DNA of 64,000 nucleotides, from NCBI RefSeq assembly GCF_021134715.1, contig NC_060027.1, positions 1,364,001-1,428,000 on the forward strand, given 5' to 3'. The notes below the pieces were generated by a model. That model was not told the DNA's origin, searched no databases, and was given only the letters and a program-made list of their open reading frames with translations. The position numbers and the translations under genes were made by a program. Positions 1 through 64,000 of the stretch are shown here, one piece after another; the first letter of the stretch is position 1; every line of letters starts with the position of its first letter. The stretch is from Daphnia pulex. Lineage: Eukaryota > Arthropoda > Branchiopoda > Diplostraca > Daphniidae.

Positions 1-463
1 CCATTTCAACAATGGTGAGCTGCAGTTTGAGCACGTAAACTAAATAACATTTTCTACATCTACAATTCACTGTGTTTGTCTTGTGGTTTTTTTTTATTTT
101 TCTAGGTGATATTGCAGACATACCATATTGCAAGTACTTACCTGAGCAGCTGAGCTCTTCCTTTCTGGGGTTCCTTTCAATTGATTCATTTGAGGTATTG
201 CTTGCTGTCACTCCAATCTTGTTTTAAAATTGACATCTAAATAATCTTTTTAGTTTAATCCCTTGCTGCTGTTCCAGACCTTATCCACTAGTGAAATATG
301 CAGAGAGATGTTGAACTTATTCTAGGTATCTTGTCATTATCTGTTTTTTACTGCATTCTTAGTTAGTCATTTTATTTCATTTCAGGTTAACCCTTCACCA
401 TTGTGCTACAATTTGAAGAAGTTGATGGTTAAAGAAGAGCTTGCTTTCAATCAACAACAATAA
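1..463 (+). CDS. 3' end of an unrecognised gene (last three exons)
   Basis: Three exon pieces join in one frame: 1-14, 106-194 and 386-463, with GT donors at 15 and 195, AG acceptors at 104-105 and 384-385, and a TAA stop at 461-463. The joined C-terminus reads through DIADIPYCKYLPEQL and SIDSFE and ends in KEELAFNQQQ. An AATAAA-like signal overlaps the stop codon (459-464). The N-terminal part lies outside the window. I do not recognise the family, and no domain can be named from about 60 residues. An alternative middle exon near 284-331 would add an in-frame stop, so I left it out. Confidence 0.5.
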
Positions 464-877
464 ATTATGTATATGTAGAAAACTTACAAGTGCATTTCTG
501 GGCTCCCTTCTTTTCTGTGGCCCCGTTTCCCTAACTAACCACTAACCAACGCCCGCCGGTTGTCACTCACCCGCTGTGAGACCAGGAGGATGAGGAGGGC
601 TCTGGTCGAACGGGGACTTGGAAGGCGCATGACCTGAGGAAAACTTTTGGAGGGTCATGAGTCTAACTAGGAAAGTAGTTTTTTCAATGTTTCCCGTTTT
701 TTTACGAGTAATTGCCAACATGAATAAATGTAGAAATACTTTGTCACCTGCTACTTCATAATGAACTATTCATTTAAAAAAAGACATAACTGTGACTGCA
801 AGATAATGCAAAATTAAAATGGAATCTTGATAATCACGCACCAACGAAAAGGTTTTCTTTGAGCTCTACAGTTCGTT
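464..877. other. intergenic gap between convergent genes
   Basis: This gap lies between the stop of a plus-strand gene and the stop of a minus-strand gene, so it should hold both 3' UTRs. I see no open frame with coding character. It is A+T-rich apart from a G+C-richer patch near 520-620. Confidence 0.5.
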
Positions 878-2125
878 TTATTGAATAGTTGTCCATTTGC
901 AGCGAAGCGGTGAGGAAGCGGAACTGTCGGCAAGGGATTCGATAATCAGCGTGTTGTCCGTCGTCGTGTACACTTGGTTTACGACGGGGGAAGTAGTGAC
1001 TATGGCTGTGCCGCTGTTATCGTAAAACTGCAAAAACAATCAACGGAATTCAATGCATTATTAAATAAGTTGGGCTATAGCTTCTGAAAAAGAATTACCG
1101 CCGTGTAAGTGCCGGACTGCGTATAGACGACCCTGCAAGTAATTTTAATTCTACTGCCAACAGCCACTGTGATGGAAAGGCACTGCGTCACTTGTGTCCC
1201 TGGAGTTCGGATCGTTTTGTAAGTTCCAGTTGCATCGGACGTTGTGGTAGAACACGTGACTGGTGGCCAAAAGAATTAAGGTCTCGATGAGCTCTGATAA
1301 GTGTTGATGCACGAAACAAACATGAATACCTGGAGCAATGGTTGTCGTCTTCGTTGTAGTTGTTGCAGTTGTTGGTTTAGTTGTTGTTGCTGGCGTCGTG
1401 GTCTTCCTTGGTGTTATATTAATAATAGTGTTCCTCGGGGTAGTAGTGGTCAATATTGTTGATGTTATTGGCATTGAAGCACTTGATGTTGATGTTGCGG
1501 TATCCTGCACGACCACACGTGGCGAAATGACTGAAATGAGACCCAATTTGCCAAAGGCCCAGCCAACTGAACCCAGAATCAGACTCGCCTGCACTATCTT
1601 CTTTTGATATTCGAACTTTTTATCTGAAAATGGTGAAAAAAAAAATTAACAACAATCCAGAACACTTAACTATGGAAACAGTCTAATCAAACCTTCATTG
1701 TCGTCATAATCTGGGCTAATTTTATTCTCAAGATGATTTGAATGAACCTCGTTGTACCAAGCGGTTTGCGAGTCTTCGTATCCAACTCGTTTGTTGTCTG
1801 CCGTTTGAGACACTTTGCTGATGAGCTTTTCGAGGAAAAGAATTTGTTGGCCAACATATTGATAGTCATCCACAACGTTGGAGGTGTGGTCTGTCCACAG
1901 GTCGTAATCTATTCGGCGCTTGTTGTTGGACATCCAGAGGGAAGAAGCTTGTAGCAGACTGGGGAACAAAACCTTGATTTTAAAAAGAATAATACGAGAC
2001 AAAAATAAACACATTAGTTGAAAATTTTAACAAATCTTAAATTCATAATTTTAAAGTGAAAACAAATAGTAAATTACCATGAACGCCAATTGAATAATGC
2101 GTCTCGTACACATGAATTCCTGCAT
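878..2125 (-). CDS. secreted Thr-rich protein with a Cys-containing C-terminal domain
   Basis: Five exons join with matching phases: 2125-2078, 1972-1693, 1623-1330, 1259-1099 and 1027-878, giving 310 residues. The first exon supplies MQEFMCTRRIIQLAFM, which with the next exon (VLFPSLLQASS) looks like a signal peptide. Residues of about 60-100 are acidic and hydrophilic. A short hydrophobic stretch (QASLILGSVGWAFGK) precedes a region of about 55 residues rich in Thr, with TTTT and TTKPTT runs, probably an O-glycosylated linker. The C-terminal 100 residues contain cysteines (CSTTTSD, TQCLSIT, KITCRV, LRCKW) spaced as in a compact beta-sandwich; a CUB-like fold is possible but not proven. The likely location is outside the cell. 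The neighbouring genes give no functional clue. The long valine-rich open frame on the opposite strand is a shadow of the Thr repeats. Confidence 0.65.
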
Positions 2126-2778
2126 GTTGATTGCACAAGAGACTGATTTTAACAAGAATTCCTTGAAGTAGTCCTAAGGCTTGTTATCTGGTGTCGTCCA
2201 CTCACGAGACTGATTCACGCACAGGTTTGTTGCCTCAACCAGACCGCGAAAACCAGCGGGATGATCCTCCCCGCCAGTAGCTTTTACGTGCTCTACTTGC
2301 TATAGAGCTAATGGGGCACGACATCTCACAGGTAGCTCAGAGTACCGGTACAAACTGTTTTACTATGTACGCCATAATAACTGCTCATTTATGAATTTTA
2401 TTATAACTGGCACTTATTACTTTGTCTACTGCTGCTACTGAATTATTAAATTGAGAGAGGAATGGTTAATGGTTGGAAGAGAAATGCCAAGAATGAAACG
2501 CGTGACACCACAATCTGTCAATCTCTACAAGAGCGGTGCATTGAATTTGTCTTGCAAAATTTAATCAATAACAAGTGCAATCTTGATTTTCAATACAAAA
2601 ATTTTTTAACTGAGCATCAAGACTTCAAGAGTTTTCCGTGAACTAAACTACTAAAGCCAATCACAATAATCAAATGAATTACAAAAAAAAATAAACTCAA
2701 TAAACTTGTTTGAATGTGTTTTTAAAATTCAGGCTAATCAATTACTCACGGATTAAGCTGCAATAAGTTTCGACCAAA
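2126..2778. other. A+T-rich intergenic region
   Basis: This stretch is the upstream region of the secreted-protein gene and the 3' flank of the MYND pseudogene. I see no open frame with coding character and no RNA gene. Confidence 0.4.
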
Positions 2779-4846
2779 TTACAATTTCTTGCAAATGAGT
2801 TTGTGCATTGGCCAATGAGAATGTTGACACTCAACACTGCAGTAAACAGTGGAACGGCAACGACTGCAAAACTTCAACTTCTCAGGGATTTTCTTACAAG
2901 CGGCACAGCATTTCTCGTCATCAGCTGGTTCATCCATGCTTTCCGTCAATACGGAATCCTGGTAGAGAGGCGAAAAAAAAGTAGCAAGCCAAGGACTGCT
3001 ACCTCCTAGAGGAATATTCTTCTTCTGCCATTTGCTGGGCTCGATTCTGTTTGCGGGAAATCAGAAAATCAGTTATGTAAAACCAAAGTTTAAGTAAGTA
3101 AGTCAATTACCTAGTGGAGTTCAAACGCAGGAGAAAACGAATCAATTGAAACTCTTCTTCGGTCTCGGCATCCATTTCCATCTTAATGCCCTTGGGTGTC
3201 CCAAATGGAAAAACTTTCGCAAAAATCTTACACTGATCCATTTCTTTTTTTTTAGGCACAGTTGGGTTAATCGTAAAAAATTTCGGTCCAAATTTTGGCG
3301 TAAGATTATCATGGAGAGCCGTAATCAGCAAAATTGGAGTTCCCGTTGGGGAAGTAAGAAGGGGCCGATGGAGTTTCAGTAGGTACCAATCGTCATTTCG
3401 ACCGTAACTGACAAATTCAGCATCACCGGACATCAATAATACAAGCTTGAAGCGCAAGTTATCCAAAGCAGAACTCTTTGAATCACGTAAATGGCCTGAC
3501 TTGATATCCTTCGATAAAAATTGACCGATCAGATGGTGTTCCACATTCTTGAATCTATCTTCAGAGTTGAATGGCTCGTTTTCCCAGGGCACTAAATCGT
3601 CTATTATCCATTTAGACTTTTTGTTGTGAAACTCGCACGGCCAAGGTTCCTGCAGAGTTCTTCAACAACAAATCGACTTTTTGGATGAAGCGTCGCTTTA
3701 ACATATTTCGCAAGGATCGGAAATGGAAATTTGAGCGACAACGGTTTGATTTTGCTGGGTTAAGTCAATGAAACTGTGAAGTCATGGCAGGATTCACAGG
3801 GGGCCTGCTCGTTAGTGGATATCTTCAATCCTGTAAAAAAATGGAAAGCTTAATAAAGGGTTCTTACAACACAAATGTACCGATTTAAAATGTAACTGAG
3901 TCACCTGAAACGTTTCCATCACATTCAATGGCAATCCTAAGGGTGTACTGTTCTTCTGACTCAAATCTTTTTTCGAACACAAGGAGCCAATCCAATGAAC
4001 TCTGCATGATTTAGAAACTGCTCAGCCAGTTCATTTACTGAGGTAGTGAAGAGATCAGCATTTGTTTGTTGTGCTTTCTCTTGTAAATGTCCTGGATGCA
4101 AGACATCCCACACGTCCAACAAGCATTGATTCCTAATAAATAAATATGGAAGAATTAGTCTGAACCACTACTTTTAAACCTATTTAATTACTTTCATTAA
4201 AAGTTACCTTTGTCCCCAGACTTTTCTCAAGAGTGATTCAGAATCAGTTTTGTTTTTAGAGGAAACAAAATGCCAGGTAGTCCACAAACTCTTAAATTTT
4301 TCAAGGTGACTATTGTTTGAAATTGATACACTATCTGGTAATTTCTCATTCATCAACTCCTTTACAACAGAAAGAAACCTCTTCCTAGTTTCATCTGGCC
4401 AATCGATATTGTACCACACATCCCACAACCAAAATCTTCATTGTTATCAGGATTGAAATCATGTGCTGACACAATTTTCAAAATTATGATATTTCGAGCC
4501 AAGATAGAAGGATGAAAATTACTGAGATGAATCTCTAAATTTTGAGGATTCTTTGAAGTTGTTGCTTAAAAAACATCTCTTAGATCACCACAACCCAATA
4601 AGAGAACCTTCAAGAAAAACATCAAGAGTAAGTTTTTAATTGCCTCAACAATAAATAGTCTAAACGTATTAAAGGAATTTAGTTGCAAGCAAATACCTTA
4701 GTCACTATATCCACTTCACTAATATTCCCTTCGAAACAGAAATCCTTGAGAACGTTTCGAACTTTCGAGTCCCCAAAAAGTATATATGTTGCCCTAGAAT
4801 CGCTGCTCATCAGATTCGTCACCTCAAGTTTAACCGCAGATAACAT
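2779..4846 (-). pseudogene. decayed DUF4470-like/MYND zinc-finger gene
   Basis: The minus strand preserves the exon plan of an N-terminal DUF4470-like region (GCGDLRDVF, IHLSNFHPSILARNI, WDVWYNIDWPDE) followed by a long central region and a C-terminal MYND finger in the last exon (3046-2779; CCAACKK, FCSRCRSTVYCS, HWPMHKLICKK). It begins at a Met at 4846. The frame is broken several times. There is an in-frame TAA near 4567 after GDLRDVF, a one-base slip near 4423-4430, another near 3985 (before EKRFESEEQYTL), and a third near 3650 before PWPCEFHNKK. Splice sites and the last exon remain good. The damage is spread through the gene, which suggests a recent pseudogene. Indel errors in the assembly are the alternative, though no other gene nearby is broken like this. 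Intact relatives are intracellular proteins with a protein-binding MYND finger. Confidence 0.65.
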
Positions 4847-5792
4847 TTTCTTCTGTTTTCAAATCCAAATAAACTGATATAACAAATGACCGAAAAATTG
4901 TTAAATAGGCCTACCGGGCCTACTGGAAACAAGGCTTTTAGTTGGTTTTGCCGTTTTCTAGTAAGTACTCGCCTCGTGTGAATGGGCGGTGAGCAGTGAG
5001 GCTATATGCTAATCCTACCAGATCGGCAGATCCTATCCTACTGCTGAGTACTGAACAGTGAACAGTGAAGACAATAAAATGTAGAGGGGCAAGAGGGCGT
5101 TTGCGTTTTGCATTTTTTGGAAGAGGAAGACGTTGCCAGTGTATGTAAATAGGCCTCCGCATGGAAATTCAAAATTCATAATTTTTTTTTACCCTCCTAA
5201 TATTTTACAACTTTTTACATCTCACCTAGGTGTATAAAAAATAGTGTCACTTCCTAAAAACGAGAAATAAAAGAGACATTTGTAACGATTTGTGAAGAAG
5301 TCAAAAAGTTCATTAGCAGAGCGAGCAGAGTGTCATAATTCATAAGCCATGGAATCTTTCAACATTTTTCCATTAGGCACTCAGCACTACTGCCTGCTAC
5401 TGCACACAAATATTAAAACGGACGAGTTTATCCCGTAACCTTTTAGCTCAATATCCTTTACTCTAGGGACTAGGGAGATTCTGAAAAAACATTGTTGAAC
5501 AAACAGAACAAGCAAAAGTAACAATTAGAATTAAAGAAGGTATATATTTCGTTTTTTGAACAAAATACACAATCGGGTTACCAAAGTTATACCTTATACG
5601 ACAAACACAAACAAAGCAACAGGGAGAAACAAGCTTAAATACGAAAAGAAAAATTTTAAGTGCGATTATTTTTCCGGCGATAGATCCTCTAGATTATGGT
5701 CTTAGAAAAGCATGATTTACTAAGTTTTAAAAAATCCACAAATCATGAAAACCTCTCCACTCCTTTCATTAACCAAATGGCAAACCCATAGT
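4847..5792. other. intergenic region
   Basis: The region lies between the 5' end of the MYND pseudogene and the 3' end of the F-box gene. The open frames seen (for example 4938-5162 on the minus strand) are short, show no family features and begin without context. I see nothing else supportable here. Confidence 0.4.
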
Positions 5793-8240
5793 TTAGGCCA
5801 AAGTAAAGGGAACATTTTTCTCTGTTTTTCGGCACAAATACCTGTGATGATTCCAGTCAGCTTTCTGACAAACGGAACTACAATATTTGGCAGACAAACA
5901 CGAAGCACATTTAAGCAAACGTTTCTTAACCTGCTTGCAAAAATTGCAGATTGGTAGAAAATTGAGTGCCCATATGATATTGCGCGAATTCACAGTTCCA
6001 GTTTCTCGGTTCACTGTCAGTACTCCAAATGCGTCAGCGTGAAGTACCAGTGGTGGTTCCATATACACCTTTTAATTTAAAAAAAAACAGATACGGAACA
6101 TGCAAATAATAAGTGTAGCCACATAAATTTAATAAATTACGGTATGAGAGAAAAATGGCGGAAGAGGCAGATTCGTTGTGGGATCAGTGGCTTTTTTGAA
6201 ATCCCAAATTTGAATTCGAGATCCATGTGGGCATCCAACAAGGAAAAAGGCAAATATATAGCCAGAATGAATTCTATTGATCGTCAAAATATTTTCTAAA
6301 AAATTCTTTCCGGTACATATAAGAGCACTTATTAAACATTACATACCTCAAGAAATTACTGCGTTCCGAAACATCCACCCCAATATTGGCAATAATTCTT
6401 GAGTTATTCGTCTCCACATCTACGATTCTAAATCACAAAATGATTACATTTCATCAAGAGAATTATTAATTCACACCGTACTTGATTTCGCCTTCATTCG
6501 TGACCATGAGAAGAATTCCATCTTGAAATAAAAGTTCAGGATATCCCACCAGTTTTATGAATTTTGGTTTTCTCTGAGGCTTTGACATGAGATAGACATC
6601 ACAGGTAGTATCAAACGATTCTTGATGAGCGACAACAATGAATTTATTATCCATTAAGATTCTGCTGGTGCAGTCCATTCTAACGGATGAAACTGTCCTG
6701 GGATTCTCCCATTCAATTTCAGTTGGAGATTTCATTTTCCAGACAACAACATCGCTACGATAGTTCATCTTCATGATAAACGTGAGACGGAAATAAAAAG
6801 TTAAATGATTATTCGACACGCAATAAAACAATAATGTTAGTCTGAAACTTACTACCGTTTCCTTTTTAGCAGCAGCACAGCTAAGAAATCCGTTTTCGAC
6901 ACGTAAATAAATTATCGATTTTCCATTATCTGATCCAAAAGGCTTATAAATTTTTGTCTAGAAAAAAATTCGAGTGCTGTTAAAGTGCAAATTTCAATTC
7001 AATTCTTATTTAATGGAATAATTTCTAAAGAATTTATTAAATCACTGTTTTTGTGGTAAGATTCCGGATATAAATCCATCCATTCCATCCATTCGATGAA
7101 TATAGTAGTGCATGTTCATACAATTCATAATTCAAATCAAATTTAACTGGAGGTCCCTGAATAACCTGTTGAAAACACATGTTAACTGTTTTAGTGCTTT
7201 TTCAATTAAACCATAACAGACATCTTGTTTATAATCCATCTTTACAGTTACCTCTTCCAATTTCAATGTAATTCTGTTCCAAATTTTAAATACTCCATTG
7301 ATGGGTTCCCATAGAGCAATGAACTTGTTGCTTATCTGGAGGACACCTCTTCGCAATCTAACATCACAATCAACATAGTCCCTGTTTAAGTCATTTTCCA
7401 ACCAGTTTTTTTGGAGAGCCTTGTATTTTATTTACAGGGTTAATTATTAATTATAAAAGTTCATAAATTTTTAACAAAATTACCTTAACGGTAAACTCAA
7501 ATTTGTTGAAGAGGTTCCGGGATGACAAGCTATTACTGGAAGGTTGAGGAAGTTTTGATGGTAGACAATGATCAAGTCTCTCCCATAGTGGTGAAGTTAA
7601 CATCTAAAAAGCAAAGGTAAAAGCCATACATAGACAAATTAAAAATTATGGAATAAAGCTGGACCGTTTAAGGGTAAAACATACTTTGTTTTGAAGCAAC
7701 ACTTGCCACAATTTTTCTTGATTCACCTCAGAAGCAGCTGCTTTCCAAGCTTTACAAGTGAGTTCTGCATTTCGTAGGCTTTCAGCATCCAAGTATTGGA
7801 AAATTTCCTCCACTACATTATTCATGTGTCTTACTGCAATCAATTAATATAAACAAAAATAATAAAAATGTCATTACAAATAATTTTTCTAAACAAATTC
7901 ACCGTGTAACCCGTTGATGACATCAAAATGTTGTTCATTTTCTTTTTCCGACATGAGTACATAAATTACACAGCACAACTTCCACAGTTTCTTTTGATTC
8001 ACAACAGAAGCAGCTGCTTTCCAAGCTTTACAAGTGAGTTCTGCATTTAGTAGGCTTTCAGCATCCAAGTACTTGAAAATGTTTTCCAGTACATCATTCA
8101 AGTGTTTGACTACAATCAAATGATAAGAACAAAAATAATAAAATTTCAATGAAAGCAATTTTTCTAAAAAAAAATGCACCGTGCGCACCGTGTAACCCTT
8201 TGATGACATCAAAATGTTGTTCATTTTCCATTTCCGACAT
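5793..8240 (-). CDS. F-box / beta-propeller / MYND zinc-finger protein
   Basis: Eleven exons join in phase into 563 residues: 8240-8189, 8109-7903, 7833-7685, 7603-7484, 7419-7252, 7165-7046, 6957-6856, 6768-6477, 6419-6347, 6273-6141 and 6068-5793. The N-terminus carries an F-box twice (IFKYLDAESLLNAELTCKAW and IFQYLDAESLRNAELTCKAW). The middle has WD-like strands (FKIWNRI, VVVWKMK, IQIWDFK), and the end is a MYND finger (CNFCKQVKKRLLKCASC, YCSSVCQKADWNHHRYLC). F-box proteins bind SKP1 in SCF ubiquitin ligases, with the propeller binding the substrate and MYND binding proline-rich partners. The role here is inferred from those families. The gene may use only one of the two F-box exons. The same propeller-MYND layout appears at the right edge of the window. 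Confidence 0.75.
7685..8240 (-). repeat. tandem duplication of the F-box coding unit
   Basis: Two units of roughly 270 bp repeat inside one gene. Each holds the short first-exon sequence (MSE..ENEQHFDVI.GLH), an intron and the F-box exon. In the left copy the F-box exon (8109-7903) runs straight into a second copy of the first-exon sequence at its 3' end, so both F-boxes stay in one open frame. Similarity is high through the shared LTCKAWKAAAS segment. Confidence 0.75.
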
Positions 8241-9245
8241 TAGTCCCAGAATTAGCCTTGGCAATTTGAACCCAACCCGGCCGATATCTAAATTTGATCA
8301 AAATGACAAGAATAAAAGAGGTTAACCAAATTTTGTATAAAAAGCACGTGATATCGCGACTTCTGAAAGACTCGAACACCTTAAAAAACGAGACTACGAA
8401 CACACCTTTGTGACTGTGAGGGAGAACTGGAGAAGAACAACTAACACTCTGACTGACAGCGTTTTGCTTTCACAGTAGGAAGAATAACAAGAATTCAACA
8501 TTTTGTTTCTGGTGTACACCGTGACGTTGCCAGAAAATCCCAAGGTTATTTTTCAAGTTACACCCTTAAAAACACTGCTTTATAATTAATGAAAAAAACC
8601 CGAAAAAACAAAAGAACTTTTTAAAAAACCCCATAGAAATATATTTTACTTTCTTTTATGTTTTAAAAATGTAGCCATTAGCCCATTACTAATCAGTTAA
8701 CAAGCAATGAGTTAATCAGTAATAGTAAAATAAAAAATTTTACATAAAAAAATAGAGAAAAAAAAGAAAAATAGTGGCGTATCATTGTTTACGGGTTAAC
8801 TAACGCACACCTCTCTCTGATTCCATCATTCCGTTTTGCTTAAGTTATTTTGAAAATGGAAACAACAGCAGACGACACTTTTCTGCTTCCGTCTTTGAAA
8901 AATCAAAACCATAAAAAGTCGATCCCTAAACACAGCCACCAAAAACGATAAAAGCGGTTTTCTCGCCCGCGCTTAACATCTGCTAGATCGGATAGAGATT
9001 ATTGTAATACATTTATTAGTTATAGGTGCGTAAATTATAAGAGGTGCTCATCGTTATCTGACACGTTTGTACTTTACACTTGAGCTTATCAGCTGTTTGC
9101 CAAGGATAGTATGCTGGAACGTAGAGTCACGACGTAGATCTGCTTTCTGACATTGTATTTTTCTTCATTTCGATCGTTGATATGTACAGTTAGTTATTCA
9201 TTTAAGGTTAAGGAGCCTTTTACGTAACACATTGAGTACAAAGTA
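8241..9245. other. intergenic region with the F-box gene promoter side
   Basis: The stretch holds the upstream region of the F-box gene and the 3' flank of the kinase-RhoGAP gene. It is A+T-rich. Short open frames (8221-8403) overlap splice-like sequence and are not convincing. Confidence 0.4.
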
Positions 9246-11192
9246 TCAATTGGGCGGGGCCTCAGTCTGCTGGGCGTCAGTAGGAATCACCTGATTATGA
9301 CCTGGAGATGGGAAAAAGAAATCGATTTTGTCTATGAGCGTTTCAACGATACGGCATTGATGCGGCATATCGGCCATCATGGTGGCCATATTGTCGTCAG
9401 CGGAACGAACGAGAGTCGGCCCAAATACGGTGGCCAGATTACGAGCGTTCATTTTATTGACGTCGCTGCTACCGGCCACGCGCGACAGGTGGCCAACCAG
9501 ATAACGCAAAGTTGAGTAATGCGGATCGGGTAAATCGTCCACCAGCCGCTTGATGCAATTCAAACGCTCCTGCTCCGGTTCCAGCTTGCTGGCCTCGATC
9601 ACGGCGCCGTAGAGTTCAGACGTCACCAGCGGATCCGGTAATTTGCGGAAAAATGATTTCATCACCGATGAGATGGCGTTGACGTCGTTCCAGCGCCAAT
9701 CCGATTCGCCGAAATCTCCGCGGTTGAAAGATTCCGTCAGGGCGTTGATGACGGCGAAATTGCCCGGCACTCGGTAGACTCCCACATTTTCCAGACCGTG
9801 GGCTTCCACAATCTCGACGCACTGTTCCACAATCCTCGGAATATTCTCGTACTTTGAAGAACGCGGGCAATTCTCCAAGGGCACGCCGATGCTGGCCCCT
9901 TTGGGCGGAGTCAAACTGAAGTGAGAAGCATCCGATTTGGGAGAGCTGGCCAGCTGGATGTCTTTGAATTCTTGGGCCGCTTGTTTGCGTCGTTCACTGT
10001 GATTCCGGTTACGTCGCCTTGTCATTGGCGAAATTCGGGCTGTGATTTCTTCGCTGTTATTCCTTGATAATGGCGAATGTTCCAGCACTTCCTCGATCGA
10101 ACCTGTCCAAGCCGAAAAAATAGAAATGAAATTAGAATAATTCGATTTTAAAATTTCGCGCGTTTTTTCGTTTCCAACCGGAAGAGCTCAGCGTTTGACG
10201 GGATATGATTTGTCGGAGCATTTGCTTCACTTCCACCAGTGGTATTCTGTGCGGCGGATCGTGCTCGATCATATTCTTGATAACAAAAGCCGCAAAGTGA
10301 TCCGAATTTAATTCTGAAATAATAAAAAAGGGTGAAAACAAAAATATCAAATTACATTGGCACAAATGAACTCACTGTCGATGTTGACTGGCTGGTTATT
10401 GCGGATGTTGTTTTGCACTGCGCTGTGGTCGTCGCCAAACGGATGGTTGAAATTTCCGCGCGTGACGTAGACGAAAAACACGCAACCGGCAGAGAAAATG
10501 TCACTTTGCGGAGTAGCTTTGGCCGGAATAATAATCTGATGGCTGTCCGGCAATAATAATTCCGGCGCCATCCACACGGCGGGTCCTTTGAATCCGCTCA
10601 CCGGAAACGTGTCCAACGCCGAAGGCATTTGCTTGCAGAGTCCGAATTCGGACAATTTGATTGTGCCCGTCGTTGAAATCAAAACGTTGGCCGGTTTGAC
10701 GTCGCCGTGGACCAGTTTGTGCGAGTGGATGTAGTCGAGTCCGTCGGCGATTTGGTACAAAACTCTTTGATCAGATGGCAGAACGGGTCCCGAATAGACT
10801 TTGCCCTTTTCACAGATTTGGTCGAGAGTTCCCGCGCATAATTCCAAAACGACGTACCTGAGATAAGGTGCGAAAACAAAAGAACAATCAATAGTCAGTT
10901 ATGGAATTGAAATTAAATTAAATTTCTATTACCTGAAATCGTCGTCCTTCTCCACCGTCCACATTTTCAAAACATTTTCGTGTTCCAGTTTCATCTGCAG
11001 TTTGACTTCACGCTCTTCCGGGTGGAGCCGATGCAATTCGATCCGCTTGACGGCCACTTGACGGTCGCGATGGCAACCGCGGTAAACGATGCCATAACTG
11101 CCCATGCCCAGGACGTCCTTTTTGTTGTAGGTCGTCCCAGTTTTCTTGCACAACGTTTTGAAATGGGTCGGTTCGGACGAGGCCTGGGCCAT
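9246..11192 (-). CDS. predicted IRE1-like kinase fused to an ARHGAP21-type RhoGAP domain
   Basis: Four exons (11192-10933, 10857-10376, 10313-10179, 10102-9246) join in phase into 577 residues. Residues of about 25-290 are a protein kinase with glycine loop LGMGSYGIVY, VAVK lysine, VHGDVKPANVLIS (Gly replaces the usual Arg), SEFGLCK in place of DFG, and VWMAPELL. The IRE1-type signatures DIFSAGCVF and HPFGDD are present, but no RNase domain follows. The last exon begins without an ATG near its start and encodes a RhoGAP domain with the arginine finger in YRVPGN, then SSVMKSFFRKLPDPL and NLATVFGPTLVR, closest to ARHGAP21/23. The donor at 10178 (CCG/GTTGGA) is weak. If it is not used, the kinase ends at a TAA near 10131 and the RhoGAP exon must start elsewhere. 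The start ATG follows an in-frame GTG. The protein is probably cytosolic and would link a kinase-like module to Rho GTPase inactivation. Confidence 0.65.
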
Positions 11193-11480
11193 CACTTCAA
11201 CTTAAAACACCTGCGCGGGTAGTAAATCACGGATAGAATGACAATTTTGGAAAGGAATTTTACTAGGCAAAAGTGCACGTCATTGTTTATCAGTTGGCTG
11301 ATACAGCCTGGAGGGTTGTAAGGCGATAACGATTGTCATCTCTGTTTATCGTTCGAGTTATGGAAGTGAAGAACAAATATGAGCAAAGAACTACGTGAAT
11401 CTTTTCTTAAACGTAAAATTTGACACAGTCACGAAGTTAAATAGAAGAATAAACTTGCGCAATTTTATAGCCCGAAGGGT

Positions 11481-13766
11481 TTAACACACGACTAGCTGGG
11501 CGGGAACGGAATCTTTGCACGCAGTCGACAACAATGAATGACTGGAATGATTGAACTCGCACATTTCTTGTTCTCTGATTTGGGCTAGAGGATCGTATTC
11601 GTGTTGGATGTTGCTCAACGAGTCAACCACATCTTCCTCGTCGTCTTCGATATTGGAAATGTCATTTCTCGATCGGAGTTTTGTCAATCGGCAGAACCAA
11701 GTGGGCAAAACGCCGTAGGATTTGACGTGGGCGTAAAGCAAATAAGTGGCGTACAAAATCAGCAAACAGGACGGAGCGACGATGCCAGGATCGAGTAATT
11801 TCACTCCGTGACCCAGTTGAATTCGCCGGTAAATCAGCAAAGCCAACGGCGAAGCGATGGCGAATCTCATGGCCATGTTGATGGATTCCTGGTGTAAATT
11901 GTGGCCGATCCGGCCGACGGGGTAAATGCGAGTCAAAGCGGATCGATCGCTGATAAACCGGAGGATCGAAAAGGTGAACGACACCAAACTGATCACCGGG
12001 AAAATGACGATAAAGAAACTCGTCAGGGCGAAATTGGTGATCAATTCGGCGTAGTTCGAAGCAAAATCGTAGTCGATTCTATAGGCGATGATGTAAGTTG
12101 ATTTCTCCTCTTCCGACCGGAAGCTGAACCATTTCTTCGTGTAAGACCAGAGGAAATCGAAGCGCAAGTGGTTCATCAAGATCCCGCCGGCCGTGTTGAC
12201 GATGATGCAACAGGCCAGGAAGCTGCCGTGAACGGGAAAGAAGACGCACGCCAGCCGGATGTCGTCGCTGTTGAACTCGCCAGCCAGCAGCAGCGGAAGT
12301 GGTTTCCTCGCCATCATCCGAATCATGTAGAGGAGAATTTCCAGGAAGCAAATGGATCGGAAACTGGCCAGACTGGCTTTGGTTAGAGATAAATGATGTC
12401 TGAGCCGGTCTTGCCCGGTGACCCAGTTGGTCAATTTGGTGGTGAATAACGACACCAGAGTGGGCAGAGCGAATCTCTTCCAAAAAATCGATCGTTCCTG
12501 TCCGTCCAAGTGAAGCCAATGGACAATGGTGGCCGGCGCGGCCATCAGGAAGATGTAAATCGAGTAAATGGCCAGGACTCTCAGCCAGACTAGAAGTGTC
12601 TTCCAAAAAGGTGGGCGCGGGTTTTTTAAATGCATCCAGTTGATGTCGGAGCCCGGAGGAGCGTATCGCACCACCCACTCTGACGGCCGGAATTGTCGGT
12701 TCTGATTGGTCTCCTCACATTTCCAAAGCCAATTCGATTGGTGTCGTCGAATGGCAAATTTTGTGGCTTTAGCCTCGACCGGACTGTCGAAACGGATAAA
12801 AACCGTTCCGGTAAATTTGAGTTGATTAATTATTTCATCTTTTTTCACGGACAGAGTTTCTTCTTTGTTGTTGTAATAAGAAACGGCCCCGATTGCTGGT
12901 TTCAACCAGGATTTTAAATCCCAAAATCGACGGCCCATCAAGACTCTGCCGTTCAAATTCTGTTTGATATTTCTGATGAAATTCAACTGATTTTGGACGG
13001 GTATTAATTTGCTGACATCTTTGGCCATCACGATTTGTTCCTGGTGGATTCCCTTGGCATCGAGGTTGCATATTAAATATTCCAGGAGGGAATCGGCCGT
13101 GGTTGTCAGCGGAATTCCAGAGATCATCAGCCAGCGTCGATTGCAGACGGTGGAGAAACTGTTGACGTCGTGGCTGGCCAGCGATCTGACACCTCGATCC
13201 TGTCCATGTTGTCTCATCAACCAAGCCAAAGTGATGAGGATGGCACTGCAGATGACACCGTGAGCCCCGTTGACGCCAATGTTGTAAAGTCCCGTGGATT
13301 GCAGAGTTTTGCTGGGCCACTCGCCCAGCTTGTCGCCGTTGTGATGCATCACAATCAAGACGATCCCGAGGACCGTCATGAGAATTTGCACTTGAATCAG
13401 CCGGAATTGGAACCATAGAAAAGTGGCGCCATCTTTCCCGACGGCCTCCTCGTCGATTTTGAGAGTCAGCCAGTCGATCCAGCTGCTGTCGGATCGTTTG
13501 AGTTGCGGCGGAGGGTCTTCCAATCCGTCCAGCCGCTCGGTGAGGAGTCGCCACTTGAATTTCTGACGAAAAAGGTAGAGAAGAGCGAAGAAGAGGATGA
13601 GAATGAGTGTCCAGTAAACGCAATTGAAGGCGATGCCACCCTCCCACACGACCCATTCGTTGAACCAACCAATGTCGATGGAAACGTCGTAAGCGTCCGT
13701 GTTTGTACAATTGGAAGTGTCTACCTCCACTTCCGGGTTAGTACAATTTTTGATTTGGTCATCCAT
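11481..13766 (-). CDS. TMEM63/OSCA (CSC1-like) mechanosensitive cation channel, single exon
   Basis: One uninterrupted frame of 761 residues starts at the ATG at 13766-13764; the GTG just upstream is not the start. The N-terminus is short and extracellular with CTN motifs. Hydrophobic helices lie near residues 43-65, 118-137 and 165-185, with a cluster of helices from about 395 to 700. Between helices 3 and 4 is a long cytosolic loop ending in VVRYAPPGSDINWMHL, the typical link before the pore half in this family. The C-terminal tail is acidic (EDDEEDVVD). Family members are osmotically or mechanically gated cation channels in plasma or organelle membranes. Length matches animal TMEM63 proteins. 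The lack of introns is unusual beside the intron-rich neighbours and suggests a retrocopy or intron loss. Which TMEM63 paralogue it matches cannot be told here. Confidence 0.85.
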   Translation of the reverse strand: MDDQIKNCTNPEVEVDTSNCTNTDAYDVSIDIGWFNEWVVWEGGIAFNCVYWTLILILFFALLYLFRQKFKWRLLTERLDGLEDPPPQLKRSDSSWIDWLTLKIDEEAVGKDGATFLWFQFRLIQVQILMTVLGIVLIVMHHNGDKLGEWPSKTLQSTGLYNIGVNGAHGVICSAILITLAWLMRQHGQDRGVRSLASHDVNSFSTVCNRRWLMISGIPLTTTADSLLEYLICNLDAKGIHQEQIVMAKDVSKLIPVQNQLNFIRNIKQNLNGRVLMGRRFWDLKSWLKPAIGAVSYYNNKEETLSVKKDEIINQLKFTGTVFIRFDSPVEAKATKFAIRRHQSNWLWKCEETNQNRQFRPSEWVVRYAPPGSDINWMHLKNPRPPFWKTLLVWLRVLAIYSIYIFLMAAPATIVHWLHLDGQERSIFWKRFALPTLVSLFTTKLTNWVTGQDRLRHHLSLTKASLASFRSICFLEILLYMIRMMARKPLPLLLAGEFNSDDIRLACVFFPVHGSFLACCIIVNTAGGILMNHLRFDFLWSYTKKWFSFRSEEEKSTYIIAYRIDYDFASNYAELITNFALTSFFIVIFPVISLVSFTFSILRFISDRSALTRIYPVGRIGHNLHQESINMAMRFAIASPLALLIYRRIQLGHGVKLLDPGIVAPSCLLILYATYLLYAHVKSYGVLPTWFCRLTKLRSRNDISNIEDDEEDVVDSLSNIQHEYDPLAQIREQEMCEFNHSSHSLLSTACKDSVPAQLVVC

Positions 13767-13877
13767 CACCTAACCCAAAGGACTCTGAATGTACGGGAAT
13801 GGATTCTTTTTTAACCAAACGCAAACCTAATTTGTGTTATCACTGATAAAACTACAAGTCTGAAATGGTATTTCGCT

Positions 13878-14165
13878 GAATTTTAAGACACTGATGGGAT
13901 TCATCCTTGAAAAATAAAAAGTCACCGACTGTTCACGACTGTTGCACTCTAGTTCTGCCCACTTAAAGTTTCTTGATGTAGTTTCTATAAATGCCTGGCA
14001 GTCCACGAAACGTGTGGAGACTGGTTACAATGTTTCATCAGAAGCTTCGAGTTTTATCAAGAAAGGCGGCGACAACGACCGCAGTACATCCGTGTTAGAT
14101 TTTGAAATGACGACACGAATAACTGTGAAATTTATGTTTGGGACCTTTTTTGGGGGTGAGAAAAC
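13878..14165. repeat. dispersed repeat A, copy 1
   Basis: The copy begins near AAGACACTGATGGGATT and runs through AGTCACCGACTG and CTTCGAGTTTTATCAAGAAA to GACACGAATAACTGTGAAA. Other copies lie at about 20838-21150, 24334-24510 and 35309-35360. It contains an incidental open frame (13942-14199) that is not conserved between copies. It may be a transposon fragment or part of the segmental duplication. Confidence 0.7.
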
Positions 14166-14319
14166 ATACAGAGATGCCAAAGTCTTACTTAATGCCTAAC
14201 CTAACTGAGTCAACAAAACCGGCAAGAGAAGAAGTCGCTCAGGAATAATCCGGAATAACCATACTCCGTACTATGTGACTATTTATCTCCCTATCCTGTA
14301 GTCAAAAAGGAAGTGTAGA

Positions 14320-15170
14320 GAAACATTTTTCTACCTTTGGGCCCGGACAATATAGCCAGGCATCCATAAGTGCTCCAAATTCGTAGAATCCACCAGAAGG
14401 GATAGGGGAAAAGGGGATCCTCGCGAATGCACCTACACTCACATGGGTGTGCACGAGGACATTTAGTAGTTTCTCCACTCGGACGTTGGCTCAGCAGGCC
14501 CCAAATCTATGCACAAAGGAAAAAGTTACCTAGAGCAAACAAACTGCCATAAATTGAATTGACAGGGGGCTTACTGCTTACATGATAAATACCATTCAGG
14601 AACTAAAATTTCACAAATTTGAAACAGATTCAACAGTTTTAAGTTTCTCACTTGATTCCATTTGTATTGTAAGTTTTATTTACCGGCCAAAACAGCATGG
14701 AGATTGGAGAGCCGCACACCCAGAGTTAACATGATGAAATCGACGATCACATTTATAAATGTGATTTTATTTTATGTGCTATTTTTCGTGTAGCCACGTT
14801 TGTTTTAAAGAAATTCCAATTTTCTTGGTAATCTTTAACGTGGTTTCTTTGAAACAAAAAAAGTAAAGAACACAGAGCAGACGACACTAATGATTAGCCA
14901 TAAAAATAAAATATCGATTTAAAAAAAGTCAATAAAATCCTACAATAATTAAAACCGCACAAACACAAAAACAATCGGTTTTTATCTATTTCGTTTCAAT
15001 TAAAATGTATCATTAATTATATCAGAGTAATTGAATTGGATTGAAAATATTAGACATAGAACTCTGGTCTTTCCCTCCGACTCGATTGGCCAGCCCAACA
15101 AATTCATCGATTATATTCCCGTCCAGTTGAATTCGCCCAGTCAAAGTCCGTCAGAGGCTGTGATGAGTCC
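14320..15170. repeat. upstream repeat block B/C, copy 1
   Basis: The block is similar to 24555-25790 and 35395-36590. It includes an exon-like segment on the minus strand ending in a GTAGG donor (14330-14470), the segment around CAGCATGGAGATTGGAGAG (about 14690-14715), and GCAGACGACACTAATGATTAGC (about 14878). All copies lie before members of the kinase/propeller cluster, so this is probably a duplicated 5' flank. Confidence 0.7.
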
Positions 15171-15177
15171 AGCATCG

Positions 15178-15207
15178 GATAAAGACCACTGCGTTGTTAT
15201 CAGATAA
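15178..15207 (+). promoter_or_regulatory. GATA-factor site pair upstream of the kinase-propeller gene
   Basis: A GGATAA at 15178 is followed by TTATCAGATAA at 15197-15207, a palindromic GATA site. The same pair is kept at 36601-36631 before the other full copy. GATA factors drive gut, fat-body and blood-cell genes in arthropods. A role here is inference. Confidence 0.4.
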
Positions 15208-15566
15208 AGACCACATCACCTTGGTCACTATCTGTGCTGATTACGACGTGACACCGTTTGCTGGCAACTAAATGGGCTGGCAAGTCAAATCCCTAAGCGT
15301 GAGGATCAATTTGGGTCTCTTGCTGCGTACTGCGTTTCGTCTTCACATTGCCTCCAGTCGTTATTTATTCGCATTGAGCAACTGGATATTTATCAAACTT
15401 TCGGTCGATCAAAAATTGATAACGGAGCAACAGTTTAAAACAGGTGCATTTCGCAAACGAAATTCTGTGCTGACGTGTATGTGTAGGTCTTTCGTCTAAA
15501 ACGGAGGTGAGGAGGACATAACTTCGTCTATTTAGCCTCTAAATAGTCCCAGATTCCGCTGTTTGA

Positions 15567-18500
15567 ATGGAGCGCCTATTGCGTCATAACGAAGAGGAAT
15601 TTCTTTTCAAAGGGAAGAACATCCATTGCAGAAATGAGCAGCTTTTCAAAGGGTGGGGCGATTCGTTGGTGTACAGCGGATATTTCAAAAATGCGAATGA
15701 TCCAAAAAAAGAAATTGCAGTGAGGAAGATTAAGAAAACAGATTGTTGCGATAAATGGGAAGATATCGTCAACAAACATACTCGAGAGAAGGATCCCATC
15801 AAACATGAAAATGTACTCAAAATTATTAGCTACGAAGAAATGGATCAATTGAGGTTATTTGAAATTTAAAGTTTTCTTATTATAACGGAGAATATAATCA
15901 ACAGCTATTTTGTTTGTGTAGATTTTTTGCTCTGGAACGTTACGACGCTACATTGGAGCAATTTTGCAGAAGAATTTATAGAGGACCGATGCCATCTGAT
16001 GCCCAAGTTCTTTGTCAAATCGTCAAAGGACTTTTGTATCTTCACAAAGTGCACTGTTCACATGGAAATTTGACACCCGGAACAGTTCTTATCGCTTCCT
16101 CGCAGCCCGTGCGGATGATGATCAAATTATCAGAGTTTGAGTTGAGCAAATTCGGCGACCAATACGACGACAGTCAAGCGGAGTCGAACGACCAAGATGG
16201 AAACTCATTTCATAGAGCGGCAAAGAAATTTAAATACACCGAGGAACTGGGGAAGCAACTAGACCTTTGCAAAAAGAAATATTGGATATTAGATGGAACA
16301 ACCAACAGTAATGAGCAGACCCCTACACCTAATCAAGATATATTTTCAGCAGGTTGCATCTGTTTTTATTTCCTCAAACGGGGTGTACATCCCTTCGGTG
16401 ACGACTCGTCGTCAATCTTGGAAAACATTAAAAAGCGAAATCCCGTCAACTTATTAAAAAGTAATTCTTTCGTCTATAATCTTGATAAAAATAAACAGAT
16501 TTACTCTTAATGTCCATTTCTCAGCTATTATACAACAAGAAAAAGACGTATGGGAATTTGCCTACGAGCCCATAACAAAAATGATTGGAGATCCACCAAC
16601 CGACGGCACAAATTGGTTGATGATAGCCGAAGACCGTTTTATGAAGGCCCTTCCTCGTAATTTTGTTGGATAATTGATTTTTAAATTTGACCCTTATTAA
16701 TTTCCGTTGTTTTATTTGTATTGCCCAGTGAAAATTGATGAAAAAAAAGTACTCGGCAGTGGGACGTACGGAAACGTGTACGAAGGAACGTTCGACGGAA
16801 ATCCAGTTGCTGTAAAAGAATTTAAGCATTCAGATGATGCAAGAAAAAAAGAACAGAAACGGGAAATGGAGGAACACTTCCTGTTGGACCACGAAAATGT
16901 CCTTAAACTTTTGCACGTCGATGACTCACGGGATAAAACGTAACGTAGTGGAATTTAATTCATTTCTATTTGAAACATTCGTTGATTTTTCAATTTTCTT
17001 TGCAGTTGCCTTGTGCTCGAGTTATGTGCCGGGACACTGAAAGATTATTGCGAGAAGAAATACAAGGGACCGGAATTGCCGCCAGATGGCCTAGTTTTAT
17101 ATCAAATCGCCAATGGATTGCACTACATCCACTCACGAAATTTAGTTCATCGCGATGTCAAACCGGAAAACATTCTCATCTCAATGACGCCATTCGTCCA
17201 AATGAAATTGTCCGATTTCGGATTGGTAAAAAAAATAAGTCCTGAAGGAACATTTACGCAGAGTGGATTGAAAGGAACCTTAAAGTGGATGGCGCCCGAA
17301 ATTTTGAAGCTTATGGACGACACTATCACTGAACTTCCGCACGGAACAATCAAAAGCGACACATTCGCTGCCGGCTGCGTCTTTTTCAACTTCCTGACCC
17401 GCGGTAAACATCCGTTTGGAATTTCTTTTGAAATTCTGAATAACATCTCAAAAAACAATCCAACGGAGCTTATCGAACAGAAAAACAGTAAGTATTTCAT
17501 TGTATCTGTATCATGGTATTTACAAGAGCTGCTCAACATTTATCTGATCACAGATTTGCAAGGCGATGATCTTGGCCTATACGAACTGATTGAAAAAATG
17601 ATAGAGCCGAAAGAGCAAAGAATCGAATTGCCCGAGGTCATTAAACAATTGACGGCAAATTTAACTGCTCTACGTAAATAAAAATGTTTTTTTAGATAAT
17701 ATTTTAAAATTAATAATTCTTTTAAATTGTAACTTTATATTAAATAGGTAAAGATAAAAGAGTCGCGCGATTTGTGCGTGAGGGAGACGGAACTTTCGTC
17801 GCCCTTTTCCACCCAAAGAAACTATTAATCGCCTGTGGCATTAAAAATGAAATTATTTTCTTTTCTGCCGAGAATTCGTCCATTCCCTTTTCTAATTGGA
17901 AAGAGGACGAAAATACGTTTCAAATTGGACATGTAAAAGAAATTAATACGATGGAATGGAATGTAATAAGTTCATTATGAAGAGAATGAATCATTAAGTT
18001 GCCTTAAATGTTTGATTCCTCTCATCAATTATTATTTAATTGTTTGTTTAGGCGGTCGGAAACCAATTGGCTGCCATCGCTAATAATCAACGTGATATCA
18101 TCTTGTGGAATTATCCAAGTGGCGAAATTCTCTTTCAAAAGAAATTAAACAAATGGGTGAATCGAATCGAGTGGAATTCCTTCAGGCCAAACGTATTCGC
18201 TGCTTTTGGGAGCGTAAGTCGTTTCTTTTTTTCTAATTTATTAACACTGTTTCTACGTGTCAAGGACACGTCATGAGATCCCCTCTTTCTGCGACATTTT
18301 CGACCAATAATTTCAAGTCCAACCTGTTAAATTGACGCTATTAGAATCATATATTTCACCTCATAGTAAAATCATTTTTGATTGGCGCAATCTGGGAGCC
18401 TTCACGTACTACATCACGCAATTTGGCGATTTTCTCTACCCCCTCCTCCCTTGGCCATTGCTCGTCACTAAATGCTCAACCCCCACCCCCACTCATTGTT

Positions 18501-20577
18501 TTTCGGGAAGAAATGTCAGATAAATCTAAGCCCTTGTAAGAAAAAACCTATTTTTTCTCTAGAGGGAGTAGGCCAACCCCTCCCCCTATGTCAAATTTTT
18601 GTTTCCCCCTCCCCCCTCAAAGCGTGACGTATTAATGTGAACTCTTCTCATCCTCCCTTCTCTTACAATGCCAGCGCCTCTTTCCCCAATTGTAACTAAT
18701 TTTATTTTGTTTAGTTGATATCTGAAAAAGTTTTCTTCTTCAATTCCTGCCCTGTCGACCAACGGCCATTTTATTTCTACACCTTCGAAGGTGAGAAACA
18801 GATTATCAGTTTCCAGTGGATCTCTACGAATCGATTCGCTCTCGGCATAAGCGTAGACGAGGGAATTGAAATTTGGGAAATTTACGAATCGACAACTTCC
18901 GCAAAAATTGTCAAACGACTCAAACATGAAAGCGTGACGGTGAGTTTTGTTTACCCATTGACATGTCATTGCAAATACTCGTTATTATTATTTTTTTGTT
19001 TATTTCAATAAGGGTTGGATTATGGATTTGGCATGGAACGAAAGGACGAAATGTTTGGCCGCTTGTTCATCTGACGGATGGATGACGGTAAATTGTCGTT
19101 GTTCTTTTGAATGGGCGTGTCATGTTGAACTTTTGTTTTTCGTAGATTTGGTCAATGGACATCGACCAACCCATTCGCACCACCAAAGTCGATGGCCACT
19201 GTCGGAGTTTGGCTTGGCGTCCAAACAGAAAACAAACGAACGACGAGGGAGTGGACGCGGCCAGGAAATCGGCCGACAATTTCATTTTGGCTTGGTGAGT
19301 TGATCAACGGGCGGATCAACGTCTTTAAAAAATGGGACTGAACTAAGAGGATCGACTTTTTTGAGCTTTTTTTTTTACTTTTTTATGCATTATGATTTAT
19401 ATTTAGATACGAATGTTCCCGAAGCGAATTCCTTGATTCTCAAGAATATGGATAGGGATAAATACTAAGGGTATAATAGGAGGACGCGTGGAGGCTTTCT
19501 TTATTGTTTTTTTTTTTTTTTTTTCGCTTTCGCTCGCAAACATTTTTTCCCTTGGCATTGAAGGATTGGATTGTGGTTTCCCTTCCTTTTTCCCGTGGCA
19601 GGTTTATCAATCAATTGACGGGGTTTTGTGAAAAATAGGATTGAACTAATATAGAGTATTACATCATATTGATATTTCCCCCCCTCCCCAATAAAATACG
19701 AATGGAGAATGGAGGCAAGAAGCCATGCACTTTCGCGCGCAAACAAAAAATTCCGAATTTTTGTTTCATCTTTGAACAATTGGGTTCCGTGATTGCAATT
19801 CGCTGCCTTCGGGTTTATTTTGAGTTTGATTGAATTTTGGATTGCGTTGCGGATGCGAATTTGGCCTTGAGACTAGAAGGAAGGGATTGTGATTTCCCTT
19901 GTTTTCCCGCGGCAGAAATGGACGAGGAGGAAGGGGAGCAATTTCGCATTTCTGATTTTCATTTTTTTTATTTCCATTTCATTTTTATTACAGTGGATTG
20001 GTCGGGGGGATGAAGAGCCAAGGAAAGATTGTCGTTTGGACTCCGCTGGAAAACGAAAAAACGAAAATTCTCAAACAACATCCACGTTCGGTAGAGTGGC
20101 TGTCGTTTTCACCCGACGGGCGGTTTCTCGCATCAACGGATTTTGATAGGAATTTGATCATCTGGGCAACTGAGGTAAACCAGGAAACGGAACCGATTAA
20201 GAGCAGGCAGTGATACTTGATTGTAAATACAATTCAAATAAATTCAACGTGATTTCAGAATTGGCAACCCGTTTACATCGGCGAAGAATATATACGGGGC
20301 GGACATTTCTCGTGGTTATCTTCTTCGTCTACGGATGCCCCTGACTACAAATTGACATTCAACTCATCCGGTGGCAGGGTAAAAACGTTAAATTCGTTTT
20401 TAAAAGGAACATAACAACCATCCTTCTCCCCCAAGCATATTTTTATTTTTTTATCGGCCCATTTTAATCAATGCACCTTCAGTTCATTCTTATGCTATAT
20501 CCACATATTTATATTATTAGGTTCCTGTCGTAGAATACGCCGTCGGCCAGAGTGTAATTTCAAGCAAAGATGAATGA
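15567..20577 (+). CDS. pseudokinase - IRE1-like kinase - WD40 propeller fusion, copy 1
   Basis: Fourteen exons join in phase into 984 residues: 15567-15853, 15922-16460, 16525-16656, 16729-16939, 17006-17487, 17554-17673, 17748-17962, 18052-18213, 18715-18939, 19013-19087, 19146-19294, 19994-20174, 20259-20378 and 20521-20577. Residues 1-about 320 are a pseudokinase: the VAVK lysine is Arg (IAVRKIKK), the catalytic loop is HGNLTPGTVLI, and DFG is EFE. Residues of about 320-590 are a complete IRE1-type kinase with GSGTYGNVY, VAVK, VHRDVKPENILIS, SDFGLVK, WMAPEIL and HPFG. No RNase domain follows. The splice at 17673/17748 leads into a propeller of about 390 residues (HPKKLLIACGIKNEI, WSMDIDQPIR, KIVVWTPLE, SFSPDGRFLAST). 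No signal peptide or membrane helix is seen, so the protein is probably cytosolic. The domain order resembles JAK kinases only in placing a pseudokinase before a kinase. Function is unknown; sensing through the propeller is a guess. Confidence 0.8.
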
Positions 20578-20837
20578 ATGAGGATTGCCAAGGAATTTCA
20601 GAAACTCGCGGAGAACATTCAATCGAATCCAGTTCCAACTTGACATGATTGTCGTAGTTGATTTATTTTTCCATCGGACGAAGAATGAAATCCCATCGTG
20701 TGTCGGTGCAAACACCGGATTCAGCACAGTAGTCTATTAGTTTTAAAAATATCCTAGAAAAGTTTCTGAAGTTGGACAACATTCTATCAAATAATTCTCT
20801 ACATCACAATAAAGGATAACACAATGAAGAGGAAGTT

Positions 20838-21150
20838 TAGCTGAATTTTAAGACACTGATGGGATTATTCAGAAATAAAAAATCACCGACTGATCACGAC
20901 ACGACTATTGCCCTGAAGTTAGCCCTCACTCGCCCTTACTTTAAGTTCTTTGCAGCTTCTATAAATGACTGGCTGTCCGCGAAACGTTTGGGGACTGGTT
21001 ACTATGTTTCAGCAAAAGCTTCGAGTTTAATAAAAAAGAAATAAAGGCGACAACGACCGGAGCACATTGGTGATAGATTTTGAAATGACGACACGAATAA
21101 CTGTGAAACCGAATTTATGTTCGGGACCTTTTTGGGGGTGAAAAAAAATC
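20838..21150. repeat. dispersed repeat A, copy 2
   Basis: This is the second copy of the repeat at 13878-14165, just 3' of the first full kinase-propeller gene. An AATAAA-type signal at about 20808 lies just before it and probably ends that gene's transcript. Confidence 0.7.
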
Positions 21151-21382
21151 AAACCATTTCTTTACCAAAAAGTGTAACTCCTAAAGAGAATCGAACTTTC
21201 GTTCGTCAAACAGGCGCCTGTTGTTATGCAACTAGGATGCAAATTGCACGGACACACGCACATCGAGATTTCCATGAACCCCGCCAATTCAAATAAATCA
21301 AAAACCAACATAAAAAAGGAGGTGCCAGTGTGGCGGTAGGGCCAAAGTGTTTGTTTTGATTTGGTTGTTTACCCACAAAGTT

Positions 21383-21790
21383 GTGAGGCACAAAAAAAAA
21401 ACAAGCCTGATCTACGTTCGCGTTCTACAAATGCGTTGATTCAAATGAACCCTGACTGAGTTGAAAAAAAGAAGTTGCAAAAGAAAAACAGTCGCAGCCA
21501 ACCGCCAGGTTTAGGAATAATCGTACTCCCGCGTATTCCAGGAATAAACGTCGCCCAATAGTCAAGTAGTAAGAATATAGATAGATTTTTCCTACCTTGA
21601 AGCCCGGGAAATCCATAGCCAGGCATCCACAGATGCTCCAATGAATCCAGCATAGGCGGGATAAAGAGGAGTCCTCGTGAATACACCCACACTCGCATGG
21701 GCATACACGAGGACATTTAAAGAAAGGGGAAGGAGAGATGAGACGCCCCGCATCTTGACGGTCTCTCCAATCCAAATGCTGTTTATCTAA
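21383..21790. repeat. repeat block B, copy 2, with exon-like minus-strand segment
   Basis: This block matches 34830-35230 over its length, from the poly-A patch before CAAGCCTGA to GCTGTTTATCTAAATAAC. On the minus strand it contains ATGTCCTCGTGTATGCCC, an open stretch and a GTAGG donor near 21597. Only this copy is open past the first 20 bases; copies at 14450 and 35150 hit TGA at the same place. It is more likely noncoding than coding. Confidence 0.6.
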
Positions 21791-23130
21791 ATAACAAAAT
21801 AAAATTTAAAAAATGGGATACAAAAGATACAAACAGAAACAACAAGTAAGGAAAAAGTTTAAAATTAGATTGTGGGTAAACCCTAATTGTAAATCAAACA
21901 GGTGAAGATACACTGCATCACTGCATTGAAGCAAGTCGTGCAATCACTAAAATATCTAGCACGTCATGTAGGAATAAAAGTAAAGAAAACACCTTCACCA
22001 ATTTGAAACAAGTTTAACTCTTCTATTAAGCTCCCACGATGATTCTACTTGAATCCTAAATTATATTTACTTGCTAAACAGAAGGGAATGTGTATTTTTA
22101 AAGCGAATCTATTTAGAGACGCAACACGAATTGACGCGACGAAGCAGTAAACAAGGTAACGGAGCGAGGAGAGTAAACAAATTAACAAAATGAAAGCAGA
22201 CGTTCTTGTCTTCCAATTGATTTACCATTGATATTACTAGCCAGTAGCCACACTGAATTAACGCTAGAAATAAAAAGTAATCCCATCGAAATTTAAACCG
22301 CTCAAAAACGATGAAAGTTTTCTCACTTAATTCACCAAGAGCTGACCAAGAGAAAAACCAAAAAGAAAAGAAACAAAAAGGAAAAAAAAACACCAGAGGG
22401 ATCCGCAATTAACGTTAAACTTGGTTTTCTTAGTAATGCCAATGCAACAGAGGATATTTAAAGGCAAGTGTTCTAGTGGTAGTCGTCGAGGAAGGTTCTT
22501 GTCTGTGCTGTCGTGTTGAGTTTAGTGATTCATAGGTGCGACTTTTTTTTAAATTTTCTCGGTTTTATCGACATAGAGTATCGTCTCAACTAAGTCTAAC
22601 CCTACGTTAAGAATCTCAAACGTGATAATATAACGAATGTTTTGTTGTGTAAATAACACGAACTTATTGTGTGATCAAGGTTGAAAATTGAGGGGATCCT
22701 TTTGTGTTTCATTTTTAAAAATGAAGTTTATAGTTCCTTTGATTGAGCAACTTTAATAATATTAGCGATAGACATTGGTATGAAATTGTTTGATACAGTG
22801 AACGCCCTGAAAAGAAAATTCCATGTAAACAGCTTTTTGGTTCTGGGTAGACCTTGGGTGGGCTTTGGGTAGGCTTGATTATAAGCCCCTATAGTTAGCT
22901 GTCTCATTGAAATTTTTAAAAGGAAACGCATGAATACAGCATTCGTCAACTAAGGGGTGAAAAGAGATTAATCTGTGACATCTTTTGCTGGTTAGATTGA
23001 AGATTTCAAATTCGTTATTCGTTACAAGCCAGCAATAACAAAAAGGAAGCGCAATCAATCTTTAGCCGATGAAAATGTGTTGCCTAACTTATTTTACGAT
23101 TAAAAAAACCATTTCAGGTTATTAAAAAAG
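21791..23130. other. A+T-rich gap and 5' region of the lone pseudokinase gene
   Basis: No convincing gene is present. The sequence around 22440-22520 is less A+T-rich (AGTCGTCGAGGAAGGTTC) and may hold the start of the transcript, with a noncoding first exon. The exact start cannot be placed. Confidence 0.3.
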
Positions 23131-24203
23131 ATGGCCAATGCCAACGAGGAAGAAGTGTTTATCTTCAGGGGTAAAAATTTAGGATGTAAAAAGGTGTTGC
23201 TGGCTCAAGGATCATTGGTGTATGCTGGATATTTTAAAGAAGACGACATTGTTTTTGATCGGGGCTTTGGAGGCAGATCAATAACAGTAAAAAAAGAAGC
23301 TGCAATAAGAAGAATGAGGCAAACGGATTGTCTTGACGACTGGAATATAATGGCCAAGAAATTTATGCAACTTAATACGAAATACAGAATGAAAACAGAT
23401 TTCGACCTGAAAATTGTCTCGCAAATTTTCGCTTACGAGGACGACAATGATGGTTGGAGGTAAATCAAATAATCCGGTTTGGGCGGTTTCATTCATACGG
23501 ATTGATTTTTAAAAAATGATTTAAATTTATTTCAACAGGTATTTTGCCTTTGAGCCATTCTCTACTTTGTACCACTACTGTAGTGGCCTGTACGAGGGAC
23601 CACCACTGCCCAGCGAACCGCAAGTCATTGATAAACTAATCAGCGGAATCAAGTACCTGCGTTCCTTGGATTATCCGCACGGGGATCTTAATCCGCTCAA
23701 CATAATCATCTCTCGAGACGGGCGGATAAAATTATCCGAATTTGGATTGTGCAAATTTAGCTATACCAAATCCAACCAACTCGATGATCTCTCAACTGAA
23801 TCCGGAATTCCGGAAATCTGTCGAAGGAAATATTGGATGAAATGGACGTTGGGGCAAGATAGCGAACTTGTTACCGACGATAAAAATGTTTATCCTGAAG
23901 AAAAGGAAGACATATTCGCTGTGGGATGCTTAATTGTATACTTCCTAACAATGGGCGTTCATCCATTTGGTGATGATCTTCAAGCCATTGAAGATAACTT
24001 GAAGAACAATAATCCAATCAACTTGAAAAGTAACTTTCCTGAACTTTAATTCATTGCTTCATTACTTCAAATATTTTTCTTTTTTAGAACTGAACGAGAA
24101 ACAAGCTGATTTGTATAAAGACGCCCTCGACAACATGATCCGGCAACCTCCAAACACATTGAAATGGTGGCGCGAAGCCATTGAAAAATTTAAGATGCGC
24201 TGA
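23131..24203 (+). CDS. stand-alone IRE1-like pseudokinase
   Basis: Three exons (23131-23459, 23539-24029, 24088-24203) give 311 residues. The N-terminal part aligns with the pseudokinase half of the neighbouring fusions (FIFRGKNLGCKK, SLVYAGYFKEDD, YFAFEPF). The loop reads PHGDLNPLNIII, and the usual DFG reads SEFGLCK. The VAVK lysine position is AAIRRMRQ, so Lys is replaced by Arg. The C-lobe keeps IFAVGCLIVYFL and HPFGDD. The protein ends in KFKMR after the kinase fold, with no second kinase and no propeller. It is shorter and more diverged than its neighbours, so it may be an older member that never gained the other domains or lost them. It is probably catalytically inactive and may act as a partner or scaffold. 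Confidence 0.75.
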
Positions 24204-24333
24204 CACCTATCCAGCACACAGCCTAATAGTTCACATTTTGTTTAAATTAAAAATAAATCAATAAATTTGAGCTGTTATTGAAGTGAAATATGAGACCGTG
24301 GGAATCTCACCAGCCATCGATGGCGTGTCACTA

Positions 24334-25790
24334 CACTGATGGGATTCATCCCGGAAAAATAAAAAGTCACTGACTGTTCACGACTGTTACCCTCAAGTTA
24401 GCCCTCACAGCTTCTATAATATGCCTGACAGTCCACGAAACGTTTAGAGACTGGTTACAATGTTTCATGAGAAGCTTCGAGTTTTATCAAGAAAGGCGGC
24501 GACAACTTCGTACTATGTCACGATTTATCTAGGCTAAAAGAAAGAATAGAGACAAATTTGTCCTACCTTGAAGCCCGGGGAATACAGGCAGGCATATCCA
24601 TATTCCATGGATGTTCCAAATCTGCAGAATCCACCAGAAAAGATAGTTAAAAGGACGTCTTCGTGAATACATCCAGGCATTCACATGTCCACAAGTAAGG
24701 AAAGGCAAAGAACTAGACCGGCATCGGTAGTTTCTCGACTCAAACAGGATGCTGGTTTTCTAGATACAAAAATAGAAATGGGTTACGACAAATATTTAAA
24801 GAAATAAGGAAAAGTTGTAAATGAGACACTGGGTGAACCGTAATTGGTAATAACAAGAGAATTTAAGGTCTACATGTAATGCTGGTTTACATACACTGTG
24901 TTGGTGCAAGCCATGCATTATTAAACTATCTAGCAGGGCACAGGAATAAAAGAAACGAAAACCATTTGGCTACCCAACATTACCATTAGTGATGACATAG
25001 AGATTGTTGCTGATCGTTGATGATGACAGGTGATTAATGACATGTTATTGGTGCTGCACAAGCAAAACTTGAATACCTTTCTGTTATGATGGCTGGCTTG
25101 GGCCCCAAATCTATGCACAACGGAAAGGATTATAAGAATGGAAACAAACTGCCATGCATCGACAGCAACTCCATGATGAATGCTAGTAAGGTACTCAAAT
25201 TTCTCAAATCTGAAAGAGATTCAACTGTTTTAAGTTCCCACAATGATTCAATTAGTATTGTAAGTTTTTTTACCTGCCAAAACAGCATGGAGATTGGAAA
25301 GCCGCGACACCCAGTCAGTCCAGAGTTATCATGATGAAATCGACGATCACAACCTTGCGATTTTATTTGTTGTAATTATTTTTCGTGTAGCCACGTTAGT
25401 TTCCAAAAAAAGTCCTGTTTTCTTTGTAATCTTTCATTTTCTCTTATCTCTCATTCTCTTTGTCGCATGCTTTGTGGAAACAAAAGAAAAGAACCCGAAA
25501 AAGCAGACGACACTAATCGTTGGCCATAAAAATAAAGTATCGATACTTCGATAGAAAAAAAAAAGTCAATCCCACCAAAATTAAAACCTCTCAAAATTAT
25601 TCGGTTTTTATCCATTTCGTTTCAATTAAAATGTATTATTAATTATCGCATTTATAATTGAATTTAATTGAAAATATTAGACATGTAACTCTGGTGCTTT
25701 CCGTCCGACTTGATTGACCAGCCCAACAAATCCATCGACTCTATTCCCGTCCAGTTGAATTCGCCCAGTCAAAGTCCGTCAGAGGCTGTG
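24334..25790. repeat. duplicated upstream block (repeats A, B and C), copy 3
   Basis: The block starts with a shortened repeat A (24334-24510), continues with the exon-like segment (24555-24750), and goes on to the segment shared with 14320-15170 and 35395-36590. After about 25790 it diverges from the other two copies, before the place where their GATA sites lie. Confidence 0.7.
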
Positions 25791-25989
25791 ATGAGCTGGT
25801 GATGAGTCCAGCAGAGCCATCAGCCATCTATCAGCGATTTTAAATCAATTCGTCGTGTCGCTCGTCGATCACAGCCTCTGTCAGTCTGTCACGATACCTC
25901 GCCCTCCATCACGATAAAGTTCACGCGCCAGGAGCCTCAACGCCGTCGATGCAACTGGAAAAGTAAATAAAACATTTTTACAAAATCAA

Positions 25990-26290
25990 AGCATCAGATT
26001 GTTCCATTTATGCAACTACGCCAGTTTTACCAACAAATTCCGGTGCTGGTGGAGGAGGAGCTTCTGGAATTGTTGCCGATCTTTTTGATCGCCTCCGATC
26101 GCATTCGCAAGTATCAGCAGGGTCGATTATCGCATCAGCATTCGAATTTCGCGGATTCAAGTTTCCTATTGGAGCAACTCGGTGGGTGACAACATATCCA
26201 CACACACACCGCCTTCGGGCACTCCCAAAGGCATCCCACCCGAAATTAGACCGAGCCAAAGCAGTCGGCAGCAATCTAGAACCTAGAAGT
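25990..26290. other. open-frame island of unclear coding status
   Basis: The stretch sits where the related loci have their pre-kinase region. It is open in two plus-strand frames and one minus-strand frame. One plus frame reads MQLRQFYQQIPVLVEEELL and stops near 26190. The other runs from about 26010 to 26296 with a Gly-rich patch. The minus frame (26295-26008) has PEAPPPPAPEFVG and a Cys-containing DTCECDRRR. It may be a fragment of an inserted gene. I cannot decide the strand. Confidence 0.3.
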
Positions 26291-26668
26291 TCCATTTGAT
26301 TCTGAATCTTAAATTCAACTTAAATGAAAAAGAACTGAAAAGGTGAAAAGATTATTAATGTTACATAATAAATAACATAATTTTTTTTTTTTTTTTTTTA
26401 TAAATGTTTGTGAATAAATGTTGTACGTGTGTCCCAATGTTAGGATGTGGCCGAGTGTGGCACCGTCGCGCCGCCCACCAAATCTGTGCTGACGTGTTGT
26501 TATTGGGGCTGTCACTTTTACTGAATTATACTTTGTCACTGGGCCTCCAGTCGTTATTTGTCGCCATTGCCAAACGGGTCTAGTTCAGAAATTGTTAAAC
26601 GAATTCGTCCATTTAGCCCTGAATTACTTCTATTACACGAAGACACCTTGCCATTTTACACATCAGCC

Positions 26669-29313
26669 ATGCCGAATCCTGGTTTCGGATCCAGCCAAGA
26701 AGTTACCGAACAACCAACAACAAAATTACATACGTCATCACGTAAATGAAAATTTTCTCTTATATTATAAATCAGTCCTTTATCGGTTTTTTTTATTTTT
26801 ATATATAATGACAGGTCAGTTCAAAACAGTTGCGCGATTAGTGCGTGAGAGAGGCGAAGATGTCGTCTCCCGTTTCCACCCGAAGAAACCAGTAATCGCC
26901 TGCGGCATTAAAAATGAAATTATTTTCTTTTCTGCCGAGAATTGCTCCATTCCTTTTTCTAATTGGAAAAATAACGGAAATAAGTTTCAAATTGGACATG
27001 AAAAAGAAATTATGGCGATAGAATGGAATGTAATAAGCTCATTTTGAAGAGATTGAATTGTCATTAAGTTGCCTTAAATGTTTTATTTATTTATTTATTT
27101 TTTATTTAATTGTTTGTTCAGGTGGACGGAACCCAATTGGCTGCCATCTCTATATTCAGTAGTGAAATCATCGTGTGGAGTTATCCGGATGGCAAAGTTC
27201 TCTTTCAAAAGGAATTAGAAAAAGGGATGGATCACATCGAGTGGAATCCCTTCATGCCAAACATATTCGCTACTTTTCCCGTAAGTTGTTTCTTTTCTTT
27301 TAATTTGTTTCCTATCAGATTTACGTCATGTTACTGAAAATATTCGACCAAAAACCGCCAAGTCCAACCAGTTGACATTTTTACAACCACAACATTTTTA
27401 AATTCTATCTTCAATTTTGTTTCACATGATTTCACGTCGTTTGAGTAAAATCATTTTGGTTTGACCGCAATATGGGAGCGTTCAAGTAATACAACATCAC
27501 ACAATTTCAGAGCTTTTTTCACCCCCTCACCCTTTGGTCACAGCCGTAACGAAAAGTAGGCCTACTCCCTCCTTTTAAAACGTCACAAAATCAACCAATT
27601 GTTTTTCGAGACGAGAAATCTTTTGTAAATCTCTTTTGTAACAAAAATATCCAATTTTGCCCTACTAAAGGACGTGGCAATGGCCGAGTGACGTCATATT
27701 TAGACCAACCCCCCTCCCCTCACATCACACGGAGTTTGTTACGAAGCGAATGTATTAATGTGAACTCTTCTCATCCTCCCTTCTATTAAAATGGCCTCGT
27801 CTCATCCCCCAATTTTAACTTATTCTTCTTTTTAGGACGATTTTGGAACAAAAGTTTTCTTCTTCAATTCCTGCCCTGTCGACCAACGGCCATTTCATTT
27901 CTGCACAATTGAATATGAGAAAATTATCACGAGTTTCCAGTGGATCTCTGCGAATCGAGTTGCTCTCGGCTTACGAGGAGACAGGAGGATTGAAATTTGG
28001 GAAATTGATGAATCGATGACTTCCGCAAAAATTGTCAAACGACTCGAATATGAAAGCGTGAGTTTTGTTTATCCATTGACATGTCATTGCACATTCTAGA
28101 TAACTTTTTTTTATAATTTGATTAAGGACTATATAACAAATGTGGCATGGGACGAAAGGACAAAATGTTTGGCCGCTTGTTATGACGACGGATGGATAAC
28201 GGTAAATTGTATTTGTTCTTTTGAATGGGCGTGTCATCTTGAACTTGTCGTTTTCCTATTAGATTTGGTCAATGGACAGCGACCAACCCATTCACACCAC
28301 AAAGGTCGATGGCGAATGTAGGAGTTTGGCTTGGCGTCCAAACAGAAAACAAACGGACGACGAGGGAGTGGACGCGGCCAGGAAATCAACCGACAATTTC
28401 ATTTTGGCTTGGTGAGTTGATCAACGGACGGGAATTGTGAAAAATGGGATTGAACTTATAAAAGGACTGCATTCACATATGCAAATTCAAATGTTTCTCT
28501 TTTTCACGTAAGCAAAATGAACAAAGCGGTAGAGCGTGGGGACAAGAAGCCATACACTTTCGCACGCAAACTTTCGCGCGCAAATATTTTTTTGAATATT
28601 TTCCTATTTTAAAGTTAAACAATTGAGTTGAAGGAAGGGATAGTACCTAGTTTTCTTTTTCTCGCGGAAAAAAAATGGACAAGGGAGGAAGTCAGGAAGG
28701 GCAGAGCATTTTCGCATTTTTGATTTTGATTTTCATTACAGTGGATTTGGCCAAAGGAAGATTGTCATTTGGACTCCACTGAAAAAGAAAAAGACAAGAT
28801 TTCTCATCAAACAACATTCAAGTGTTATAGATTGGCTGTCGTTTTCACCCGACGGGCGGTTTCTCGCATCATCGGATGTGAATGGGAAATTGATCAGCTC
28901 AATTTCCTTCAGGTCAGCTGAGGTAAACAAGAAAACGGAACGGATAAAGACGGAGTGGTTATAAAACAATATTGAATATATTCAACGTTTTTTTCAGGAT
29001 TGGAAACCCGTTTTCATTAAAAAAAAACATATAAGGGGTGGACGTTTCTCCAAGCATTTCTCGTGGTCGTCTTCTTCGTCTACGGATGTCCCGGACTACA
29101 AATTGACATTCAACTCGAACGATGGCAAGGTATCAACGGGGGATATTCGTTTTTATAAAGGCACATTATAAAAATCATGGCCACGAGCATATTTCTCTTT
29201 TTTCAAATAACGCCTTATTTATTAGTTAATGCACCTTCAGTTCATTCTTAAGTTATAACCAAATATTTATATATTATTAGATTCGTGTCGTGGAATACGC
29301 TGAAGGCCAGTAA
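26669..29313 (+). CDS. propeller-only paralogue of the kinase-propeller genes
   Basis: The gene keeps the propeller exons of the kinase fusions but no kinase exon. A short first exon (26669-26741, MPNPGFGSSQEVTEQ) splices at the same C/GT position as the kinase-propeller junction of the other copies, into 26815-27029, 27122-27280 and the later exons. It ends VVEYAEGQ at 29311-29313. WD-like strands are IIVWSYPDGK, IEIWEIDES, IWSMDSDQPIH and KIVIWTPLK. The propeller is intact over about 400 residues. One exon lacks the six bases coding Val-Thr before the donor near 28058, and the strand after the SFSPDGRFLASS motif has extra residues in place of IIWATE. No ATG lies in frame upstream of 26669 after the TGA at about 26521. 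The protein could compete for partners of the full-length copies; that is inference. Confidence 0.7.
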
Positions 29314-30599
29314 GAAATTACAAGCCAAGATTGAAGATCACGAGAGGATTGCGGAAGAAAAAGAAACTCGAGCGGAAAATGGTCAATCGGATCCAGTGGC
29401 GACTTGAAATGATCATCGTAATTTATTTAATTCGTTTAGTTAAAAGATCAGTTTAGTTTAGTTTAAAGTTCGTTTAGTTTAAAGTTGCTGGCGTCAAGTG
29501 TTCACCACATTGGTATTGCCTCTAAGCTCTCAATAACGTCAATGACAGAGAAAACCATAAAGGGGATAAATTTAAAGTCGACTTTCACAATTCAAAACAA
29601 GTCCCGAGCTTATCACCGACTGCGACACAAATTCATTTCACACAATAATATAGATAATTCTTTCATGTATTAGGTTGAGGGAGCGTTAGGTCAGTTTAGA
29701 GTCGGATCGTAAAGAAGAATCTGCTTAAAGGGTTAGGCAGACAGTTTCGTGCTGATAAACTACGTAGAGTGTTCATAAAAAGTTTATGGCGACCGTTGTA
29801 AAGGTATAGCCAGCAAGATCGAACATCTACGGACGGATGCAAATGACAGAGAGACCAAAATTGAAGACTTGGGCATATTATTGATTTATTTATTATTTTT
29901 ATCGCTAGAAGGGGGGTGGTGGCCGATGACACAGGAATTACGTTTCATTTTTCGTGGTTGGGGTGGAGGGGGGGCTCGGCGAACACTACGAAACTTACGA
30001 TGGAGGAGGATATAAACGCAGCAGAGTCGTCGATGACAAGAAGAGGCGTTAAAAGGAACTCGGCAGCATCGTTCAGCAGCACAGCTAGCGAGTCACACTC
30101 AGCCGTAACGTCTAAGCTTTTCTCTCCATCAAGTTCACGTCTAAATTCTACACGCACAAAGAATGACGACTGATCAAACCAGTAAGTTACCAGTTTAAAA
30201 GACTTGTTATTAAAGACTAGCCTATAGTTTACACTCAATAGAAAAACACCCATCAAATTCATTGTAATTGTTTCTGTAGTTGGAGCTGCTTTCGTTTACC
30301 GCGAGAAAATGGCATTGACGTGAAATGTCTCATGTAAAATTCCTATAACCATTTAAAAAATATAGAAATAAACAAAATAAATGGCCAAATAATTTATAAC
30401 ACTTGTGGGGAAGATTATGTGGTCAGCTAAGCAGCCCATTTTCAAAAACGATAGCAACTGCATCACAATTCAAAGTTTGATGTCTATACAAATTGCGAAG
30501 TATATTTTAATTTTGGTTTCCTTCTTTCTTTCTTTTTAAAAAAAAAAAATATTGAAAAGTAGCAGCCAACGCTAATACCGGTACAGTTTTACCGAAAAT
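29314..30599. other. intergenic gap between the propeller gene and the helical pseudogenes
   Basis: The stretch is A+T-rich with simple repeats (TTTAGTTTA near 29440-29480, poly-A near 30540). Apart from the small Ser-rich open frame listed separately, I see nothing. Confidence 0.4.
30000..30173 (+). CDS. possible small Ser/Thr-rich open frame
   Basis: An ATG at 30000 opens 57 residues of low complexity (MEEDINAAESSMTRRG, then Ser-rich, ending TRTKNDD). Composition is hydrophilic and unlike the noisy A+T-rich frames nearby. The opposite strand is also open over the same bases (30262-29945), so one of the two is a shadow. It may be a first exon of the decayed gene that follows, or chance. Confidence 0.2.
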   Translation: MEEDINAAESSMTRRGVKRNSAASFSSTASESHSAVTSKLFSPSSSRLNSTRTKNDD

Positions 30600-31872
30600 G
30601 ACGTCAACTGGAATGAGCTTCTTGCTCCGGCTCCCATGGGCATCGCTGTTATGAGCCAACTGCTGATTTGTTCATCTCGAGTACGCGATTTCAAAATCTG
30701 CAATAATAATCGACAAAGAGGCGATCTCTTTGATGAAACACCCCGAGAGTTTCCGCACAACTTTGGTGCAAATCACAAACGAATGCTACGACGCCTTCAT
30801 GAAAGCGCACATCAACATGGAAAGGATTGAGTTGAAGACGGAAAAGGTGCCTGATTACATCAGAGATTGCATCAAGTGCAATGAAAGTGGAAACAAAAAG
30901 GTTGTACAGAAATGACTGCCAAAACGACTTGACCGAATCAAGGAAGTTGCTACAGGCGGACAGGAACTCTCAAAGAAAGTCTGCGATACTTTTGATAAAT
31001 TGGGACAGCTGATTCGGCAGGTTATTACAGCCTTTGTGAAAACCGTGGGTGATCACGAGATTGCCGACACGATTGGAAAGAAGACTAAGCATGTAAAAAA
31101 GCCAAAAAGGAAGAACAAGAGAAATTAAAAAAGGGAAATTGAAAAAGCGAACGCAACTGTAAGAGAAAAGCAGAACTACTTGGACGGAATTGGCGAACTT
31201 AAGTGGGATTTTTGGCTGCGACGGATTGGCTGCGAGAGTAAGATAAATCAATTGTCTACGCCCAACAAATGAAAGAAGAAGCCGAAAACAAATTGAAGGA
31301 ACTGAAAGCAGAAAAAGAAGTTTGTGAGAAGAATATCGACAAAATACTTCAAGACAATATAGAAAGGTTAGAGAAAATGGGCATTGATGTCAATAACGCC
31401 ATCAGCCCAAAACAAGCTATTGAAACCCTTAAGGAAGGTTTGGAATATTTGGCCGAGTTACAGAAACAATGGGCCGGAATTACGCTGTACTTCAATAAAA
31501 ATAAAAAATCACTTGACGGAAACAACAGCGAAAAATCTGGAAGATTTAATCGACAATGCCGATGTTGCACTAGAGGGATCCGAAGAATACGAATTGGTAA
31601 TGCCCGATTCAATTAAAGAATCGTTACAATCGTCCCACAAGACGCACCATTCCGCCAAAATGTACATCAAAGTCTCCAACAATTACATCATAAAGAGCAT
31701 CAATCAAATGCACGGAATGCTTGCTCTTCCCTCCAATGAAGTTGTGGCATCTCAACATAAGTTGATAGCATCATGTAAAGAGGCGTCTAAGGGCATCAAG
31801 GACATGTGCACTGAAGATAACAATAACACAATACGCGAAATCGAAGTACTAGCCAATCCGCAGAACAGTTGA
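30600..31872 (+). pseudogene. decayed coiled-coil/helical protein gene, copy 1
   Basis: Pieces of one helical protein appear in successive frames. A piece at about 30690-30913 ends at TGA (MERIELKTEKVPDYI). The same frame continues past that TGA (LGQLIRQVITAFVKTVGDHE) to a TAA near 31126. A third piece starts near 31269 with a Lys/Glu-rich coiled coil and runs to NDDC-like helices. A frameshift near 31497 then leads into a last piece that ends at 31872 (IKSINQMHGMLALPSNEV, CKEASKGIKDMC). At least two stops and one shift make it a pseudogene. The layout of long helices around a central segment recalls helical pore-forming-type proteins, but this is only a structural impression. Confidence 0.55.
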
Positions 31873-32539
31873 GATAATAACTGTCAATAATTAGCTAACA
31901 CGACTATATGGTGAATCTGTCATCTGCTGGTTTAAATAAAAGCTAATTCAACCATCAACAAACATTGTTTTTTTTTATAACTGTACAAGCCGTCTTTTTA
32001 AGTTCGGGAGAAACAACAAGAATATTAAGCTTAACAATCTATTGCCCAATGGAATATTACATGTTAACCATCATAGAATATTGGAATTGCCCGATTAAAT
32101 TCTTTCGTAATTTTTGAACTCACATAATGCTAATTGACCTAGCGAACAAATTGTGCAGTCTTTTTAAAAAGTCTTTTCCTGAGTATCAGCTAGTTGGTAC
32201 CGACATTTGGGAATAGTCCGTTAGATCGCAGCCTACAATGTAATAAAAAGTGAAATCAACAGATACTGTATTTTAAAAAGGTTGCTGGAATTATCCTATA
32301 TGCATGAAGCGTTTTCCTCGATCCATACTGTCAATTCATAACGGGAAACATAATTAAAGTTTGAGCATAATGCCGGCCTTAGGCGTCGAGCCAAAGAATC
32401 GTAGTCGAGTTATAGAACTGATTTAGAAAAAAATGGGGGGGATGCCAAAAAATTGAAACTTATTAAAAAAAAAGGTGAAAAAAAAAATTAAAAGGTTAAG
32501 CCAGCCAGAAAGTCGGCAAAATCATTAAGGAAAGATAAA

Positions 32540-33614
32540 GGAATATATAAAAAACCAAAGATTCGGTTACATGTGGCAATGTGGAAGTGATTGTAAAAAC
32601 GATGGAAATTTGGGAAAAAATTCTATGGGGGCCGGATGGCGACATTGAGTTGCAGATGACCCAGGTGCCAGATTTAGTCAACAATTCCATCAAAATTATC
32701 AGAAGTAGAAACAAAATGGTCATCAACAAAGATTTGCCCAGATGTCTGGAAAGTATTAAAAAAGCAATCAACGACGGACTGAAATTGTCAACCGAAGTGG
32801 CTCAAGCTTTTGATTTACTGGGCCAGTTGATTCGACAAGTTATTTAGGCGATAGTGGCCAGCCAGGGGAGCGAAAGAACGAGAGATTCAAAATGTGAACG
32901 AAATTGTTGGCTGTTTTGTCAAGGGAGGAATCAAGACAGTGAACAACCATCAACTGGAAACCAATGAAAAGAAGCAAAAAGATTTAGAATTGAAAAGGAG
33001 AGCTGCTCGGGAAAACGTGCAACGAATAAGCCAACAACAATTGCAGGAAGCTTCCCAGTTGGAATTCTTTGATATTTTCACATTTGGCCTTTCTTCAACT
33101 ATCCGTGTAAACTACGCCCAGTACAATAGAAGGGAAGCAGAGGAACAATTGCAACAAATAGAAAATGAAGCAAAACGAGTTGCAGCGGAAAGGGATCAAA
33201 TCTCCGTCGAATTCGTGAAAAATTTTAAAATGTCTGTCGATGTCGAAAACATTGCAGATAAAGGTTAATCAAGAACTTACTCGAAATGAAATGATCATAC
33301 TCTTAAGGGAAGGACTGAGCAAATTAAGCAAATTAAACTCAAATTGGACGGAGTTGACCATAAACTTCAATTCGATTAACAATTATATCGAAGAAGTAAC
33401 ACTCACAACACTGACGGACTTTGTCGATAACGTAGAAGTAGCCCAAGAAAATACTTTCCGCCTTGATTGGTTGACTGATTCCATTGAAAAAACGTTGAAA
33501 TTGTCTAATAATACACACCGCGCTGCCGAAATGTACGTCGACTTCTCACATGAAATCATCGTGAAATCCTTAAACGACATGCATCAGTGCAAAAATACAC
33601 TGCTTCCATTTTAA
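32540..33614 (+). pseudogene. decayed coiled-coil/helical protein gene, copy 2
   Basis: The copy aligns with the previous pseudogene in order and motif. LGQLIRQVI (32818-32844) ends at a TAG where copy 1 continues. Then come a Gln/Glu-rich coiled coil (QKDLELKRRAARENVQ), a short hydrophobic segment (FFDIFTFGLSSTIRV) and a second coiled coil. A frameshift near 33240-33265 follows, then helices matching the end of copy 1 (LREGLSKLSKLNSNW, HRAAEMYVDFSHEIIVKSL). It stops at 33612-33614, short of copy 1's C-terminal part. Neither copy seems able to make a full protein. They probably arose by tandem duplication before or during decay. Confidence 0.55.
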
Positions 33615-34829
33615 GATTGAATTGATATTCCGAATTACTTTCCCTAGAAGTCAAGTGCTGTATGCGGCTGGTGGTATTGAGAGTCATCAACAAAAAACTA
33701 TGGCGAAAATTAAACGTCAAAATTCAGGGTATAGAATTAAATTTACGTAAGGCAATAAAAAGACGCAAGGAGGTTGAATAACGTAGAAGTGAAGAGTCAA
33801 ACAAGAATAATAAGAAAGTGTCCTACCTTGAGCTTGACCAGCGGCTCATGGCAATGCAGGTGACGATCCGGACAGAAGTAAATTCAATGGCTCATCTTCT
33901 GCAGGTGATGTCGTCCCTTGTGATATAGCATTCGGTCGGTACACAGGTCCTTTTTCTAATCCTCCTGGGCAAAACGGATCAAAGATGCACAAATTAGTTT
34001 AAGGTAAATATAAATCCAATGATAATGTAATTAGAAATCTCACCTTGCATATTTTGGTAATCACGGGTGAAGGAAAAGAAGACGGCATCTGAGTATCCCA
34101 ATTGACTGCTCGAAGACAACTCAAGCTGGTACATTTAGCCCTGTAAATAATTAAATAAGATTTAAGCACATAACACTTGATACTTTTTTTTTTAGATTTT
34201 AGCTGATGCAATGTTCAAAAGTTTGAATGTTTGATGAACATGTCCATTCTTTCAAAAGATTTTAGATCCAAGTTGAAACTTTCAATTCCTAGTTTAGAAA
34301 CTCTTCCATCTTCCAATACCCAAATACATTCTATTTTGACATAATTTCAAAAATCTTATCTCGTCAAATTAGGGAAAACTACTTGAAGATTCTACAACTT
34401 GCTTTTGATATCTCCACATCCTGTTCAAATTGGTTTTTAGGACTGAAACCAACTTTTTTAATTGAATCTTGGTAAATATGTGTATATTTACCAAGTAAAT
34501 CTTTGTTACTAAACGCTTACACCTAAAAGAAATTGTATGCAGGAAATTTTTTAACTATACCACAAGAAAAAGAAAGTTAAAGTCATTAAGCAACACAGTT
34601 TAACACAAATTTTATAATCCTATGTGGTCTCTTTTCTAAAACTTGAAATAACATTATGTTCCTGCCTCAACACCGACATACAACATGTGGAAAAATGGTT
34701 TTACCGAAAAAATCTCTTAGACTCACTGCAAGGCAAGTTCGATTCAATATAAACAATCATAAGTTCATAACCTGCTATCGTAATATTGGGTGATGCTGTA
34801 TCCGCATCTTACATAACACTTACATGACA
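33615..34829. other. intergenic region without recognisable genes
   Basis: The sequence is A+T-rich. Splice-like signals occur (for example GTGTCCTACCTTGAGC near 33818, similar to the exon-like repeats), but I see no open frame worth annotating. Confidence 0.35.
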
Positions 34830-35230
34830 CGAGGCACAAAAAAAAAACAAGCCTGAACTGCGGTCGCGTTCAACAAATGCGTTGATTCAAAATGAACCCG
34901 GACTGAGTTGAAAAAAAGAAGTTGAATAAGAAAAACAGTTGCAGTCAACCGCCTAGCTTACGAATAACCGTACTCTAGGGATCAACGTCTCAAGTAGTAA
35001 GAATGTGAAGATAGATTTTGTCCTACCTTTAAGCCTGGGAAATATGGCCAGGCATCCACAGGTGCTCCATCCGCAGAATCCAGGAGACGGGATAGGAAAA
35101 AGGAGGTCCTCGTGAATATACCCACACTCACATGGGCATACACTTGGACATTTAAAGAAAGGGAAAGAAGAGATGAGTCACCCGGCATCGGTAGTTTCTC
35201 CAATCAAAAAGCTGTTTATCTAAATAACAA
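34830..35230. repeat. repeat block B, copy 3
   Basis: This block matches 21383-21790 over nearly its whole length, including the poly-A before CAAGCCTGA, the CCTACCTTTAAGCCTGGGAAAT splice-like element and GCTGTTTATCTAAATAAC. The exon-like minus-strand frame is broken by TGA after a few codons. Confidence 0.65.
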
Positions 35231-35308
35231 ACGATAACAAATTAAAACAAAACAAAAATGGATGCAAAACAAAAGAACAGAAACAACAAGTAAGAAAAAG
35301 TGGCTTAA

Positions 35309-36590
35309 ATCAAGAAGCTTCGAGTTTTATGAAGAAAGGCGGCGACAACTTCGTACTATGTCACGATTTTTCTAGGCTTAAGAAAGAATAGAGACAAATT
35401 TGTCCTACCTTGAAGCCTGGGGAATACAGGCAGGCACCCCACATTCCATAGAAGTTCCAAATCCACAGAATCCACCAGAAAAGATAGTTAAAAGGACGTC
35501 CTGGTGAATACATCCATGCATTCACATGTACACGAGTAGAGAAAGGGGAAGAACTCGACCGACATCGGTTGTTTCTCCACTCAAACGGGATGCTGGTTAT
35601 CTAGATTAAAAAATTAGAAATGGGTTACGACAAATATTTACAGAAATAAGGAAAAGTTGAAAATGAGACACTATTGGTAAACCATAATGTTAATAAAAAA
35701 GAGAATTGAAGGTTTACAGGTAATGATGGTTTACATACAGTGTGTTGATGCTCGTCAGGCATCATTAAAATATCTAGCAGAGTACAGGAATAAAAGTAAC
35801 GAAAACCATTACCCAACATTACCATTAGCGATGACACAGAGATTGTTGCTGATGGCAGGTGATTGAAGACATGTGATTGGTGATGCACAAGCAAAACTTG
35901 CACATCTTTTCTTTGTGATGGTAGGCTCCGGCCCCAAATCTGTGACAACAGAAAAGGTTATAACAGTGGAAACAAACTGCTAAGCATGGACAGGGGGCTT
36001 CATAATGAATGGTACTCAGGTACTAATATTTCTCAAATCTGAGACAGATTCAACTGTTTTGAGTTCCCATAATGACTCAATTTGTACTGTAAATTTCATT
36101 TACCTGCCAAAACAGCATGGAGATTGGAGAGTCGCGAACTCCAGAGTTAACATGATGAAAACGACGATCACATTTTTGTGATGTTCTTAATCTTTCGTGT
36201 AAATTTGTTTCCAAAAAATTCCATTTTCTTTGTGATCTTAAACGTGGTTTCTTTGTCTCATGCTTTGTCGAGAGAAAAAAAAAGAGTACAGAACAGGAAA
36301 AAGCAGACGACACTAATCGTTAGCCATAAAAATAAAATATCGATTTAAAAAAAGTCAATATCCCACAATAATTAAAAACCGCTCAAACAATAAAACAATC
36401 GGTTTTTATCTATTTTGTTTCAACTAAAATGTATCATTAATTATATTAGAGTAATTGGATTGAATTGAAAATATTAGACATGGAACTCTGGTCTTTCCGT
36501 CCGACTCGATTGGCCAGCCCAACAAATCCATCGACTTTATTCCCGTCCGGTTAAATTCGCCCAGTCAAAGTCCGTCAGAGGATGTGATGA
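35309..36590. repeat. duplicated upstream block (repeats A, B and C), copy 4
   Basis: The block begins with a remnant of repeat A (AGCTTCGAGTTTTATGAAGAAAG). It then follows 24480-25790 closely, and its right part follows 14560-15170. It ends directly before the GATA sites of the second full kinase-propeller gene. Confidence 0.7.
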
Positions 36591-36600
36591 GTGCAGCATC

Positions 36601-36631
36601 GGATAAAGACCACTGCGTTATTATCAGATAA
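36601..36631 (+). promoter_or_regulatory. GATA-factor site pair upstream of the second kinase-propeller gene
   Basis: GGATAA at 36601 and TTATCAGATAA at 36621-36631 repeat the pair before the first copy with the same spacing. Flanking sequence is also nearly identical, so conservation may simply reflect recent duplication. Confidence 0.4.
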
Positions 36632-36990
36632 AGACCACATCACCTTGGTCACTATCTGTGCTGATTACAACGTTACACCGTTTGCTGGCAACTAAATGGG
36701 CTGGCGAGTCAAATCCCTATAAGCGTGAGGATCAATTTGGGTCTCTTGCTGCGTACTGCGTTTCGTCTTCACATTGCCTCCAGTCGTTATTTTTCCGCAT
36801 TGAGCAACTGGATATTTATCAAACTTTCGGTCGATCAAAAATTGATAACGGACCAACAGTTTTAAACAGTTGCATTTCGCAAACGAAATTCTGTGCTTCT
36901 TCGTACGTCTTCGTCTAAACCAGAGGTAGGCCGAGAAGGACATAACTTCGTCTATTTAGCCTCTAAATAGTCCCAGATTCCGCTGTTTGA

Positions 36991-39900
36991 ATGGAGCGCC
37001 TATTGCGTCATAACGAAGAGGATCTTCTCTTCACAGGAAAGAACATCCATTGCAGAAAAAAGCCACTTTTCAAAGGGTTGGGCGATTCGTTGGTGTACAG
37101 CGGGTATTTCAAAAAGGCGAAGAATTCAAAAGAAGAAATTGTAGTGAGGAAGATTAAGAAAACAGATTGCGACGAAGAATGGTATGATATCTTTAACAAA
37201 CATATTCAAGAGAAGGATCCCATCAAACATGAAAATGTCCTCAAAATTATTAGCTACGAAGAAATGGATCAATGGAGGTTATTTGAAATTTAAGGTTTTC
37301 TTATTTGACGGAGAATATAATCAACAGCTAAATTTGTTTGTGCAGATATTTTGCTCTGGAACGTTACGACGCTACACTGGGGCAGTTTTGCAAAGGAATT
37401 TATAAGGGACCGATGCCATCTGACGCCCAAGTTCTTTGCCAAATCACCAAAGGGCTTTTGTTTCTGCACAAAGAGCAATGCACACATGGAAATTTGACGC
37501 CCCGAACAATTCTAATCGCTTCCTCACAGCCGGTGCGGATGATGATCAAATTATCAGAGTTTGGGTTGAGCAAATTCGTCGGCCAATGCGACGACAGTCA
37601 AGCGGAGTCGAACGACCAAGATGGAAACTCATTTCATAGAGCGGCAATGAAATTTAAATACACCGAGGAACTGGGGAAGCAACTAGACCTTTGCAAAAAG
37701 AAATATTGGATATTAGATGGAACAACCACCGAAAGTAACCAGCAGACCCCTACACCTAATCAAGATACATTTGCAGCAGGCTGCCTCTGTTTTTATTTCC
37801 TCAAACGGGGTGCGCATCCCTTCGGTGACGACTCGTCGTCAATCTTGGAAAACATTCAAAAACGAAATCCTGTCAACTTAAAAAGTAATTCTTTTGTCTA
37901 ATCTTAATAAAAATAAATAGATTTACTGTTTATGTCCATTTCTCAGCTCTACAACAAGAAAAAGGCGTATGGGAATTTGCCTACGAGCCCATAGAAAACA
38001 TGATTGGAGATCCACCGACCGACGGCAAAAATTGGTTGATGATAGCCAAAGATCATTTTAAAAAGGCCCTTCCTCGTAAGTTTGTTGCAGAATGAATTTT
38101 TGAATTTGAACCTATAATTAAACGTGTTATTGTGAATAATTTGCAGTGAGATTTGAAGAAAAAAAGGAGAACGAACTCGGCAGGGGAGGGTTTGGAATCG
38201 TGTACAAAGGAACATACGAAGGAAATGCAGTTGCAGTTAAAGTTACAGTTAAGGTACATTTAGATGATGCAAGAAAAAAAGACCAGAAACGGGAAATGGA
38301 GGAACACTTCCTGTTAGACCACGAAAATGTCCTGAAACTTTTGCACGTCGATGACTCACGGGATAAAACGTATCTAAATGGAATTCAAAATTATTATTTG
38401 ACACATTCATTGATTTTTCAATTTCATATGCAGATGCCTTGTGCTCGAATTATGTGCCGGGACACTGACAGACTATTGCGAGAAGAAATACAAGGGACCG
38501 GAATTGCCACCAGATGGCCTAGTTTTATATCAAATCGCCAATGGATTGCACTACATCCACTCACGAAATTTAGTTCATCGCGACGTCAAACCGGACAACA
38601 TTCTCATCTCAATCACGACACCCGTCCAAATGAAATTGTCCGATTTCGGATATGTCAAAAAAACAAGTCATCGAGGGACATTTACTCAGAGTGGATTGAA
38701 AGGAACTGAAAAGTGGATGGCGCCTGAAATTTTGGAGCTTGTGATTAAAATGGAAGAGTCAAGTGATAGCACGTCTGAGGAACTTCCGCACGGAACAATC
38801 CAAAGCGACACATTCGCTGCCGGCTGCGTCTTTTTCTACTTCCTGACTCGCGGTAAACATCCGTTTGGCAATTCTTATAAAATTCCAGGGAACATCGTAG
38901 ATAACAATCCAATTGAGCTGAATCAACACAAACAAAGTAACAAGCATTTCACTTGTATTTTCATCACGATGGTATGTACAAAAGCTGCTCAACATTTTCT
39001 GATCACAGATTTGCAAGGCGATGATCGTGCCCTATACAAACTGATTGGAAAAATGATAGAGCCGAAAGATGAAAGAATCGAATTGCCCGATGTTATCATA
39101 CAAATGACGAATTTAACTGCCACACGTAAAATCAAACATTTTCTCTGATATTTTAAATCAGTCTTCTATTTTGTAACTTTGTATATAATAACAGGTAAAT
39201 TCAAAAGAGTTGCGCGATTAGTGCGTGAGAGAGGCAGAAAGTGCGTCTCCCGTTTTCACCCGAAGAAACCAGTTCTCGCCTGCGGCATTAAAAATGAAAT
39301 TATTTTCTTTTCTGCCGAGAATTGGTCCATTCCTTTTTCTAATTGGAAACGGGACGAAAATAAGTTTCAAATTGGACATGAAAAAGGAATTACGAGGATG
39401 GAATGGAATGTAATAAGCTCATTTATATGAAGAGATTGAATCATTAAGTTGCATTAAATGTTTGATTTCCCTCTTAATTTGTATTTAATTGTTTGTTTAG
39501 GCGGACGGAAGTCAATTGGCTATCATCTTTCGTGAACATGTCATCGTGTGGAGTTATCCAAGTGGCGCAATTCTCTATCAAAAGGAATTAGAAAAAGGGA
39601 TGGATCACATCGAGTGGAATCCCTTCATGCCAAACATATTCGTTACTTTTCCCGTAAGTTGTTTCTTTTCTTTTAATTTGTTTCCATCACGTGTCAGATA
39701 TACCTATGTACGTCATGTGATCTCCCCCTTTTTTCTGCGAAATATTATTCGACCAAAAACCGCCAAGTCCAACCCTTTAAAATGTTTAGAACCACAACAT
39801 TTTGTAATTCTACCTTCAAGCTAAATGTAGTTTCCGGGTAGTTTCACCTGATTTCACGTCGTTTTAGTAAAATCATTTTGGTTTGACCGCAATCTGATGG

Positions 39901-41676
39901 GAGCGTTCAAGTAATACAACATCGCGCAATTTCGGCGCTTTTTTCTTTCTCCCCCCCCCCCTCCCTTTGGTCACAGTCCGTAACGAAAAGTTATCCCCCC
40001 TCCTTTTATTACGTCACAAAATGCTCAACCCTCCCATATTTTTTGAGAAGAAATCTTTTGTAACAAAAATCCAATTTCGCCCTAGAGGGAGTGGCGATTG
40101 GCCAAGTGACGTCATATTTTGGCCAACCTTTCCTGGTTTGATTTTGGTAAACCCCTCCTCCTATGTCATTTTTTTTACCCCCCCCCTCCCCCCGAAGCGT
40201 GATGTATCACTGTGAACTCATCCTCCCTTCTCTTCAAATGCCCGCGCCTCTTCCCCCAACTTTAACTTTTTCTTCTTTTTAGGACGATTTTGGAACAAAA
40301 GTTTTCTTCTTCAATTCTTGCCCTGTCAACCAACGGTCATTTCATTTCTGCACAATCGAATGTGAGAAAATGATCAAGAGTGTCCAGTGGATCTCTGCGA
40401 ATCGAGTTGCTCTCGGCTTATGGAAATACGGAGGAATTGAAATTTGGGAAATTGACGAATCGACGAGGTCCGAAAAATTCGTTAAACGACTCAAACATGA
40501 AAGCGTGACGGTGAGTTTTGTCTACCCATTGACATGCTATTGCACATTCTCGTTAATTTGTCTACTTGTTCTTTCATTAAGGGTTGGATAGCAGATATGG
40601 CATGGGACGAAAGGACGAAATGTTTGGCCGCTTGTTCATCCAACGGATGGATGACGGTAAATTGTCGTTGATGTTTATTTGAATGGGCGTGTCATATTGA
40701 ACTTGTCGTTTTTCGTAGATTTGGTCGATGGACAGCGACCAACCCATTCACGCCGAAAAGGTTGACGTCGTATGCATGAGTTTTGCTTGGCGTCCAAACG
40801 GGAAACCAACGGACGACGAGGGAATGGACGCTGACAGGAAATCGGCCGACAATTTCATTTTGGCTACTAGGTGAGTTGATCAACGGACGGGAATTGTGAA
40901 AAATGGGATTGAACTAAAAAAGTCTGCATCCACATATTTTTCTCAAGGAATGGAGAAAAGAAGCCTTTCGCGCTCAAAAATTCAATTTTTATTATTCCCG
41001 CGTCAGGAATGTGCGAGGAGGAAGGGGAGAAATTTCCCATTTTTTATTTTCATTTTAATTTTCATTCAGTGGATTGCGGGATGGGAAGATTGTCATTTGG
41101 ACCCCGCTGGCAAAGGAAAAGACAAGAATTCTCAGTCAACATTCAGATAGGATAGTGTCGCTGTCGTTTTCCCCCGACGGGCGGTTTCTCGCATCAGAGG
41201 ATGGGGAGAAATTGATCATCTGGGCAACTGAGGTAAACAAGAAAACGGAACGGATAAAGAGAGAGTGATATTTAATTGTAATACAATTTAAATCTATTCA
41301 ACGTTATTTCAGAACTGGGAACCCGTTTACATCGACGAAGGAGATTGGGGCAAACCTTTTTCGTGGTTGTATTCTTCGTCTACGGATGTCCCTGACTACA
41401 AATTGACATTCAACTCATACGATGGCAAGGTATCAACGGGATAATCGTTTTCTTAAAAAAATTTATTTTAACCGTAATAACACAAATATAACTTATAATA
41501 TAATATTATAACCTTAATAACCCTTAACCCCATGCTGCCCCGGGCATATTTTTCTATTTTCATAAATCGTCTTTTATAGGAATTCACCTACAGTTCATCC
41601 TTATAAATCCTTATGTTATAACCACATCTCATATTATTAGGTTGTTGTCGTAGAATACGTCGTCGACGGCCAGTAA
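36991..41676 (+). CDS. pseudokinase - IRE1-like kinase - WD40 propeller fusion, copy 2
   Basis: Fourteen exons with the same phases as the first copy give 978 residues: 36991-37277, 37346-37884, 37947-38075, 38147-38369, 38434-38936, 39009-39125, 39195-39409, 39501-39653, 40283-40510, 40582-40656, 40719-40870, 41070-41232, 41313-41429 and 41641-41676. The pseudokinase keeps the disabled motifs (IVVRKIKK, HGNLTPRTILI, SEFGLSK). The second kinase has GRGGFGIVY, VAVK, VHRDVKPDNILIS, SDFGYVK, WMAPEIL and HPFG. The activation segment region is longer than in copy 1, with a Ser/Glu-rich insert (MEESSDSTSEELP). Propeller strands include VIVWSYPSG, IEIWEIDES, IWSMDSDQPIH and KIVIWTPLA. The last exon ends EYVVDGQ. 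Two copies about 21 kb apart share exon plan, promoter flank and intron pattern, so the whole unit was duplicated. Confidence 0.8.
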
Positions 41677-42342
41677 GAAATTCCATGCAAAGATTGAAGA
41701 TCACGAGAGGATTGCGAAAGAAAAAGAAACCGGCGGCGAATGGCCAATCGGATCCAATTGCGACTTGAAATAATCATCGTTATTTATTTCATTCGTTCAT
41801 TGCTGTTTTATTTCTTTGTCGGACGGACGAAGAATAAAATGCAATCCTATGGCAGTGCAAACAGATGTGGATCCAGCATCACAGTAGTCTAATCATAACT
41901 AAACAAAATCCTGAAAGGTTTCTATAGGAGGATATAATTATAAAAAATAAAATTAGATATTTAATAATAAACAAATTATTCAAGAAGGAGTTGATTCAAT
42001 TCGAAATGTTAAGTGTATTGTGGTCGGTAGTTAGTGCAAATACAAAAACGAGACATCCAGCAGCCAAACGCTAATCGAAAAACGATTAATTTCTGAAATA
42101 AAACATAACATAAAATAAATTTGAGATAGAAATTTTTTTTTATTTAGTCAAAAGTTAAATTGGATTTTTAGGAAATAAGTCGAGACGAAAAAACATAAAA
42201 AATAAGTCGAGACCTTGTCAAAAGTGAAGGTCACTACCAATCGCCCTACGGGTGCAAAATTAATTGATCATTCCTATTATTTTATTTTCTCTAAATCATT
42301 TTGAGTTTTGATTTGTTTTGTCATAAAAATTGTCCCCAACCT
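41677..42342. other. intergenic gap between convergent genes
   Basis: The gap holds the 3' UTRs of the second kinase-propeller gene (poly-A signal candidates near 41833 and 42099) and of the SAXO-like gene. No gene is seen. Confidence 0.4.
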
Positions 42343-45300
42343 TCAGCCCATCGAGTTGATGATTGGCCGGTAGAAGCGATGATTGTGCAACTCGCGGGTG
42401 AATTGGTAATTGGACTTGTCGTCGACGTGCAAAACGGCCGCCGGGCACGGCTCGATAGCCGGCAACGTGAAACTCTTTTTGTAAAGTGATCCGTCCACCT
42501 CGTGATGCTGGCCCGTCTGCTGGCCGCCGCCCAGTGAGAACGACGACTCGGTGGCCTGGTGCTTCCGCCTCGCCTGCTGGGCAACCACTTGGTCCCTCGT
42601 CATTGGCTGATGCGATAATTTCTGCTGCGTATTGTTGCCGTTCATCCGGTTCCGGCCGGAAGGTTCATTGACGTTCCAGTCCTGGAGTCGATTGCTGGTG
42701 CGGGGCCTAGTCATTTGACTCTTCTGCGCTCCATCCAGCGGAATAAAAGAATCCTGGGCCTCGCTGGTCATGGCCGGTGAATTTCCCGATCCGAATTGAA
42801 TCGATGACTCCATCTGGCGGACTCGGTTCATGTTGGGTCCCGTCTGAAAGTAGCCGATCCCGGCCGGCTGTTGTCCGTCAAACTGTTGACTCACCCGACG
42901 GGCCCCGGCCGCCGGCCTGCTGTTATTGTTCCCCCAGGAGGAATCGTTGCTCTGCAATTGGCCGACTGGTTTGGCAATTGTCGGACGCTGGACGCGGTGC
43001 TCCGGGTAATCCGCTTTGACCACCGACTCGGTGGTGAAATCCCCTCCGGCCACAGCCAAAGTGCTGTGCATCCGCTTGATTTCCGGTCGGACGGGCTCGG
43101 CCTTTTGGACGTAGGATTGCATGTAGGCCGTCTGGAGGTCGACGTCGCCTTCCATTTTCAGGTTGTCGTGCAACTTGTTGATGATGGGCCGTTTCGACTC
43201 GAACTGGTGGCCGTAGTCGCGCTGGGTCGATTGCGGCTGCTGGTTGCCGGCGGCCTTGTAATAAGCCCCGTTGGTCGGATGCACCGGAATGTTGTCCTGC
43301 AATTTCTTGATGATGGGCCGCTCGGCGTGAAATTCCACGTAATCCTTGCGTGACTGAGACGATTGTTCCATGGCACCGCTGAATTTCAGCGTGTCTTCCA
43401 TCCTGCGGAATGAAACAAAAATTCAACATCACCAGTTGATCCAGCAACACACGCCATTCCGGCATTCCGCAACAACCCGGAAAAATGGGCGGAGTCGAAT
43501 TTGGAATTTTTTACTTTTTGCGGATGGGTTTGGCGTAGTCGAGGTGTTCCGGATATTCCGCATTGTGGGCTTCGAATTTGGCCAGGTGAGGAATGGCCAA
43601 ATTGTCCTGGAGCTTTTTGATGACTGGACGCTCGGCCGTGAATTGCTTGTAGTCCTCGTGCAAGTGGCCGGCCTTGGCCATTTCCTGTCCGTTGCCGCCG
43701 GTGGTGATTTGATCGGCCAGCAGATGGCGTTTGGGTCTGGAGACGGGCATCTCCTTGTAGGTGGCCTGCGACAGCGACTCGTTCTGCTCCATCGATCCGG
43801 CCGCGATTTTCAATGAACTTTGCAGCCGCCGGATCGTCGGCCGCTCCACGGTGAACTGGCGGAAATCGGCGTTGGACACGGACGAGTCCACCACGTTGCC
43901 GCTCTCCAATTGAATGCTGTCCGGGATCCGGTGATTGGCCGGCCGCACGTAATTCTCGTGATCCTTTTAATTTACATGAAAATTAATAAAAATTTTTCAT
44001 TATTCAAAATTTAAAAATTAATTTTATTCAATTACAAATTAAAAAATAATTTTTAAAATTTTAAAATGAATTTTTTTTAAATTCCAAATTTCAAATTTTT
44101 TTTTTAAATTAGAAATTTATTTTAAAAATTAAAAATTTTAGTTTTAATTATGATATGGGCTGCGGGGTTATCGATAGAGGTGGAAGTGAACCGGTTGATG
44201 GGTCCCTCGGTGTTTATTGGAGTAGGACGAGGTCGCCCGTGTATTGGATTGCGTCTCTCAATTCCTATACGTTGTTTAATGTTTGCTTGTCGGGAAATTG
44301 ATTGGCGTGACTCTGTTATGGCCAAACTCAAATTCACTCTGTCCAAAAAATCCTAGACGTCAGATAGCCTCTGAGCCCCAAGATACGAATAGAAAAAAAA
44401 AGGACCCTGGGATGTGGGGATCAGTAGTTGCCAAGTTGGCCCCAAGGGCAACCAGCCCCCCACTGGCCAGCACCACCACTACCACACGACTCACGTCAAA
44501 GTTGCGTGAACTTGACCCAATTGAACTCGTTATATTCTCCCACTTTCCCATACGCAAATGAGCTGCTGCCGCCGCAAACCACCGAAATGGATTTTTGATG
44601 ATATTGAAATTATTATTTAATTTTTTTAAACTGAATTAATTTAACATTCACGAGCCAATTTTTGATTTTTTATTCGTGACGAGGGAAAATGATTTTGTTA
44701 ATGCCGCGGAATCGTGTCCAGGGTTTTACCTGGTAGTCCCGACTGGTTGAAACGGCGTCCAGGTTGCCCCTGACTTTTAACGAGGACCGCAATTTGCGTC
44801 CGCCTTCCGGCCGTTTGACGTTGCTGAACGGCCGGTACTGGTCACGGCTGAGCGTTGTAGCGGTGAATGGATCCCCGTCGAAGGAAGCGGTTCCGCCGGA
44901 CGTTTTCAACTGATCCACCAACCGATGGATGACTGGCCTCTTGACCTGGAATTCCGGATAGTCGGTCCGGAGCGACGGTTTGGCTTCCATGCCAACGCCT
45001 GGACCGCCGACCTGCAGATTGTCCACCAGTTTCTTAATGACGGGCCGCTCGGCCGGCCTGGCCGGCTGGGCGTAGTCGTTCTGGGCCAGACTGGAGCTCA
45101 TCAGCAATTCGGCGGATCGACTAGCGGGTCCGAAATCCAAAGTCGCTTGCTGGGGATGTTTGCGACAACGATGGCGTCTATATGTATACACGCAGTTGAA
45201 ATTTTATAATGTCGCAAGAGTTCAAATGAAATTCAATCGTCTGTTGAGTCTATTTCCAAAAGGGAGATAGCAACCAATACGGCCGCCATCACAGGTTTGT

Positions 45301-46602
45301 CATCTGGAATAATATCAAATCGACTCTAGTATAGTTGGCCAGCACCGATAAATCAATGATGGCCGTCCAGTGGATGTCCCTGAGACTCTCTTTGCTGACG
45401 TCCGCGTGAATTTTTTAAAGCGACTGCCCAGACTGCGGTGGATGAGCTCATCTGCAACCCAATAACTTTCTATGCGCTAACCAAAGGAAACAATTCCAGC
45501 AGATTCGATAGGACTTAAAAGTTAAATCAACTTTCTATATTGGATAGAAAATGGATTTTGAATAGTATAGACACATTTTCAGAGGCTCGTTATATTTTAT
45601 TGGGTCACTGTACAATTGAAGAGGTGCTACATAGGGGGGAGAACTTTTTTACTGGGATTTCTCTTTCTTTCTTGTTTCTAAAAATAAATGAAATAAAATA
45701 CAAAAAAAAGTTCTTTTTTGTTGGGTTCTCTGTGGGCCGTCATCATCATCATCGTGCCGTGAGGACCATCACGCAAGTCTGGCATGAAATGCACTTGCGT
45801 GAGACTTGGCTGTCGTGCGTGAGACGAGCGTTATAGTATGGCTCCCTCGACGATAAGAAATAAGAAAATCCTCGTCTTGTTTTATCGTTTTTTTCTTTTT
45901 CTTATTTTTTTTTTAGTTTCGGGGGAAGGATATTAAATGTTTGAAACGGTCACCAACTCGCCATAGCGTTTCCTAATAATTCAGTCGGTTGCTCTTGCTG
46001 TGCTGTTGTTGCTGTGTGTGTCACGCCGGATTCTCAATCAACCGGACCACCAATCCACCCCCCTTATTGTTACAACTTTCATTTTTTCCTTCTTCTTCCC
46101 CCATCTAATACAGACGAAATTGGTACCTATATTCTCCCCTATTTCTATCTACTTTATCGATCAAACCGTGTCGCCAGTCTATAAGGCCAATTGTATTAAT
46201 AATAAACTCTTCCCAACAGTCTTATTATTTTATTTTTAAATATGAAACTATCATTGCACATGGGCTGCTGATTAGATAAGAAATGCTGGAAATTTGAGAA
46301 TCCTTGATCTTTCGTTAACTTTGAGGGTGACAAGGTCTAACTATAAGACGACAACACATATATTTTTTAACCAGAAGATTCCAGAGTTGAAATTTATCTT
46401 TCAAGTGATCGAGTGTCACTGAGGACAGAGTTCGAAAAATGTCCATCGTGACAGGCTCGTGATCATCCAGAAAATTCTCCATTTAAATTCTTATTTATCC
46501 CTTCAAAAAATGATTATAAAATCTACGTACTAAATTCAAATGAACTTACCCGCAAGTGCAGATTTGGCAAATGCATTTCTCCTGGGCAGTTGGTGGTTCC
46601 AT
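42343..46602 (-). CDS. SAXO/MAP6-type microtubule-associated repeat protein
   Basis: Four exons (46602-46550, 45177-44730, 43963-43515, 43402-42343) join in phase into 669 residues. The first exon ends KCICQICTCG and the second begins RHRCRKHP; together they form the Cys-rich N-terminal motif of SAXO (stabiliser of axonemal microtubules) proteins. The rest is a series of about ten degenerate repeats of the form DY..F...RP.I..L.D.L (ERPVIKKLVDNLQV, KRPVIHRLVDQLK, ERPTIRRLQSSLK, ERPIIKKLQDNIP, KRPIINKLHDNLK), like Mn modules. A Gln/Ser-rich region precedes a C-terminal end FYRPIINSMG. SAXO proteins bind and stabilise microtubules of cilia, flagella and centrioles; in an arthropod this would mean sperm or sensory cilia. 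The first intron (about 1.4 kb) is long for this region. The Cys motif makes the assignment fairly firm, though the repeats are longer than vertebrate ones. Confidence 0.7.
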
Positions 46603-47215
46603 AAACGACCCCGCCCCGTTTTTTTTTTGTCACGCTCTCTTCTGTCTTTTTCGACAACAGGAGAGACGTTCCAACGCTTATTTTGGCATGGGTTCAACCA
46701 AATTCAACAGCAGCAACTTGAGGACTCAATTTCTTTTCTTTTTGCTCTCGTGCGGACCTCGAATTGTTCTGCCGCGATCAATAACCGATTTTCAGTCTAT
46801 GCTAAGGTGACACGCATATGCCAAACAGTTTGCTCACGATTATTTTTTTTTGGGAGATGTTTGAACGGCGACTGCTGGAATTGTTTGAACCCCCGCCAAA
46901 CAACTCGACTGAACTCACCTGACAACTGAACCCCCCGATTTATATCGTTCGGCAATTGACTCCGGTTGCAGTCACGGTGAGCTGAGCACTCACTATACAA
47001 CCGGATGTTCTGTAGAACATGTCCGGTTTGGATCATGCGCCCTAATCCCCTCACCCACCCTTCCACTGCGTGTCTATAGATAACAAAAGAAATAAAATCA
47101 TAAAAGAAAAGAAAAATGTTGTACGGCTATAACTGATGACGCTAGATGGCAGCCCGTCAGTCCCGCCTACTTGTCTGCTGGGCAGCTCCATCCACTTTTT
47201 GGTTATGTGTGTGAC

Positions 47216-47639
47216 TATATAAATGAGCCATCGCCACATCGCCACCGCCTCACAAAATCACGAAAAAGTTCCGCAAGAGAGGAAACGGTGCCTATCGCGT
47301 TCTCTTTTTCCTCTTTTTTTTAAATTCAATTTCAAATTTCCCGCTATTTCTTTTTTTTTTCCGTGTGTCTAATTTCCCGGGGTGTTGTCGCGGTCGCCCA
47401 CAGCATCCGCAAGTTATCAACGTGTGCCCGTGATTGTTTTTTGTGTGTTGTCCGTGTTGTGTCTAATTTCATGTTACCAGTGTGTGCGGGTAGCAGCAGC
47501 AGCAGCAGCAGCGCAGCGGGAGAAAATTGCGAAATCTATTGGCAATTATTTTTCATTCGAGTGTGCTGTGCGGAACGCTCGTTATATAGAAATAACAGCC
47601 GGGCCCCCCTTCCATCATCATCAAATAAAAACCCACCAG
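47216..47639 (+). promoter_or_regulatory. TATA box and probable noncoding first exon of the acyl-CoA synthetase gene
   Basis: TATATAAA at 47216-47223 is followed by a stretch without a conserved frame and an exon-like end at 47639 (CACCAG/GTAACA, a good donor). The short repeat of AGC at about 47490-47515 lies inside. No other plus-strand coding start is near, so this is a candidate 5' UTR exon for the gene starting at 51695. It could also be an unrelated transcript. Confidence 0.35.
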
Positions 47640-50600
47640 GTAACAAACAAAACAAAAAAAGAGAAAAAATTCACAAACGATACATCAGTCTCATTAGTAT
47701 GCAAGAATAAAATTAGATATAATAAGTGAGTTCGTGAGAGTATACTGATATGTTTTGCCTTGATTGAGAATTGATTCGATAACTATGGCAAACGTTATAT
47801 ATAATCATTTGATCGTGAGTGAAATGATTCCAAGTATATCCTACACAAGATAAAACCTTCAAAAATGTTCTGAATTTGGTTGGTCTATAGACATTTATTG
47901 CGATAACAATCCAGTCGATCCGGTTTTATTCCTTTTCTTTATAATTCTTTATTAAATTATAAAAAGATTACTAGATATTTCTTAAATATTTGTATTTTTT
48001 ATTCGACCGAATTATTTCCTAATTTCATCCGTGTATAGCGTTAGTTAAACGTGACGTCACACGCGGTCGTGTGTGTTCCTTATATAATCAGACACAACAA
48101 CAACATTATCGACTCTGCGCATATCAATGAGGTGGGAGGGAGTTAATGAGTTTCTGTCCCGAAAAGGGACGGAACGAAAGAAAAAAACCCGTTACAACAG
48201 ATTTTTACACAATGATTGCATATCCTATATGTGTATGTATATACTATCGATACGATTCAAACATGTCAAAAAAATAGTGGCTGTCAAAAGAAAAATCGGA
48301 GCACATAACCTCAATAATTTATAAATGGCCAGTCGGCCATTTTGTTTTTATTTTTCTAAAGGATAAACTAGAAAGAAAACATTTTTTATTTTTTTTATTT
48401 TTCTAGAGTGCACAGTTCTATATATTTATTTCTGGCAGTTGTAAAATCTAATAAAAGCGGCTTTTGTTGTCATCTTCTCTACGCTCTGCGGAACACACCT
48501 GCGCTGCCCATCTAATTTACACGCGCGGGAATCTTCTTCTTCTTGGACAGTCGCGCACAAGGCCATCGACTATAGTTTGACCGAGAAAAACACAGAAATG
48601 TGTGTCATCTCTGATTAGATTAAAATCTATTCTTCTATAGCCTACTAGATGATGGGGGTTAGAATTGGGACCGTGAGTCACTCAACTCAAATCGAAATAA
48701 CCTACGACCTTTTGGTTTCATTTTGTTCTGGAACTTTCCACCATCTGTCGTTCATTTTTGTTGACGTCATTAACTCTAATGCTGAACTCTATTTTTTCGT
48801 TTGTTATTATGACGGCGTTGGGAATCAGTTAAAACTTCATTATATTGCCTACGTGTACATCACATAAGTAAAGTGGAATGGTGTATTACTAGTACTCTGT
48901 GATTTTGGTTTTTTAACTTGATGGCGGCACTTTGGTTCTTTTTTGTCGGCTCTTTTTTTTTCTTCGGGAGGGAAGAAACGAGTCCACGTGAAAATTCTTA
49001 CAAAATCAATTCCCGACAGCAGCAGCAACGCTCTCGTCATTATCTCTGGAAAAAATAATATTTTCTTTTTTTCCTCGACATCGTTTTGTGTTTTTTGCCT
49101 TTCGGCTGATTTTGTGTTTTTTTTCCTCGTGAAAATGTTACGCAAGAGATGTAGACACACAATAGAGCCAGCAGCAGCTATATATTCAAATCATCGTTAT
49201 ATTTATAGATGGAAATAATTATGCTAAGTATAGATCGTCTTCTGATTGAAAATCGGATAGATAAACGGGAGGCCATCCGCTTAAACAAACAAGAAATAGA
49301 AAGTTACTGTAGACCAAAGTGGTTATTTAACCGCGGCTAGAATTTCTCAATAGTCGAGTATAGCTATTCACGGAATATAATGTAGTACTATGCACACAGT
49401 ATAAATATTATCAAGAGGCCAGCACAGCCAGCACAACCAGAGAGTCGTAAAATATGTTACAATGCAAATCAACCTGGACGGGCCTTGACCCGCCCCCCTT
49501 TGTACACTAGCAAAATGATTCTTCTTTCTCTCTCTTATATATAATATCGTATATATTTATATACCTGCGGGACAAACCGAATTTGACGTACACACAATCT
49601 AAGAGCTATAGCTAGCTAGCTACAATATTATAAAGAGGTGAAAGGGAATTTATTATTAAGAGATAGTCGGCAAATATAACTTGGTAGATAGAAAATTGTC
49701 TCAATATTTATCTTGATCAGATAAATAGAAAAAAATACTTGGATAATCTCGGCAGATTCAAATCTTCGCGCGCTGCACATTCTCCCGAACGACCAACCCC
49801 AAAATTCCAGTTTTTGTATATTTTTCTTTCCCGACTGCTGTTTTTATTTGTTCACGGTTGAATTGATTTACGAGCGATGACTTTTTCGTGATTTTCGTCA
49901 CTTGAAAGTGTTGCACGCCGGTCGTAATCTTATTATATTCCAACGGGATTAATAATCACACCGTGAGTGGCGTCACGGACGTCTAGTCACCCACACGAGA
50001 CGCAAATCTTCTTTTTATTATTTCTCTGTAAAGAATAAATCTGTCCATTTACGGAGTAGGAAGATCATTTCAAGAGATATCGAATTAACGTCTAAGTCGT
50101 TTATTTTATTTCACGAAGCTTGCGCACACTTTCGAACGTGATCGTGTCGAATGATTATACGCAGTGGCGGCCCTCACACGTCGTTAAAAAATCCAATTGA
50201 AAGAGACGCCCCTGTGAGGGGGTCTGGTTGTAATAGACAATTGCAATTAAAGATAAAAATATAATAATAAAAAAAAAAGGTGGATTTGGGATGTAGATAG
50301 CCGAAGGCCACTGACACGTGTCGCCCATAATCAGCTGAGTCAAATTTTCTTTCATTACCACCACTCCCGTTGGAATTTTTTGGCGGGGGATGAACAAGAA
50401 AAATGTGCAACGTTGCCGTTTTTAAAATTTAATTCCAAGTGTCTCACTCACTTGTCTTCAATCGTTTTCCATTCGCCTTCAGTCCTAGTCGGAATCCCGT
50501 CCCGAGAGCTGTTGGTTGTTCGTTGTTATTTTCTGTTAAAAAAAACACGTTCACGCGCTGCGGGATTAGAGTTGGATCGTGTGTTTGATCGTCTCAGAGT

Positions 50601-51694
50601 TTGGCTGGCCATTGTTTGATCGATTGAAAAGAAAAAATCACTTGGTAACTAGAAAAAAACCCTTTTTTTCCCAATCAATTTGTGTGTCAGTAGGTTGAAA
50701 TTGATGTGACGACCACGTGGGGATTTTATATGGCCGCCAGGTAGATTATTAATCTATCCATATATGTGGTTGGGATATTATTTTTTCCCTCTCTCACCTC
50801 GTTGTATAATTTCACAGAAATATGGACGATCGCATTTCTTTTTTGTTTTATCTCTCCCGACTACTACTTTGCGCGAGTGTGTGAAATCCAGCATGGCCGA
50901 CATCATATTTTCGTCTTGAGTTTGTGTGTGATGCAATTTATAATGCAATATTTTTTCTTTTTACGACTTAAACAGGGGGAACTTGTTTGCCAGTTGGTGG
51001 AAGATCAACAGAGCTTGACGTCAAACGAAGAAACACAGTCTACACGAATTTTTCCTAAGGTAAACGAAAAATCTTTTCTCGACACTCACGTGGATTTTGT
51101 TGCAGGTGTTTTTCTCGTTAAAAGATGGCGGAATTTTATGTGGGGATCGGGTTCTCTCTGTTACGGTCTCTTTGTTTTAACGATTGTAATAATTATTTTA
51201 GTTTTTTGAGAAACCACGTGACGTTGGTTTGTCGGTTAATTGTTGGGAGCTGAAGGTCTTGTGTGGGGTCGGTCTTTTGTTTAATCGAATTTTTTAAAAC
51301 ATTGTGTCATTTTTCTTAAGATGTTAATCACACAAAAGATGTGAGGTTTGTTTTAGTAATTTTTCTGGTGGGAATCTTTTTTGTTTGTATCGATGGTTGG
51401 CGTGATGGCGTCATCCACGCCCATTTTTTAATATTTTCAGACGCCAGGGGAAGAAAGTTCTTTTTGGTTATTGTTATTCCACCTGGAGCGCCATCAGCGT
51501 TTAATTGAGATCGAAGCCCGTATATATATTTTTATATTTATTATTTCCCTTGTTGTGTGGATATTCTCCCATCACTACGGGAGGTTTTGTAAAAAAAAAA
51601 AATTTTTCTGCGTGTCACGATCTGATTTTGCGGTTTTTCTGGCGTTTATTTCCTTTGTGTACCGAAAACAACAACAACAACAATAAGCACAGGC
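47640..51694. other. long noncoding upstream region of the acyl-CoA synthetase gene
   Basis: The sequence is A+T-rich with many short frames but no coding character. Other promoter-like spots are TATATAATCAGACAC near 48080 and a TCAGTCC initiator-like run near 50480. A CAA repeat lies at 51668-51682, just before the start codon. It may contain alternative first exons and their introns. Confidence 0.35.
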
Positions 51695-54600
51695 ATGTCC
51701 AGGCATCAGCAGCAGTTGAGCAGCATGCCCTCCTTGACGCCGAGTCACGATCATCATCAACTAGACGCCATTTCATCAGCCGACCTTTCATTACAGCAGC
51801 CAATGTCTTGTGTTGTCGAGATGACTCCACGCCGCAAACAGGTAAAAAATGATTGAGCTGATCATTTTTCTAAGTAAAAAGGTGTGAAATTTCTCTCTTT
51901 CTTTGATCATAAAATTCCAGGCTTATGGCGACGTCATCAGTGAAATGAACAACAAGACGTCGTTTGAATCTCGGCGAATTCATCACGAGGATCCTGAGAT
52001 CCACACGATCGTTCCTTCTGGCGACTCTAAACGGGTCGTGTTGATTTCGTCGAAATCTCGAGGATCTGATTGGGACTTGACGATGGTGAAAGACGAGCAG
52101 GACAGCAACAATGGAGTGGAGAGTGAAGATAGCGGCTTTCAGCTGGATGCCGATTCGTCCAGCATCAAGATAATCGCCCCCGCTCCCGTCAATGATGCCG
52201 CCGCCGCACCCGCCGACATGACGGTCACGACCCAAAAGGTAGATATTTCCCTTCACTCCTATGTGATTGGAGGGCGTTGCATTGAAAATTTTGTTTCGCT
52301 TATGCCAACATTCAGAGTGGGACGACCGTGATTAACATCACGCCGCCTTGCAAGATGGAGCACAGATTGCTGGAACATTTGCACAGCACTCCGCTGCCGT
52401 CCATCGTCAGTGCCGAAGTCGCCAGAGATTGCCCAGATTTAGGGTATTTTAATAACAATCGACATTCTTTTATCCATTCACTGGTATAAACAATAACAAA
52501 TTCCCAACAGCAAAAGACGAACGAGTAGCGTGTTGGAAGCCAAGGATTCCAGCAAATCTGTCGGAGAGATGCGTCAGCAACCCAAGGAATTGAATAAAGG
52601 TATTATTAATCTTTCTTTGAAAAGTTTCTTGAGAGTGCCATATTCGGTCGTAGCGTAACATAACCAGTAGAGAGTTAATAAAGAGGTTGGCTTTTTTTTT
52701 CTTACTAGAAAAACGGGGGCGATGATAAAAGAGTCATTCATCATTGTAGACATATGGCCTCCAGCGTTTTCTCTTGGTTAAATATTTATGTATTTTTCTT
52801 CTTAGCTCAGGAATGAGAAAATACTGCTATGCGATGACATCGTGTCTTAACCGAGTTAGGCAGGTCCTTGAGAAAAAGGACAGTGTTTGGGCTGTTTTTG
52901 CTCTTGTTGTTGTAGTTGTAATGGTTAATAATCAAAGTCGGAATAACGAATGAGACTTGAGCGTGTTATTAAAAATTTAAGAGACTTTCAACTCTGGTGG
53001 TTTTTCACCCTTGGCCCGAGGGGGATATATTTTATTATTATTATTTTATGTTTTTCTGTAGGTCCCGACCAGCTTTTCCCGGCCGATTCGTACACGACGA
53101 CTTCAGCGACTGGAGCTGTCAAGCTCAAGATTGATGAACGAGGCATGGCGTCTATTCCACCGCTGTCGGTGCCGACTTTGCTGCAGCGCACCGTGGCCAG
53201 ACATATGGATCATCCTGCCCTTTGCGTCAAACGTGATGGAAAGGTATACACTCGCGCAATCAAACGAATTTTCGCTTATTTCACAGTTGTTTGTTATTTA
53301 AAATTTTTTAACTTTCCCTTTTTTTCATGTAATCACTTTGGGTGCGTGTGCCAACTGCTGGATTGAATGAATTAAACAGTGGATCAAGTGGACGTACAAG
53401 CAGTACTTGCACGATGTGAGGGTGTGTGCCAAGGCTTTCATCCGCTTGGGGCTGGAACGTTTCCATTCGGTTTGTATTTTGGGTTTTAATTCACCCGAAT
53501 GGATCATTGCCGATTTGGCTGCCATTCACGCTGGGTATGTTTGATTTTTGGCCTAAATTTTTCGTTTTTGTGCTGGTGGTGGGGTTCGTGTCGATGATGA
53601 GGATTTATCTTTTGACAGTGGTTTCGCCGCTGGCATTTACACTACGAATTCGGCCGAGGCGTGTCTGCATTGCGCCTTGAACGGGCAGGCCGACATCATC
53701 GTGGTGGAGGACCGCAAACAGCTGGAGAAAATCCTTTCCATCAAGGACCAAATTCCGACTTTGAAGGCGATCGTCCAGTACACCGGAAAACCGCACGTCG
53801 AAGGAGTCATCACCGTCAGTTGACTTATGCTGCACCTTTATCTTCTATTTCTCCTTCCATATCATTTTCTTATGTGTTCCGTCGACCGCAAAAGAAAGTC
53901 GTGTGCCCTTATTTATTATCTTTCTTCTTTTTCCCCTCAGTGGTCGCAATTGATGCATTTGGGCAACGCCACGCCTGACAACGTCTACGAGGATCGTTTA
54001 AAGAAGTTGGCCGTCAATCAGTGTTGCACACTAATCTACACGGTTAGTAGTGGTAGTTTCCTTGACAGTTTCCGGAGAGTGGGCGATACCGGCTCTCGCT
54101 AATAACTAAATAATACCGTTTTTCTTTTTAAATTCTTTATTTAACCGAACAGTCTGGAACGACGGGACCTCCGAAAGGCGTCATGCTGAACCACGACAAC
54201 CTGACTTGGATTTCCCACAACCTGGCCACTTATATGAACTTGCGAGACGGCAAGGATACGTTTCTCAGTTACCTGCCGCTAAGTCATGTCGCAGCTCAGG
54301 TCTGTACTTTTAAATAATGGCCTGGAATTTGTGTTTTCTCTTGGTTTTTAATTGCAGTTTGAATTTTTTCGGTTTATTTGTTTAGATTACCGACATCTAC
54401 GCTCCGCTATCTGTAGGCGGGACGGTCTACTTTGCCGATCCTGATGTTTTGAAGGTTTGTGTGTGTGTTGTACAAGTTAAACCGTTCATCGAGTGGGTTT
54501 GGCAGCGCGCATTCCTTTTGATTACGGGGTCATTAAAAATGTGTGATGGTTAACATATTTTTTGGCTCAACAGGGAACGCTGGCTGAGACGTTGCGTGAA

Positions 54601-56333
54601 GTGAGGCCGACATGCTTTTTCGGCGTGCCTCGAGTCTGGGAGAAAATCTACGAGAAGATGCAAGCCATCGGCAAACAGACGACTGGCATCAAAAAGACGA
54701 TTGCTACTTGGTGGGTTTTCTTTAAAATTTTCTTTTTTGAACGTCATAATAAAAACGAATCATTTTCTAGGTCAAAGAGCGTTGGATTATCTTACAACCG
54801 ACGCCGAATGGAAGGGTAACGATTTTTATTTTTACAACTAAATCAAGTCGGAAGAACTAAAATTATTTATCTGTAACACGCAGGAGGTCTTCGAAACCGT
54901 TTGGATTCGCCCTGGCCAATGCGCTGGTCTTCAAAAAAGTGCGTGAAGGATTGGGTTTGGATAAGGCCCGAGTGATCTTGTCGGGTGCCGCGCCTCTCTC
55001 CAAAGAAGTGGCCGAATATTTTACGAGTCTGGATATTCCCATCTTGGAGGTATGTGGCATAAGTAACGTATTATTATGACTTGCAACAACAACAACAAGA
55101 GGCAGGGAGAGCAGCATTTTGAGATTTTTCTTTTTATGGTTTTATGTTTCTCTTACCCGGCGCAGGTCTACGGAATGAGCGAGTCGACGGGACCGCACTC
55201 CATCAACAACATCACGAAAGGTTACCAGCTCAACAGCGCTGGAAAATCGGTGCCCGGCTGCCTCACGAAAATTGCTAACCCGGACAAGGACGGCAATGGA
55301 GAGGTCTGATATTATTTCAACATTTTTTTTTAAAGAAAATATTATGTTTTAGAATGTATTTTCACGGTTTGTTATTGTTTTGTTCAGATTCTGATGGGCG
55401 GACGGCATGTGTTTATGGGTTACTTGAATGACCCTGGCAACACTTCGTCTGTTGTGGACGCTGACGGCTATCTGAGCACGGGCGATGTTGGTCATACCGA
55501 CAAGTTTGGCTTCGTCTACATCACTGGCCGCATTAAAGTATGTAGATACATTTCCACACCTCATCCATCACGTCGCGCAAATCTTTATTTTTCCTATTTT
55601 TCTTCGTGTTGATTATTAACACTTTGTTTTCCTTTTTCTTTTATTTCAACGTGTGGCGGCGGCAATTGCAGGAAATTCTCATTACGGCTGGAGGCGAAAA
55701 CGTGGCTCCGGTTCTCATTGAAGATAACATTAAAGCGGAATTGCCCATAGTCAGTCACGCTATGGTTGTCGGTGATAGGCGAAAATTCCTTTCCATTCTC
55801 TTGACTTTGAGGGTAATTTTAAAAAATTATCTTATTTCTATGTTGAATTTTGCTGTAATTCTTTTTGGGGTATTTTCCAGACTGAAGTGGATCCGGATAC
55901 GCAAGAGCCGTTGCCCATTTTGACCCGGCCGACCCGGGATATCTGTGAAAGTTATGGCCTTTCGCTGGCTGAAACGGTGACGGACGTCATCTGTGCAGCA
56001 GAGCGAGGCATGGCTGAACGTGATCCCATGGCCGCTCTGACTGGGCAAGATGCTGAAGCTGTCAAGTTTGTCAAAGTCATTGATGCTGCCATCGAAAGGG
56101 CCAACCGTAACGCCATTTCGGCTGCCCAGCGCGTTCAGAAATGGACCATTTTGCCTGTCGATTTCTCCATTCCAGGTGGAGAATTAGGTAATAATAATAA
56201 TAATGGCCATTTTCACGGTCTATAGGTGTGAAATCGTTAATATCTTTTCTCTTGTTCAGGGCCCACTATGAAGATGAAGAGGAGTTGTGTTGCCAAAAAA
56301 TACGCTGACGTCATCGAACGTTTTTACTACTAA
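51695..56333 (+). CDS. long-chain acyl-CoA synthetase, bubblegum (ACSBG) type
   Basis: Eighteen exons join in phase into 896 residues, from the Met at 51695 (MSRHQQQLSSMPSL) to the stop at 56333. The AMP-binding signature is YTSGTTGPPKGVM, split by an intron at 54042/54153. Other family motifs are LPLSHVAAQ, VPRVWEKIYEKM, LSGAAPLSKEV, YGMSESTGPHS, YLSTGDVGHTDKFGFVYITGRIKE and ITAGGENVAPV. The enzyme joins long- or very-long-chain fatty acids to CoA through an acyl-AMP intermediate, using ATP, at ER or peroxisomal membranes. Family members are usually about 650-750 residues; here about 170 extra residues at the N-terminus are hydrophilic, with acidic and Ser-rich parts and an SKSRGSD motif, and no recognised domain. 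The N-terminal exons keep clean splice sites, so I include them. The family name bubblegum follows from overall similarity. Confidence 0.9.
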
Positions 56334-57402
56334 AATAATAATAATCTGCCATGCGGGGGTGGGGAAATCGGATTACTACCAACTAATCTTACACTACTAC
56401 TAGCCTTGATTTACAAATGTAGTTTATTTTTCTGATAGGGGGGAAATTTATGGATGCGTCACACACCTGCGTCATTATTATGAAAGGGTTCCAGGATATT
56501 GGTGGGTGCCAATCTCGCGGGTGGTTAATATAAATATGTTTTCTCTTTTTTGTTCCAAGGTTTTTCTAGTCCGTCAAGACACGTCAGAGGGTTTGCTCAA
56601 TAGTGTCGTCTTGAAAAATATGTTGCAATGATGTCCCTATATACTACTACAAGCACAAAAAAATATTATGCAAATTCGTCTAGTTACTACAAGTTCCTCT
56701 CGACAGTTCTTTATCCATGACCAAGTTTTTGTACCCCCCGTTAATTTCCCAAATTCTTCCATAACGTTGCAAAAGATTTCCCTTATTTTTGAGAGACTTG
56801 TTGATATAAAAACCCGTTTTTTGAATACAAACGTTACATGAGCAGACTATATAAAAAGAAAGTGTCATTGATTTTCCTCTAGAAATGGTAAAACGAAATA
56901 AAAATGAAACGTGCCAGTCGAATCAAGGGTGAAAGTCATGACGTCACGCGTCCTAGAATCGATTTAATACTTAAGTATCGATAGTTGGGTATTTTCTCTA
57001 GCTGCTCGACGTAGAAACAAACAATTAAAAGTCTTCTCTCAGTGTGAGGAAATCCAAGTGCCCCAACTGTCCTCATTTTCCTTTTTTTTTCGCATCTTAA
57101 TTGTACACATTTTCTATTTCGTTTTCTGGTTTCCATTTTTTCTCCCCTGTGCTGCGGCAGTTGTTGTGGAAAGTCTATGTAGAACGGACTGAGCTCTCTA
57201 CCTTGCGATTATTTCCTGTCCTTTTGTGTCGTCGGTCGTATACATTTCGTCGTCAGTAGTAACAAAGGAATTAATCACTACTCGGGATTTCAACAAGAGT
57301 TTGGATTGTTTTATTCTTTCACTCCTTTGCACTCTACCCGTTCACGATTTTACTGAAACTGCAAGTTTGCTGGTTTAATTTTTAATAAACCCACAAAAGA
57401 AC
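56334..57402. other. intergenic region with the UBE2R promoter
   Basis: The left part is the 3' UTR of the synthetase gene (AATAAT run after the stop). A TCAGT initiator-like site lies near 57253, about 150 bp before the UBE2R start, and the sequence between has no competing frame. Confidence 0.4.
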
Positions 57403-58597
57403 ATGGCTGCCCAGCCCAGTAGTAGTGCTGTCAGGGCCCTGGCCTTGGAGTACAAAACTATTCAAGATGAGCCTGTTGAAGGATTCAGAATTAAATTGAC
57501 AAACGACGATATACTTTTCGATTGGGAAGTCGCCATTTTTGGCCCACCAGAAACTCTGTATCAAGGAGGATATTTTAAGGTATTTACATTGTCCAGCAAA
57601 CACTCTCGATCTGCTTTCTCATTTCAGTGTTTTCTCTTTTTCTCGTTCAGGCTCAGCTCAAGTTCCCACCTGATTATCCCTACTCGCCCCCCTCTATGAG
57701 ATTTGTTACCAAAGTCTGGCACCCAAATGTGTATGAGGTGGGTTTTATTTTATCGGTGAAATGTTTTTCTCTCATCTAACCATTCTCGTGTGTTTTAGAA
57801 TGGAGATTTGTGCATTTCAATCCTTCACCCACCAGTGGATGACCCTCAAAGCGGAGAGCTGCCTTGCGAGAGGTGGAATCCTACCCAGAACGTCAGGTAA
57901 ACCTTCAAAGCTTTCTTTGTGTGGCCTCAAGGACTCTAGCTGCGTGCAGATGAATATTTGGGATACTATTCAATTAAGTCACTTGGTGACTTTGAATGGC
58001 CTCTTCCCAATCGTTTCGGTTGGATACAGATAATACGGTTTATGGTTTCCCGACCACATCTTCAACCCAGCTCTTATATATTTGGTATTTCTCTCCTTTT
58101 CCCCGTACAGAACAATATTGCTCTCGGTGATATCTCTGTTTAACGAGCCCAACACATCCAGCCCAGCCAACGTCGATGCCTCGGTCATGTATCGCAGATG
58201 GAAGGATTCGAAAGGCAAAGATGCCGAGTACGCCAATATCATCAAGAAGCAGGTAAATGACTTTAACTGCTGTTCAACGTGTGTTGAAGCCAACGTGATA
58301 CAACTCGTTACATATTTTATAGGTTGCTGGTTCCCGAGCAGAGGCGGAGAAGGACAATGTGGTGGTCCCGATGACCATAGAGGATTACTGCATCAAGTCC
58401 AAGCCTCCAGGTAAATTTTAATTTCTTTTAATATGGCGATTCTTTTCTAATATGTTTTCTAAATGTTTACAGTGACGGAATCTTTGGACATGAACGACTT
58501 TTACGACGACTGCTATGATATTGATGATGAGGATTCCGACTACGTCGAGGACGACGAGGCCGATGGAGCTGATGACAGCGGAAACGAGAATGCTTAA
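57403..58597 (+). CDS. UBE2R2: ubiquitin-conjugating enzyme E2 R (CDC34/UBE2R2 type)
   Basis: Six exons (57403-57579, 57651-57737, 57799-57896, 58111-58252, 58323-58410, 58473-58597) give 238 residues, the length of vertebrate UBE2R2. The UBC fold has [33 protein letters not shown] with the active-site Cys, and the family-specific acidic loop [16 protein letters not shown] after it. The C-terminal tail is strongly acidic ([19 protein letters not shown]). CDC34-type E2s take ubiquitin from E1 and build Lys48-linked chains with SCF ubiquitin ligases; the acidic tail binds the cullin basic canyon. The protein is cytosolic and nuclear. The window also carries an F-box gene (5793-8240), but the two are far apart and linkage is probably chance. 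The gene symbol is by homology; the related UBE2R1 is not excluded. Confidence 0.95.
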
Positions 58598-59463
58598 AGT
58601 GATTCTTATAGCCCCACGGATCTCCCTTCACACCACCACCTCTTATTATCTTTGTTTGGAATCAACATCCGTTCACCTCCCATTTCTTCCACAACACCTT
58701 TTGGTACCACCTTCATCTTTATTTTTTCTCTCTCTCAAATAATGACCGAAAGTGATTTAGTGTTTGGAATCTTAAAATTCATCAGAAAAGTTTCCCAGTT
58801 CAAACAGCCGAACAGAGGTTTATTATTATTTTTATTTTTCGTCGAAAAATTTTGCTCTGAACGGATGTGAGCCCCTCCCAAAAAACTAAAAACTTCCTCC
58901 TCCTTGATTTCAGTTGATCCCTTTATACTGACCTCGACACGCATTCGTGTTTCGTCGTTCCGCCCGTATATATATTAGCAAATGTCACCTTATTCTTGGT
59001 GAGTATTCATGGGTTTCTCTGAACTGACAATGGTTCGCGCAGTTAAAAAACAAAAATATGTAATTCCTTCCCCCGATTTTGAGCAAACAAAATTTTGTGA
59101 GAAAAAAGACAAAAAAACTAAAACAAAAGTTGAGAAAAAAAAATCCGATGGCTATTCAATAATATGTCTCTTTCGAGTTCTTTTTTTTTTGTATTTGTGC
59201 TGGTATTCTTGTCCTCTATTTACTCTTGTGGGTTTTCACCGAAAATACATGTCATCTAGTGCGTCGTAAAAAATTTAGAACGTAATTTTTCTTTTGTGAT
59301 ACGCAGTTGGGGGTGAGAAGAGGCTTCCTAGATCGGTAGAATCTTCTAGATTCGCTTTGTTTACAAATAGACTTACTTGGGCCGTCCCCCGTGACCCGTC
59401 TCTTTGTACTAAATTCCATTCTTGTGATTATTGAAATTGTTTAGTCCTTATATAAATATCGTA
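58598..59463. other. 3' UTR of UBE2R and upstream region of heme oxygenase
   Basis: No other gene is seen. The open frame 59009-59269 is Lys-rich noise. A TATATAAATA lies only 6-15 bases before the heme oxygenase ATG, too close to act as its TATA box for that start. Confidence 0.4.
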
Positions 59464-60303
59464 ATGGCAGTTGAGGGAAAACTCGAGTTTACGAAACAAA
59501 TGAGAAAAGCAACGAGGGAAATCCACGATATTAGTGATGCACTTGTCAATGCTAAACTCGGAATAGGTAACTAACGATTTTGTACTGTTTCATTGTCAAT
59601 TAACGAATTCATTTTCATTTTATCGACAGCTATGAGTGACAACTCGATCTGGGCGGAGGGATTACTTTGCTTCTATGAAATCTTCAAGTATCTTGAGGAG
59701 GCCCTTGATCGGCTGAACCACACCCTGCTGAGCGAACTTGATATCAAAGGTATGAGGAGGACCAAAGCCTTTGAAGAAGATCTGCATTTCTATTATGGAA
59801 GACAGTGGTTTGAAAACGATTACCAACCCAGTACTGCAGTCACTGCCTACATTGATTACCTCACGTCCATTGAGAGGGATAATCCCAACATGTTAGCTGC
59901 CTACATTTACCATTTATTTATGGGCCTTTTTTCTGGAGGACAAATCCTACGCAAGAAGCGATCTCTCGAAGCTAGTCTGAAATTCCAAACACCTCCTGCC
60001 AACAACAGTAACCAACAGGGTGAATCGGTCACCGATTTTGGTGAAATTCCTATTTTTAAACTGAAGAAACAAATGGTCGACGCCATGGAACATATCGCGG
60101 AGCAGCTTGGAGAAGAAGACAGGTGGAAATTAATCGAAGAGAGTAAAAACGTCTTCCGGATGAACAACAAGGTGATACGAACAATCAACACCAACAAGAT
60201 AGTTTTGAAAAAATTCTGCAACTTTGCTTTGATAGTTGTCCCTGCAGCTGCGGCTATCTATTTCGGCTATAAAATGATTAGCAATATTAATAATAATCAG
60301 TAG
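59464..60303 (+). CDS. heme oxygenase with C-terminal membrane anchor
   Basis: Two exons (59464-59566 and 59630-60303) give 258 residues. The N-terminus KQMRKATREIHDISDALVN carries the proximal heme-ligand His in the usual context. The distal helix reads YHLFMGLFSGGQILRKK, the family's Gly-rich signature. A hydrophobic C-terminal segment (FALIVVPAAAAIYFGYKMI) is a tail anchor, as in animal HO-1 and HO-2, which sit in the ER membrane. The enzyme opens heme to biliverdin, CO and iron using electrons from cytochrome P450 reductase. Residues of about 175-190 form a variable hydrophilic linker (PPANNSNQQGE). The gene ends close to the convergent syntaxin gene, with a poly-A signal near 60406. A possible heat-shock-like element lies at 59338-59353. 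Confidence 0.92.
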
Positions 60304-60462
60304 ACTCATCTTTCAGTGATTCCGCTGTCAAGGCATGACAAATATATATCTTATCAAAACTTGCGCCAATTTTAACAGATCTTAACACCACGAACTGTGA
60401 TAGTCAATAAATACAACTACAGTCCACGAGTCCAGTGCAAAAAAAATCTCATATTTCTGTAT

Positions 60463-61708
60463 TTAATCATTGTACCAATCGAGGAAAAGTATGGAGAAGA
60501 ATAGAACAAGAATAAAAAAGATGATGGCAATTCGAAAACCAGAGTTGCTTTGCAGTGCTTGTCGTAGTTGTTCGTTGCCCTCACGAATATTTTCAGTAGC
60601 CGAGACGGTGGTAGTGGCGATTCGTTCAATATCTTTTTCCTGATCCAGGACTTTTTCTGTCAAAACTTGCTGCAGTTCGGCAATCTTGACGACACGCCCT
60701 GAAATCTGGTTGACTTCTTCCGTTAAACTATTTAATTCGTTAAACAAGAGGGAATTCTCCTTTTCAAACAGTTGAACTTCGGCTACGGTAAAGTTCACGT
60801 TCTCCTCGTCGGCTTTCTTGTCATCGTCGTCGTAACTGGAGTAGACCCTGGGACTGTCGGTGGGACTCTCGTATCCCAGGCTGGATTTTCGGAAACTGGC
60901 CATTCCATCTCCTTCAAGTTTGGTGACTTTGTTGAGCTCATGCTGGCGCTTGGAGTACAACTCCTTCAGCTCGCTGTAAGTTTTGCATACAGATTTAAAG
61001 TATTGCTCTATAATGCTGATCACAATGGTGCGGTGTTCCTTTGTCTGGGCGTTGGCATGAGTCTGAGATGCATTTTCTCGTTTTAGTTCTTGCAAATATT
61101 GGTTACTTGTTTTGATGATGAGTTGGGTGGTATGGTCAAACTCTGCTCGATCAGCTTGACTTAACTTGGGGACCTGGTTGAATAGTTGAACACTTGTATC
61201 CAGATATGCCTTTCGATTCTCCGTCAAGAACTCCTTCAACTTGGCCACATTTGAGACAATCTCTTTGGCTTTCGTTTGGAATTTGGAAAGATCTTTGGAT
61301 GGTCGTGGGAAAATACGATTTGTAGAAAATGTAATAGGGATGTTCGGCGTGTCGGGCCGTTTACTTACAGTTTCCAAGTTGAATAAATTAGACACGAACA
61401 AAACCGTGTCTTTTACCTCTCGTCTATTTTAACACACTCAATATTGTACAGTAAATTGGGGGGAAATAAACAATAGGGGGTAGGGTAACAACGACTGAAT
61501 TTGGGGCCACCTATCGGGGGCCCCCAAGGCAATAGTCGCGTAGGTGCGCCGGTGTTGTTGTGCGGCGTCCTGATCTCGTCGTCGTCTGTTGGAATGGAAT
61601 ATTCCTAACACGATTTGGGTCTTCGGGTTTGTTATTTAATCCCAGAGCTTTATTGCGTGTCCGGACCGTCTTGATGGAGGCCTTAAACAGGGACGTGATA
61701 TCCATCAT
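60463..61708 (-). CDS. STX18: syntaxin-18, ER SNARE
   Basis: The first exon begins at the Met pair at 61708-61703 (MDITSLFKASIKTVRTRNKALG), which matches the syntaxin-18 N-terminus. The main exon runs to the stop at 60463 and contains KAKEIVSNVAKLKEFLTEN, KEHRTIVISIIEQYF, the SNARE helix (AEVQLFEKENSLLFNELNSL to LQQVLTEKVLDQEKDIERIA) and a C-terminal membrane anchor (IAIIFFILVLFFSILFLDW). Syntaxin-18 is the Q-SNARE for Golgi-to-ER retrograde fusion with the NRZ tether, SEC20 and USE1. The junction between the two exons is not settled. A donor at 61600-61603 after DPN and an acceptor near 61425-61435 give an open frame through RPDTPNIPITF, but phase and signals are weak. The 3' end is convergent with heme oxygenase, with only 160 bp between stops. 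Confidence 0.85.
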
Positions 61709-63168
61709 GATCGGTGTTTCCTACAATATATATTTTGATTTGAATATAAACATGTAAATTCTTTATAATTCATTTGTTAGTTACCGCTTGACAATGATTT
61801 TTGAGCAAAAATCTGCCTACACTCAACAGCCGTTCTATTTTTCAGACGTCCACGTCAGTTTGTTGTGGAACTTAGTCCGCCATCTACCAGTCGGTTGCCA
61901 ATTTCGTTGCATTGTATGTTTTTCTTTGGCGCCATTTTTGCCTTGGAGTTAGTTGGAGCTGCCATTCTTTCGTGGGCTCTATTCATTCACTCTACCTTGT
62001 TCGGATCGGAAGTGTGTCCATCAATATTTTCGTTTGCTTACATAGAGCTCAGTCTTAATTTGTGTTGAACAATGTGATATCATGACATTAAAAATTGTAC
62101 TGAGCACAGTGATCCAACTGGATGGAATGTGACGAACATTTTCGTTGGCGAATTTCAACTACACCAGGTCCAACCGGGCTGGAAGCCGGTCGTCACACGT
62201 GCTGATGAGGTAAAAATCCCTTTGTCTGGAGTCTCATGTACGAAAAATATGGCGCCTGATTTTTATTCTATAAATGTAAGGTACTTGATGAAAATGACTA
62301 TCAACCATGCCACGTAGAAATTGTAGGGTTTTTTGCATCATGCAGTGCCATTTTTTAAAATGTAGATCATCTCCCAATTCTAAAAACATAGCGATACAAT
62401 TAAGACAGCCCACACACATTTTACCTTCAATTTTAGAATTGAATTGTTAGGGGTTTTCCAGTGGTGGTCAGTCCATATTTTTTCGATAGACATGAGAACA
62501 TGCATTCCATGAGTTTTTCATTTTGAGTCTGTATTGCTTTCGATCTTGAAGCTTTTATTTTATTACTATATAAGTTGGTGATTATCTCACTTGTTTTTGG
62601 GTTTAATTTGAATAGACTTCCCAACCACACTAAATTAGTAAAAGCCCATGTGAAATCTTTTGAGTTGAGTGGTGTCAAAATCTAAATTATGTTCTTCCCT
62701 AGATATCTCTAGAAGTACCGAAAAAAATCGTCTGGTTTTTAGCTGCTTCACTCGTTAGTTATGGTCCGACAAAAAATCGTATTCCGTCATCTGAGTTGTT
62801 TCGATTGTGCATCAGCTGTTAACTGATTTGTATGACGAGGATCCCCGACAGGAAAAAAGAAATCTTTCGCTTTGCTAGTTTCTTTTATGACCCCACCCAG
62901 TGATATTTAGGCATTTCTGGACCTAAACATTTTGAGCTAGTTCGACCATTAACATGAGCCATCCCGGGCTCTTCATATTTTGTTGATAAGGGAATTAAAG
63001 AAGGATCAGATACCGAAGGATGTTTAAACATTTGTCTGTATTAAGAAGATGATGCCTTTTTCTAGATTAGAACACTTAGAGGGTTTTCTCTCAATTCCAC
63101 GAGATTTTTAAAAGGCCAATGGAGTACTTAGACAATTCGATTTTGAACTCATTTAAAGGTGGAAAAAA
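61709..63168. other. upstream region of syntaxin-18 and 3' flank of the WD40-MYND gene
   Basis: Open frames at 61865-62068 and 62129-62317 look like a hydrophobic stretch and a splice-ended stretch, with no family match that I know. A small duplicated piece is listed separately. The remainder is A+T-rich. Confidence 0.35.
62363..62445. repeat. small duplicate of an exon-intron junction of the neighbouring WD40-MYND gene
   Basis: The stretch beginning GTAGATCATCTCCCAATTC and ending in CTTCAATTTTA closely repeats 63505-63580, which is the edge of an exon of the WD40-MYND gene and its intron. Only about 80 bases are copied. Confidence 0.6.
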
Positions 63169-64000
63169 TTACTTTTTGTGGCAAACAGTTTTATGATTTG
63201 ACCAGTCCGAACGTTGGCATTCCTTGCCACAATATGAGACTGTTCTGCAGCGTGTGCACAGCTTCAGATTTGGTGAGATATTCTTACAGGTAGCACAGTG
63301 GTTTTCAGCAGTGACGTATTCAATAATTCTTAACTGTTAATTGACAAGGGTTTCGTTAAATTACATGAAAATTGAAGCTATTTATTTGCCAAGTACAAAT
63401 AGTTACCTCTTTCTGTCCAGATCTCTCTGAAATGGCCAACTTGCAACTGGCCGAGTCCCAAGACATTGAGCACCGGTGGTGAAACCCTGACGGTGATAAA
63501 GTGTAGATCATCTCCCAATTCTAAAAATGTTGCGAGAAAATTAAGATAGCCATTCCATCACACGTTTACTTTCAATTTTACCTCGGTGGACCAGATAACC
63601 AATTGTCCTTCATAGTCGGTCGATGCGAGATAGCGTCCGTTAGGCGAAAATAAGATTTGACACAGTTTTTGGGAATGTCCATCGAAAAACAAACTTGGTT
63701 GTATTTCCTTTTCCGTTGGCGACCAAACTAAAATAGATCCGTTCTCTAACCCCCTGAAAAAAAGATGAGGAAAAGGCAATTGAGCTCTTACGCAATCTTA
63801 ATCAAGTAATCGATTTGGGATAATTGGATATTAGATGAAAGAAATCTGACCCAACTAAAAATGGTTTTTCCATCGCTCTTTCCACGCTCCCGATTCCGCT
63901 GGATGGGAGTTTCGTTGGACTCCAAACCAATTGGCAACAAGAAGAACTGGATTCTATCATACGTATGGGATCCTCTTTTTCCAATGACCAAATCTGCGTT
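63169..64000 (-). CDS. 3' part of a WD40-MYND protein (runs off the right edge)
   Basis: Minus-strand exons encode propeller strands like those of the kinase fusions. IWSLEKEDPIRM matches their IWSMDIDQPIR, GSILVWSPTEKE matches KIVVWTPLE, and LFSPNGRYLASTDYEG with VIWSTE matches SFSPDGRFLAST with IIWATE. After an exon with NWEMIYTL (matching NWQPVY) comes a last exon that starts RIIEYVTAEN, as in VVEYAVGQ of the fusions, and continues into a MYND finger (CATCKNISPNLKLCTRC, YCGKECQRSDWSNHKTVC), with the stop at 63169-63171. The order propeller then MYND is also that of the F-box gene at 5793-8240. The N-terminal domain is outside the window, so whether it has an F-box is unknown. It may be the closest living relative here of the propeller donor for the kinase fusions. 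Confidence 0.7.

Follow-up and report, generated by a model that had tools for sequence, protein, structure and literature searches.

The locus at 15567-20577 of a 64,000-nt stretch of Daphnia pulex DNA (the whole stretch analysed is referred to as the window) raises the question of whether a pseudokinase, a kinase and a WD40 propeller are encoded there as one protein, and of what such a protein might do. The gene model on the forward strand comprises 14 exons with 2955 nt including the stop, giving a product of 984 aa, and all 13 introns are GT-AG, with phases 2,1,1,2,1,1,0,0,0,0,2,0,0. Two kinase stretches and WD40 matches were recognised by Pfam in this product, in the order pseudokinase, kinase, C-terminal WD40 propeller. 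The product itself was not found among the database proteins of 541-1722 aa, but its paralogs were: P0001, spliced onto the second full copy (copy C), was identical at 978 of 978 residues with the same intron phases, and P0003 (LOC124207753 isoform X2), spliced onto a third locus, likewise matched throughout (1008 of 1008) and shares the 14 exons and their phases, both RefSeq models being computed. This agreement is far beyond chance and confirms, at the level of predicted genes, the observation of the first-pass annotation that one 14-exon reading frame runs through all three domains, with the pseudokinase in front and the propeller at the C-terminus. The features are collected in Table 1.

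Table 1. Features of the window (all coordinates in window positions)
Feature	Position	Strand	Basis or remark
Upstream region, duplicated with the gene	14497..15566	+	blastn: 85% identity, 1102 columns, to 35930-36990 (directly upstream of copy C)
Part of upstream region	14497-15167	+	blastn: 76% identity, 722 columns, to 25101-25795
Exons 1-3, IRE1-like pseudokinase	15567..16656 (15567-15853, 15922-16460, 16525-16656)	+	beta-3 Lys to Arg, HGN, EFE
Phase-1 intron, 72 nt, pseudokinase/kinase junction	16657..16728	+	gene model
Exons 4-6, IRE1-like kinase	16729..17673 (16729-16939, 17006-17487, 17554-17673)	+	VAVK, HRD, DFG; phase-1 intron each side
Phase-1 intron, 74 nt, C/GT, kinase/propeller junction	17674..17747	+	retention gives Arg, Lys, in-frame stop
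Exons 7-14, 8-bladed TBL1XR1-like WD40 propeller	17748..20577	+	blade count and fold from model of copy C
Limits of propeller exons 7-14	17748-17962, 18052-18213, 18715-18939, 19013-19087, 19146-19294, 19994-20174, 20259-20378, 20521-20577	+	gene model
Pseudokinase-only gene (AAIR, HGD, EFG)	23131..24203	+	open frames and tblastn; stop without second kinase; exon joins by eye
Copy B, first exon of solo propeller gene	26669..26741	+	end SSQEVTEQPTTKLHTSSR aligns with kinase's last exon (LPEVIIQLTAKLYASR in copy D); C/GT phase-1 intron next
Copy B, solo propeller	26815..29313	+	RefSeq 'TBL1XR1' (P0121, 412 aa)
Copy C, second full copy	36991..41676	+	14 exons and phases as at 15567-20577; RefSeq LOC124207482 isoform X1 (P0001, 978 aa)

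The two kinase domains differ in their catalytic motifs, as had been claimed from the letters and as motif alignment bears out. In the first, IAVR replaces VAVK, HGN replaces HRD and EFE replaces DFG; in the second, VAVK, HRD and DFG are all present. Across the family, the beta-3 Lys is absent in all eight pseudokinases compared and the HRD Asp in seven of them (the D. magna protein is the exception), while the DFG Asp is changed to Glu in four. The pseudokinase-only gene of the window, which lies outside this set of eight, also keeps the HRD Asp. The second kinases retain VAVK and HRD in 10 of 10 and DFG in 9 of 10, the D. magna motif DLS retaining the Asp. The first domain is thus a predicted pseudokinase whose loss of catalytic residues has been conserved through evolution. 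The second kinase found its best PDB match in IRE1 (124 bits), followed by one EGFR-labelled chain (121.6, in two stretches) and then matches of at most 78.7, in line with the earlier description of it as IRE1-like; for the pseudokinase the best matches were likewise IRE1 chains (60.6 vs 28.9 bits). The remainder of IRE1 is missing from the product, again as first described: the KEN/2-5A RNase family PF06479 was absent from the best 25 of 28 Pfam families with E of at most 1, no hydrophobic membrane helix was found (maximum KD-19 mean 1.29) and no luminal domain of IRE1 type was found in the 984 aa, of which the pseudokinase starts within the first 30. Genome-wide, PF06479 gave three matches: two of them, each an exon, are on C1, and the third, a weak piece, is on C4.

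Structure prediction, which the first-pass annotation had proposed for all three domains, succeeded for one part of the protein. The propeller model, made for copy C, has eight blades with TBL1XR1 as its closest fold, other 8-bladed propellers tying within 1 Z; by sequence, Notchless is close behind the TBL1-type match (49.3 vs 46.7 bits). The kinase part was modelled with a mean pLDDT of 58 and a pTM of 0.45, too poor for judging the contact between pseudokinase and kinase. The likening of the propeller to the luminal, propeller-like sensor of IRE1 was not supported as worded, the domain being an 8-bladed WD40 propeller of TBL1XR1 type.

Relatives of this gene occur within the D. pulex genome and in other Daphnia. 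Copy G on C10 has the same domain order, with both junction introns in phase 1 (the ends of G lie outside the model), locus J lies at C11:1.711 Mb, and further propeller matches are found on C5, C6 and C9 and elsewhere on C10 and C11. The search of other cladocerans suggested earlier returned the same three-domain order in D. magna (P0005) and D. sinensis (P0126), at 42-44% identity; the database matches included no full-length protein of D. pulicaria. Sequence comparison thus establishes a predicted architecture, an IRE1-like pseudokinase, a kinase and an 8-bladed propeller joined by conserved phase-1 introns and arranged alike in D. pulex, D. magna and D. sinensis. Other loci lack one or both kinase domains and are of kinase-propeller, pseudokinase-propeller or propeller-only type. 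The kinase module is flanked by phase-1 introns on both sides, and such symmetric borders would allow it to be lost or gained without a change of frame, which fits these three kinds of relatives. Copy B appears to be a remnant of a fusion, because its first exon can be aligned with the last exon of the kinase and the same junction intron follows; the opposite order of events, with copy B as the ancestor and the kinases as a later insertion, was rejected on the same alignment. Outside Daphnia, a search for relatives sharing short words returned WD40 and kinase-WD40 proteins, many of them prokaryotic, with about 20-40% identity over part of the propeller. RefSeq and GenBank already hold family members, mostly labelled uncharacterized or hypothetical. 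In the published literature, largely that beyond subscription journals, no title or abstract opening dealt with this Daphnia kinase-propeller family, and none was found under five gene names; in the text available of one source, Daphnia appears as an example of expanded Swt1-type HEPN genes and not in connection with these kinases (PMC3710099).

We compared substitution rates among the paralogs, excluding copy K (5 in-frame stops in the alignment) and HI_a (match beyond the pseudokinase unreliable). For pairs of close loci, dN/dS was 0.33-0.52 in the pseudokinase, 0.46-0.68 in the kinase and 0.70-1.01 in the propeller, the propeller exceeding the kinase with a bootstrap share below 0.05 in only two of six pairs (K1-C, 0.046; C-D, 0.004). 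The contrast within the propeller is sharper. In a counting test on five sequences, from which the pair counts are not independent and between which conversion is possible, dN/dS was 1.29 in the top-face loops and 0.47 in the bottom loops; dN was 0.47 and 0.09, and dS 0.36 vs 0.20, the higher dS of the top loops perhaps hinting at alignment error there. The bootstrap share at or below zero difference was 0.001 for dN/dS and 0.000 for dN. Hypervariable sites followed the same division: of 53 such sites, 27 lay in top loops, where 10.6 were expected, and 2 in bottom loops, where 14.1 were expected. At site -1, the codon before the strand-a hydrophobic, pN/pS was 3.58 (blade bootstrap 2.35-11.32), and at sites -1 and +1 together it was 2.24 (bootstrap 1.54-4.09; leave-one-out 1.86-2.64); site +1 alone was not significant (0.87-3.47). 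An alternative blade register, one strand off in blades 2 and 3, had given 0.97 vs 0.71 and was replaced from the strand sequences. Among the diverged copies G, F, HI_b and HI_c the face contrast is weaker (0.74 vs 0.60) and still present. Four proteins of D. pulicaria, so close a relative of D. pulex that the test is not wholly independent, differed at 0.68 per site in the top and 0.17 in the bottom loops, and at 0.89, 0.13, 0.66 and 0.00 per site at -1, 0, +1 and +5. These tests show that the propeller framework is constrained, that the top-face loops diversify among paralogs and that a nonsynonymous excess lies just before the strand-a hydrophobic. That the paralogous propellers diverge on one face is new in this analysis, and the fast-changing face looks like a recognition surface. 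Of the two roles once offered for the propeller, sensing or docking, this face-specific divergence lends support to the sensor.

On balance we lean towards soluble intracellular receptors that signal through a kinase and form a locally expanded family, so far seen only in Daphnia. The variable face would bind a partner that itself varies, for which a parasite molecule or a guarded host protein is the likeliest candidate; its binding would alter the contact between pseudokinase and kinase in cis, as in JAK and GCN2, and the predicted active kinase would phosphorylate a downstream target. Control of the kinase by the pseudokinase is proposed here by analogy. More tentatively, the family may consist of intracellular receptors for immunity or for other non-self recognition. 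The propeller would then recognise varying molecules and a pseudokinase-kinase pair of IRE1 descent would send the signal, making the family an animal analogue of the tandem kinase resistance proteins of plants, with a face that diversifies as in HET-D/HET-E.

The propeller of TBL1XR1 is a docking site for an invariant partner, for example a co-repressor or histone complex, and the Daphnia protein could be an ordinary regulatory kinase whose propeller serves likewise, the variation reflecting relaxed constraint after duplication. We consider this rather unlikely, since relaxed constraint does not predict a dN of 0.09 in the bottom loops against 0.47 in the top loops, nor a pN/pS of 3.6 at one repeated site beside a constrained one, nor the repetition of the pattern in D. 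pulicaria. A stress sensor of the IRE1/GCN2 kind, with a kinase pair that dimerises and answers cell stress and a propeller that acts as scaffold, would agree with the IRE1 matches of both kinase domains and with a pseudokinase-kinase order like that of GCN2; it is improbable given that the RNase, the membrane helix and the luminal part were all looked for and not found, and that neither the expansion nor the face-specific diversification is expected of it.

The kinase-to-propeller splice is C/GT in phase 1 in both the 15567-20577 gene and copy C, so that the earlier claim of a common phase in the two full copies stands. In K1, C, E, G and D, each of the two junctions is a GT-AG intron of 65-88 nt in phase 1, the exon preceding the first of them in D being supported by a 10-nt alignment only. 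A pseudokinase, a kinase and a TBL1-like propeller gene lying head to tail about 70 nt apart, transcribed apart or mostly ending at the junction, would explain why translation continued into intron 3 or 6 ends after a few codons, why D. pulicaria P0125 is annotated with pseudokinase and kinase only and why copy B is a stand-alone propeller gene, yet such an arrangement is highly improbable in view of these introns, of two RefSeq D. pulex models that splice across both junctions, of the joined D. magna and D. sinensis proteins and of the fusion-remnant look of copy B, which retains the junction intron and a first exon like the kinase's last. P0125 (602 aa) ends in ...SRK, an end that reading into the junction intron would give, and a kinase-only product may therefore exist.

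In Daphnia, a model for the coevolution of hosts and parasites, this tandem-duplicated kinase family with its diversifying recognition face offers a concrete candidate for specific recognition. If the receptor reading is true, animals, fungi and plants would have arrived at similar solutions built on a variable propeller and a tandem kinase. The family also offers test cases for an IRE1-type kinase controlled by a pseudokinase fused in front, and for domain loss or gain through symmetric phase-1 introns.

Among known systems, IRE1 is the best match of both Daphnia kinase domains; the Daphnia protein differs from it by its two kinase domains and C-terminal propeller and in that no RNase, membrane helix or luminal domain was found. 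GCN2 and JAK carry a pseudokinase directly ahead of an active kinase. This order is the sole feature shared with the Daphnia protein, whose kinase matches IRE1 best and in which no RWD, HisRS, FERM or SH2 domain was among the best 25 of 28 Pfam families, and membership of either group was rejected. TBL1XR1, TBL1 and Sif2 are WD40 subunits of co-repressors, and the Daphnia propeller shares the 8-bladed fold of TBL1XR1 and TBL1. TBL1XR1 and TBL1 begin with a LisH and F-box-like part, whereas no such part was seen among the best 25 of 28 Pfam families of the 984-aa product, which has kinases instead and a fast-changing top face, nor among the 25 Pfam families listed for the propeller-only P0121, which has a short first exon instead. 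LRRK2, ranked second by Foldseek, has a kinase and then a C-terminal WD40 domain in one chain, as does the Daphnia protein, and the bacterial PkwA also has a kinase followed by WD40. The Daphnia protein is set apart from LRRK2 by the IRE1-matching kinase and the pseudokinase in front, and no ROC-COR or LRR was among its best 25 of 28 Pfam families. The kinase-WD40 order alone is thus not new, and the initial remark that no family with this order was described has to be narrowed.

The plant tandem kinase immune proteins resemble the Daphnia protein in having two kinases in tandem, one perhaps a pseudokinase, and an extra C-terminal domain. In the available text on Lr9/WTK6-vWA the second kinase is the suspected pseudokinase and the C-terminal domain is a vWA, a fusion called unusual by its authors, and resistance was shown (PMC10260399). 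The pseudokinase comes first in Daphnia and recognition is there proposed from sequence; we claim no homology. For the Podospora NACHT-WD40 proteins HET-D and HET-E, the portion of the report available places diversifying sites atop the propeller, paired around a constrained residue of the d-a loop, and in the b-c turn (PMC1805685). Those proteins are NACHT receptors with near-identical repeats exchanged between genes, whereas the Daphnia propellers have eight unlike blades and a predicted kinase output, and yet they diversify in the same top-face loops.

The first-pass annotation had proposed that gene K1 joins a pseudokinase, a kinase and a WD40 propeller across 14 exons in consistent phase, and this model was borne out. 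The exons, joined from the window sequence, gave an open frame of 984 codons followed by a stop; all 13 introns were GT-AG, 11 of them 58-142 nt long and the remaining two 501 and 699 nt, and Pfam matched the product to protein kinase over two stretches and to WD40 several times. No entry for the K1 protein itself was found among database proteins of 541-1722 aa. Two D. pulex RefSeq proteins, P0001 and P0003, which are computed models, have the same 13 intron phases as K1, and in the distant copy G (contig C10), whose ends and some propeller introns are unsettled, both junction introns are in phase 1. The same domain order is present in P0005 of D. magna and P0126 of D. sinensis, which are 42% and 44% identical to K1, respectively, over ~1000 columns. 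The three-domain fusion is demonstrated about as well as genome sequence allows.

Features of the K1 family and its neighborhood
Feature	Location	Strand	Observation
K1	window 15567-20577		focal gene
P0001 (LOC124207482 isoform X1, 978 aa), copy C	window 36991-41676		spliced alignment, 978/978 residues identical, 14 exons
P0003 (LOC124207753 isoform X2, 1008 aa)	near C11 1.68 Mb		spliced alignment, 1008/1008 residues identical, 14 exons
Copy K	L044, C11:5176501-5180500		decaying kinase-propeller copy; its alignment contains five in-frame stops
HI_a	L049, C11:1643901-1649500	minus	pseudokinase, then coiled-coil-like sequence (by eye) rather than a propeller
IRE1-like kinase	window 9249-11201	minus	HGD for HRD, EFG for DFG
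PHM7_cyt frame	window 11484-13769	minus	unbroken 762-aa frame; domain match 50.3 bits
RNase piece	C4:1982994-1983125	minus	2-5A/KEN domain, a weak single piece; the stronger match is on C1
Kinase exon cluster	C3:0.15-1.6 Mb		dense IRE1-like kinase exons; no match on C3 among the propeller matches listed

Compared with solved structures, the second kinase matched IRE1 best (124 bits), with an EGFR-labelled entry (9p9u) also high at 121.6 bits over two stretches and other non-IRE1 entries from 78.7 downward; the pseudokinase also matched IRE1 best (60.6 bits vs 28.9). K1 had been described as missing the RNase and membrane helix of IRE1, and indeed no hydrophobic helix was seen in its product; in the genome search, the 2-5A/KEN RNase domain turned up as two exons on C1 and a weak match on C4, and nowhere else. 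The division into a first domain without catalytic motifs and a second domain with them also held: the beta-3 lysine is lost in 8/8 pseudokinases compared (Arg in seven, Thr in one), whereas VAVK and HRD are retained in 10/10 second kinases, and DFG in nine, D. magna having DLS. Losses of the HRD aspartate (seven of eight; retained in D. magna) and of DFG (EFG or EFE in four of eight) are uneven, so the lysine is the sole loss common to all eight. The pseudokinase-only gene of the window, outside this set of eight, reads AAIR, HGD and EFG.

The last exon of the minus-strand IRE1-like kinase at window 9249-11201 can splice (phase 1, G|GT, by eye) onto a RhoGAP-domain exon (173.7 bits), and this gene may be a further kinase-X fusion within the kinase family. 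The adjacent PHM7_cyt frame, which we take to be TMEM63/CSC1-like, is perhaps a retrocopy. D. pulex P0127, a RefSeq IRE1-like protein, is a different tandem kinase: by eye, its IRE1-like kinase precedes a kinase domain that does not resemble it.

Genome exon matches numbered at least 91 for the propeller (mostly on C11, then C10), at least 164 for the kinase and at least 133 for the pseudokinase (chiefly on C11 and C3); the counts are of fragments, some of them shared, and do not give numbers of genes. Ten propeller loci were modelled, with an eleventh, HI_a, left out. The full order occurs in four (K1, C, E and G), kinase-propeller in two (D and F, where the 4.3 kb and 3.1 kb upstream, respectively, yielded nothing matching the pseudokinase at E 0.01) and pseudokinase-propeller in two (HI_b and HI_c, the latter clearer); the others are B, a solo propeller, and the degenerate K. 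The kinase module is flanked by two phase-1 introns, and is thus able to leave or enter with the frame unchanged. Copy B retains the junction intron and its exon 1 aligns with the last exon of the kinase, which makes a remnant the best interpretation of this copy. DNA upstream of K1 shares 85% identity with the region preceding copy C and 76% with part of the region preceding copy B; judged by this identity, K1, C and B are tandem duplicates together with their upstream regions.

Pairwise dN/dS was 0.33-0.52 for the pseudokinase (among K1, C and E), 0.46-0.68 for the kinase (K1, C, E and D) and 0.70-1.01 for the propeller (K1, C, E, D and B; 0.70-1.03 without B over a slightly longer stretch). 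Against copy G it was 0.15-0.16 (two of three pairs usable), 0.32-0.37 and 0.50-0.56, respectively. These values, including those against G, indicate that all three domains are constrained in the long term and that the propeller is freest, the propeller-kinase difference alone being clear in just two of six pairs.

Loops and strands were assigned from the structure model, giving 75 sites in top-face loops (d-a and b-c) and 100 in bottom loops. Top loops showed dN 0.47 and dN/dS 1.29 against 0.09 and 0.47 in bottom loops, with dN/dS 0.69 in the strands; a strand assignment with two blades misassigned gave 0.97 for the top vs 0.71 for the bottom. At 53 of 376 propeller sites the six sequences compared carried at least four different residues; 27 of these sites lie in top loops (10.6 expected) and two in bottom loops (14.1 expected). 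When codons were aligned on the strand-a hydrophobic residue (site 0), with eight blades and ten pairs pooled, site -1 had pN 0.58 and pS 0.16 (blade bootstrap of the ratio, 2.35-11.32) and site +1 a ratio of 1.56 (0.87-3.47), with 0.39 at site 0 and 0.10 at site +5, mostly Trp. Sites -1 and +1 combined gave a blade bootstrap of 1.54-4.09, and their ratio was 1.86-2.64 with any one sequence omitted. Four D. pulicaria proteins, outside the setting of the register, repeated the pattern (differences of 0.89, 0.13, 0.66 and 0.00 at -1, 0, +1 and +5; top 0.68 vs bottom 0.17), which in so close a relative is not a wholly independent case. Bottom loops vary too in diverged D. pulex copies (0.60 vs top 0.74; bootstrap share 0.002) and across species (0.53 vs 0.81), and are therefore not frozen by the fold; the strong contrast is a property of recent paralogs. 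A putative recognition face of the propeller is well supported by these counting tests, in which pairs are non-independent, conversion between copies is possible and top-loop dS is raised too.

Shorter products are suggested by D. pulicaria P0125 (602 aa), which comprises pseudokinase and kinase only and ends in ...YASRK. Because the K1 kinase-propeller junction intron, if read into (C|GTAAATAA), encodes R, K and a stop, P0125 looks like a product retaining the start of this intron. None of the D. pulicaria proteins among the database matches was full-length: P0002 comprises kinase and propeller, and the first residues of P0004 correspond to the pseudokinase's end. The long form and the short form may exist side by side.

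These observations are best fitted by reading the K1 family product as a soluble kinase that carries a pseudokinase in cis and a propeller for recognition that is diversifying; we infer for it a propeller ligand, a direction of kinase control and an immune role. Plant Lr9 has two kinases, of which the second may be inactive, and an additional domain at its C terminus (PMC10260399). Podospora HET-D/HET-E have four codons per repeat under positive selection. They form two pairs around a constrained codon, the first located in the d-a loop and the other in the b-c turn, and all four lie atop the propeller (PMC1805685). The Daphnia propeller shows the same pattern around the d-a loop, and its b-c turns are hypervariable too.
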